64,000 nt of DNA, from assembly GCA_021234155.1 (NCBI GenBank), contig JAJEKV010000013.1, positions 14,051,877 to 14,115,876 of the forward strand, written 5' to 3'. Positions within the stretch are counted from its first letter, which is position 1; the number at the start of each line of letters is the position of its first letter. This stretch comes from Isoetes taiwanensis (lineage: Eukaryota; Streptophyta; Lycopodiopsida; Isoetales; Isoetaceae). The notes beneath the pieces were generated by a model. That model saw only the letters and a program-made list of their open reading frames with translations, did not search any database and had not been told where the DNA came from. Position numbers and translations under genes: made by a program. This document shows positions 1-64,000 of this stretch, piece by piece.

Positions 1-544
1 TCATGACAGCGTGCTCCACTACTTGGGCACTTTCGAGCGAGGGAATGGCAGTGTCGCTGGCCGTGCTAACAGACAAGTAGTGGCCCGCCGTGGGTCCCTA
101 CCTTTGGGTCTTACGCTTCTTGGAGGAGCTTTGACCCGCCGTAGCTGTGGATCCCCTCTTCTTGGGAGTGGCCAGTGGGGCCTCGCCCTCATGCAGCAAG
201 TATAGACCTGTGTGTCTGCCAGGCACATGAAAGCGGGGATTTGGAATAACAAAAATGAAAGGGTGTCCCTATAAATGTAGACTCGTTATCGGCCTTTTGT
301 ACAGCATACTATAAATGTAGCCCTTTTTGTACATATACATTTTGAATGCACATTTTTGGAATGGCCATCATGACCAGCTATAAAAGCGCCATGATTAATG
401 GCTATCCACTATCCCGAACCATAATTCGGATTTTGAAATTCTTTCCCAAATTCTTTCTTGGTTTTGCCTCTCGTTCACTATCCTTTTGGATTCCGATCAC
501 GAATTCTTCATCTAGCTATGGCCCCAAAACGCCCTTAAAGCAAG
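1..544. other. Low-information flank with a basic coding remnant
   Basis: No complete gene is visible. On the - strand around 80-195 one frame reads as a short Lys/Ser-rich stretch (PKKRG and SKKRK patches) that looks like a nuclear-localisation segment of a lost protein, but it is open for only a few dozen residues. From 255 to 345 there are two copies of an ATAAATGTAG word and GTACA words like those further into the block. Confidence 0.3.
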
Positions 545-2624
545 ATGCCGGTGCCCCGGTGGAATTTTACCTCAAGGAGTTTACGTTTGGGTTACGAGGT
601 GATCAAGCCAAAGACCTCCGTGAGAAACATGCGAGAGGCCCACATACCCAACCTAGAGATGGTTATGAGCGAGGTATGGGGTGAAGCTCCAAAAAGCGAG
701 GCGAGGATTCAAGGAAGGGAGAATCGACGCATGGAAAGATGATTTTTAAATATTATGAATTGGTTTATGGCAAAACGGGTTACAAACCATTATATTTCAA
801 CCTATTTTGCGAGCATTTGCTCTTCACTTGAAGGGGCGGCTTGTTGATTGGATGGGCGTGGCTAGGACCGCCAAAGATCTTGCCAAAACCCTCGATTCGA
901 GGGCGTTCTGAGAGGACCCTACAACAGGTAAATCCTCAACTATCAAACAGGGACATCGTATTGCGGTGAGAATATTAGAGCCACAGCTTATTCTAGATCG
1001 GATGTTGACACAATAAAGCGATTACTTAAGCATGGGTTGGAGGAGAAAACTAACCTATTGAATGAAGTAGAAACCTTTGGAAGAAAAAGGAGGGATGCAT
1101 TGAAGGTCATCAGCCGGATTGAGGGTAGAAAGGATATGCTATCAGAAGATCTGCGGCCAGATCTGCCGAGAAAATAGATGAGACAAAGCAGGAATTTGAC
1201 AAATTGTCCCGGGATCTGCTGGAAATCTTTGTTATGTTAGGGTGTTGAAGTACAAGTTGGAAGACTTGGTTATGAGTAGACATGATAAAGAACAACACTC
1301 TTCTAAGCTAGAAATTGGTTTTGCGAGGAAGCAACTAAAGACATTGAAAGGCATGAAATCTCAATTGAACAAGCAAAGGAAAAACTTAATTGCATTGAAT
1401 TGGTTCGGAAAGGCATTCACAGTTTTTGGATTTCATGGGGAGAGCAGGACCTATTGTTACGCACCCGAGGCCCTACTGTAGGAGCTACTTCTATAAAGCG
1501 AGTTCATCACATTCGGTTCATGTACTGTTGTGGCCAAGGCTTTGGCAAAAGCGGGTTTGTTCTTTACTAGCTCCATGCGAGATGCTTATTGCCTCTTCGC
1601 TTGTGTTATCTAGTCCATGAAAGGCAATTGCATAAAAGGTTGCATCTGGGATGAGGGCATTGAATTCAGCTTGGTTTCCCCTCTTTGTGAAAGGTATGCA
1701 TTGCTCTCAACTAATTTAAACTTATATTTCTCTTCATTCATATTTGTTATTGTAATCTGCATAGTTCTACATGTATGGCTTTCAGTGCATTGCTATTCCT
1801 TGTACATGTATAACTTTTAGTGTACATCTCATATGAGGTACATAGGCATATATTTGCTTGTTTATTGATGCTTTTATTTTTGAGCTTGGACCTGCGGTTG
1901 TATCAGTTGTACATGTCTCTAATGGAGTCTACATCGCAAATAGATGTACATGCATTTATCTTTAGAGTGCATCGTAGATGGATTCATAAGTATGTGCATT
2001 TTTTACATATATGTGCTTTTTTTTTTGGCATAGATCTACATTCCCTAGCTTGGATACTGGGTACATCCGGGTACATCGGTGTACATCCGGGTACATTGAT
2101 GTACCTTTATGTACATTGAGGAACATGTACATGTACATTTGGCTATAGTTAAATGTAGTTACTTACATTTGGTACATTCTATGTACATGAAATGTACATG
2201 CTTGGCAGGATGTACCATATATTTCTCATTAGTTCTGTTTTCATGTTCTTTTTATGTCTATTGAAATTTAGATCATTTGTTTGTTTTGCGAGATGATTTG
2301 TTCCTATCGAGCGGCTTTAATGGCTGATGTTCTTGAGCCATCTGCATCGACTCTCTTCTGATTTTCTTGAGCATAATAAGCGGACCGAATCGTAGACCCT
2401 CTACCTTCCAGCTCCAGATCACCAATGACATTTTCGGTGCGGTAATAGAACAACCACTTGATTGCACCTTTCGAACATGGCAAAGTGAAGTTGAGGAAAT
2501 TGAGAGGATGGCACTTGAGAAAGCTAAAGCGGTGCGGTCGCGAGCCTTCAATGGCTTGCCGCAGCAAGAAAATCTTTCATCACCAAGTGCTAAATTAGTA
2601 ATTGGAGAAGCTAAGAAAGATTAA
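545..2624 (+). pseudogene. Unassigned coding remnants upstream of the C48 peptidase remnant
   Basis: Three short open stretches look protein-like but are not joined: 545-742 (about 65 codons, Arg/Glu-rich), 1242-1404 (a Lys/Leu/Glu-rich stretch with heptad spacing, probably coiled coil), and 2367-2624 (about 85 codons, charged). I do not recognise a family. They share strand with the peptidase remnant that follows and could be its N-terminal exons or an older neighbouring ORF. Large peptidase-bearing plant transposon proteins often have coiled-coil regions before the C48 domain, which is the only reason to link them. Stops and frame changes throughout indicate decay. Confidence 0.3.
1740..2230. 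repeat. GTACAT-rich cluster 1
   Basis: GTACAT and ATGTACAT words recur irregularly, most densely at 2060-2200, where GGGTACATCC/GGTGTACATCC units follow one another. The word is its own near-complement, so the cluster is symmetrical on both strands. Similar clusters occur at 5,915-5,975 and 7,980-8,350. They may be subterminal or internal binding sites of a DNA transposon, or a decayed tandem array. Confidence 0.6.
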
Positions 2625-2639
2625 CACGTCTCGGCATCA

Positions 2640-4165
2640 TCTGCGAGGTCCCAGCCGGACCTGTTCTGAGAAAGCTACAAAGGACACAGATCAGATTTTA
2701 ACCCGGGGAGATACGGGGAAGAGGAAGCTGAGTTGGTAGTTGAGTCCACTCAAAGAGGAGGCAAAAGAATGCTGGTGATGGCACTCCAAAAGGAAAAAAA
2801 CAGGCAAAATCTCCAGCAACAAAAAATGTCCTCCGAAAAGAAAATCTCCAGGCAAAAAAGTGCCACCACCACCTAGAAAGAGGTATGTCCAAGATGAACT
2901 AATTTTGTTAAACATCTGATTTATGGTAATTAACCACATTTTTTTTGTGCATAGGACACGATCATGGGCCGTGAAGGAAGTCGATCCCGATCCTTACGAA
3001 GTCGGAACAGGAAGAGGAAGAGGATCTACAAGCAACTATTGATGTGATAACAAATAAGGTGCTGGCAGATCCTCGAGAAGATCTTTGAAACAGTGATGAA
3101 TTTACAAGGTGAGTAATATACAATTGATTACAATAGATATATTCTTTTGCTAATGCTGTTGTTTCCTTATGCAGTTTAGTGAACCCGTGAAAAGGTTGGT
3201 TCCATTCACTCCTTATAGGGATTTGTCCTCCTAAGCCCGCACCCTCTATCTTTCAAAGTGATGTTGACGAGTTCTGGAAAGCTGGACTTGACCTCTAAGA
3301 TGGTAGATGTCTATGGGAGGTAGGCTAGCATTTCAACATATTTATGTTATTTCATTCCCTAAGTCACTCATCTTATGTATTAATATGTAATCTGGATTTG
3401 TGTGCGGTACCTTTGTAGCGATCTTCCATCGATTGGAAACACAAGTTTTTATGGTTCGAAGGACACCTTCGAATTTTGTGAATTCCCTCAAGAGCGAGGG
3501 GGGATGCGAGAACACTAACATAAAGGAAGGGCTGGATGGCATTTTGATTGCAAGATGCCAATACATATTTGTTCCAATTCGCAAGGCCCAAATGTGGCAT
3601 TGGCAATACTTGTGCTTCTTTGGTCCAATGAAAAGCTCTTTTCCATCTATAGCTAGCCCAAGTATCTGAGATCCTCTCTCTGTCAAAGGCTATGTACCGG
3701 ATGCTAAAGTGGTCGAAGTAAGTATGAGTTCTGTTTTGTTTTATGATTTGATTATTCTCATATTGCAATTTCTTATGCTTGATTTATTCTCACATTGCAA
3801 TTTTTGCGGGTTTCATAAGCTTGTGATCAATAACATGATGCTCGGATCCAACGGCTTAAGCCATGGTAGGAAGAACTTTGATGCTCGTGTTACGTCCTAA
3901 AATGCGAAACTAGTACCAGCAACCCTTGCATGTACATTGTGGCTTACATGCACAAATTCATAGATGCCGTGGTTGATGCCGACCAAGCTCCATTTTTGTA
4001 AGTAGAACATGTTATTTTCCTATTAGTTATTTGTTGGTATAGTCCTCTAATACTTGTGCACCATGCGAGATGACACCCGGTTGGTTCAGCGATGCCTATG
4101 CCAAGTCACGGAGGGATCATCTAATGGAGGCATTAATTGTATAAGGCGAGATGAATATACAAGCG
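2640..4165 (+). pseudogene. Degenerate multi-exon C48 (Ulp1/SENP-like) cysteine peptidase gene
   Basis: C48 peptidases cleave SUMO or related conjugates, and copies are often carried by plant DNA transposons. Exon-intron structure is still readable: a Lys/Pro-rich basic linker ends at AG|GTATGT (intron 2883-2954), followed by introns 3109-3174 and 3320-3418 and donors at 3718 and 3998. The exon after 3419 has a segment with VPIRKAQMWHW, matching the catalytic His-Trp block (His codon 3598-3600). After 3900 a second block reads CMYIVAYMHKFID, the place of the catalytic Cys helix (Cys codon near 3927), then a typical charged C-terminal helix at 4090-4140. The usual Asp-Cys-Gly around the nucleophile is not kept. 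Frame changes at about 3225, 3500 and 3895 and several stops show it is dead. Identity with C48 rests on motif order only. Confidence 0.5.
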
Positions 4166-4361
4166 GTTGTTCCTACGGGGTAGATAGTCCCTTTGACTTG
4201 TTTGTAAATTACAGTTTTGTATGAGCCATGCTCAGAGCTTCTTTGTACTCAATAAGTAATGAAAAATTAATTTATTTGTCTCACTTACACTGTGCAAATA
4301 ACAATCGTGTAATTATCAATGTGTTTTCTCAATTGTGTAATGCGAAATGTAATTATAAATT

Positions 4362-5000
4362 GTGAATCTCAAGTGTTTTCTTGGCGACGGTGAATCATCT
4401 AATTCAGGGAGAAAGCTCGTTATCTTTGACTTAAATTACGTGTTGGGCAAGAGTGTGCACAAGAATGAAAATATTAACTCAAGATACCCAGATCCGAGAA
4501 AAGATGAGCTTCAATTTAATATAGGAAACAGGTTTTTTCTTTGCGGGCGGGGTTAGCATCCTTTGTTAGCATTTGTAAGAGAAGGGTTTGATGTTGCCAT
4601 CTGGTCTTCACTCACTTCTAAAAATCTTCAACCAATTGTGGAACATATTTGTGATGCTTTTTCCATAAAAGCTGAAGTTTGTTTACAGCCGGGGGCGGTG
4701 TTGGACTCGCCACACAAACACCCTACTTGAACCTCAAAGGGGTTGTTTGTGAAACCATTAGGCGTGGTATGGAAAGAGTACCCAGTACTATGGACATACA
4801 GTTACGATCGACGACGAAAGATACAAATCCACTTTGAATCTGTAGGAAGCTACATATGTCCTTTCTCTTGGACACTGAGATATTAGCTAGTGACGGATTG
4901 CTTGTCATGGAGCTCATTCCATGGCTTAATGGATTCAAAATGGCGAAGATGGTATAGTTTATGTGAAAGAGCATCCAATGACTAATGCGGCCAGATGGCA
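4362..5000 (+). pseudogene. FCP1-like (HAD superfamily) phosphatase-domain remnant
   Basis: FCP1/SCP proteins are HAD-fold phosphatases; one plant subgroup carries DLN instead of the catalytic DxD. The remnant reads KLVIFDLNYVLG at about 4415-4450 (motif 1), then FDVAIWSSLTSKN at about 4585-4630 (motif 2, the WSS/T block), then KPLGVVWKEYP, and finally TIDDERYKSTLNL near 4800-4845 (motif 3, acidic IDD), followed by a SYICPFSW block. The order and spacing match an FCP1 homology domain. The second motif-1 aspartate is Asn, so this is the DLN subgroup or an inactive copy. Frames change after 4550, around 4700 and at a stop near 4847. It lies just behind the C48 remnant on the same strand. Confidence 0.6.
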
Positions 5001-5275
5001 TATCGAGGCGGGTGGAACAGATTTTTTTGGCAAACTATGGCGACAACTTGGGTGCTCTATTTGCCTAAATTTAGTCAATATCACGAACAAGGAATGGAGA
5101 AACCGCCATCATGTTATTGGCCTCTCGGTGGCCCATTGTTGGTCTGAGACTTTTGGTGATGTACAAATTCAAATGTTATGAATATATGTATCAAAGTTTT
5201 TGTTCATTGCACTTGAGTACTCTATTCTTCTTGTCTTTCTTATTGGTACAATTATGAGTGTGTATACATAATTAA

Positions 5276-5730
5276 GTGATCTTCATTTGCTTTGTAGATG
5301 AATGGACTGAAACACAAAAGACTATTAAGAAACTAAGAGATAGAGATTCTGCACCCGGAGGTAATACAAACCAACACAAGCCGCAAGTACATAGGGTTGG
5401 GGACCGATTATCGCCTCTATCTTTGCTGTTCACGAACTTTGGGAAAAGGTTGAGCAAATTGAAAATTATGAGGAACGAGCAACCATGAAAGGTATATTGG
5501 CGACCAATCACTTGTTGCACAACCCTTGGGGAAGGCACGTGTCTGGAAGATCACGAGGCTATGTAGGATGGAAAGGTTTGCCGATGGCACGTGCTATAGA
5601 AACCGCATGGACTCTTGCTTTAGAGGATATCTCTTGACCTCTCTGCGGGCTGGAAGACATGATGCAATAGTCATAAGATATCAGGGCTCCCCTACCGACA
5701 TTTTGAAGCTTGGTCATGAATTATGAGCCA
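5276..5730 (+). pseudogene. Unassigned hydrophilic coding remnant
   Basis: An open stretch 5276-5488 encodes a charged segment beginning DEWTETQKTIKKLRDRD. After a frame change, 5510-5637 reads a Gly/Arg-rich segment (RSRGYVGWKGLPMARAIE) ending at a stop. I do not recognise a domain. Position and strand suggest it is the 3' part of the gene or transposon that supplied the C48 and FCP1-like remnants. A poly(A)-like ATATAAATAAAT tract follows near 5768. Confidence 0.3.
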
Positions 5731-5923
5731 TGCTCATTTTTGGGTGTGTTATATTTATGTCCACAATATAAATAAATCAACCATTTGTACATGAAAACTT
5801 GTCCATTTCTTATCTTTGCCATGGTGAAACCATTTTAGTGTTTATGCAATTCAACTTTCTTGTGTTCAATTCTAATCAACTTACACTTAACAAATTTTTA
5901 TAAGATTTTCGGAATGTACAATG

Positions 5924-5964
5924 ATGTACATAAGATGTACATCTGTTGTACATCTTATGTACAT
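5924..5964. repeat. GTACAT palindrome with 18-bp perfect arms
   Basis: Arms 5924-5941 and 5947-5964 are exact reverse complements built of ATGTACAT and AAGATGTACA words, with a 5-nt loop. It sits between the + strand remnants ending near 5730 and the - strand gene ending near 6155, so it marks the convergent junction of the accessory block. Confidence 0.8.
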
Positions 5965-7979
5965 TGATGTACATAATGCACTTACAAGTAGTCCGGTTCT
6001 TGGTTCTTATAACAAAAGTATTACAATATTTCAGGAAAGTACTACAGATCGACTTAGTCCATGTCATCTACAATTCTTTGGAAGTTGTGATAACAATGTC
6101 TCATGGACTTCATCGGCAAGTGAAATCTTTGTGCTTGCCCCCTTGACTTGTGTTTTACTTTCTTGAATGGGATTGAACCCCAATCCACAGATTCTGCGGT
6201 ACCAAAACATTCTTAGTAGGAAGCGGTTTATACTTATTGTGGCGACACGGGATTAGTTCATAATATTGTCCTTCAATGACACTAGTGCCAGCCAGAGTAT
6301 TCATTTCCATAGTCATCAATTGAATCTTCTTCCAATGCATGCTTTTCCCCGGTGCACATGAGAACATAGTATGAAACACCTTCCACATTGTGCGGTCTTT
6401 GCAAAAGACACAAATACATCAAAAAGCGGCTTCGGTGTCATCTAAACCAGCCTCGTCCCTCTGCATACAAAACTTCCACATCATTTTCAGCTTCAAACAC
6501 GAGAGGCAATATGATGCGTGGGCTCCAAACTTTTAGAGACCATTCTCCACAATGTTTAATGTTCTCACAATTCAACCAATTGAAGTTAATGCAAGCATCA
6601 CAAAAGCACGAGAGTGGTGCGCATAGCAACTTTGTTGGATCTCTTTGGGTTTATAGTTGACCTGAGAATGTATCTGGCGAGTACCGGGTAAAGTCTTGCA
6701 ATTGAATGCTTCTGCTTTGTTCACATCTGTTTTTCCAACCTCCCAAAACACCCTTTCACAATCCGATTCCTTGGCCCTTAAAAGCGCACAAATTTGTTTA
6801 CGCTTTTTGTCAGCGGCATGCCATTTTGTTTTCTCTGCCGCTCTCAAGCCACAACTTTGCTATACCCAGCCTCGCCATCATGTGTGCCTTTCCCATGGCC
6901 GGATCCAAAGAAATTCCATATCACTTTCGAATTTTATTTTCAACATGGTATCTCTGATTCCATACCATGCACGCGTCTTGATTTGAATTGAGATGCACAA
7001 CCATCCGACCACACATAATGAAGGTTTATGTGTCCACCTCCATTATTCTTAAGCCACCCCAAATGTAATTTAAAACCATGTTGCACAAAATGAGTGTCAT
7101 GCTTCTGTCATCACGAAACATAGAAATGCCTTTGTTTTTTTAAGCTTACCTTCTATTTTCATCATTGAAATATGGACCAAAATACTAATTTGATCGGGAT
7201 TCCAATGCTTTCGGATTGCACTTACGTCCCCTGGTTTCAATGTGTAGTTCTCTGCAAAGTCAACAACGGACAACACACTATTATCCGGGAGTTTCTCAAC
7301 ACATCTTTTAAACTGTTTGCTCTCGCCCGGTGTCTTTTGTAAAGTTATGATCGTAAACTTAGCAAGCTGATTTTTCATGTTCTTTAACAAAGCAGATGCT
7401 TTGTCATTCGATCAACTAATCTAAGCCTTATACGGATGTACCTTTTTGGATGGCTCATTGACATATGCATATACTTGCCGGTCCACATTGAATTCCATCT
7501 TCCTCGTTTGGACGGATGTCTAATTTCTTCACTCCACATTCATCACATTCGCCTTTGATGCATTTTAGTTTATGCCATTCATCCGTCACATATTTCTACC
7601 AAAGCTGTTGACCTCCACAAGATACTAACATTATCAAAAGTTTTCTTGTTTGCTTGACATACTCCATTGTTTTCTTTGGGATGCCACGAGACACTACAAC
7701 CCCCGCAAGTGCAATTAACATGTAGGGATCTCCTCATATCATTGAAGGCCTTTACGTACGGATACGCTTGCTCATGTTTGACACAACAACATGTGTTTCT
7801 CTCCTTCAATTTCCTTATGCAATCGGGTTTGGATACTTTGAAGCGTCGAAGGCGAATTTTGGTATCGGGATTACGATATACAAACCGTTGATAAAGCTCG
7901 GTCGCAATAACAAAAGCATTAAAGACCATGTTAGCAAAATGATGTCGGCAACCGGATGCCAAAAGAGTATTGAACTATA

Positions 7980-8350
7980 CTATTGTACAATTAATGTATG
8001 TTCTATGTACATAAAATGTCCATCCAACAGTTCCAGCGATGCATTCTTGTACATCTAATGTACATCTAATGTCTGCAGATACATCTAATGTACGATACAG
8101 TTCCTTGAACATCAATGTACATCCAATGTACATCCAATGTACATCAATGTACATCTAATTAATGTTCCAATATTAGTACATCACATTAATGTTACAATAT
8201 TAGTACAACTAATGTACATATGTACGATTTGTTTGGCTTCATTACGAAAGTACACTAAAATGTAGAATGATGTAATTTTGATATTCAAGTACATGTAAAT
8301 GCGGTTTGCATGGACATGTAAGCTGATTAATGGATGTACATCTAAAAAGT
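7980..8350. repeat. GTACAT-rich cluster 2
   Basis: Dense repeats of GTACATCTAAT and GTACATCCAAT words, for example several consecutive copies at 8050-8160, plus two copies of an AATGTT(A/C)CAATATTAGTACA unit at 8160-8215. The cluster lies inside the broken - strand transposase-like gene, possibly in a former intron. Confidence 0.7.
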
Positions 8351-8460
8351 ACCTAATAGCACATCACCGCAAGATTTACGCTACTATATAAACAATGTAA
8401 AATGCAATACATTTCATGAGAACCATGTGTATTCATTAACAGGTCACTTTCGAACGAGAA

Positions 8461-8510
8461 CTAGAATGTCTGAGAATGTACTAGAATGTCTGAGAATGTA
8501 CTAGAATGTC
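8461..8510. repeat. 20-bp tandem repeat, 2.5 copies
   Basis: CTAGAATGTCTGAGAATGTA is repeated exactly from 8461 to 8500, and a half copy follows to 8510. It is internal to the - strand pseudogene and would add residues in the antisense frame only. Confidence 0.9.
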
Positions 8511-10010
8511 ATGAAAGAATTTTGGAAGAAAACATAAACTCCAAGACTGAATTGATTCAATTACAAGAGCAAACCCGTGAGATATCAAGGTATTGTATTG
8601 CTTGTGTTCTCCTCTTTATGACATCTCTAACCTTTGGTGAAACTTTGGTATTGTCAAGCCAAAATTCACGAACACGACATTTGATTGAATCATCGATTCT
8701 ATTTGATCTTGGCATCCTTCCGCCAAAGCCCATACATTTGCTCCACTTAATGACATTATCTTCCTTCTTCTGCAGCTTTGGATAAATTTCTTGGTCAGTA
8801 TCTTTAGCAATTTTGAAGAAACATTCTTGTTTATATCTCCTTTTTTCCAACAATCATTGATAACGATGAATGTTTTGCGACCAATTTATCTTTGCTATTA
8901 GCGGACTTTACTTCTTGAAGTCCATCTTTCAAGTTTCGATCATTGATTTCATAACAATAACCGGAAGGATTTCCAATTACGGGTTGAAAAACGAAAAAAG
9001 CGTCATCTTGCAACAAGCGATCACAAAAACTAATCTTTGATCACGGACGAGGCGTTTACAAGAAGCGAGGATGCAATCCACCGACACTGTCAACACGCTT
9101 CTTTATTTGTTTTGTGGCATAACACGGCCAATGTCGGCATACTTGCGCTTACAACCATCACTTCCATTGGAATTCTCACCCTCCATGAGCAGTTGACATG
9201 TGTTTGCTTCCGAAATTCCTTGATTGTTCTTCCTGTGAAAGGGGAATTTCAGAAAGGGAGGGACGGATCCATTCAATTTGGTTCGGTGGTTCGGTGGTTA
9301 ACCAAGAATTTCGGGGGGAATGTCAGGGATGATCTTGCAATCATTGCATATCTGACACAAAACGACAAACCATAGTATCTTGATGTACATCTAAAATGTA
9401 CCCCAAAAAAGCACAAATTCGTCCTTCAATTCAGTACGATGTACGTACACCCTTTCATGCTTTTACCCGCATCCACCGGGCAAAGAGGGAATTGCATCCC
9501 AAAAAGCTTACCCTTATACATCTAAATCTGATCCTTGCTCTTTCGGACGGAAGTGACCAACAACAAACTTAAGATTTCCGGTTTTGTGCTCATGGGAAGA
9601 CCACCCTAAGAGGGGATGAAATCGTGGAATTTGTGTTCAATAAGAGAAATGTATTTGAGGAATGAAATAAAATTTTGCAGCAATGATGGCAAGTTTGACC
9701 ATTTACATTATGTGAATCCACCACCTAGATTATTTTGGATAGAATTGGTCAGGCAGGAAGTGGTACTAGACTAGAAGAGATGACAAAAGATGGTGACGGG
9801 GGCGCGTGATGTGGCAATTCTTTTGAATGTTCATTGTGTTTAAGGAAGGGTGCCCATGAACCGCCCACTTAAGGACACAAATGTTATTACGATGGACTAA
9901 ATTTTTTATAACTCCTCCTTTTAACATATCATAGTGAAGTTTGGTTCTTTAGCTTTGAATTGATCCCACACACTAAAGTCTACGATAAATTTGGAGTTCA
10001 CTACAAAGAG

Positions 10011-10132
10011 TTTAAGTCAAGAGGCTAATTTAACCCAATAGATCACATGCACCCTTCAAATGGTCCAAAGAATTTAAGTCAGGAGGCTCATTTAACCCAA
10101 CATACCACATGCACCCTTCAAATGGACCACAT
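10011..10132. repeat. Tandem duplication, 62-bp unit, two copies
   Basis: Copies 10011-10072 and 10073-10132 share TTTAAGTCA(A/G)GAGGCT, TTTAACCCAA and CACATGCACCCTTCAAATGG with a handful of substitutions. It is an old local duplication in non-coding DNA. Confidence 0.85.
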
Positions 10133-11139
10133 AGGATCTTTAATAGCCAACTGCTTACTTGCGAGGTAATAAAAATTATACATCATTTCTTTTTCTAGAT
10201 TTATGTCTTACACTATTCTAGAGGATTGGCATGGCCCTAAATCTCCACCATAGCTGTGAGGAGTTCGACCTTCATGGTCTAACAACAAGCTATAAACCAT
10301 CCAAACAGCACATCTTGTTCCACAACCAAAGCATGACCAAAATGTTTACACATGCGAGAAATAATTTAGAGAAGTATTGGTACGAAGATACGACCCTTTT
10401 ACTTCTCAAACAACAATTGAAAAACAATGTATTTCAGTATTTTTACAGTGGATTCTTATTCAAAATAGACACAAGAATCAATATACATCAAAAAATAAAT
10501 GCTTGGTTGAACCTAATATATCACTGAAACAAATATCAGTGAATCGACTAAACTTAATATTGATATACAATTCAAAAGTTCAAATGTGTCAACTCTAGAA
10601 ACACACCAACTACTCAAGCAAACTTTGTGATCTTCCTATATAACGAGGAATGTTCTTTTAACATGTTCAATGATATACTATCTTCTACCCTATTCAATGA
10701 TGTACTGCCTTTGTCATTTGTGACAATGTAAACTTGTTTGCATTCATGCCCTCTAATTTCATTCTAACTATATACATGCTCTCATGCTGCCAGAATTTCT
10801 CGTGTAAGCTTAGGGTCTCCACCACTGTAATCAGTAAAAATTTCAGACCCCTATCTATCTATCTTAAACAGGCCAGCCAGCTTCTGCAACTTGTCACATG
10901 ATGACTTCTTATCCCACCACTGCCACAGGACACAGAGTGGCTAATTTAGGAATTGACCATTGATGTTTTTCTCTAACAAGTTGGTTGCATTTCATGCAGT
11001 ATGAGACAAATCTGAAATCTGTCTGATATGAGAGAAGAATTTTACCATATTCTCTGGATGAAGGAAATCTGCAGGTACGACAAACATGACTATAAATTTG
11101 TGCTGGATTAGCTAATAATATCTGTATTATTTAATAATC

Positions 11140-12120
11140 ACTGAAACTGCATTTGTGCTACTTCTGCTTCCCTGTCTAGCATGTCTGCTAACTTCTCCCC
11201 ATGCAGGTTCTGTGTTCGGCTTGTTTTTCTGCCCTCAGGGTCAAAGGAGAAGAATCTAAGTTACTGTTATCCACAGTTTTCTCTAATGACATATCCTCCT
11301 CGCAGCTTTAGATGTTTCCATATTCCCTGGACACTGCAAGGCCATCAGTTAATCGGTTAGCTGAACAGTAAAGACCATAATAATCACTAATGAATAGTTC
11401 ATCACCTGCCATTTCATAACTAGAATAAAATTGGATGTGACTTAGCTCATCACCATATTCACCAACTTAAAATTCACCTGCGTTATTTCTGCTTCTCTGT
11501 CTAGCAAGCTTTCTAATGTTGCTACAGGCATAGTCTGTGTTGTACATGTTTCTTTGTCCTTGAAGTCCAAAACACAAGCATTTAACAAGTTGTGTGCAAA
11601 TTTTGCTCCTGTGCACTATCCTCATTGCACTATTCTCTTGCACTGAGATGTATCTGTATTTGGCCTCTGAGATGCAATCAGATTATGTTAGAAACCATTT
11701 GCAATTTTAACACTACCAACTAAATTAGGTCAATGAACCTACCAATCAATGATGCACTTGTTCTATTTCTAGTTTTCTATTTAACGGTCTTTCTTCTCTG
11801 TGCCTGATACCCAACTTGTGCCAGTCATTTACAAATCCATATCCTCCTCATTGCTATCTCCACTTGCCGGATGCTGATACAAATGATACCACATCCATCA
11901 GACCAGCAATTGACCAAGCCTTAGAAGCACATTAGGGAAATGTATTCACCAATTGAAACTGCAATTGTGCAATTTTGGGTTCTCTATCCACTGGCTCCAT
12001 TAACATTGGCATGTGCCTGGTCTTTGTTTGGCTTGTTTCTTTGTGTTTCCTAACAAAAACACCAGCATCTCTACTTCTGTACACAGTTTGCTCCAACGCC
12101 AGATTTTCGTCCCCACTCCA
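11140..12120. repeat. Diverged long-period tandem repeats
   Basis: At least four related segments can be seen near 11140, 11470, 11750 and 11955. Each starts with a CTGCATTTGTGC or TTATTTCTGCTTCTCTGTCT-like stretch, continues through a CTGTGTT...GGCTTGTTTCTTTG-like stretch, and ends near a CATATCCTCCTC or related word. Similarity is partial and spacing uneven (about 200-330 bp). No open frame runs through them, so they look like an aged non-coding array. Confidence 0.4.
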
Positions 12121-13150
12121 TTAAGATGCATCCCCATCTGGTGGACCCTGGGATGTGCTCGATCTCAACGTTAGCAAAATTCCTTGAGCAATCAAGTTGG
12201 GCAAGCAAACTACAAAGCTTTTTTTTGCTGTATGTGAATGTATGTACTGCTTGGAGAAAGAGGCATGCAAAAGTATGTAGACATCTGAGATGAAAAGAAT
12301 GACAACTTAAATGCCATGGCTCAGTTTTCTAATTTACTGCAGATAACACGAGGGGACAACTAACAAGCTTGCACTTCCAAGTTGCTCATCAGTCGTAACA
12401 AATAGGGTATTTTTGAGCTTTAATCAGGCAGGATGTTGCATGAGCAATTGGACAAGTGACGCTCCTCATAAATAATCACATTGGGCCTCGGTGGTTTTGG
12501 TATTTGGTCCATTAGCTTGTATTCAGGAATACATCGAACTCTATCTGCCCTTAACAAACAACAGATAAATCCCATAACACAATGCATGGGGTGAAACAGC
12601 TCAAATTTCAGATCATACATCTAAATCCCATTATTTCAAAGAATATAAACAAAAACGACGATTTTCGGCTCATCCATGATGCACTTTTTCTTTCTATTGA
12701 TATAACTTGATGCTGTGGTAGTGTCCCAGCTACTAACAGATCAGTGCTAAGTTAGAAAAATGGTGTAAGTGATAAACCCTGGCTCAAGGTTTCATGACCG
12801 CGCAATTAAAAACACAAAGAAAAGCCTAAATTATAAGCTGAAGCAGCTCAAATTGCTAAGAAATAAGCAAAGGAAGGTAGTCACAGTACTTGTTTCGGAT
12901 GACTAAGCTGAGCGCCCCTCGCCAGAAGCAGAAATTCAGCACGAGGGTATATGATAAGAAGTGAAGTAGTTTGCGTTACTAAAGGGGCTAAGACCGTAAG
13001 AGACATCCACGTCGTGTTATAATGGCATGCCTCTGAACAAAAAAAACAGAAGTCAATAAAAACCGTAGAGCCACACGCCCTAGCACTCTGCACGATCTCT
13101 TGGTGACGAAAGCAGAGCTCCTTTGCCAGCTATGGCATTCAACTTCGCCT

Positions 13151-13160
13151 TATATATAAA
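13151..13160 (+). promoter_or_regulatory. TATA box of peroxidase gene 1
   Basis: TATATATAAA lies 63 bp before the ATG at 13223, giving an expected 5' UTR of about 35-40 nt. An ACGT-core CCACGTCG word lies upstream near 13007. Confidence 0.7.
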
Positions 13161-13222
13161 TCCTTCGCCACAGAACCAACCATTCAGCTGCCATTTTCTC
13201 GCCAGTTTTTCTCATCCCAGAT

Positions 13223-14527
13223 ATGGATCTGCTGCACATGCTCTTTCGTTTTTTGGCCTTCGTTTTGCTCCTCACTTGCCCTTCCTTGGCCCATCAACCA
13301 AACGATCCCCATAATATTTTCTATCCCCTTCAGCTCGATTACTACAAATATTCATGCCCCAATGCTGAGAAAATCATCCAACAAACTGTCACGAAAATTG
13401 TCTCTTCTGATAAGGGCTCTGCCCCTGAGCTTCTCAGGCTCCACTTTCATGACTGTTTTGTCAGGGTACTTCTTCTTTCGACGTTGGTTGATAGTATTTT
13501 GTTGTAAAATGTAATTAATGTAAGATTCACTTTGTGGGTTTTTTTCTTCCTTTCAAGGGCTGTGATGGATCCATTCTTCTCAACTCAAGTGCCAATATCA
13601 AGGTTGAGAGAGATTCTGGTCCAAACTTGAACCTCCAAGGCTTCGACCGCATTGATGAAATCAAGGCTAAGTTGGAGAAAGCATGTCCTGGAGTAGTTTC
13701 TTGTGCTGATATTCTTTCTCTAGCAGCAAGGGATGCTGTTGGTATTGTAAGTGTGTTGATGCCTTTGACATTATGGTGGTTAGCATTTTAACATAATAAA
13801 CAAAATCTTGACACAACCATCATCTTCTTCTTCTTTCTCTTTTGACATTATTTCGCAGCTTGGAGGACCTTCCTGGGTCGTTCCAACCGGAAGAAAAGAT
13901 GGGAGAATATCAAAGAAATCTGAGGCAGATGCACTCATTCCAACTCAAGACATGGATTTCTCAGCTCTACTATCCCTCTTCAAATCCCAAGGCCTAGACA
14001 AAACAGACCTTGTGGCCCTCTCAGGTCACTAGAGGCACAACCTCAAATCAAATATGAACAATGCAATTCAATTCAATTCAATTTGATCCATTATAATTTG
14101 CTAAAGATTGTTCTTTACAGGTGCTCACACAATTGGTGATGCTCATTGTAGCTCGATCGAAGATCGACTCTACAACTACAAGGCAACAGGAAAGATGGAC
14201 CCAGGATTGGACCCTATATATGGTGCCAAGTTGAGGAAGTTGTGCAAAAGAGGAGACATTACCACCAAGGTGTCTATGGATCCCTTCACGGAACTTAAAT
14301 TTGATAACAAGTTTTATACTGCAGTGGAGACAAGAAGGGGGCTCTTCCATAGTGATCAAGAATTGTTGACAGATCCCCAAGCCAAAGCAATGGTTGATGC
14401 AGATGCTAGTAGCCCTAAATTCCCTTTCTTTGACCAGTTTTCACACTCCATGACCAAGTTGAGCCTCCTTAAAGTGCTCACTAGTTCCAAAGGAGAAGTT
14501 AGGAAAGATTGCAAGTTTGTCAATTGA
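13223..14527 (+). CDS. Class III secretory peroxidase, gene 1 (four exons)
   Basis: Haem peroxidase (EC 1.11.1.7) that uses H2O2 to oxidise phenolics in the cell wall or vacuole. Exons are 13223-13465, 13558-13746, 13859-14024 and 14121-14527, all with GT-AG introns of 92-112 bp and phases 0, 0, 1, giving 334 residues. Residues 1-24 are a signal peptide. The distal motif [10 protein letters not shown] supplies catalytic Arg72 and His76; GCDGS follows at the first junction. Exon 2 has the conserved [11 protein letters not shown] block. The proximal haem ligand is His202 in LVALSGAHTIG, split by intron 3. The C-terminus has the usual [11 protein letters not shown] block and a conserved late Cys. 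The substrate-access LPxP motif is replaced by ALIPTQ, so substrate preference may differ. It is the upstream member of a tandem pair. The gene looks intact; family identity is certain, subgroup unknown. Confidence 0.96.
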
Positions 14528-14547
14528 AAATTTGACCACATTTTTTC

Positions 14548-14560
14548 AATAAAGAATAAA
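14548..14560 (+). terminator. Poly(A) signals of peroxidase gene 1
   Basis: Two AATAAA hexamers (14548-14553 and 14555-14560) lie 21-33 nt after the stop codon. Together they make a strong plant near-upstream element. Confidence 0.7.
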
Positions 14561-15378
14561 TATAGAACTTTATATTGCCACAAAATAGGTTATTTCGTCT
14601 TGAGCCCCATGTTAAAGAAGTGTTGGAACATAAGATGCTCACTTGCATTAATTATATGGCCTAACTAGTTTTCATGTGGAAGACGATTGGGAAAGGGCTA
14701 TTTTAAAACGTACTATGACACCACTAACAAAAGACAATTATACAAATCATTGCACCTTGCAAATAAAACATTAGACCCCAAAAAATCCATGTTGAAGAAT
14801 TATCAAAGCAAGGGGTGTGAAGGTTTTATGGCATATCTTATTTTGATGTGCTTTGACCGTTCATATAAGAGGATTGGGAGGGGAAGTGGGCTAGGAAAAT
14901 ACATATGGCCTGCACAATGCTAGCTGAGCTCTTCATTTTCATTTTGTACCGCATGATAGGAGCAGGATGGTAATGCTAAGACATTGTCTATTAATTGCAT
15001 TATTGTAATATCTCATGTGAACCACAATTTTATGCCTCTTCTTGTATATATAGTTCGTTCGTTTAAATGCATGTCTCATATCAGTAGCATGTTGGTCAAT
15101 CATCTTCAAATATAATAAATCATGTCACATAAGGCTATAATTATCTTATCTGATAAGTTGCAGGTCCATTGCATAGCCCCAAACAATGCATTCTCATGAT
15201 TGGATTAAGGAAGTGATAGCAACATCTGCTTGTCTTGAATGGTAAGTCTATATGGATATATCCCAATATGAGATGGCATGAATGTTAATGCACTCTTCAC
15301 AATAGTTGAGTAGGAAGTTCAGGTTCCAACACCTAAAAGCTTCTATCAAGACAAGTATATTCCATGGAGGGTCTACAA
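14561..15378. other. Intergenic region between the two peroxidase genes
   Basis: No supported gene. The 14687-14923 open frame has no motif. The right end is the promoter region of peroxidase gene 2. Confidence 0.6.
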
Positions 15379-15410
15379 TATAAAAGTTGAGACTTGCTTG
15401 TCATATAAAA
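15379..15410 (+). promoter_or_regulatory. Candidate TATA boxes of peroxidase gene 2
   Basis: TATAAAA occurs at 15379-15385 and again at 15404-15410, 114-145 bp before the ATG at 15524. Either could position transcription; the sequence does not choose between them. Confidence 0.5.
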
Positions 15411-15523
15411 GTTTGACGAATGCTAGGTATAGGCTTCTCCTTTGAGGAATCTTAGTATAATCCATGGTCACATTATCTTTGGCATAAATAACTATTAGTT
15501 TCATTTTGCAAGAGGAACTTACA

Positions 15524-22530
<7,007 letters not shown>

Positions 22531-22559
<29 letters not shown>

Positions 22560-22688
22560 GGGAAATTTATTGGATTGCCTAAGTAACTTGCCATGTAGAA
22601 ATTTAAACGTTCACAAGAATTGCAAGTTTCTCAACTAGGGGAAATTTATTGGATTGCCTAAGTAACTTGCCATGTAGAAATTTAAACT
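22531..22688 (+). repeat. 79-bp tandem duplication over the stop codon of peroxidase gene 2
   Basis: Copies 22531-22609 and 22610-22688 are nearly identical (one C/T change seen). The unit spans the last 29 nt of coding sequence with the stop codon plus 50 nt of 3' UTR. The second copy lies behind the first stop, so the protein is unchanged and the 3' UTR carries a relic of the coding end. Confidence 0.95.
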
Positions 22689-22790
22689 TCATGACGCATT
22701 TCATTTTATTCTTTAATATTGTTTGTAATATTATCTTGGGGAAAAAACAAATAAACAAGATGGAGAATTTTCACGAATAAAAGCAATGAT

Positions 22791-22960
22791 GGAAGTTTCA
22801 ACAATTGCATTTAATATTAAAATTACACCTTATTATTTAATCCTGACAGTAATCTGTTTGTTGTACTCTTTTTTATTGGGTCCTATAGGCCAGTTGGTCA
22901 GTTGGTCTCTGTGGACGATAAAACTCCATTCAATTCAAATCAATCTTATGGATTGTCACC
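22791..22960. repeat. Direct repeat, left copy (about 170 bp)
   Basis: Starts GGAAGTTTCAACAATTGC and ends GGATTGTCACC. It pairs with 23244-23412 in the same orientation at roughly 90 percent similarity by eye. The 283 bp between are unrelated and hold no gene. They could be the arms of an old insertion or a simple segmental duplication. Confidence 0.85.
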
Positions 22961-23243
22961 CCTGCGAGGCTGCCCATTTACGGGCTGTAACAGATGAGCA
23001 GAGGTGGTTGAGCCCTTTAACCGACAGGACCACCAACTCTCACACGCCAGAGCTGGATTATCCCGCCCATACCTCCACCCACATCAAGATTATCATACCA
23101 AAGCAGGATTATCGGCACAGATTATCAGCAGCCACAACTGGAACCGAAGCAAATCCAAGAATTCTGAATTGGGCTGGAGTTTTCTTGTCACAGGATTGGG
23201 ACTAACGGTGGAGATGAACTGGATCACAAATCCTGCCGATTAA

Positions 23244-23412
23244 GGAAGTTTCAACAATTGCATTTAATGTTAAGTTTACACCTTTATATTTAATCCTGAT
23301 AGGAATCTGTTTGTTGTACTCTTTTTTATTGGGCCCCATTGGCCAGTTCGTCAATTGGTCTCTGTGGACAATAAAACTCCATTGAATTCAATTTAATCTT
23401 ATGGATTGCCAC
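23244..23412. repeat. Direct repeat, right copy (about 170 bp)
   Basis: Matches 22791-22960, including CTGTTTGTTGTACTC and GGTCTCTGTGGAC. No target duplication or terminal TG/CA is evident, so it is not called an LTR. Confidence 0.85.
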
Positions 23413-24365
23413 CTAGTATAACACTGCATATATTGGAGTTAAGTTGTGATGGCTGCAATTCTATTTCATAGAAGGAGAACCTTGTAGTATCTTCGTGGAA
23501 TCTCTAATCTGATAGTTGCAATATTATCTTAATGGATACCCCCAAAATACTCAAGATGAATCTATTTACCTGATCTAAACTTTAGATGAAATAAAATTCG
23601 ACTTAACCTCTTACTAGTTATGGTGCCCGATGTTGTCGGGTGTAAATACAATTTTATTGTAGAAATCATATGAATAAAATGTGGGATTTAGAAACATACA
23701 TAGGGTTGTCAATCATGCTTCTTTTGCGTTATTGTCCAAGTTGGATGTTTATTCTATATGGTATATATGTGCATGGTTTATAGGTATTTATATTTATATT
23801 AATGTGTTGGATATGTGGCATATATGTACATGGTTGATAGTTGTTTATGTGTGTATTGTTGTTGTATTGGATAAATATGGAAATAACTGCTTGTTTTTAC
23901 ATGCTCGTGCGCACAGGAGCCTATGTCTTCTTCTAGAGAATTCAGGGGTTTGGAGATGTACATGTCATTTCCAGTTGTTGAAGTGTTGCCAAACATTTGC
24001 AACTATTGGAAGGTCAAACAATTGCAACTATTGAAAATTCAACTACTATTTTCTTCATGGCATTTGGTTCCATGCAATATAGTTAAAGATCCAATGTTTT
24101 CCATTGTATGAGGACACGTGGTTGCAATTTCGGCCATGGGTATCACGCTTTGAATTATTTTGAACAGTTGTGTGCCCAGTTTTGCTTCACAGGCCATTCC
24201 CCTAGCGTTAATTTCTGGCTAACTAGTACTAGCATGGAGCTTAGAGTTTACACAGCCCAGTTCAGCTAGCATAGACCTTTGAGTTACTAGCATAGAGCTT
24301 AGAGTTTATACAGATTCTGCACCCAGCTTGAACGCTGTCTGTTTGTTTGAGAATTTACAACATGC
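23413..24365. other. Non-coding interval
   Basis: No supported gene. It includes a run of GTATATATGTGCATGG/TGGCATATATGTACATGG words at 23755-23835 and a short direct repeat with AGCTTAGAGTTTA near 24240 and 24297. Confidence 0.5.
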
Positions 24366-25254
24366 TTGCAAGCCAAAGCCCCACTGCTCCAATATCTCAT
24401 GGCTAAGCATCGTCAACGCCGCCATAACTTCGCTGGTGTGGAGCTTTTGCGTGTCACATGGCTTGAACATTTCTCGCTTCCAGAATTTGATCTCATAAAC
24501 CAGCACGCCTCTCTTCAAGCACGGGTCCTTCCGCTCTTGCCCTCATCAGACCAGCATCTTCTTCTGGGCACCTTGCGGAACGCATCTCTTGCAGGCCCGA
24601 CGATTTCCTTGGACGGTAAGCTTTTGTTTCAGATACTGAATTTGCTCTACTCTGCCATCTTGTCATCTCCCACCTCTTGCCCAAAATTCTGCATTAATGC
24701 CCAAACCCAGACCCTGGAGAGCACATGCACTGATGACGGGATGCAAACAGAGACCTATGGGACTGCCGATGTGGAGATGACAAAAAAAGATCATGATGGA
24801 GCACAAGAGTAGGAGCAGGATCACAGTCGCAGGCAGGATAAGGACCCTGGGAACACGCAGGGAGCAGAATTCGCTCAGACGGCAGTGGACAGAAGCTTGA
24901 ATTTGCGCATTGTCGGTGTGCCAGAGACAAATCCTACCTTGGATGCGGAACAGGTAGCTAACTTCTTTACAGATGTTATGCATATTCAGAGGCCCGCCAT
25001 TGTTACAGCACGCAGGGTTGGGCTCAGAGGCCAGACCGTCCCTGCCACATCATCGTGCAGTTCAATAGCCCACAGGACAGGCTGTATGTCCTTCAGCATA
25101 GAAGTCATCTAAAGGACAGACAGTTCTCAGTTCAGGTGGATCTATCTCCGCTTCAGCTGACCAGACGCATCCAGGAGTTGTATAAGGTGCGAGAGGCTAG
25201 GCTACAACAAAAGTGGGCAGTGTACCAGGGAGGCACAACTATTATCCGAGATTA
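24366..25254 (+). pseudogene. LINE ORF1-like remnant (RRM-type nucleic-acid chaperone)
   Basis: The frame from 24366 runs to a stop at 24812 and continues in the same frame past 24850 with LNLRIVGVPETN. After a one-base frame change near 25040 it reads RPCHIIVQFNSPQDRLYVLQ, then VDLSPLQLTRRIQEL, and ends at 25254 with KWAVYQGGTTIIRD. The order of an LRIVGVPE strand, an Arg-rich turn, a HIIVQF strand with a following KD/RL helix, and a C-terminal basic region with WAVY resembles the RRM plus C-terminal domain of L1-type ORF1 proteins. No endonuclease or RT follows within the window, so it is a 5' fragment. Assignment is by pattern only. Confidence 0.45.
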
Positions 25255-25259
25255 GTGGC

Positions 25260-27455
25260 CCCAGAACCCATGGTTTGGTTACCTTTAGATAAATTGCAAA
25301 ACTATAGAGAATCAAGCATTAGTACTATACTAATAATTGCCCAAAATAAAGCAAGGGAAACAAAGCCCTATTTCAAGGGTTGCGCAAGAAAGGCCAGATG
25401 TGGCATGGACTTTAGATGACCTAAAATCTGCATATAAAATCACATGTATTGTCACAAATATTCAAGATTCTAAAATAGATCACATGCTTCCAAATGAGCA
25501 TAAACTTGTATGATCTATTCTCAAGAGTATCACCCTAACTTCAAACCAGAGCAAATGCTGACGCATTTAATGAATTTGTAGTTGAGAAGCTCGACTATTT
25601 ACAGCTTGTAGGAGATGCATATCACGATGCCCTTAATTAGTTGCATATGGCTCAAGATCCATACGGAAGGGTGAAGTTTGGTGCATATCTGGCCCATTAT
25701 GTGCTTGACGACAAATATTGCACTTAAGAACTGCTTTAACTACAACTACATGTTTAGACCATATCCTAAACAGTTGTAGATGAGATATTGGCACTATTGA
25801 CTTGAACAATGCGACTGCAACAATGACTTTACAAAGTATGGAGAAAGGCTCACTAAACTTATCTATCTTTGCATTTATTCTTCTCCCCCCCCCTCCCTTT
25901 CTTCCCCCATGTGCAAACAAAAAAGATATACGAACTAAACATAGGAAAGAAATGCATAATATGGTATCCTATGGGAAAAATCCACCAGCAGCATACAACA
26001 AATAATGCTAGCACCTACAAAATACATTTCATCCAATACACATAGCAACGAAGATACAATTTATCCCACATAAACACAATACGAACAAATATAACGTCAG
26101 ATACAGTTGAAGTTTTCAAATTCATATCAGCCAAAAGGTAGATGAAGCTGGTTTGGAAACATATCTGGAAACTCTAAATGAATTCATAGTAGTGATTCGT
26201 GTTCAATATGGAATGCAACAACAGAAGCACATATATCAGATTATTCAACTGACTTTATATACAATAAAGCTTATTAGAAAAAATAGCATAGGCATGTTTC
26301 TCATGCCTTGTCAATGACAAGAGAAATGGTGTAACATGCTTCCGAACTATTTGCTCCACCTCCATAGGAAGCATCAACGAAACAACACTATAGCTTGGGC
26401 TCTTCTTGCATAGTTAGGGGTCAAACAACCTCGACCATGCATCCACATCTTAGCTTATTATCTTTAATGTAGATTTGCAAGAAGTAGAAATTAAGATATT
26501 AAAAATGCTATAATGAGAGCATGAATGCAAAGAGCATGACAATTTGAAATATCAGATCATGCAAGAAGAAGAAAATAAAAGAAAACATTAGAAGTAAAAA
26601 ATGCTAGAATGAGAGCATAGTTAATGAGTGCAAAGAGCGTGAACATACCAAAAACATGTAATTCGTCGATTAAGGAAGAAGCACCAAACTTGCATATCAT
26701 ATATCACAACTATAAAATCAATTTCTAAGCTGCAATAAAACTCCAATAATTTCTAATGCCAAATGCAATAGATTATTGCAAAATAAAGAATGCAGACGCA
26801 ATCTAGGTGTAATCTTCATTTGCTTGCTAACTAACAGAGAATTCTGTAAATTCCTATATAATCTACGTATCTAAAATGGTAGTTTGAAGAAAACAATATA
26901 ACCAAAGTAACGAATGGCACTTCATGCAACTGTTCAACCTCTACAGCTATGGTTTTCCAATAGAGATTGAATACACGAAACAACATGTGCTACATAAGAT
27001 CAAGTAGAGATGCAAAATGTGGTTTTGTACCTGGAATTTGCAAGAATCTTCTGGTACAAATCATCATAAATGAAGATGAAAACACATGGTTTGCAAGCAA
27101 GATGCAAATGATTCTTGCATAATCCCTACCAGACACTTGAACTTCTTTTGCCATGTTCCACAAAAGCCAAAAGCAAGTGTTCTCTGTCCATACCACAACA
27201 GAAGAAAAGAAATAGACGTAAGAAACCAAGGACTATTTCTGCCTAATGTAAAGGAATCCAGCATCCTAAAGCAAGCTGGATCATTTCAAAATGCCTTGTA
27301 TTTCAAAGGAAATTACAAAATTAAACAGCAGTGCAAGAAACACAAAAGCTTTAAGGTTTTTTCAAATTGATGCCCTTATTTTCAAGGGTCCTCATTTTTT
27401 TGCTCTTTTATGTTGAAGGGCAAATTTTTTTGTTGCCCTTATAAATAATGGCTCC
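25260..27455. other. Non-coding interval
   Basis: AT-rich DNA without credible genes on either strand. It includes a diverged duplication at 26490-26645 (AAAAATGCTA(T/G)AATGAGAGCAT units about 100 bp apart). Confidence 0.5.
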
Positions 27456-27458
27456 TAA

Positions 27459-27496
27459 GAATAGAATAGAATAGAATAGAATAGAATAGAATAGAA
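27459..27496. repeat. GAATA microsatellite
   Basis: About 7.5 uninterrupted copies of GAATA. Confidence 0.95.
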
Positions 27497-27621
27497 AATC
27501 CCCTTAATTGGAAGGGTTGGAGGAATATTTAAGGGTAGGCAACGTTGTAAAGTTGATCATTGGGGAAGAAGGATGTTGGCAGCTATCGCTAGATCTCAAG
27601 GTGTTGGCAGCTATCTCAAGA

Positions 27622-27748
27622 TGTTGGCAAGGAATGGATCTACCTTAGCTGCAGCTGTCAGTGCGACTCCTCACCGTTTCCACACGAAGCCCATGGTGAG
27701 GCGTCGCACTGACAGCTGCAGCTAAGGTAGATCCATTCCTTGCCAACA
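27622..27748. repeat. Perfect 46-bp inverted repeat (hairpin) with a structured loop
   Basis: Arms 27622-27667 and 27703-27748 are exact reverse complements and contain the symmetrical core AGCTGCAGCT. The 35-nt loop has its own 7-bp stem (CCTCACC 27669-27675 with GGTGAGG 27695-27701), and after one mismatch outside the arms a further 5 bp (TCAAG) can pair. A transcript would fold into an almost fully paired hairpin of more than 50 bp. A relative of the left-arm start (TGTTGGCAGCTATC) occurs twice just upstream (about 27550-27615). Such perfect pairing is more like a young inverted duplication or siRNA source than an old miRNA gene. Confidence 0.9.
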
Positions 27749-27753
27749 CCTTG

Positions 27754-28486
27754 ATGACATATTTAACAAAATTTGGACTTATTCAAATTTAATAAATATA
27801 TTTTTAGCTTTTATTAATTTTAATAATAATTTGTTCTGTTTATCTTTAGATAAAAAATATGATACTTACTAAAGTTTAAAGTTGCTTTCTAAACTAATGG
27901 TTCCATCTATTTAGAATTAAATTTTCATCTAAGATAGCCCTGTATAATTAAAATGCCATTTTTTTAAAATATTTAAAGAAAGTTTTACATTGAAATTAAT
28001 TAAATGATTACGTTTATGTTTGATTAAAATATTTTTATTTCATCAATAATAAATTATTTAATAGTCATTATTAAACCAATAACTTTATATCATTTAATTA
28101 ATTTCAACCTAAGACCTTCCTTAAAGTATTTTTAAAAGTGTAAAAGTTTGTAAATTGTGAAATTCTAATAATAGTTTTAAGTCAATCGCTAATCAAACCA
28201 TCAGATTTCATTTAATTATCATGATTGCTAAATCTTGAATCTGTTAAATCAATAAAAATTGAAATTTTTATATTCTTGAAATGTCTAATTCTAAATAGAT
28301 TCAAATAAAAATTAGTTTGAAAATCAAGTTTATTCTTTGATAACCATTATAGTTTTAATTTAAAGATAAACTTATAAAAATTATAGCAATCAAGAAGAAT
28401 CACACAATACACATATTCTTATAATGGCGTTCGTGAAGTGTTATCTATTAAATCTGAATAAGTCCAAATTTTGTTGAATATGTCAT
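27754..28486. mobile_element. Foldback/MITE-like element with about 42-bp terminal inverted repeats
   Basis: The left end 27754-27795 (ATGACATATTTAACAAAATT...) matches the reverse complement of 28445-28486 with about three mismatches. Pairing continues inside: CTATTTAGAATTAA near 27907 matches 28286-28298, and GAAATTAATTAAATGAT at 27992 matches 28090-28106. Most of the element is therefore a long imperfect palindrome. It is over 75 percent AT and has no ORF. TTG lies on both outer sides (27751-27753 and 28487-28489), a possible 3-bp target duplication, which is weak. The perfect hairpin at 27622-27748 directly abuts its left end. Confidence 0.7.
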
Positions 28487-28489
28487 TTG

Positions 28490-30799
28490 ATGCAAAATTC
28501 AGGATTACTATTCTCTGTTGAGTCATGTGATTATGCAAGAGTTATAAGTCAAATATCACGTCAATCCAAAGACCCAAACATTTGGCCTGATTACTAATCA
28601 ATTCGCTGATCCTTTGATCCTTTACTCAAAATACAATGCATCTAAAGGTGTCCAGAATATCAAAATAAATGATCACCATTTTGAAGAGTTTTCAGAGTCA
28701 CTCACCTGTGTAATCTTGGTTGCAGAGATCTTTCAGAAAGCTAAGTAAGACTATTCAACCTTGTTATGTAAGATTATTCAGATGTTTGTAAACCATAAAC
28801 GACATATTAGCGCGTTCTGCCTTGGCGTCCAACAGTATGTTGCCATATGGCATTTTGGGCACACTTTCTTTTCCAGGAAATTCATAAATTCATCTATTAA
28901 CATTCCTTTTTTCTGTGACTTTTTTGCTGTGACCATCCGATTGGCAACACGTAGCACATAACAAATGCCTATCTGTTGTCCATGTCATAGGGAAGTTTCT
29001 TGCTGTGTCAACATACCTCCACACGACATTTGTGTAAGGAAACTGAAGGCACCGATGTTGTCTTGTAATAGCAGGCTATTCCGCCCTGCTGTGTCAACCT
29101 GCCTTCGGCCTTCGCGCTATTGCGCATCGACAGGTTTCCAAACTAGGAAAGTCTTGTAAGGAGGCATTCATATGAAGACATAATAAAGGCTCGTTTATTT
29201 GGATACAAACTTAAGATAGTTCCAACAACAAGGCATTACATTTTGGATATAGTGGTATTAAAAATTTGCAAAGCTCTTTGCCTTTGAGCCTAACCCTTAT
29301 GTTCTATGACTGTCTTTTAGAACTACAGACAGACCCACTATATAACCATGTTGAAATTAGAAATAGGAAAAATTCTTGACACCAGCAATGTGGGGAATTT
29401 CCTGGCTCATGTTAAGAGTTCATTGAAAAGCATCGATCAATGCTAGTTATTGATTGTATTGTTTTTGGGCCTGTTTTTATTTCAAACATACATGCTTTCC
29501 TTTTAGATTTCCAAAACAGAGGATTAGGAATTCCTTCAAAGTTGCTCATCAAGCTACTATATGTTCTTGTAACCCTCAACCTAAGATGCGTTTTTACTAC
29601 GAGATACCAAGGCATGCAAATGGCACAATGCAGCTAAAGCGCAACAGACCTATTCAATCTTGACTGTTTAGGATATTCAATGTGGCTGTTTGGGATGCCG
29701 CATAAACCGTGTCAAAACCCCCACAATATATAAACAATATCTGGCCGTGTGATAATAACCTATAGAGAGTTGCATCTACATCTTGTGCTGCGTCAAGGTT
29801 TAAAACATTGGATCCTCAAAACAGCTTGGAGTAGATGCAAATATATATTGCCCTGCAGGTTATCTCGGGCCCATGTTTTCTTTGTAAACTGGAGCAATGG
29901 AACGTTGTTTGCCGTATCGTAATCACTTCTTAAAACTTCATACAATTCTTCTAGCTTCCTTTTCTGCCTGTAAGTAGGCAGTAAACATTGTCAATAAAAT
30001 TAAACTAACTTGTCCAAAAATAGAACAGTCTCACTCAATACTTCACCTTGACTTATCTGCATACTTCTCTTCCAATTCTGCTTTGTCTTTGACCAGACTT
30101 TCCTTCTCTTGTTCTAACATCTGAATCTTTTCTTTTTCATAGCTTTTTGATATGCTGTATCACTGCTCTATCTTTTGCATGTATTTGTTCTGCATCTCGG
30201 CATAATTTTGACGCAATTGGACTGCCTTGCTCACTGTGAATTGAGCCTCCACATCCTTTTGGCCTATCCAAAAGACTACACCCTTGAAGGCACTTTTCAT
30301 TACTGCTCGTAGTCAAGTACTTTTGCATTTATTAACATGTAACTAAAGCATTATAGGATTTTCTGAGGCTTAGTTAGGATACTGCAATGTGGGGGAACTC
30401 CTGCCATGATCATCTGAAATGTGTTATAATCAGATTTTGGAAAATCCCATATATCCTTATTTACATGCCTAGGATGTGCTTCATCAAACTTCTAGAGATG
30501 AAAAATGCCAAAGACATTCATATTCATCGCTTTTAAAGATTTGACCTGAAGAATACAGGAATTTAAAACAGGAACTTACATTGACCCACTCATCGTTGGG
30601 GTTCAATTACGCCTCTAAAAATCTCGCAAATCCTTTCCCTTCCAGAGTGCTTCGGCAAAAGCTTTACCAGTGGCTTAAATCTTAGCTTGCAAAGCCGATC
30701 TCAAAAGCTTGCTGCATGTTCTTTAGGACTAATCAATCTCTTATTTCTACAATATTTTAATTGTTGTATATTCTATTTTTCTCTCTGTGACGTGTTTAG
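28490..30799. other. Non-coding interval
   Basis: No gene can be supported on either strand. Short open frames (28965-29159, 29440-29663, 30137-30328 -) have no motifs and overlap in conflicting frames. Confidence 0.5.
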
Positions 30800-30863
30800 T
30801 ACTGATGCAGCCGAGTTACCTGTACACCAAGTTCTCAATATGCCTGCTCTCTCACCTACAATG
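30800..30863 (+). pseudogene. Orphan exon resembling the lipoyl-domain start of pyruvate dehydrogenase E2
   Basis: Between a pyrimidine-rich acceptor (CTCTCTGTGACGTGTTTAG) and a GT donor after 30863 the frame reads AAELPVHQVLNMPALSPTM. In plant dihydrolipoyl acetyltransferases this is the end of the leader-proximal linker and the first strand of the lipoyl domain (xLPxHQxxxMPxLSPTM). The following part, with the EGD turn and lipoyl-lysine, is not found in the next kilobase, and no transit-peptide exon is seen before. It is therefore a stranded exon or the edge of a gene with very long introns. The match is short but distinctive. Confidence 0.5.
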
Positions 30864-31500
30864 GTACTCATATCTATCTCGTGTGATTTTCGTTTATTTT
30901 GCAACCTGAATGTCCCGTTGTCAACCCATGAAAAAGCAATAACCCAAGACATGGAAAATTTGCAGGAGCCAGATCTTCATCCCTCCCCAGTGTCTACTCT
31001 TTGACGCCAATAACGAATGCTCTGACCATGGCTATAGCAGGAATAAGGCTCCAAATATCTATGGCGGCAGCAACAGCATTGCATAGAATACATGCCCAGG
31101 GTGCCGGTTAGCCAGTTTCCACACCAGCCGCCCAGCAACAATCGCGACCGCGAGTTTACAGCCAAGAGCAGGTTTGGAGCAGTCATCAGCATATCCTAGG
31201 TATATTCTAGCATATACTTAGGATATGCCACAAACCCACATAAACAAGAGTTTCCCCCCCCTAGGGGCAACCCAAAAACACTCACTTCCATATAACTACA
31301 ACATCATAGAAGCAGTGGCATATACAACAAGGGCTTGTAAAAATAGGAAGCACGAAGCTGCACACAGTATGGAAAAGCATTTCGGGTTTCGGAGTCGGGG
31401 CGACGTTTTGCAACAGGCACGATCCGCTATTTTTCTCAACCGTCCCTTCCCCTAGATCAAAATCTTCGCGCTAGGTGAACGTTCACGTTGAACTCTAAGA
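30864..31500. other. Interval without a supported gene
   Basis: No continuation of the E2-like exon is recognised. The right part is the upstream region of the TOC gene. Confidence 0.4.
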
Positions 31501-31506
31501 CACGTG
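31501..31506 (+). promoter_or_regulatory. G-box CACGTG upstream of the TOC gene
   Basis: A perfect G-box in GACACGTGGAT, 233 bp before the start codon. G-boxes bind bZIP/bHLH factors including light-signalling PIF/HY5 types, which would suit a plastid-import gene. The role is inferred from position only. Confidence 0.5.
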
Positions 31507-31618
31507 GATAGCCTAGGCTTTCAGGTAAGCTATTGGGCTGGTGCGCTAAAAAAAAAGTTCAAAAACATGCGAATTAAACAAGCACATTGACTAAAAATGG
31601 TCCATTGCATTTATAGAG

Positions 31619-31628
31619 TATATAAAAG
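31619..31628 (+). promoter_or_regulatory. TATA box of the TOC gene
   Basis: TATATAAAAG, 110-120 bp before the ATG at 31739. Confidence 0.65.
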
Positions 31629-31725
31629 ATTAAAATGGGTAAAATAAATATGGTTCAAATAACGCTTAATTAAACCTTGGGGGGCAAGAAGAACGTTGAA
31701 CATCTGCACAACCCTAGAAATTAGG

Positions 31726-31791
31726 ATGGAGGGAGAAAATGTGCCACTTCCCACAGCCACCAGCTATGGAGGAAGCCGGAGAAGAGGATAG
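31726..31791 (+). CDS. Upstream ORF overlapping the TOC start
   Basis: ATG at 31726 opens a 21-codon frame (start MEGENVPLP) that ends at TAG 31789-31791, overlapping the first 50 nt of the main ORF in another frame. With GGATGG context it could capture ribosomes and lower or redirect initiation, possibly to the second in-frame ATG of the main frame at 31766, which also lies inside it. Translation is not shown by sequence. Confidence 0.4.
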   Translation: MEGENVPLPTATSYGGSRRRG

Positions 31792-34021
31792 CCATAGCCA
31801 ATCCGCACCAAGTATCCTCCATTTTCTACCCATTTCTAGTCTCCGAGCCGCTGCATCTCCCCCCCCATCTCGACCAGCCCCTCCTTCAGACATGGGCGAC
31901 GAACTCTGTGACTTGATGCAGGCAATTAGGGTTAAATTTTTGCGACTTGTGTACAGGCTCGGCGAATCGGCTCATACAGGTGTGGTTGCTCAGGTTTTGT
32001 ATCGTTTAGAATTGGCAGAACAGCTTAGGGTCGGACAAACAGGAGGACATGCAGGAGTTAGTCGATCTGGAGGTTTTATGAAGGCCAACGCCTTGGCTAT
32101 GGAGCAGGAAGCAGAATCAGGTGAATTAGATTTTACTTGTACAATGATGCTCATTGGAAAAACTGGTGTTGGAAAGAGTTCTACTGTGAATAGTTTGTTT
32201 GATGAGAAGGATAGAGCTCCTACTAGTTCTTTTGAAAAGGCTACCAGAAAGGTACAGTTATTTGAAGGTGTTGTTAAGGGGACTAAATTAAGAATTATTG
32301 ATACGCCTGGGTTGTCAGGATCTCTGGCAGATCGGAAGGAAAATGAGAAGACTTTGAGAGGCATAAAGAGATTTGTTCGGCGTTATCGACCAGATATTGT
32401 GCTTTATTTTGACAGGTTAGATATGCAGGGTAGAGACCTAGGGGACCTGCATTTGCTCAATTCAATTACCAATATCCTTGGATCTGCAGTTTGGTTTAAT
32501 ATGATTGTTGTATTGACTCATGCTGCTTCAGCTCCTCCTGATGGTCCAGATGGTGTACCTCTTAGTTATGAGATGGCAGTTGAGCATCATTCCCATATTA
32601 TTCAGCAAATGATTAGGCAGGCTGCAATGGATACAAGGTTGTTGAATCCAGTCTTAATGGTTGAGAATCATTCTGACTGCAACACTAATAGGGCAGGGGA
32701 GAGAATGTTGCCCAATGGACAGGTATGGAGGCCTCAGTTGCTACTGCTGTGCTTTGCATCCAAGATCCTAACAGAAGCCAATGCACTGCTTAAGTTGAAG
32801 GATAATACACTCGGTAGGCCTGCTGATAGAAGAGGTAGAGTACCTACGTTGCCATTGTTGCTTTCTTCTATTCTCCAGCCCAGATCATTGTTAAAAAATT
32901 CTGAAGAAGATACAGGAGGCCTGGATGAATTTGATGAAGACCCAGATGATGCAGATAATTCGGATGGAGAAGCAGATTATGATGAGCTGCCACCATTTCG
33001 TAGATTGTCTAGAGACGAATTGAACCAATTGGATAGGAGAAACAGGACTTTGTATTTTGAGGAGCTTGCATTGAGAGAGAAACTTTTCCAAAGGAAGCAA
33101 TGGAAACAAGAGCTAAGAAGGCGAAAAGAAAGAAGGAAAAACATATCAGGGAAGACTGATGATGAAGTTAAGGAAAATGAACATGGTGAAGAGGATAACA
33201 ACCCAATACCAATGGCATTTCCTGACAACTCTATACCACCAACATTTGGTTCAGATGACCCATCTTATAGATATCGTTATCTGGAATCTAAAAGTCACTT
33301 GGTGGTACGGCCAGTTTTGGGAAACCAGGGATGGGACCATGACAGCGGATATGATGGTGTCAATGTAGAGGCATTACTTGTGTTTAGAAAAAAGTATCCA
33401 GGATCTCTGATGGGGCAGATCATAAAAGACAAGCAAGATTCAAACGTGCGCCTGGAGTGCTCAACATCTTTGGCACATAAAGATGGAAAAACTACAATTG
33501 CAGGTCTTGACATGCAGACAGTTGGAACCGAGCCTTCTTATACATTAAGGACAGAAACCAGATTTTACAATTCAGGATGGAATAAGGCTGTTGCTGGTTT
33601 AGCCATGTCCATCTTAGGAGGGAAAATTGCTGCAGGTATGAAGCTGGAGGATAGGGTGCTCATAGGAAAGAGACTTAAACTCCTGGTTAATGCCGGGGCC
33701 ACTTCAGATGGTGGAGATATCGCATATGGTGGTTCTCTTGAGGCCACCTTGAAGGATAGAGATTATCCAATTAATCAAGTTTGTCATACAGCTGGATTGT
33801 CAATTATGAATTGGCATGGAGATATGTCAATTGGTGCAAACCTTCAATCTCAGTTTGTCCTTGCAAGGACATTGACCACGGTTCATGCTAACTTAAACAA
33901 TCAAGGAGCTGGGCAGATAAGCATAAAGGCTTCTAGTTCTGAACAGTTGTACATGGCCTTCATTGGCATCATTCCTTTCGTGAACTCTTTTCTGAACTGG
34001 CTATCAAGTCAAGGAAAATAA
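31739..34021 (+). CDS. TOC159-family chloroplast preprotein-import GTPase, TOC90-like
   Basis: Outer-envelope receptor GTPase of the chloroplast import translocon. The 760-residue frame has no intron. Residues 1-130 are a short Pro/Ser/Ala-rich N-terminus without the long acidic A domain of TOC159/132/120, so by length it resembles TOC90. The AIG1/TOC GTPase domain follows: P-loop GKTGVGKSS at 140-148, DTPG at 188-191, LTHAAS near 259-264 (G4), VENH at 308-311 (G5). Residues 388-415 are very acidic, and 422-470 a charged helix rich in Arg/Lys. The M domain, which anchors the protein without a classical membrane helix, starts near 500 with GWDHDSGYDG at 531-540. Start at 31739 is the first in-frame ATG; 31766 (codon 10) is the alternative. 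Sequence looks intact and under selection. Assignment to the family is firm; equivalence to TOC90 rather than a truncated TOC120/132 type is not. Confidence 0.93.
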   Translation: MCHFPQPPAMEEAGEEDSHSQSAPSILHFLPISSLRAAASPPPSRPAPPSDMGDELCDLMQAIRVKFLRLVYRLGESAHTGVVAQVLYRLELAEQLRVGQTGGHAGVSRSGGFMKANALAMEQEAESGELDFTCTMMLIGKTGVGKSSTVNSLFDEKDRAPTSSFEKATRKVQLFEGVVKGTKLRIIDTPGLSGSLADRKENEKTLRGIKRFVRRYRPDIVLYFDRLDMQGRDLGDLHLLNSITNILGSAVWFNMIVVLTHAASAPPDGPDGVPLSYEMAVEHHSHIIQQMIRQAAMDTRLLNPVLMVENHSDCNTNRAGERMLPNGQVWRPQLLLLCFASKILTEANALLKLKDNTLGRPADRRGRVPTLPLLLSSILQPRSLLKNSEEDTGGLDEFDEDPDDADNSDGEADYDELPPFRRLSRDELNQLDRRNRTLYFEELALREKLFQRKQWKQELRRRKERRKNISGKTDDEVKENEHGEEDNNPIPMAFPDNSIPPTFGSDDPSYRYRYLESKSHLVVRPVLGNQGWDHDSGYDGVNVEALLVFRKKYPGSLMGQIIKDKQDSNVRLECSTSLAHKDGKTTIAGLDMQTVGTEPSYTLRTETRFYNSGWNKAVAGLAMSILGGKIAAGMKLEDRVLIGKRLKLLVNAGATSDGGDIAYGGSLEATLKDRDYPINQVCHTAGLSIMNWHGDMSIGANLQSQFVLARTLTTVHANLNNQGAGQISIKASSSEQLYMAFIGIIPFVNSFLNWLSSQGK

Positions 34022-34028
34022 ATCTTGG

Positions 34029-34135
34029 GTAAGAGAATTGTCCTTACTTGTGGTTGTTTGCTATTGTCCTCCTTGAGCAGCAACATGATGTGTGTACTGT
34101 GCATGAGTTATTCATGCTAACTTGTTCGTTTACAG
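34029..34135 (+). other. Possible 3' UTR intron of the TOC gene
   Basis: A consensus donor (TTGG|GTAAGAG) lies 8 nt after the stop, and a TTCGTTTACAG acceptor at 34135 closes a 107-bp GT-AG interval. This is an inference from splice signals only. Confidence 0.4.
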
Positions 34136-34399
34136 GTCATGATTTGATACAAGTTATTATTAGATCATGCAAGGGCAGGCCGGAACCTGTGAAGAATTAA
34201 GCTAAAGGTGTAGAGTTTTGCATTGCAAGTTTCTTGGTTATGGAATATTTGAGTAAGCAGGGGAGCTTTTGACATCAAAGATGTCAAGGTTGTGTTATAA
34301 TATTTTTCCCCGTTTCTCAAATCTATTGTATGTATTACCATGAGCTTATTCTTGTTTTCTAACATGTCTGTACAGTCTTTGCCCGGGAAGAGAAATCTC

Positions 34400-35390
34400 A
34401 TTTTTTTTTTTCATGCACATTCTCATGGATACACTTGTCTCGGTAGCATCCTCACATTCTTTCCTTTGTTTGGTAGTATCCTTTGATTTATATATGTATA
34501 TATATCTCTAAATACGAGGAGCTTCTTGTCAAGTATAGGGGTCTATTTCTCTTTTCGATTTCACGAATAGAGGACACTAAAAACCCGTACCACTCAATGC
34601 AAAAGCTATGGTTATAGGTCTGGCCGAGGCCGATAACCGAAAATGCGTGACCGAGGTTGTACGTTCGTTCGAGGCCTTATGTGCCAAACATTTGGCCGAG
34701 GACGTACATCCGAGGTCTCCTGGATTAAGGAACATCCCAACAAGGAGTATTCGCCATTTTATTATTTTACTTGTGTCTTTATTATCTTATTTTATCTTAT
34801 CTTATCAGTATTTATTCAAGTGTTACTCCTGCTGTCACCCTGGCTCGTTCCATCAGCTACTATAGTATTTCCGTTCAGGAAGAGTGTTAGTATGACTACA
34901 GATTCCTCCTTTTCCTTCCGCGATTAGAAGCTATAAATTCCTACCTATTACCCACAAAATTACTACAAGACTTCGTACTGTGTTTATATTATCAGGTTTC
35001 ATACATATTAGATAATATGCATTTGCCGAGAACTAGAGCTCGGGATGACATTTGGATACTACCTGATTAGAAGCAAGGATTTATAACTTTAAAAAGCAAA
35101 ACAAAACAAAAACAAAATGGAAGAAAACGGCCTTGGCTCCCCCATTCCTTCATGCCACTTTGCTATTCATTTCTTATCTTATCATTTACCCACCGTCCTG
35201 CCCGTAGAGGTTTTCCCAATTTTCTTTTTCTTTTCAACATTTCTAGCCAATAAGGCTCTGCAAATATACTCGGAAGGGTTCTTTTCACAGTAATTTACAC
35301 AAATTTTCCCAAAGCCACCTATCAGCAAATCATGCTGGTAGCTATTTGATTTCTGTATTCCCGCATTAATCTGCAGCCAGTTGAAGTAAT
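34400..35390. other. Non-coding interval, possibly with an old LTR remnant
   Basis: No gene. Between about 34610 and 35010 the sequence (GGCCGAGG words, a TATAAATTCC box at 34932, a TGTTTATATTATCAGG stretch) has the feel of a solo LTR of a retroelement, but ends and target duplication could not be found. Confidence 0.35.
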
Positions 35391-35672
35391 CTAGTACCCG
35401 TTCTTATCCGCCAGTACCCCTATAATTTCCAGCAACCGGAGATTGTAGCCCATATCTTTCATCGTCTGTGCGTGATGGACTCTATCACAAAAGAGGCAGT
35501 GCACCCGGCCACAATTCAGGCACGATGATAGACCCTTCTCCAGACAAAGGCATCCGTCTTCATAGATGCACCACGTCCCCGCTTCTTCTAGCTCTGAATT
35601 CCAATTTCCAAGGGACCGTGAGGTTCCCTGGAGTTCCCGATCTTGGCCTCTTCCTCGATCCTGTATCTGCAT
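35391..35672 (-). CDS. Possible small Cys-rich (zinc-binding-like) protein gene, perhaps frameshifted
   Basis: On the - strand the frame from 35672 to 35391 encodes ELEEAGTWCIYEDGCLCLEKG, then SSCLNCGRVHCLFCDRVHH, and ends MGYNLRLLEIIGVLADKNGY. Eight Cys in pattern CX5CXCX6CX2CX4CX2C with trailing His could bind zinc. A second frame starting at an ATG near 35711 in a better context (AAGATGG) gives an NLS-like start (MEKGKKAVEEQ, SRKRPRSG) that runs out of frame with the Cys-rich part, so the gene may be broken by one indel, or there may be no gene. I do not recognise the family. Confidence 0.35.
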   Translation of the reverse strand: MQIQDRGRGQDRELQGTSRSLGNWNSELEEAGTWCIYEDGCLCLEKGLSSCLNCGRVHCLFCDRVHHAQTMKDMGYNLRLLEIIGVLADKNGY

Positions 35673-36095
35673 GCTGCTGTTCCTCCACGGCTTTCTTACC
35701 CTTCTCCATCTTGCCGCCCTGGTATTCTGGAGCCGCAGCTAATGCTAATGTTTGGCTGAGCTCCTAAACTGTCCGCCTTCCGTTAGACTTAAGAACCCTA
35801 ACCCTCGGACTGGAAACAAGCCTTCGTCCCGTGAGTTTATGCTTTAGAACCAGATTAATTTTAGGGTTAGCTTTTTCTTCCCGCCCTCTCTTCCAGGTAC
35901 GCCTCTATTAATTATAGGGCTTGTCTTGTCTTGTCTGATACCGCTAATTATAATTTCATAATTGTGTAGGAAATATCGTAGTCTCACATTAACTGCTTTT
36001 ACTGACATATGCCCCCTGAGCTTCTCGCTCCAGGGCAATCATTAATGGTTATCATTCCATTCGTACGGGTAACAGCTTCTAGATTTCTAGCTCAA

Positions 36096-36410
36096 TATTT
36101 AATATTTTGTGCCCCCGCGAGTCCTCATCGGCTTCCCTCATCCCCATTATCTGCTTCTATGTATGCCATGTCATTCTTCTCCTATCAGTCTAATCAAGTC
36201 TCTATATTTGATTAAAATGTCAACTATTTTCTTTATTTTCCTGTTCGCTATTTATTTAATATCTTGTACCAGTGTTATTACTACTATAAATTCTTGTTTC
36301 TTGCACCCTTGCGTTCCACCCATCAGCCTCCCCCGTCCCCGTTGTCTGCTACTATAGACGCCACGTCACTCCACCCCTATGGACCTAATCAAACTTACAT
36401 TTATATTTGA
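36096..36410. repeat. Diverged direct duplication
   Basis: Unit 1 (from 36096: TATTTAATATTTTGT, CATCGGCTTCC at 36126, CCATGTCATTC) corresponds to unit 2 (from 36253: TATTTAATATCTTGT, CATCAGCCTCC at 36321, CCACGTCACTC), with a ~40-bp indel between. The TA/CG changes between copies are mostly transitions. Confidence 0.6.
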
Positions 36411-37225
36411 ATTAAGCTTAAATTCAAGTTAGTTGCATGTACGCCATATCCGATATTTGCTCAACGGTACTAAGTTCAAAATTTGAATCTTCATCTCAGG
36501 GTCGCTTCAACTATTTAGAGCTGTAATTATAGGCCCACATCCAGTTTGATTCAATGATAAGGGCGTGAGAAACTAAAATTGAAAATATACTCATTTTATC
36601 TATTCTTATGATCATAGTGTAATCCAATCTGATCATATCTCCGAAATTCGAACTAAGAACAAAACAAAAATTTGAGAACTCTGCCCATGATGATGTCTCT
36701 AATGTATTTTATATTTATCCAGTAAACATGATATTGAAGAAGCTTTTGCTAGCTGTTATATGCTGTCAAACTGTGTCCCGTGATTGGCAGCTGGACTCGC
36801 ATATCTTGAAGCACAGCTACATCCACTGAGATATTCTCAGGTTTGTTCTACCTACACAAATTCTAACACATGATGCACGTTTATACCCAGTTGTTAAAGA
36901 TAAAGGGCGTTATTGTAGTAGCAGTATTAATGCTATTGATAAGTAATTTACTTCACATTTTGCTTTGTTAATACAAATCTAGATTTGGAGGATGCTTTAA
37001 CTCAATTAATGGTTCATGTTGCTGGAATAAAGAAAAGATAGTTCTGCAGGAGTACACCTACATTTAAGAGCTGTTATGTGAATGGCAGCATGAATCTACA
37101 TGACAAGATAGATTAGTAACTCTAAATGGTAGTAAGTCCCCTAAGAATTTATCATGAGCTACTACGAGTTGAGATAAGCCTGGCCTATGTATAGTTGGAT
37201 AGACACCAATCTTACCATCCTTATT

Positions 37226-37440
37226 GCATTTTTTGCTTCTGATTAGGTTATATCTAAAGTAAATGCTTAACATATAATTGTCACTTAGGCGATATGCTTA
37301 TACTAGATGCATCTCTTGGATTCTTCTGCTTATTTAAAGAGATTGTGATACTGCATTTTTTGCTTCTGATTATGCTACATCTAAAGTAAATGCTTAACGT
37401 ATAACTATTAGACAGGCAACATGCTTCTATTGGATTACAA
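37226..37440. repeat. Tandem duplication, period about 127 bp
   Basis: GCATTTTTTGCTTCTGATTA followed by ATCTAAAGTAAATGCTTAAC occurs at 37226 and 37353 with modest divergence through the next 60 bp. Confidence 0.85.
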
Positions 37441-40400
37441 CAAGAACTATGTTTGCGGGGGAAGGTGTGAATGCACAAAGAGCTGCCCTCTTCCTCAATA
37501 TAGTTGTTATCGTGTTTAATTGATATAACAAGGTACTAACGCATGAGGCAGACAAATAATTTAGTAGTGCTATTAATGCTTTACCCCTCGCAGAGAAATA
37601 TATCAATAGCACACTTACAAGTAATGATTATAGATAATTTCTTCACATATAACAAAACAATCATTGATTTATTGATTTTTGCAGATTCAATTGCACGCTT
37701 ATGGTATGAAGTTGTCCATAATGCAGCTGTTACTCGAAATTTAATGCTTCAAATAAATATTTGCTAATCAAAAGAGCTATAGGTTCCTCTAAACTACATG
37801 AATTCTTAACATGAAGAGGAGTTAATTTTTAGACATGGCTAGTAGACAAGCCCTTTTCCAAGCCTTCAAAAGAATTGGGAACCATTTTGTTCATGATTCA
37901 TGAAATCATGAATGAATCATGAATGAATCATGAATTGATTCTCATAACATGACTTTGAACTATGATTTAAGCCACTTCACCCTCCGGCCATAGAGGGCAA
38001 CCCTCCGTGTGCAGCATCTTGTTTCATATTGTCCTCAATGCATACTCGCATATTTCTAGCTCCTCCTTCAATATCCATCCTCATGCATAAACCTCTCTTC
38101 AAATTGTGCTCGCCTCTCATGTAGTAGCTGGTAATAGCCTGTCTATTTATCTAATGCTGCCTATACCCATTTTTTGTATAGTGTGTTTAATCTGTTTATC
38201 CATTCCATTTTCATCGTATTTGCCACCACAAGAGCCTCCGCTATATGCGCAATGGGGAAGGGAATAAGATTCCATGATTATGGGGTCTTGAGGTAGTGGC
38301 AGCTTACTTTTGCTTGTTTTGTTTGGCTTGTCTTGCTTTGTTTAATTCTATTATTGTGGCCTTCTGAAGATTGTGGGAATATATAAAGCGTTGCAAATAA
38401 TGGTCCTCTTTGGTCTCCTCCTGCAAGTAACACTCCCCCTGCATCAAACGTCATTATGTAGGTTCTTAGAGTTAGTATTGGTTGGCCTGTCTGGTTGCAA
38501 AATACATTGCCATTATGTTAATTCATGTAGAAGATTTGAGGTTTAGTAGGGCATAGAGTACTTTGAGTGTCGACTCTTCTGATTATTAGAACTTAAATAG
38601 CTACCAAAGTCAAACACCACAGAAGCCTGTGTCTAAATGGAGTTCCAATAATTTTGTGAAAAAGTTGCGCACCACAATGGATAAGGAGCACAATGACTAA
38701 GGACCAATTTCTTAAGCATGCTAATAAACATATTTGGGTGGAATGGTTGCAATATAGCTTATCATTTAAGTGCTAATGCAAAGCCGTTCTTGTCTATCCC
38801 CATCATGTTCTGTCATGCTCAGTTGTATGGTTGCTAATGAACAATGGAATGGAGGAGAAACGGATATTTTTGGTAACCTAGGAAACGTCAATTATGGCCT
38901 TTTGAAAAAAAAGTCATTTATGAGTATTAGAATGATAAAGTAGAATTGCTAGTTGTGTGGGCATATAGTGCCTATTCACCTTCTAATCTAACCAAAGAAT
39001 ATGCCCAATGTACGTGTGGTACTCAGAGGTCTGGGCAGTCTGTATATACATTTTGAAGATACCCTTCTCATTATTTTCTTAGTATCATAACCTAGTTGTA
39101 TCTGCTTCAAACAAATAAATGCTTGAAACCTTTGATAGATGCAACTAGTAATGCCAAGTGGCGAATGAGCTATATTGCTTATGAACCATCAAGTTGCCTT
39201 TAAATTTTAGAAGAGCTAGATCTCAATACAAAAATCATTACCTGGATCGATACGATGCGACTCATAAAGTGCCTTCTATAAGCAATAAGGTGCACTTGGC
39301 ATGATTTAAAATAAGTTTGATGGCATCTTTATATATGCTAAAACGATTTTGAGTGTATGTGATCAACTTTTATGTTTGGCCGTTAAATAGTTTTGATGTA
39401 AAAATTCTTATTTTGATCCCTTGGATTATTATTAGGGATTTTTGATCGTCAAATTATTCATGAGGAGGGTTTAGATTGAATTAAGGTTGTAAAAAGGTGT
39501 TTCAACATTTTCTCTTCGATGCAGTTGCATAGGGCTTGATTCTTGCCTTATCTGATAGATTCTAGGCCGATCATTCAATCTTCGGTGCTATAAAGCAGTT
39601 GTTTTCTTTTTGCTTTCATGTTCTTTCAATCTTGGGTGCTATAAAGCGGTGGCTTTTTTTCTCTCTTTTATCTAAGCATCTTTATTTTTCTTTGGCAGAG
39701 GAGTACGTTGTGAGCATCACCTCTATGCATTAATGTTTGTATTTGAGTACGAAGAATACTAAAAAGGGTTTCAATGTAGTTATGGCAGCAACTTGAAGTC
39801 ACAGGCGCAGTTTCTCAAGCATCCTTGAGGCAATAGCATTCAACTTAGGGAAAATCGTGGGTAGGGGCAATAGATTTGGAGCCAGACCTTATGGGTTTCA
39901 TATCTGAAGATGAAGAATTCAGTGATTGCATAGAGATTGCATAGAGCGTCGATTGCATAGGTGTTCTGTTAACTCTAGAGACAAGGAAATAGAGATGGAT
40001 GGGCAAGACAGAGGCCATGGATTTGATTCAAAACGTGGATATGCTAATAGCCAAAAAAAAAAATAAAAAAAAAATACATTCACTTCAAGAAGAACAAACA
40101 ACAGAATTTTTGCCAAGAAGGCCCATCGGCTCATAACTATGTGTCACAGACTCAAATAGATGATGATTTTGAACAAGAACATGAAAATTTTCAGCTACAT
40201 GTGTTTCTTTGCCAATTGTCCTTTCTTTGTCTTCTTGATCAAGTACATTAGAACTGGATAATGATACCAAATATTATACAAACGTTTTGGATGCAATAGC
40301 AGATTGCAAGGCAGATTTTCGAAAAAATATTTTGTGTAAGAATTAAGGTATGATATTGAACTAGGGAATGAAAATAGAAGTTGCTGAACTATGAGAGATA

Positions 40401-41884
40401 TCATGATGTTCCAAAAAAAACAAATTGTGGCTTTGGTTTGTTTATATATGTTTCACAAAAAGGAAAAGGATTCTTTAAGTACAGATTTTGGTCTGATATT
40501 AGCAAGCCCAATGTATAACTACATGTACTATTTTGAAAATACAGCAATGATATTATATCAAAATTACAAAGCATACTAAACGGGTTTTTAGAACAATGTT
40601 TGGAGGGGTTGGATCTGTCAACAGAGTTTCTAAGATTAGGGTATGATGGGGAAGACAGAAGATTCAGTAATCAAGGTTTATTTGCAAGACGGGCAAATAG
40701 TGTCAAGAGGTCTGTGATAAGTATTCCAACAAGCTGTTCTTTACATTTAAGGCGGGGCATGTCCCAGCGACTCTCGGATCCCTCAAAAGCTATTGTAATT
40801 GGCAACGTGGCAATTTGGAATGGATTTTTTTGTTAAAAACTTTTGCTTGCTTACTCTGCTGGTCTTGCTGGGTTTTCAATTGGACATGCTAATCGGTCTA
40901 TGGGCGAGCTCCAATGGTGACTGTTACCCTATTGGATATTATGTATTTCTTTGGAAGCAGTGTTGTCAAGCGCCCAACAATGAAGCAAGACACTGCATGG
41001 ATGACACCTTAGCTTGGCCATGGCTATCCTTTTGAAGTCGTCAAATGCACCTAAAATCTTTGTTAATGTTAAATTGGGTTATTTGCAACCTTAAACTGTG
41101 GAATCAATCCCCATAGCATTGATGTCACTCCTATTTGAATTTTACTGCGGCATCCATTTGCATCACGAGGAATAATGGAGATTCTAGTGCAATAAAGCTC
41201 ATCTTTTCTTGCAGAACCACTTCCATGAATCTAGACTATATGGTTCATCTGGGACTATGTTTCCATCAACTTCTTTCATTGAAATTTTTCATGAATAAGA
41301 AGTACTTGAATGAGCGTAATCCAGCTATGGCTTCTGCACATAATGTTTGGACATAACATTACAGATTCAGAACAAGTAAGATATTTCAAGTTTGTTGCAA
41401 GGATGTTTAATACAACACTAAGTTACTATGTGCTTCTTATGCAGCCGACCTATCGGAGTACAAGAGATTCTAAACTTATTATAGTCAAGATCTGTGTCTC
41501 TATAAACATGGGATTTACCTATGATCTCACTTGGAATGTTTGGCAGAGATAATTGCATCCACTACAACTATATCAAGGTTTTCTCAAAGTTTCTTCCTTA
41601 TAAGGTTCAAGTTCCTATTTTCCAGCTAAGGGTTGCATTGCATGTAGTTTATGCTCGCTTGCAATTTACGATTAGTAAAGAAGGAAAGATTATCTGATAT
41701 AATTACGTTTGTGCTAAAGGAGATGACATTAGGTGATTATGTTTATTGAGTAGGGATACCCAGTGGATGCAACTTAAAGATTTGAGCTTTGAGGTGTTTG
41801 GATATTTAGTCTGAATATGGCTTATAATGGTCATTTTAATATATGTTTTAGAACCTACAAGCACATTGTACATTCTTTTCTGCC

Positions 41885-41964
41885 CTTTCAGGCCAGCTCT
41901 ATATGACAAACGTAGCTTCAAGCTGCTCTTTCAGGCCAACTCTATATGACAAACGTAGCTTCAA
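41885..41964. repeat. Tandem duplication, period 43 bp
   Basis: CTTTCAGGCCA(G/A)CTCTATATG with the following CAAACGTAGCTTCAAG is repeated at 41885 and 41928 with one difference seen. Confidence 0.9.
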
Positions 41965-42649
41965 GACTTTTAAACTCGGCTTTTATGATGAAGTCCAGCC
42001 CCATATACTTACTCCAAGTCATTACTGATGTATATGTGGGTTTACTCTTAAACTATAGAGTCTCTTGACAATTTGAACATGCAGATAGATTACACTTGAT
42101 AATTGATTTAGAGTCTATTCATTCTGAAGCAAAATTTTTGTGTTTATGTTAATATTTGCAGCCAAACCTCATCTTCACACTGTTAAATCTTAAATGCACA
42201 TAAAGAAAGGCATAGGCTGAAGCGTTTTATGTTCCAGGTAAAATATTCATCTTTCTTCGTGGTTGCATTGTAGTAATGCATAAGATCTACAAAACTTTCA
42301 TCTCTTAGGACTGAAAAGGTTTGCTCAGTCTTATCTGCTGTAGTTTTCATTTCTTTGAAAATTTTAAACTTACCTAATATAATTGTACAAGTAGTCTGCT
42401 AAGACCTTTTGCTATTTCGTCAATAAATTGCATGCTTTCCTGCTTTTTTCAAATACTGTTAGCACATTCTAAATTCCATTGCTTTAATCACACAGGGTTC
42501 ATTGAAGGACGTCGGCCTTGCCTTCCTCATGGCTTCATAAGAAACCTATGGTTGAGAAGTTCTAACATGTTTATAGCATGCGCAGACCGGCATATAAAAT
42601 GCATCAAAGACATATTCAAGCTTAGGCTACACATGAAATGCAGGCATTT

Positions 42650-44329
42650 TGTGACGTTCCACGTATTTATACGGTATACGTAACGTATTTATATGGTAAT
42701 TATACGGTATACCTATAAATGTACTGACACGTCACCCGATAAAGGTACGCCATCATGGGGTATTGTAACATAGGGGGTTGACCTAGAAGGGATTAAATTA
42801 GCTATGCTAATTTAATCATTAAGGATAATAACCTAGGGATTAATATTAAATGGGTTAATTAGACCAATAAATGCTTTGGGAAGGCGCCACCTGGCCTAAT
42901 TCGATTGGCCAGCATGGGGATTTCCAAATTGGGCTGTCAACCTGATCCCTATTGCTAATTGACTCCCAAAATTCGTCCAAGAAGGAGCAGGAGCTGAGCG
43001 CCTACCCCTGTCACGCTGAGCGCCACCAGACCAAGTACTTTTTACCTGTGTAGCTGAAGTTGAACACCAAGATCAAGAAGATGGAGATCCCCAACGACAA
43101 TGGATCGAAACAAACACAGGTGGGTGGCTAGTGTAGTTGTGAATTCTAGGATAAGCCCTGTTGGGTTTTTTGTTTGGGTTGTGGTCTATTCTCTCTTTGT
43201 GTTTACTCGTAGGAACTAACCCTTGATTGTAAAGGTAGGTTCTCTCTATATATTTCGATCGGGTTCTCGCTTGTAATGGATGGATTGGTGGTTGTTAGCC
43301 TAGTGTTACTCTGGAAATGGGGAATTAAGGGGGTAGAGACCTCGAGGCTATTTATTGTAGTATGCTCCTAGATAGAGCCCCCTGTATTATCCCGTCATAT
43401 ATGCGGCTGTGCACAAGAGCCCACCGGTCATAGATGCTATGGTAACCGGCTTAGCACCGGACAAGGAACACAAGTGGTGAAGTGGAGGTGGGGTCTTGCA
43501 CGAACATAAAAGGCTCCTGGGACTCCTATAGCGAGCTAGGGCGATAGCCGGTCCACGAGGAGGGCGGGTATGGGTCCGACACTCCCCAGGTGGGAAGGTG
43601 TGACCCGTATGGGGCACCTTGCACTTTGAGTAGATTTAGGGCGCAGTAAGCCTGCATGCGGATGCGGGGTCGCTGATGCGTGCGCGTATTCTCTAGCTTC
43701 GCCCATGGAGCCTTTGTGATTCTCGAAGGGGACGCCTTCCCGACCTGCCTCATCGGACCAGAGGCTTCATGAACCCGGAGTAGGCTCAGCGAGGATGATG
43801 CCTCGAGCCTGCGTCTCCGAGGAAGGCTATAGCGGCGCCATAGCGTGAATTGAGCCATCCGCAAAGTGTGCATGGGAGGGGCGGATGGAGTGGACAACCC
43901 TAGCCAATGTTCTATGCCCCAAGCGCCATGTCAAGATTAAATGTCGCTGATCTCTTGAGGCCCGGCCGTCGGTCGATCCTCACCGGAGTGCGGACGGGGT
44001 AGAACCATGGGTTTGGGGTGTTTTCTTAGGTTTAGATGCATATTCTTTGCCGTTGGTATTTGGATGGATATGCCACCCTTCGTGGTGGTTATTTATATGT
44101 GATTTATCTTTTGTGTGCTAACCCTTGTATTCACGCTTCCCATGACGTAGGAGCCCCATTGAAGGCGTGGGCGAATGACCCCTTCGTGTCCTTCTTTTCG
44201 GGCATCATTATTATAGATGGCCCGAAATAGACGGAGGGAGCCCCGCCATGGCGAAGTTGGTCGCCATGGGAGGGGAAAGTCCCGTATGTATACGTCCGGA
44301 GGGTCGATATGTTCGGGTGGAGCGCCACG
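42650..44329 (+). repeat. 5' LTR of the 13.3-kb element
   Basis: About 1,680 bp. It contains a CTCTCTATATATTTCG TATA-like segment near 43235. It aligns along its full length with 54280-55953 but with many short indels, often in GC-rich places. The left target duplication CATTT is at 42645-42649. Confidence 0.93.
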
Positions 44330-44330
44330 C

Positions 44331-44345
44331 TGGTATCGAGCATGG
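44331..44345 (+). other. Primer binding site (iMet type, diverged)
   Basis: TGGTATCGAGCATGG one base after the 5' LTR resembles the TGGTATCAGAGC site of the other element, with one base lost. Confidence 0.75.
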
Positions 44346-44493
44346 TTCTGGGAAGCCAAACTATTGCACTGGCCACATACTAACTCGATAGATCGTTAGC
44401 TAGAGAGTGAGGATTTTTGAGTAGTATGAGATTTGGGGTGGAGTATTAGATGTCGTCATGATTGCTTTAACGTGGTTTAAGAGTAAATAAGAG

Positions 44494-44499
44494 GTGAGT
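44494..44499 (+). promoter_or_regulatory. Candidate leader splice donor
   Basis: AAGAG|GTGAGT is a near-consensus donor in the untranslated leader, upstream of every ORF of the element. Together with acceptors before ORFs at 44916, 46539, 48198 and 48923 it would allow spliced mRNAs for each ORF. This is inference from signals. Confidence 0.4.
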
Positions 44500-44518
44500 A
44501 CCCGGTACCAAACCCTAA

Positions 44519-44690
44519 CCCTAAGTGGCGGGCAGGGGGTACCCGGGTGTCATTTGGCGCAGAGAGAAACCTCGGGGTAGGGGTGCCCGCCAAAAAAAAA
44601 AAAAAAAAAAACCCTAAGTGGCGGGGCGGGCTGGGGTACCGGGCCACTGGCGCCAAATGGGCGACGTCGAGGTAGGGGGTGCCCGCCACC
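44519..44690 (+). repeat. Duplicated leader segment separated by A20
   Basis: A CCCTAAGTGGCGGGC...GGTGCCCGCC unit is present at 44519-44591 and again at 44612-44688, with 20 A residues between (44592-44611). The layout suggests that a polyadenylated leader was joined to another copy, for example by template switching. Confidence 0.75.
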
Positions 44691-44917
44691 TCGAAAAGCG
44701 CGCTCCGCCACTTTTTCATAAAAAGTTTTTTTAGGGTTAAAATTTTAAAAGTGACTTTTTCTTTCACTTTTCTAGAATACCTAGCGCCCTTTTGAGCTCC
44801 GCCTAGCCGCCATAGCCGCCGGAACTAGAAGGAGGCCTCCGCCATAGCCAAACCTCGGCCTTCACCTTCTTCCCCCAAGCGCCTGCCCAGCGGCCGCCTA
44901 GCGCCTACCTTTCAAGG

Positions 44918-45730
44918 ATGGAGACACCCAAGCAAGTCTATAAGCGCAAACCTCGTCATTCTCAAACCCCTATAGAGTTCTTAATGGCTGAGCTGATGCC
45001 ACAACAAAACCCAGCGCCAGACGCAGAAGCAAAAACTGAAGAAATACTAGAATATTTCGTGAAGCGCTTCTACGAAGGGGTCAGAATACCATACCCGCTC
45101 TTTTGCTACAATGAGCGTTTTGTATTTAAGCTCAACGCCATTCGGGAGACCTGCATGGTAGTTGAACAGGAAGATGGCGTCCAGAAGTATGCCCGGTTCT
45201 TCCCGCCAGCAGGGGATGAACAAGCTGAGGAGGAGGCCCTACAAACGCAGGCCCAAAACAGTTTGCAAATGGCCCAAGAGGCGGACCTACAGTGGCTAGC
45301 ATTGGATGATCCGGCTTCAGGATACCGCTACCTGGGAAACGGCATGTGCCTCTTTGATGGGGGAGCCTACACTCTCCCATCGTTTTCATATGAAGAGGAG
45401 ACCAACCGTATCCTCTGGGAAGCAGGATCACCCTCGTATTTCACAGATCACTTTCAGCGGGCTGTTGAACGAGACATGCAAGCTAATCCTCCACGTTACT
45501 TCATAGAGCTTACAAGAAGAACAGAGATTAGAATAGCTAAAGAGAAGCAAGCAGAGGAGCAAGCCACACCGGGCAAGAAGTACGTAAGGCAAACACAGCT
45601 TGATCTGAGGAGGCCGCCAAGCTTCGGAGGATACTATTCATCAAAGAAATGTAGAACAAGAGCAAAATCAAGAGAATGCGGACGGCAAGAGGAAAGAGCA
45701 AGAGAGGCAACCGGGCCGGAAGGAGCCTAA
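44918..45730 (+). CDS. Element ORFa: unknown basic/acidic protein preceding the H3 domain
   Basis: The 270-codon frame starts METPKQVYKRKPRH; a TTTCAAG acceptor-like sequence ends at 44916, directly before the ATG. The middle has Gln/Glu-rich stretches and aromatic segments (EYFVKRFYEGVRIPYPLFCY; SGYRYLGNGMCLFDGG). I do not recognise a family. From about 45640 the better coding frame shifts by one and continues as Lys/Arg-rich sequence ([22 protein letters not shown]) past the stop at 45728-45730, then a second shift leads into the H3-type frame open from 45782. The full span 44918-46270 is 1,353 nt, a multiple of three, so two compensating indels in one ancestral ORF of about 450 codons fit. 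The ancestral product would be a histone H3 domain with a long novel N-terminus. Confidence 0.75.
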   Translation: METPKQVYKRKPRHSQTPIEFLMAELMPQQNPAPDAEAKTEEILEYFVKRFYEGVRIPYPLFCYNERFVFKLNAIRETCMVVEQEDGVQKYARFFPPAGDEQAEEEALQTQAQNSLQMAQEADLQWLALDDPASGYRYLGNGMCLFDGGAYTLPSFSYEEETNRILWEAGSPSYFTDHFQRAVERDMQANPPRYFIELTRRTEIRIAKEKQAEEQATPGKKYVRQTQLDLRRPPSFGGYYSSKKCRTRAKSRECGRQEERAREATGPEGA

Positions 45731-45781
45731 TCGAGGAAGGAAGAGGAAGAAAGGCATCGGCAAGAGCAACCACCGCAGTAA

Positions 45782-46270
45782 GTCCGTGTTCCCGCCCAAG
45801 ACAAAAAGAAGACACCCCAAAGATCTGGTGTTCAGTATAAGGATCAGCTTAGGGCTCGAGGAGGAATCGCTAAGGCTGCAAGGGATAACCGGCGGGACAA
45901 CATCATCCGTAAAGCCCGGCATCCTGGAACAGCAGGGAAGACTCTACCCGGAGCTGCACCCCAACCTAGGAGGAGGCATCGTTACAAGCCTGGTACCGTG
46001 GCACTTCGAGAGATAAGGAAGTACCAGAAATCCACTGAGTTTCTGTTACGAAAACTTCCTTTCCAGCGTCTGGTCCGAGAGATTGCCCAAGAATTTAAGA
46101 CGGACCTTCGTTTTCAAACTCATGCCATTCTAGCACTACAGGAGGCGGCCGAGGCTTACTTGGTGGCCCTCTTTGGCGATGCAAACCTATGTGCCATCCA
46201 TGCCAAGCGAGTAACCATCATGACAAAAGACCTACAGTTAGCACGCCGGATCCGTGGGGAACGGTCATAA
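45782..46270 (+). CDS. Histone H3.3-type domain encoded inside the LTR retrotransposon
   Basis: From the His codon at 45977 (H3 His39) to the stop at 46268-46270 there are 97 codons, colinear with H3 residues 39-135 without an indel: [20 protein letters not shown], the [13 protein letters not shown] helix, FKTDLRFQ loop, [10 protein letters not shown] helix and [13 protein letters not shown] through RRIRGERS. About 13 conservative substitutions are seen (for example Arg42Lys, Gly102Ala, Glu105Gly, Pro121Thr, Ala135Ser). Tyr41, His87 and Leu90 are the plant H3.3-type states. Lys56, Lys79, Cys110 and His113 are kept. There is no CENH3-type loop-1 insertion. The canonical tail (K4, K9, K27 motifs) is replaced by an unrelated Arg/Lys/Pro-rich sequence (for example [28 protein letters not shown]). 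The frame is open from 45782 but has no ATG at its start, which supports an original fusion with ORFa. Identification as H3 is certain; function in the element is unknown. Confidence 0.93.
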
Positions 46271-46541
46271 TTATGTACATCACAATTTTGTATCTATGTA
46301 AATCGGTATATATAATAATACAAAACTGTTTTGACTTCTTATTTTGAATTGTGAATTTTCCTACAATTAAAAAATAAATAAATAAATAAAATAAAAATAA
46401 TAATAACTGAAAAAAAAAAAAGAGATGATGAGCTGGCGCCTCGAACGCCGTGCCCAGCAAGTTAAATACTCAGATTCATTTTTAGGGTTTCATCATTTCT
46501 TACTCCTGTTTCCTTCTTCCTCCCATCTTCCGCCTGCAGTG
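46271..46541 (+). other. AT-rich spacer with an A tract behind the H3 domain
   Basis: Starts like a 3' UTR (TATA/TAAT-rich) and has AAATAAATAAATAAATAAAATAAAAATAATAATAAC and then a 12-A run ending near 46421. It ends with a long pyrimidine tract and CTGCAG at 46534-46539, a strong splice acceptor 2 nt before the next ATG. The A tract may mark the poly(A) tail of a captured transcript. Confidence 0.5.
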
Positions 46542-47951
46542 ATGGACTACGCTGGCCGACTAGCATGGTACATGGGAGGCGAGCAATGGGATCCCCAGGT
46601 TCCTTACCCTCTCTTGGATCCTATGTTGCAGAGTTCAGTCGACCTCATCGACAATATGCGCGCCCACCCTGACTATGCGACCTTTGTAGAGTTCTATGAT
46701 GAGGAAATATTGCCTGAAGCGGAATTCTTTGGGGAACCGCCCCAACCTTATCTTCACAGAGATATTGTGGAGCATATGTTGGGAGATGATCGCCACAGCT
46801 ATGACATCCTCAAGGGCATCATCAGACGTGCTAAGCACGCTCCCATTATCGATTGTGGCTCTAATGGGCTATACTTTGAAGCCCAGTTTGCCCTTGCTCT
46901 TATTATGGACAGGTATGTTGATGGTACTGACACCGCTTTAGAGCAAGCTAAGGCCCCACTTCCTCCAGATCCAGAGGAGGACGAGCAGATAAACTTTGCT
47001 GATTTTGAACGATGGAAGGAGTTAGCTAAAGAGAGGCCTTTACCTCGTAGTAAGGGCCAAGCACTTGTGGGATTGAGTTCGCTTGCTACCATCAAGGTTG
47101 GGGATCAAGATTACTTGCTGCTGAGCGACATTCAATGGGCGTATCAGCATATCGCCAATAAGGGTAAGCAGAGGACCGCTCACCTTCTTTATGAGCTGGC
47201 CGAATATTGTCAGGGTCAGCATGATTTCATTGATTACTCTCGCCCCAATTATGCGCCAGAGATACATCAACTGCTCAACTATCAACCCCTTGATGTTGAG
47301 CCTATCAGCACACTCTTGTCCTTGCGCCAGTTAATGATTCAGGGTACCCCATCTTCAGTTCCTGAATCGGCTTTCCAGGCTACGGGGCCACATGTGCCCA
47401 ACATCAACGACGTCGTCGTCAAGCTGGAGGACGACCCAACCATGGAGGATTTATGTGATGAGAGTCAGTATGCTCAGGAGGAGAAGGATTTTGCCATGGA
47501 GGAGGAGCTGCCCCGGAACTTGGAGTCCGAGTTGGCCTCTTCAACCCATCCGATGGTTCAGGGGTTGAAATGCCATATTACTCGATTCTTCCTGTCGGCT
47601 TTTACAAGCAGACAGGTTCTCTTCTTTGCTAAGGCAATTGCCCCTGAAGCAGAGGCGGCTGTATGGGCATTAAGGGCACTTTCCACCACAGCCGGCCACA
47701 AGAAGTTAGCTCCTAACCTTGAGCAGATCATCCTAGTGAACCGTGATCTTGCCATTGCAGTGTTTGACCATGAGATTGGTTCTTGGATGAACATGAGTCT
47801 GCTGGTTGCGGCGCCATTGGCTACAAATGTTCCTCCAGAAATAGCTTCATCAGCTGCCTCATCAGTTAATCCTAGCGTGTTACTCCTACAGCATCGACCA
47901 GAGCCCCAGTTTGATACTCAAGCACAAGATGTTGACGGATCGACCTCTTAG
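46542..47951 (+). CDS. Element ORFb: unknown 469-residue protein
   Basis: The open frame begins at 46425 but the ATG at 46542 (MDYAGRLAWYMGGEQWDP) is preferred: it sits 2 nt after a strong acceptor (TTCCGCCTGCAG) and the first 39 codons before it look like UTR. The product is acidic, with an N-terminal part rich in Tyr/Phe/Asp (ATFVEFYDEEILPEAEFFGE), a central helical part (LLSDIQWAYQHIANKGKQRT), a highly acidic linker (VVKLEDDPTMEDLCDESQY) and a C-terminal helical part (SRQVLFFAKAIAPEAEAAVW). No zinc, protease, membrane or envelope features are seen. I recognise no family. The long undisturbed frame, while pol is broken, suggests selection until recently. Confidence 0.75.
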   Translation: MDYAGRLAWYMGGEQWDPQVPYPLLDPMLQSSVDLIDNMRAHPDYATFVEFYDEEILPEAEFFGEPPQPYLHRDIVEHMLGDDRHSYDILKGIIRRAKHAPIIDCGSNGLYFEAQFALALIMDRYVDGTDTALEQAKAPLPPDPEEDEQINFADFERWKELAKERPLPRSKGQALVGLSSLATIKVGDQDYLLLSDIQWAYQHIANKGKQRTAHLLYELAEYCQGQHDFIDYSRPNYAPEIHQLLNYQPLDVEPISTLLSLRQLMIQGTPSSVPESAFQATGPHVPNINDVVVKLEDDPTMEDLCDESQYAQEEKDFAMEEELPRNLESELASSTHPMVQGLKCHITRFFLSAFTSRQVLFFAKAIAPEAEAAVWALRALSTTAGHKKLAPNLEQIILVNRDLAIAVFDHEIGSWMNMSLLVAAPLATNVPPEIASSAASSVNPSVLLLQHRPEPQFDTQAQDVDGSTS

Positions 47952-48198
47952 TTTTAGGTTTCATTGGGTCATCGTATGAAATTTTGTTAATTTTGATTGG
48001 CATTACCTCTAGTGGGCCAACACCAAAATCTATGTACTGTTTTCAATTTTATATATATTCAGGATATCTTCTTATGTTTCTTGCACTGTTGAAAACCATT
48101 GAATTGTTTTCTCCTTTCAATGCTTAATTATCTTCCTTAAAGTTCGAGTGGAAGGAAATTGTTTCAATGTATATATAATTATTCCTGTCGTCTTGCAG
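47952..48198 (+). other. Spacer or intron between ORFb and ORFc
   Basis: AT-rich, non-coding, ending with TTATTCCTGTCGTCTTGCAG, a good splice acceptor at 48198. Confidence 0.5.
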
Positions 48199-48659
48199 AA
48201 GAAACACTTGAGGAATACCAGGACAGGATCACCGATCTGATAAGAATGGATGAACAGGGACCTTCTGAACAGGACTATGGGGAACGATACAACGAGTATC
48301 CTGAACGGGAAGTTGACGATGACATAGCGGAGCTTAGGGTGCCGGAACAACCTTATGATCCTGACAAGGGCATGGAAGCAGTTACTCTTCTTCGAGAACG
48401 TGCTTACGATGATCTGAAATGGACTCTTTCCCGTACTTGGGATTATTGGAATATGACCCCACATCAAGCTTTTGATGATGCTAATGATCATCTCTGGCAA
48501 ATCTTCTACGCACTGCGAAGGCTCTTCAACCTTCTGATTATTAGCCCCACTTGGGATTATCAACCCGTTATTATCCAGGCTTGGGCACGTTACAAGCTCG
48601 TCAGAGCTGTGCGTGAGAGTGTGCGCTATGCCGTCATGTATCCCTACGCAAACCCTTAA
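48159..48659 (+). CDS. Element ORFc: unknown acidic protein, possibly spliced to gag
   Basis: The open frame has an ATG at 48159, but an acceptor at 48198 suggests that the real exon starts at 48199 in phase 1 (EETLEEYQDRITDLIRMDEQ). The product is acidic, with Trp/Tyr-rich helices (YDDLKWTLSRTWDYWN; DHLWQIFYALRRLFNLL). I recognise no family. A donor GC|GTGAGA at 48613 has phase 1 and matches the phase-1 acceptor before gag at 48923, so ORFc could be joined in frame to Gag by removing 48613-48923. Otherwise it ends at 48659. Confidence 0.6.
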   Translation: MFQCIYNYSCRLAEETLEEYQDRITDLIRMDEQGPSEQDYGERYNEYPEREVDDDIAELRVPEQPYDPDKGMEAVTLLRERAYDDLKWTLSRTWDYWNMTPHQAFDDANDHLWQIFYALRRLFNLLIISPTWDYQPVIIQAWARYKLVRAVRESVRYAVMYPYANP

Positions 48660-48910
48660 GCCGCAATTTCCAGTTTTGTGTGTTCCTATGCTTCACTATG
48701 GCTAGGAAATGGCTTGTATCAGGCCTCTTTATGTATTATATAACTATAAGTTTATAACTGTGTTCCATATGAACTTCTTTGATGTAACCGTTATCTCGCT
48801 TGTAATTTGAATCTTCCGTCCTTTTTCGTGTTCACTTGTGTTTCTTGATACTACTCAAAATGACTTTGTTATAACACTTACTGTTATCGTACTCTTTCTT
48901 ATATCATCGT
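48660..48910 (+). other. Spacer or intron before gag
   Basis: AT-rich and non-coding. It leads to TTTAATATAG, an acceptor at 48923 just inside the open gag frame. Confidence 0.45.
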
Positions 48911-49681
48911 ATGTTTAATATAGACGGTGCACGCAATGCCGCCTGGCAGACACCCTCAAACGCCAGTCGGTTAACACCCGAACAAGAATTGATGCTGATG
49001 AAAAGACAGTTAGGCGAATTACAGGCCTACGTCTTGCATGCTAACCCACCACAGCATGTACAACAGGATGCACCGGAGTTACCTCCGTTGCCGCCTAGTC
49101 CACCTACACAGCAGCCGTCCCCAACACGAACCAGTCCTGTACCCGTGCGAAAGAGGTCCCACTCTAAACGCCGACGGAGCTCCTCTAGAGACAGTGCCAC
49201 CTCCTCAAAGTCTGCCACTTCAGTGTCATCTGAATCATCCGCATCATCTGGTGGCCATGCAAAGCGCCGAGATAAGGAGTACCGCAAGACAGTTGATACA
49301 ACCATAACTAGTATATGGAAGAATAGGAAATTGGCCCAGTTTGATGGGAAATCTAGAGGCGGCTTGAATGCCGAATCCTGGCTGGACGAAATGAAGGAGT
49401 TCGGCAGGTCCTATGGCATGACAGAGAAGGATACAGGAAAGGTTGCCACCACAAACCTTACCGGAGCTGCCCGTATTTGGTGGAAGGGCTATGCCAGAGC
49501 CAAACATCTGGACAGGAGTAGATGCAACTTCAGAAAGTTTGCCAAGGCCTTCAAATCGCATTATGTGCCTCGTGCACATAAATGCCAGCAGATCCAGACT
49601 TTCTACAGGTTGGAGCAGAAGAGTATGTCCGCATGTGCTTACACGGATGAGTTTATACCGAGACCGTATGTACCGGTATGA
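48911..49681 (+). CDS. gag of the 13.3-kb element (N-terminal part)
   Basis: Starts MFNIDGARNAAW, then a Pro-rich stretch, a basic Ser/Arg-rich stretch (RKRSHSKRRRSSSRDS) and the Retrotrans_gag core: KLAQFDGKSRGGLNAESWLD, LTGAARIWWKGYARA, FAKAFKSHYVPRAHK. The frame breaks near 49665 (TDEFIPRPY), after which sequence such as GVEGYIEGLAPSIKRMV continues in another frame. The nucleocapsid near 50035-50080 has CYMCMRPDTSCENC, a zinc knuckle with Thr in place of His. This copy cannot make full-length Gag. Confidence 0.85.
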   Translation: MFNIDGARNAAWQTPSNASRLTPEQELMLMKRQLGELQAYVLHANPPQHVQQDAPELPPLPPSPPTQQPSPTRTSPVPVRKRSHSKRRRSSSRDSATSSKSATSVSSESSASSGGHAKRRDKEYRKTVDTTITSIWKNRKLAQFDGKSRGGLNAESWLDEMKEFGRSYGMTEKDTGKVATTNLTGAARIWWKGYARAKHLDRSRCNFRKFAKAFKSHYVPRAHKCQQIQTFYRLEQKSMSACAYTDEFIPRPYVPV

Positions 49682-52600
49682 ATGAGAAAAGGGCGTGGAG
49701 GGCTATATTGAGGGTTTGGCACCATCGATCAAACGGATGGTTAAGGCCATCGACCAAATCGGGATAGTGCGGCCGAGGCTAAAGCATTGAGCCTCGAGGA
49801 GGACATACCAAGGAATCAAGATCCGCCCCGCTCCTTACTCGCAGACCACGGCCGCCCACACCTTACAAACCCCGCTCTCCAAGTCAGGGGCCCTCTTAGC
49901 GTAACTCTTCACGGCCGCCGTGAGAAGAAAGTCGCTTTTAGCACGCCGGATAAGCGAGCAATTTGGTAAGGAAGTTCAAACCCTCTTGCAGTCCATTCCT
50001 AAAGAGGCCGAAGAGAACACCGCTAGGGATAAGGCATGTTACATGTGTATGAGGCCGGACACTTCATGCGAGAATTGCCCATATGTTACCCGTGACGCCC
50101 GGTGGCCATGGCCGACCTTTGGCGGGATGATATTGAGTCAACATTACTGGCCGACGAGGACGCCCCGAAGTACATTCACGGTCGCGCCTCATATCCTTGC
50201 AGCTATAGAAACCGGCAATCTTTGAAAGTCAGCCTGCTGTCATTTCCACCATAGGCCAAATAGACAGTAAGCCTTTTGTAATTCTTATGGATACGGGGAG
50301 TACACATAATTTTGCTTCTCCTAGAATGGCCCAGGTCCTATAACTGGAAACCCTAAGGTCACGACCGAGACCTGTCACTTTAGCCAGTGGTAAGGTTAGA
50401 CATACTCATGGTCGTCGCATCAACCTTAAGATGCAGTTGCCAGGCGCACCAGTTGCTATGGGTGCCGAGTTAATGGATATTGGCAAATACGACCTCATTG
50501 TTGGAATGGAATTCTTGGCATCTGCAAAAGCCAACATAGACTGCGAGAAGAGAGAAGTTACCTTCAACGCAGCTAATGGAGCCCGTGTAACTATAAAAGG
50601 TGAACCATTCAACCCTATCATGCAGTCTATGTCCATTCGACAGTTAGATAAAGCTATACGCAAGCAAAAGCTCTTCTGCGTTATTCGACTTGCTTCCATT
50701 GAGTCAGATGCTAAGCAAAACCAAGTAATCAACGCCTTGCCACAGGGGATTGCCAGTATTCTCCATGAATTTAGCGATCTTTTCCCAGACGAGATCCAGA
50801 AGCTTCCTCCTTTTAGAGGGGTAGAATGTGAGATAGCTTTAGAGCCAGGCACTAAGCCTACCAGCAAGGCCCCGTACCGGATGAGTCCCCCAGAGTTGGC
50901 AGAGCTTAAGAAGCAACTTCAAGAGCTGCTAAACCTAGGTTTTATTCGACCTAGCGTTTAGCCCTTTGGCTCCCCTATTCTTTTGTAAAGAAAAAAGGGC
51001 GGCTCCTTGATAATGTGTATTGATTATCGGCAACTCAACAAGCATACCATCAAAAATCGCTATGCTTTGCCGAGAGCAGATGATCTAATGGATCAGTTGC
51101 AAGGGGCCAAATATTTTTCAAAGATTGACCTTCGCTCGGGATATCATCAGATAAGGATTAAAGAGGAGGACATCCATAAATCTGCTTTTCGCACTAGATA
51201 TGGGCATTATGAGTTTACCGTTATGCCTTTCGGATTAACTAATGCCCCATAGCGTTTATGCGGTTAATGAGCGGTGTTTTCCGACAATACTTGGATGATT
51301 TTGTTGTCATTTTCTTTGGACGACATTCTCATCTACAGTAAGACTCTAGAAGAGCATGAGAAACATCTTAAATTGGCCCTACAAAAGTTAAGACGTCATC
51401 AGCTTTTTGCCAAGTTCTCTAAGTGCAAGTTTGCCACTCCAAAGGTTGACTATTTGGGCCATATCATTTCTGCAGAGGGAATTGCTACAGATCCAGCAAA
51501 AATAGAGGCCGTAAGGGAATGGCCTATTCCAGAAAATGTCTCCGAGGTCCGAAGTTTCTTGGGGCTAGGGGATACTACCTAAAATTTGTGAAGGATTTTG
51601 CAAAGATTGCAGTCCCTCTTACAAATCGACCAAGCATGAGAAGGTAAAGGATTGGATGGAGCACTGGAAGACTAAGGTTCAGGGAAGTTTCCAGCAGCTT
51701 AAAGATGCCTTAACCTCAGCACCCGTTCTCACGTTGCCCGATCCTGATAAGGATAAACTAGTGGCCACAGATGCAAGTAAAATCGCCACTGGTGGGGTTC
51801 TAATGCAGGAGGGGAGGGTTATTGCTTATGATTCAAAGAAGATGAACGAGACGGAACAGCGATATCCTACCCATGATCAGGAGTTGTTAGCTGTTGTTCG
51901 CGCCTTGCGAATATGGAGACACTACCTCCTTGGTAAAAGATTCCAATTGGACACGGATCACCAAAGTCTCCGTTATTTATCCACCCAACCGAACCTCAAC
52001 CTCCGTCAGAGGAGATGGATGGAATGTCTTGAAGAATATGATTTTGACATCATGTATAAGCCTGGAAAGCACAATGTGGTTGCGGATGCATTGTCACGCC
52101 ACCCCCAGAAACCGAACCCATTGTAATGCAATTTCTACACTCACAAGTGAGTTTGGGAAACAGATAGAACAGACCTTGGCCACGGATCCCGAGTTCTGTG
52201 AAATCTGGGCTAGTTTGAGTAAGGAAGCACGCACAGATAAAGAACGCGAAGCTTTCCGTTCATATAAGAAAGAGGGCAATTTGTTGTATCACAAGGATAA
52301 GTTGTGTGTACCTCGACCTCCGGGTGCGAAAAGTTAATCCTCCATGACACGCACAACAGCCCTATAGCTGGACATGCGGGTTTTATGAAGACCTATTTTA
52401 AAATCCGCTCTAGTTACTTTTGGCCTTCCATGAAGAAGGATATTGCTAGATACATTAAGCAGTGTCAAGTGTGTCAGCAAACCAAGGCGGAGCAACTAAG
52501 AGTTCCAGGAGAGCTGCAGCCTTTGGATGTGCCCCATAAAATGGGAAGTAATAACCATGGATTTCATTGTGGGCCTTCCACCGAACTCTCCGTGGCTATG

Positions 52601-53695
52601 ATGCACTAATGGTGGTCGCCGACAAATTATAAAAAATGGCTCACTTCTTGCCATGTCGCATTAACCGCAAACCGCCTTCGACACCGCCTTGCTTTTCGCA
52701 AAGGAGATCTTCAGGTTGCACGGAATGCCACGGGTTATTGTATCTGACAGGGATCCCAAATTTGTAAGTGCATTCTGGAAGGATTTCTTCACCACCATCC
52801 AGACCAAGCTTGCTATGAGTACCGCATATCATCCTCAGACAGATGGTCAGACAGAGCGTACCAACCGTATCATAGAGGATATGCTACTTAAGCTAATATG
52901 TGTGGAGTAAGCAATCCCAATGGGGGTGACTATATTTATCTAGTAGAGTTTGCCTATAACAAAAGATGAAACGAGGAGTCTTCCAGGATGTCTCCTTTCA
53001 TGATAAATTATGGTTATCAATGCCTTACTCCTGACACATGGCACAACCCCGTGTCGAAAGTGGAGGTTTCTCAACAACTCCTCCTGGAGATGCAAGCTTT
53101 GGTCGACGAGGTACGTGGTTACTTGCTAGCTGCACGCAGTCGTCAAAAGAGTGTAGCAGATAAGCACAGGACCCCACGAGTCTTCCAGGTGGGTGAATCG
53201 GTTTGGCTTAAGATTAAAGTAAAACAAGCCAAGCTTAAGATTGGTAATTGCAAAAAGTTGGCACCCAGATGGGCTGGACCGTTCAAAATCACGGAACGTA
53301 TTGGGGAGCAAGCATATTGCCTGGACTTGCCACCCCGCTTAAAGATCCACAAGGTTTTTCATGTGAGTCTTCTAAAGCAGCACACCCCTGATCCAGAGGA
53401 GGTTTTGGAAACCCCAACCCTCCTGGAAATGACAGAGGAGCAGCTAGAGATAGTACCTGAAGCTCTTCTTGATCGAGCTTATAAACAGACCAGGAGGACT
53501 CAAATGCTGCAATACTTAGTCAAGTGGAAACACTTGCCAGTGGAGGATGCTACGTGGGTGATGCAAACAGATCTTGAGAAGCACTACCCGGATTTCATGC
53601 GCGAATCTCAAGGCCGCACCATCAACGATGCTATCAACCCCGCTCCCGGCGGTAAGCTTGAAGACTTGATTCGCCGAGAATCAGTAGAGGGGTAG
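49682..53695 (+). pseudogene. gag 3' end and pol of the 13.3-kb element: PR-RT-RH-IN-chromodomain, broken
   Basis: Protease active site MDTGSTHNF (Asp codon 50290). Prime-side blocks run through 50431-50961 to a stop within the RT start (GFIRPSV*). RT keeps [28 protein letters not shown] and MPFGLTNAP, but stops at 51250-51252 and a frame change at the catalytic FxDD block (about 51316) break it. RNase H (ATDASKIATGGVL through VADALSRH) is at 51740-52110. Integrase zinc region and DDE blocks (SDRDPKF, TDGQTERT) follow with stops between 52320 and 52980; the second-domain start is damaged. The final frame 52988-53695 is long and intact and ends with a chromodomain (LQYLVKWKHLPVEDATW, about 53505-53610). 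The product would act on chromatin target choice. Confidence 0.9.
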
Positions 53696-54267
53696 ATGCA
53701 TCGTAGTTAACAACAGTTACCGATGATGGGATCACCTTCGTGTTCCTTAGGACGTGGTGTACTGTCAATGTGGACACGACCACGAACTGCTTGTAAAGCA
53801 TGAACTTCCTTACGCCGCAATGAATTGCGAATCATAGGCATAATAGGTTCCTTGTAGATAAATTTTCTTTCATTTCTTCTAGGGGGTGGACCCTTCAACC
53901 ACAACCTAATTATTTTTATTTGTGAAAACTGATATATTGACATGTGCAGGCCAGTGAGCAGTACGTGACCTGCCCATGTATAGAGGGTTGCTGATGACCC
54001 GACTTTTCGGATTCGCTTGTTTTACATGTCTTATTTTCGTCGTCTATGATGTTTTAAAATCAGACTCCGTCCTTGAACTTCGTCTGTTGATAAGTTTGTA
54101 AAATGCACCTTGGTGCTGACACTTTGTTATTCTCAACTTCAATGCATTACTGTTTGAAATAATAAGTTATCTTCCTTTCTTAACTATATTCTTCCTAATT
54201 CAGTTTTTTTGTAGGTAACTGTCTCTGATTAATTAACCCCAATGCTGAGGACAGCATTATTTTTTTA
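53696..54267 (+). other. 3' untranslated region of the 13.3-kb element
   Basis: Non-coding between pol and the polypurine tract. An antisense open frame (53707-53943) without motifs is present. Confidence 0.5.
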
Positions 54268-54279
54268 AGGAGGGGAGAA
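54268..54279 (+). other. Polypurine tract of the 13.3-kb element
   Basis: AAGGAGGGGAGAA immediately before the 3' LTR. Confidence 0.85.
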
Positions 54280-55953
54280 TGTGACGTTCCACGTATTTAT
54301 ACAGTATACGTAACGTATTTATATGGTAATTATACGGTATACCTATAAATGTACTGACACGTCACCCGATAAAGGTACGCCATCATGGGGTATTGTAACA
54401 TTGGGGGTTGACCTAGAAGGGATTAAATTAGCTATGCTAATTTAATCATTAAGGATAATAACCTATAATCTAGGGATTAATATTAAATGGGTTAATTAGA
54501 CCAATAAATGCTTTGGGAAGGCCACACCGGCCTAATTGATTGGCCATGATGGGGATTTCCAAATTGGAACATCCACACGATCCCTATTGCTAATTGACTC
54601 CCAAAATTCGTCCAAGAAGGAGCAGGAGCTGGCCCTACCCATCACCCGTGCGCCACCGGACCAAGTACTTTTTAATTGTAGGTAGCTGAAGTTGAACACC
54701 AAGATCAAGAAGATGGAGATCCCCAGCGACAATGGATCGAAAAAACAAGTGGGTAGCTAGTGTAGTTGTGAATTCTAGGATAAGCGCCCCTGTTGGGCAC
54801 CTGTTTGGGTTGTGGTCTATTCTCTCTTTGTGTTTACTCGTAGGAACTAACCCTTGATTGTAAAGGTAGGTTCTCTATATATTTCGATTCGGGTTACGCT
54901 TTGTAATGGATGGATTGGTGGTTGTTAGCCTAGTGTTACTCTGGAAATGGGGAATTAAGGGGGGGTAGAGACCTCTGAGGCTATTTATTGTAGTATGCTC
55001 CTAGATAGAGCCCTGTATTATCCCGTCATATGCGGCCTGTGCACAAGAGCCCACCGGGTCATAGATGCTATAACGGCTTAGCACCGCACAAGGAACACAA
55101 GTGGTGAAGTGGAGGTCGGGTCTTGCCACGAACATAAAAGGCTCCTGGGACTACTATAGCGAGCTAGACCTGATAGCCGGTCACGTAGAGGGCCGGGTAT
55201 GGGTCTGACACTCCCTGGGTGGGAAGGTGTGACCCGTATGGGGCACCTTGCACTTTGAGTAGATTTAGGGCGCAGTAAGATGCACGGATGCGGGGTCGCT
55301 GATGCGGCCGTGCGTATTCTCTAGCTCTCGCCCATGGAGCCCTTTGATGATTACGGAAGGGGACGCTTCCACCTGCCTCATCGGACGGGGGCTTCATGAA
55401 CCCCCGGAGTAGGCTCAGCCGGGGTGATGCCTCGAGCCTGCGTCTCGGGAAGGCTATAGCGGCGCCATAGCGTGAATTGAGCCATCCGCAAAGTGTGCAC
55501 GGGGGGAGGGGCGGATGGAGTGGACAACCCTAGCCAATGTTCTATGCCGCCAACGCCATGTCAAGATTCTCGTCTGCTGATCTCTTGAGGCCCAGTAGTC
55601 GGTCGATCCTCACCGAGTCCGGATAGGGGGTAGAACCATGGGTTTGGGGTGTTTTCTTAGGTTTAGATGCATATTCTTTGCCGTTGGTATTTGGATGGAT
55701 ATGCCACCCTTCGTGGTGGTTATTTATATGTGATTTATGCTGTGTGCTAACCCTTGTATTCACGCTTCCGCGACGTAGGAGCCCCATTGAAGGCGTGGGC
55801 CGAATGACCCCTTCGTGTCCTTCTTTCGGGCATCGTATTATAGATGGCCCGAAATAGACGGAGGGCCCTGCTCATGGCGCGTTGGTCGCCATGGGAGGGG
55901 AAAGTCCCCGTATGTATACGTCCGAGGGTCGTATATGTTCAGGGAGCGTCACA
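54280..55953 (+). repeat. 3' LTR of the 13.3-kb element
   Basis: About 1,674 bp, TGTGACG...CGTCACA, homologous throughout to 42650-44329. Followed by the right CATTT target duplication at 55954-55958. Confidence 0.93.
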
Positions 55954-55958
55954 CATTT

Positions 55959-57831
55959 TGTGAGCCTTTTCTTTGATCCTTCACCCATATTAAGTACATG
56001 CTGCTACAATTGCTGATTGAAGAGAATTCTTCGATGATATGTGAAATTGATGCAATTTTGACACACGGAGCCATACTCATGTAGGAGATTAGATTTAAAG
56101 TGTTGTTCTATTACTTCCATCGATTGATATTTATAGAAAATGACATGGTTTTGGTCCTTTAAGCCAAGTGATTGCATGTTCAAACTTTAATTGTGATTAC
56201 ATTGGCTAAAATGATTCATCCTTGAAAATCGCATTTCATATACTGTAAAAATCTATGTTATGCCAAAGCTTGGTCTTTACATTCTAGAAAAGAGCAACAA
56301 TATAGTCTGCACACCCACAAAACTTTCAGTAATTTTCTTGTAATAACTATCTAACTGGCACTTTGTTTTCTAGAAGTTGTGTAAACTTGGATCTACTTCT
56401 TAAATGAAATCAATTACAATAACATTTAATGTTTAATATTTATCCATAATTGCAAGGTGGTTGTTGTTTTCCCTTGAAGAAATGAAAAATTAAAATTTAT
56501 GGGTAATTTAATTTAACATCCACTATCATCCAAAACCATTGAACTATAGAAGCCTCGAATTTATTCAAGAATTTAAGCCTCGAATCCAAGATTAAATGAT
56601 GAAACGGACCTGCCCCTTGGCCTAGGCCGTTGCACTAAATAACTCGAGTAGAGACAATCAACACATCCGAAACTTCTATTCACAACCAAATAATCACAAC
56701 TTCCATTGATAAAGTTTGGGTACAATCAAATAATTTACCTAGGCCCAAGGCCACACATGCTTGGAAAAAAAAATTCTCTTTTCGCCCATATCAAAATACA
56801 CACATAACATACACAACACCCAAGCCAACCCCTTCACCCCCATGCTTAATTGGCCCTTTGATCTTCCCCCTCCTCGGAAGTGACCGAGGAGGAGTCGCCA
56901 GAGCTACCCTCGGAAGACTCTCCATCCGTCTCCGGGTCTTGGGCCTCAATCTGGGGATGCCTTTGCGCATAATACAACTCCCTAAACGAAGATATTAGGA
57001 TCTCATAAACTCGCTCCTTAGACATTAAAGCCGCTCGGCCTCTGTCTCGTTGAACTACCAAGTAACAAAAGAGTCTAGGTCCAACACAATCGTGGCTTCA
57101 GGACGTGCCATCTTACAACACAGCAAACATCGGGGGTTAGTCCACAAGGACTAAGTGGGGAGGGACATTGGGATCATCAAATTCATGCATAACAATAAAA
57201 ATAACAATAATACGTGATTTACCTGGTACGTTGATACTCCCCTGCAAGGTTAGTACATTCTATGACTACCATTTTCCATGCATACTATATGCCAAGCGTA
57301 ATCCTTGGGTGGCGACCCCAAGGAGACCACTCTCTCCATCTGTACGTACAGGGTTCAACTCATCCGTCAGGCCATCTGGCACGGATGCGGAGTTACACGG
57401 TGGGCCGTTGAATGCACCCCACCCCTCCGAAGGTGGGCCGTTGAATGCAATGCACAACATTCTTGAAACAAGTGCACTACATCCATAATACCATCTCAGA
57501 TACATAAGACAATTCCGTAAGGTGCCCCCATACCCCATTCATACTTATAGAGCAATCTTAAATGCACACATAGACATCCCACATCATATACTAGCTAGGC
57601 AGATTCTTTCCCCTAATCCTGGACTGGCACACATTCAATGGCATCTTGGTCTTATGGGATTTATTTACCTAGCGGGTTGGTAGAGGTACTACAATTTGTA
57701 GACAACTTAAGGGTTTTAAGCTCTAACTTATAAACAACTTAAAGGTGTTAAGGTTTAACTTTAAAATAAGGTTTAAAGGTCTGGGGATCCTGGACCCTGG
57801 TATCCCCCTGCAATGAAAATCAGAAATTCAC
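55959..57831. other. Flanking DNA between two retroelements
   Basis: AT-rich to about 56600, without a supported intact gene. A 22-bp-scale duplication containing GGTGGGCCGTTGAATGCA occurs at about 57399 and 57432. The - strand remnant at 56846-57115 is listed separately. Confidence 0.5.
56846..57115 (-). pseudogene. Unknown small ORF with acidic tail, frameshifted
   Basis: An ATG at about 57112 on the - strand reads MARPEATIVLDLDSF; after a frame change near 57065 the frame 57061-56846 continues RDRGRAALMSKERVYEILISS and ends with an acidic Ser/Glu-rich tail (GESSEGSSGDSSSVTSEEGE). It is about 90 residues in all. I recognise no family. It may be a piece of the neighbouring retroelement or of an unknown host gene. 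Confidence 0.3.
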
Positions 57832-58652
57832 TGTAATAGTTTCGTGGGCGCCAACAGCGGCCCCTTTTTGGCTGGCCGACCAGATCCACAAGCTCGCCTC
57901 AGGCAGAGGATCATGTCCAAATACATTCAGCGTGCACGAAACTAGCTTTAGAGTAGGAACCAGAGTGAGAAGACAATCGATAGGCTTTACTAGGGCAAGG
58001 TGATAGGCAGACAGAAAGAAAGTGTTACAGCATACCAAAGCAAGAGTGGGTTCATAAGATCGGATGATCGAGTTCAAGCAGAGCCTGCCGGATTTGGGAG
58101 CACAAAACTAATGGGCATGACAGATTTTATTTACGAACTGGAGTTTGGCTTACATGCAGATGGCGGCATGCTTCAGGAACTCAGCTCTACATAATCCGTC
58201 TCCAATCAGGCCGAAAATCAATACAAAGATCAAATCCCCACCTTAGTTTTAGCTTTGAACTCTTGTTTTCTTGCTGCGCTTCCAATTTGATCAGCCCAAC
58301 CGAATCTGCTTACTTCTCCTTTAGCCCATCCGGCTACTCCTTCTGCTCTTAAATACTTTTTGCCCTAAGAACACTTGGCAAGATCAATTCCAGGATCAGG
58401 CCAGATGGTGCCTTGGCATGCCACATGCATCTCTGAGCGGATTCTTTCAGCCACGATTCTTTCCTTCCCCTGATTTTAGTGTGCTCACACTTTTAGCATT
58501 CAATTTATTAAGGTTTTAAGTTACCTTAGCTAAAGTTTTTATTTGGATTTAAATGGCGCCCCCAACACACCCATAGAACATATCAACACAATCCGATACT
58601 GACAACTAGAACATGCAACTATAAGCTAGTCCAAGCGACTAGGTTCGTTACA
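57832..58652 (-). repeat. Probable 3' LTR of the - strand chromovirus copy
   Basis: Read on the - strand it starts TGTAACGAACC at 58652, just after a purine-rich AAGGTGAGAA, and could end with ACTATTACA at 57832. Inside are a TATTTAAG box (58355-58348) and an AATAAA (58131-58126) about 220 nt downstream, as expected for U3-R-U5. The outer limit is inferred because the partner LTR is missing from the truncated copy. Confidence 0.55.
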
Positions 58653-58669
58653 TTCTCACCTTGTAAAAA

Positions 58670-60960
58670 TCAACTCATGTCCTCATGAGTTATGGGAAAG
58701 GTCGGATATAACTTCTTGAACTTGTCAGCGTCTTCCCATGTCGCATCCTCTTGCGGATATTGGACTAGGTATTTCTCTATGGTGCGATTCCTCAGTACCC
58801 TAGTATCAACTCGCAAAATTGCTTGTGGCTTTATTGCGAGTGTCTCTTCTACTGCAACCAAATTATCCTGAGGCAATATATGTGATGGATCACTGAGATA
58901 CTTGCGTAAGTTGCTAACATGGAATACATTATGGACCTTGATGTCAATAGGCAATTCCAAACGGTATGCAGCCTTGCCGATCCTCTGTATGATTCTAAAA
59001 GGACCTGCATATCTAGGTGCTAGTTTGCCAGCCTTCTTAAACTTCAATGTACCCTGCTTAGGGTTAATCTTCAGGAACACCATATCATTCTCCTGGAATT
59101 CTAAAGGTCTTCTCTGTTTATCTGCATACTCCTTTTGTCGGTTCTGCGCTTTGGCAATATTTTATCTAATAATTCGGAGCTGTGTCCCAATATCCTCTCC
59201 CATGGTCTGGACCAAATCAATTTTACACTGCGGACTACACCAAGTCAAGGGATATCAGCATTCTTGCCCATATACTGCTTCAAATGGGCTCATCTTTATG
59301 GAATCTTGATACGTATTGTTGTAGGCAAACTCAACTAAATGCAGATAAGATTCCCGAGTGTGCGGATGTTCAGGAACATACATCCGGAGCATGTCCTCGA
59401 CAACCTGCTTAACTCTTTCAACTTGACCATTGGTTTGAGGATGATAGGCTGTACTCATCCGTAATTGGGTTCCAACCCCGTGGAATAATGCTTGCCAAAA
59501 CTAGCCAACAAAGCGCGTGTCTCGGTCTGACACAATAACCTTAGGCATACCATGCAGACGGAATATATCCTTGATAAAAATCTTAGCAATATCTGCAGCA
59601 GTAGCCGTGATTTTGGTTGGCATAAAGTGGGCTTGCTTGGTGAGACGATCCGTTACTACATAGATGGAATCATATCCTGCTCGTGTCTTGGGCAATCCCA
59701 CAATAAAATCCATACCTATACTTTCCCATTTTGTGTCAGGAATATCCAATGGTTGCAATTCCCCTGGAACCTTTTGGTGAGAGGCTTTCACCTTCTGGCA
59801 TGGTAAACATCTGGTTACATAGCTTAAGATTTCCTTCTTCATGCTAGTCCAAAAGAACTGCTTACGGACCTTACGAAGAGTTTTCTAAACTCCTGGATGA
59901 CCCGATACTGGACTATCATGAGCTTCTTTCATAATCTGTTGTTTAAGCTCGGCATTATCTGGTATGCACAACCGATTGTGGTAGAATAACTTGGATGCTT
60001 CAATCTTATAGGGATTCTTGTTTTCTCCTTGCTCAAGTGCTGCTACTATAGGCTGAAAATACGGATCCTCCCGGATCAACTTCGTGAGATTGCTGTCCCA
60101 TTGCGTATTAGCAACACTAACGGCGGCACAGTATGATCGTCGGGACAACGCATCTGCAATTACGTTATCTTTCCCGGGCTGGTACATTATGGTGAGATCA
60201 TACTCCTGTAGTAGTTGCATCCATCGTTTCTGGCGATTATTTAGCTGAGGCTGCGTTAGGAAATACTTAAGACTCTGATGATCAGTCTTGAGGAGAAATC
60301 TTCTACCCAAAAGGTAATGCCTCCATAATTTTAAAGCATGCACACGTGGGTTAGGTAATTCCGTTCAGCTGGATTAAGTTTCTTTGATGCATACGCACAC
60401 ACATGGCCATCTTGTAATAAAGCACATCCAATCCCAGTGCCTGAGGCGTCAGTTACCACACAAAAGTCCCGCTCCATAGATAGAATCTTTAAAATGGGTG
60501 CATGCGTCAGGGCATCTTTTAAGATTTGAAAACTTTGGTCACATACCTCTGACCATTGGAATGCTAACTCTTTTTGAAGTAGGGTGGTCAATGGAGCTGC
60601 TTTCCTGGAAAAATGCTTTACAAACTTGCGATAATATCCAGCTAATCCTATGAATGCCCGGATTTCCCTTACAGATTGAGGTTGCGGCCATTCTTGTATA
60701 GCTTTTACGTTTTCAGGATCCGGCTCAATTCCCTTGTTGGAGACAACATGGCCTAAATAAATCAACTGCTCTTGAGCAAAACTGCATTTGGAAAGCTTAC
60801 CATAAAGCTTATGTTGCCTTAAAAGCTTTAAAACTGAGCGCAAATGTTCAACGTGCTCTTCAAGTGTTTTGGAATAAATCAGAATATCGTCGAAAAAAAC
60901 AAGCACAAATTGGTCAAGATGGGCCCGAAAAATATCATTCATAAGCCTCATAAAAGTAGC
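58670..60960 (-). pseudogene. pol of the - strand copy: RT (partial)-RH-IN-chromodomain
   Basis: RT from [10 protein letters not shown] through the catalytic FFDDILIYS to [13 protein letters not shown]; RNase H with [13 protein letters not shown] and VIADALSRR. A deletion of about 22 bp near 60340 breaks the RT-RNase H frame. The integrase zinc region (59950-59800) and DDE blocks MDFIVGLP, SDRDTRF and NGQVERV are visible, with stops near 59885, 59500 and 59250. The last frame 59083-58670 ends with a chromodomain that is shortened (EKYLVQYPQEDATWEDADKF lacks the usual KWxxxP part). It is not functional. Confidence 0.88.
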
Positions 60961-63900
60961 TTGGTTAAAAGGGATCGAGTTTTATTTTCAAGTTAAGAAA
61001 ACTTCCGACCTATTAAAGGCAACCATTGCCGACATGTTATTAACTGGACCCGCCAAGATCTGGTGGGAAGAGTATAAGAAGGCTAACCATCTTCTTCTGA
61101 GCCAGATCACGTGGAGTACCTTCAAGGTAGCATTTAAACTCCATTATTTACCTGCTGGGTTTGAGCTAGAGCAGATGAACAAGTTTCAGAATTTGGTTCA
61201 AGAAGATACAGTAGAAGTATACGCCAATGCATTTAGGGCATTGCAACCGTATGGACCCACTATGACGGTGGCCCAATTAGCTGACAAGTTTATTCGTGGG
61301 ATTAAGCCGGAGTTGACTTTGTTAGTTAGAGGGGTAACCTATTCCAGTTTAGAAGAAGCTATCCGAGTCTCCAAGTTCAAAGAGCAAGTCCAGAGTCGGA
61401 TCACCAAAAGCCGAGAGGAAACCGCCCAAAAGGAGTACCCTCATAAGCAGAGAGAAAGATCTTTTGTGGCTTCTGGAGATACTCGGGGAAATACACGTCC
61501 TACTCAAGAGAGGCGGTCAAATGGACCAAGCCGGATGAGTTCCGAGGAGCAGGAACGTTGCCGCCGAGAAAGATTGTGTTATTATTGCAAAGAAGCTGGG
61601 CATATTTCAGCTCGCTGTCCTAAGAAGTGGCAAAATAGGGGCAATGCAGGACCGCAAGCTAGCGGGAACCCGAGAGACTGGAATAGGCCCGTAGTGAGTA
61701 CGCCAAGTGCTAGTGGACCTCGGAATACTCGTACAGAGGAGAGGCCTACACGAGCTAAAGCAGTCACATTGGAGGAAGCAGGAGCAGCACCAATGCGTGC
61801 ATACGCCATTGGTGGAGATCCTGCTGAGTATATTGCTACTGATGTTATCCATCTACCAGGTAGCATTCGAACGCAACTTTTTCATTTTTAGATTGACAGT
61901 GGTAGCACACACAATTGTATTTCGCCTAGATTGGTTGCTCAGATGGGTTTGAATGTCATTGCACGGAATCCTAGATCTGTAGAGTTAGCAGATGGTGTGA
62001 TTAAGATGTCGGATGGGTTTGTGCCTCGCTTGGACTTTAAACTTTGTGGGCTAAAGTTTCATACTAACTTTGAAGTCCTTGATCTGGGTAAGTATGATTT
62101 AATCCTCGGAATGTCCTGGTTGAAAGCCGTAGGGGCCTACATCGATTGTAAAGGCAAGGCTGTCCTTTGCACCTTGTCAAATGGTTCTATCAAGAGATTG
62201 GGTAGTCGCCCTATGCTCTCTGGGCCTTCCGTGTTGACCTGCAAGCAGGCAAAGCGCTATTTGCGCAAGGGAGGAATCATGTATGTTGGAATGATAAGTA
62301 AAGCTGCAGAAATACCAGAAACTATTATTCCAAAAGCTATTCAAGAGGTGTTAGAAGAATTCAGGGACGTGTTTCCTAACAAGTTAACAGAACTGCCTCC
62401 CTTTCGTGAGGTGAATCACGATATTGAGTTGCTTCCAGGATCTGCACCACCTTCGTGACCTCCTTATCGCTTTAATGTGGTAGAGATGGCAGAACTTAAA
62501 AAGCAGCTTGAAGAATTGGTAGAGCAAGGCTTTATTAGGCCTAGCACATCTCCATTTGGAGCTCCTGTCTTATTTGTAAAGAAGAAGGATGGAAGTCTGC
62601 GTTTGTGTATAGACTATAGGCTGTTAAATCAGGTAACCATCAAGAATGGTTACGCTTTGCCACGAGTGGATAATCGATTTGATCAATTAAGTGGCAGCAA
62701 GTTCTTTTCAAAAATTGACTTGCGATCTGGCTACCACCAGATCCGGATTAAGGAAGAGGATATCCCTAAAACTGCTTTTCACACCAGATATGGCCATTAT
62801 GAATTTGTGGTAATGCCATTTGGACTTACCAATGCACCAGCTACTTTTATGAGGCTTATGAACGATATTTTTCGGGCCCATCTTGACCAATTTGTGCTTG
62901 TGTTTTTCGACGATATTCTGATTTATTCCAAAACACTTGAAGAGCACGTTAAACATTTGCGCTCAGTTTTAAAGCTTTTAAGGCAACATAAGCTTTATGG
63001 TAAGCTTTCCAAATACAGTTTTGCTCAAGAGCAGTTGATTTATTTAGGCCATGTTGTCTCCAACAAGGGAATTGAGCCGGATCCTGAAAAAGCAAAAGTT
63101 ATACAAGAATGGCCGCAACCTCAATCTGTAAGGGAAATCCGGGCATTCATAGGATTAGCTGGATATTATCGCAAGTTTGTAAAGCATTTTTCCAGGAAAG
63201 CAGCTCCATTGACCACCCTACTTCAAAAAGAGTTAGCATTCCAATGGTCAGAGGTATGCGACCAAAGTTTTCAAATCTTAAAAGATGCCCTGACGCATGC
63301 ACCCATTTTAAAGATTCCATCTATGGAGCGGGACTTTTGTGTGGTAACTGATGCCTCAGGCACTGGGATTGGATGTGCTTTATTACAAGATGGCCATGTG
63401 TGTGCGTATGCATCAAAGAAACTTAATCCAGCTGAACGGAATTACCCAACCCATGATTTGGAAATGCTTGCAATTGTGCATGCTTTAAAATTATGGAGGC
63501 ATTATCTTTTGGGTAGAAGATTTCTCCTCAAGACTGATCATCAGAGTCTTAAGTATTTCCTAACGCAGCCTCAGCTAAATAATCACCAGAAACGATGGAT
63601 GCAACTACTACAGGAGTATGATCTCACCATAATGTATCAGCCCAGGAAAGATAACGTAATTGCAGATACGTTGTCCCGACGATCATACTGTGCCGCCATT
63701 AGTGTTGCTAATACGCAATGGGACAGCAATCTCACGCAATTGATCCGGGAGGATCCGTATTTTCAGCCTATAGTAGCAGCACTTGAGCAAAGAAAACAAG
63801 AATCCCTATAAGATTGAAGCATCCAAGTTATTCTACCACAATCGGTTGTGCATACCAGATAATCCCGAGCTTAAACAACAGATTATGAAAGAAGCTCATG

Positions 63901-63987
63901 ATAGTCCAGTATCGGGTCATCCAGGAGTTCAGAAAACTCTTCGTAAGGTCTGTAAGCAGTTCTTTTGGCCTAGCATGAAGAAGGAAA
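59835..63987. repeat. Long inverted repeat made by the two chromovirus copies
   Basis: Arms 59835-60960 (-) and 62843-63987 (+) are reverse complements of over 1.1 kb at very high similarity by eye, separated by 60961-62842 (gag-protease-RT start). Transcription through the region in either direction would give a long hairpin RNA. Confidence 0.85.
60961..61891 (+). pseudogene. gag of the + strand copy (N-terminally truncated)
   Basis: The gag core starts mid-domain (FYFQVKKTSDLL) and continues LTGAARIWW-type sequence LLTGPAKIWWEEYKKA, FKVAFKLHYLPAGFE and VAQLADKFIRGIKPE. A basic linker and one zinc knuckle CYYCKEAGHISARC (61579-61620, CX2CX4HX4C) follow. The stop TAG at 61889-61891 lies where CAG (Gln) is expected just before the protease active site, so Gag-Pol is cut here. 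The first ATG of the open frame is 61034, but that is an internal Met. Confidence 0.88.
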
Positions 63988-63995
63988 TGCAGTAG
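61892..63995 (+). pseudogene. pol of the + strand copy: PR-RT-RH-IN (partial)
   Basis: Protease IDSGSTHNCIS directly after the TAG; a stop TGA at 62456-62458 (CGA expected) before the RT start PPYRFN. RT then runs undamaged for 444 codons (62477-63811): [38 protein letters not shown], catalytic FFDDILIYS, and RNase H with [13 protein letters not shown] and [17 protein letters not shown] 2-bp loss near 63790 shifts the frame into the integrase zinc region (HDSPVSGHPGVQKT), seen to 63987. This is the best-preserved RT-RNase H in the window. Confidence 0.9.
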
Positions 63996-64000
63996 AAGAG

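What the first reader, a model, noticed from the sequence alone, without database searches (positions are those of the whole stretch)
45782..46270. Histone H3.3-type domain carried inside an LTR retrotransposon
The codons for H3 residues 39-135 are present without indels inside the bounds of a 13.3-kb element whose LTRs and CATTT target duplications enclose it. Tyr41, His87 and Leu90 mark the plant H3.3 type. The tail is not an H3 tail. Changes are conservative and the frame is open although pol is broken, which suggests selection after capture. I know of no described plant retrotransposon that carries a histone gene.
Basis: partly seen in the sequence, partly recalled or inferred. Interest (0 to 1): 0.95.

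Follow-up and report, generated by a model that had tools for sequence, protein, structure and literature searches.

The report
Histone H3 built into plant retrotransposon
A family of jumping genes in a lycophyte plant carries, as the end of one of its own proteins, the core of the histone that packages the plant's DNA, and evolution has kept that histone core almost unchanged, which suggests the jumping gene uses a home-made histone to deal with its host's chromatin.

Summary
The LTR element 42650-55953 carries an H3.3-type core (45977-46267, 97 codons, no indel). In the genome holding the window (1.66 Gb, almost certainly Isoetes taiwanensis), 40 of 40 scored DNA matches to the H3 stretch are nearly full length. 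A plant H3.3 protein scored 15 host genes and 135 further places; all 25 of these examined are variant cores. In 8 of 8 larger copies H3 sits between ORF1 and ORF2. It is no separate histone gene: in 5 of 18 copies one open frame of 419-455 aa runs through ORF1, linker and H3. Element cores form one clade apart from host H3 (support 0.999), so one ancient capture is likely, and evolve under purifying selection (internal branches 231 synonymous, 23 non-synonymous). The window copy is interrupted, possibly partly by assembly error. Function is inferred: an H3.3-like subunit that pairs with host H4 and makes silencing-resistant nucleosomes or tethers element proteins. My literature searches found none like it. 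Whether H3-less relatives exist stayed untested.

The parts
42645..42649 (.). target-site duplication CATTT, 5' copy
   Evidence: matches 55954-55958
42650..44329 (+). 5' LTR (TGTGACG...)
   Evidence: (90.9% over 1718 columns to 54280-55952)
44331..44345 (+). primer-binding site resembling the complement of initiator Met tRNA (label recalled)
   Evidence: sequence just inside the 5' LTR
44918..45730 (+). ORF1: N-terminal domain and part of the linker of the ORF1-H3 protein, interrupted in this copy
   Evidence: uninterrupted with H3 in other copies; dN/dS about 0.07-0.09 in two pairs and 0.16 in the closest pair
45782..46270 (+). basic tail plus H3.3-type core, C-terminal end of the ORF1-H3 protein
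45977..46267 (+). 97-codon H3 core (H3 residues 39-135)
46271..46421 (+). AT-rich stretch (GC 0.16) ending in A12: possible trace of a polyadenylated H3 mRNA end, or ordinary inter-ORF sequence
46539..47951 (+). ORF2, 470 aa from this ATG, no Pfam match; one homologue P0122 (40% over 459 aa)
48204..48659 (+). ORF3, no family above its cut-off; preceded by a splice-acceptor-like TTGCAG
48911..49681 (+). gag (Retrotrans_gag, Ty3_capsid), open frame ends early
50344..50961 (+). aspartic protease part (RVP_2) and what follows it
51007..52126 (+). reverse transcriptase and RNase H, in broken frames
52970..53695 (+). integrase C-terminus with SH3_Tf2-1 and chromodomain
54267..54279 (+). polypurine tract
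54280..55953 (+). 3' LTR (ends ...CGTCACA)
55954..55958 (.). target-site duplication CATTT, 3' copy

Best explanation
A chromodomain-bearing Ty3/gypsy LTR retrotransposon of Isoetes captured the core of a host H3.3 transcript, most likely once and long ago, and fused it to the C-terminus of an extra protein encoded upstream of gag. The fusion gene (ORF1 domain of about 230 aa, long charged linker, basic tail, H3 core; about 451 aa) is now a standard, selected gene of the family. Shown: shared position, uninterrupted frame in several copies, one clade, purifying selection. Inferred: the H3 part still folds, pairs with host H4 and is handled by the H3.3 deposition machinery, so that the ORF1-H3 protein enters nucleosomes. 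Because it lacks the H3 tail with K4, K9, K27 and K36, such nucleosomes could not take the usual silencing marks. The likeliest use is to keep the element's own chromatin open, or to display the ORF1 part on chromatin as a landing site for element proteins. Rough odds: selected family gene 0.96; enters nucleosomes 0.6; anti-silencing or tethering as the purpose 0.5.
For: Same order ORF1-H3-ORF2-ORF3-gag-integrase/chromodomain in 8 of 8 further copies (both LTRs found in five, a second partial LTR in one, one LTR only in two; ORF2 is split by extra sequence in three). ATG-to-stop ORF1-H3 frame uninterrupted at 451 aa in 3, 455 aa in 1 and 419 aa in a distant copy, of 18 copies with upstream sequence. 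46 of the 135 non-host rows have open frames of 400 aa or more. Selection: 18 of 40 copies have an ungapped stop-free core, 12 of these 18 (window included) protein-identical, mean pairwise dN 0.0068, dS 0.124. On the tree of 55 distinct cores, element internal branches 231 syn/23 non, terminal 189/34, stem 19/5, host 244/18. Isolated substitutions in 39 copies by codon position, core 21/12/126. ORF1 and linker are also constrained. One capture: element-host split support 0.999; 124L in 41 of 41, 86T, 89I and 107A in 40 of 41, 102A and 105G in 39 of 41 distinct cores. H3 contacts kept: 65 of 97 positions identical in all 41 and in host H3.3; of 17 positions that I recall as DNA-, H4- or H3-contacting, 16 are invariant and one (129) differs in one core. 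Residues 87 and 90 were shown to be essential for plant H3.3 incorporation (PMC3342937, passage).
Against: No expression, protein or chromatin data. In 21 of 41 distinct cores residue 87 is Phe, not His, so H3.3-specific deposition may not hold for all. G102A, E105G, T107A, I124L (and Ala125 in 22 of 41) cluster and may alter nucleosome or chaperone contacts. A 350-aa N-terminal extension could hinder incorporation. In 13 of 18 copies, the window's among them, the fused frame is interrupted or cut short in this assembly, and 22 of 40 copies lack an intact core. My two structure predictions, of ORF1 and ORF2, were uninformative (mean pLDDT 37.6 and 32.2); the H3 core was not modelled. One core (L095) lacks most shared derived residues, so a second capture for that one is not excluded.
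Confidence: 0.6

Rival explanations
1. The H3 core condenses or protects the element's RNA or cDNA inside the particle or pre-integration complex, like the histones of Marseilleviridae (recalled), rather than acting on host chromatin.
For: The recalled DNA-contacting residues are kept; the tail is strongly basic; the linker is long and charged, possibly coiled coil (my reading).
Against: An H3 core alone does not wrap DNA without H4 (recalled), and none of the element ORFs scanned matched another histone. Residue 87 stays His in 19 of 41 distinct cores.
Confidence: 0.17
2. Decoy: the protein binds H4 or H3 chaperones and starves or poisons host silencing without being deposited.
For: Changes shared by nearly all cores (102, 105, 107, 124) with the recalled H4 and H3-H3' contact residues kept.
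Against: Constraint also on recalled DNA-contact residues, which a decoy would not need.
Confidence: 0.13
3. The H3 fold was reused as a plain dimerisation or protein-binding module with no histone role.
For: The fusion to a linker and an unrelated domain.
Against: The 25 examined cores and the window still match H3.3 at 83-86 of 97 residues although synonymous sites are saturated in 449 of 820 element pairs; a plain module should drift more, as ORF1 did (31% identity to the distant copy L076).
Confidence: 0.08
4. Passenger: a transduced host fragment without function, or a host retrocopy that landed in one element.
For: AT-rich stretch and A12 after the stop look like an mRNA end, as expected at capture; many copies are interrupted.
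Against:: many copies, the same place, purifying selection.
Confidence: 0.01

Closest known systems
Gypsy_Pa_2799 elements of Phalaenopsis with an additional ORF encoding an m6A RNA demethylase (2-ODD) domain (PMC9289625, passages seen)
   Same: A plant Ty3/gypsy family with an extra ORF from a host-type gene, retained over many copies and likely to counter a host pathway.
   Different: Different captured function; not a histone.
Additional ORFs of plant LTR retrotransposons such as Athila, Bagy2, Grande, RIRE2, Retand (PMC7264820, part 1 of 3 of the text read)
   Same: Extra ORFs beside gag-pol in most copies of a family.
   Different: Those described there are mostly env-like or antisense, of unknown origin, and between pol and the 3' LTR; here three sense ORFs lie before gag and one ends in H3.
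Bdelloid rotifer LTR elements with additional ORFs of DEDDy and GDSL type (PMC5408684, passages seen)
   Same: Family-wide extra ORFs with enzymatic origin.
   Different: No histone; the word histone does not occur in that main text.
Plant histone H3.3
   Same: Window core identical at 85 of 97 to the Arabidopsis type and 86 of 97 to the host's H3.3; Tyr41/His87/Leu90.
   Different: No H3 N-terminal tail; fused behind about 350 aa; shared changes at 86, 89, 102, 105, 107, 124.
Viral histones of Marseilleviridae and other giant viruses (recalled, no call)
   Same: Histone genes borne by a selfish element.
   Different: There histone doublets form virus nucleosomes; here a lone H3 core fused to an unrelated protein.

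Membership tests
LTR retrotransposon | paired LTRs, target-site duplication, PBS, PPT, gag and pol | tested here: met
Chromovirus (Ty3/gypsy, Metaviridae) | order RT-RNase H-integrase with a chromodomain at the integrase C-terminus | tested here: met
   Chromo E 2.3e-9 behind SH3_Tf2-1 and Integrase_p58_C; the integrase core itself was not scanned
Chromovirus, named plant clade (Tekay, CRM, Galadriel, Reina, Tcn1) | position in an RT or integrase tree | not tested
   no plant reference set at hand; two of three HP1 cage aromatics look absent (recalled comparison), so a group II chromodomain is likely
Retand and other non-chromovirus gypsy lineages with extra ORFs | non-chromovirus pol | tested here: not met
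   chromodomain present
Histone H3.3 (plant) | Tyr41, His87, Leu90 in an ungapped core | tested here: met
   for the window; Phe87 in 21 of 41 distinct element cores
Histone H3.3 (plant) | H3 N-terminal tail with K4, K9, K27, K36 | tested here: not met
CENH3 | divergent core with longer loop 1 (recalled) | tested here: not met
   97-residue core aligns to H3.3 without a gap
Transduced host gene fragment (Bs1 type passenger) | present in one or few copies, no selection as part of the element | tested here: not met

The most novel reading that the evidence does not exclude
A selfish histone variant: the family encodes a histone H3.3 derivative that enters host nucleosomes with host H4, carries a retrotransposon protein in place of the modifiable tail, and thereby makes silencing-proof chromatin or marks insertion sites. 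It would have been maintained for so long that synonymous sites are saturated in over half of the compared element pairs (449 of 820).
Probability: 0.5. Interest if true: 0.97.

Novelty: new variant of a known kind. Interest (0 to 1): 0.92.

Why it matters
Transposons are fought with histone marks. A transposon family that makes its own tailless H3.3 core would be a direct way to interfere with histone-based silencing, and it makes testable whether mobile elements can shape nucleosome composition. Plant DDM1 is reported to remodel H3 variants in connection with inherited DNA methylation (Lee et al. 2023; only the title was seen, in a reference list), so an element-made H3.3 derivative might hit a known control point. 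It also gives a natural experiment on which parts of H3 can change over long evolution and still be selected, and it warns that H3 counts in lycophyte genomes may include element genes.

Tried and rejected
CENH3 origin: rejected (ungapped H3.3-type core). Residual H3 tail in the upstream stretch: no signal (151 of 500 shuffles). Target-site duplication of a nested retrocopy around H3: the 15 best exact matches printed were all poly(A), so none was seen. Codon-usage frame analysis pointed to one ORF1-H3 gene, which other copies confirmed; its detail, a long out-of-frame stretch up to about 45790, was only partly right: comparison with other copies leaves a short one. Structure prediction of ORF1 and ORF2 was uninformative. 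Pattern scans found no relative of ORF2 in viral contigs (18, 38) or prokaryote contigs (48), nor of the core in viral contigs (47). No ORF1 homologue with E up to 0.001 among 859 candidates. NG86 with averaged paths overstates non-synonymous changes at Arg, Leu and Ser codons; one search uses the path with fewest. A first dN/dS script and part failed through my own errors and were rerun.

Full report
What is in the sequence. The stretch 45782-46270 on the + strand is open for 162 codons. Its last 97 codons (45977-46267) are histone H3 residues 39-135: Pfam Histone E 3.4e-43, best solved match an H3.3, no indel, 12 differences from Arabidopsis-type H3.3 with Tyr41, His87 and Leu90. Among 120 database H3 proteins fetched, most of the changed states are rare (0-1 of 120), except Ile89 (23) and Ser135 (5). 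The stretch lies inside an LTR element: LTRs at 42650-~44329 and 54280-55953 and CATTT duplications, a primer-binding site and a polypurine tract, gag, protease, RT, RNase H and integrase C-terminus with chromodomain. Between the 5' LTR and gag lie ORF1, the H3 stretch, ORF2 and ORF3; ORF1, ORF2 and ORF3 match no family above its cut-off. The gag-pol frames are broken in several places.

H3 is the end of the ORF1 protein. In the window the H3 frame has no ATG of its own before the core, and ORF1 (ATG 44918) is upstream in the same frame with two stops between. Codon usage suggested one gene (0 of 446 control off-frame windows were as strong and stop-free; the observed window itself has one stop at its edge, and its detail proved only partly right). 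Copies elsewhere in the genome settle it: of 18 copies with upstream sequence, the ATG-to-stop frame runs without interruption through ORF1 and H3 in three at 451 aa, one at 455 aa and one distant copy at 419 aa; in the other 13, the window copy included, the open frame is shorter in this assembly. Of the 135 non-host rows, 46 have open frames of 400 aa or more. The protein reads: a domain of about 230 aa, a long Glu/Arg/Gln-rich linker (possibly coiled coil, my reading), a basic tail without H3 tail similarity, and the H3 core.

It is a family feature. With the H3 stretch as DNA query, 40 of 40 scored matches in G000 were nearly full length at 88-100% identity, from 828 first-look candidates. 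With a plant H3.3 protein, 150 of 9031 loose candidates were scored: 15 are full-length host H3 genes in one block (no intron) at 97-99%, and 135 match at 72-87% from residue 3-36 to 134-136. At least two of the 135 are copies already among the 40. I examined 25 of the 135, five fetched by the tool and 20 picked by hand, not at random; all 25 are variant cores, and the other 110 are classed only by identity and range. In larger pieces of eight copies from the 40, ORF1, H3, ORF2, ORF3, gag and integrase/chromodomain were present in that order in 8 of 8; both LTRs were found in five, a second partial LTR in one, and one LTR only in two; ORF2 is split by extra sequence in three. These copies were found through H3, so the share of family members without it is unknown; the ORF2 search did not complete. 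For L072-L076 only ORF1 was tested (4 of 5 match the window's ORF1, at 26-74% identity), not LTRs or pol.

Selection. Among the 40 copies, 18 have an ungapped stop-free core; 12 of those 18 (window included) are identical in protein; mean pairwise dN 0.0068 and dS 0.124 over 153 pairs. The 22 dropped copies have indels, scrambles or stops in the core. A count that uses 39 copies, dropped ones included, and only isolated substitutions gave 21, 12 and 126 at codon positions 1, 2, 3 in the core. On a tree of 55 distinct cores (41 element, 14 host), element internal branches carry 231 synonymous and 23 non-synonymous changes, terminal branches 189 and 34, the stem 19 and 5, host branches 244 and 18 (about 71 synonymous and 220 non-synonymous sites). 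Constraint on internal branches means selection while the element replicated; the weaker constraint at tips fits decay after insertion. ORF1 and linker are also constrained: for ORF1 dN 0.042 and 0.050 against dS 0.61 and 0.58 between L008 and two copies, and 0.019 against 0.120 in the closest pair. The 12 changes in the window core, one of which is the host state, are more conservative than chance (96-167 of 20000 simulations per setting).

Origin. The element cores split from all host H3 with support 0.999 and the window's subfamily has 0.994. Leu124 is in 41 of 41 distinct cores, Thr86, Ile89 and Ala107 in 40, Ala102 and Gly105 in 39. The host's H3 genes, including its H3.3 (L057), have Glu77, as the commonest element state does, so the source was probably this lineage's own H3.3. 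One core, L095, lacks most of the shared residues and might be separate. Synonymous sites are saturated in 449 of 820 element pairs by the averaged method, so capture is ancient, while the LTRs of five dated copies and of the window differ by 0.2-0.9% isolated substitutions, so the family moved recently. The AT-rich 46271-46409 followed by A12 could be the relic of a polyadenylated mRNA end at the capture junction; this is only suggestive.

Host and data quality. G000 has 1,658,258,908 bases in 1110 contigs; the Isoetes taiwanensis paper gives 1658.30 Mb in 204 scaffolds and 909 contigs from nanopore reads polished with racon and pilon (PMC8566536, passages). The host is therefore almost certainly this lycophyte, although the contig counts differ by three. 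LTR pairs show 15-34 short clustered scrambles beside 2-14 isolated substitutions, enriched in CpG in the window pair, which looks like nanopore consensus error; some frame breaks here may be of that kind. That paper's main text does not contain the word histone.

How it may work. Shown: a selected, family-wide fusion protein whose H3 core keeps the residues that I recall as DNA-, H4- and H3-contacting (16 of 17 checked invariant in 41 cores, the other in 40 of 41). Inferred: pairing with H4 and deposition in nucleosomes. Residues 87 and 90 were shown to be essential for plant H3.3 incorporation (PMC3342937, passage), but Phe87 in 21 of 41 cores shows that this is not uniform. A tailless H3 cannot carry the silencing marks, so anti-silencing or a chromatin tether are the leading uses; packaging and decoy are rivals. 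The element's own integrase chromodomain seems to lack two of three cage aromatics (recalled comparison), so it probably does not read H3K9 methylation in the HP1 way.

What is known. Searches of the paper library (listings of at most 20 papers each) showed no LTR retrotransposon carrying a histone; I read part 1 of 3 of one review (PMC7264820) and passages of PMC9289625, PMC2864245, PMC5408684, PMC12786077. The library lacks most subscription papers and all preprints, so this is not proof of novelty. The closest precedent is the orchid demethylase element. The kind (LTR element with a captured extra ORF) is known; a histone-bearing one appears new.

Noticed in passing
46539-47951: ORF2 encodes a 470-aa protein with no Pfam match and a single database relative (P0122, ENA contig of 3374 bases, 40% identity), so a little-known protein family may exist outside this genome.
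   Followed up: partly
42650-44329 and 54280-55953; L041-L046, L053-L056: LTR pairs differ mainly by clustered short scrambles rather than isolated substitutions, as nanopore consensus error would give; LTR dating from raw identity in this assembly would be misleading.
   Followed up: partly
44517-44688: Pair of about 80-base direct repeats (71% identity) with an A20 run between them (44592-44611), just inside the 5' LTR.
   Followed up: no
16766-21775: Two 240-base direct repeats, 99% identical, enclose long gypsy-like open frames: probably a young 5-kb gypsy element.
   Followed up: no
59829-60961 and 62839-63988: Inverted 1.15-kb copies (96%) within gypsy-like pol frames of opposite orientation.
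   Followed up: no
31718-34021: 767-codon open frame with a TOC159 membrane anchor domain and an AIG1-type GTPase domain.
   Followed up: no
L057-L071: The 15 full-length host H3 genes match in one block without intron and fall into His87 (1), Ser87 (11) and Thr87 (3) types, all with Leu90, so the seed-plant H3.1/H3.3 code at 87/90 is not the same here.
   Followed up: partly
L072-L094 except L075 and L079: A second element subfamily has Phe at H3 position 87 (21 of 41 distinct cores) and Ala at 125 (22 of 41, L096 included), unusual for an H3.
   Followed up: no
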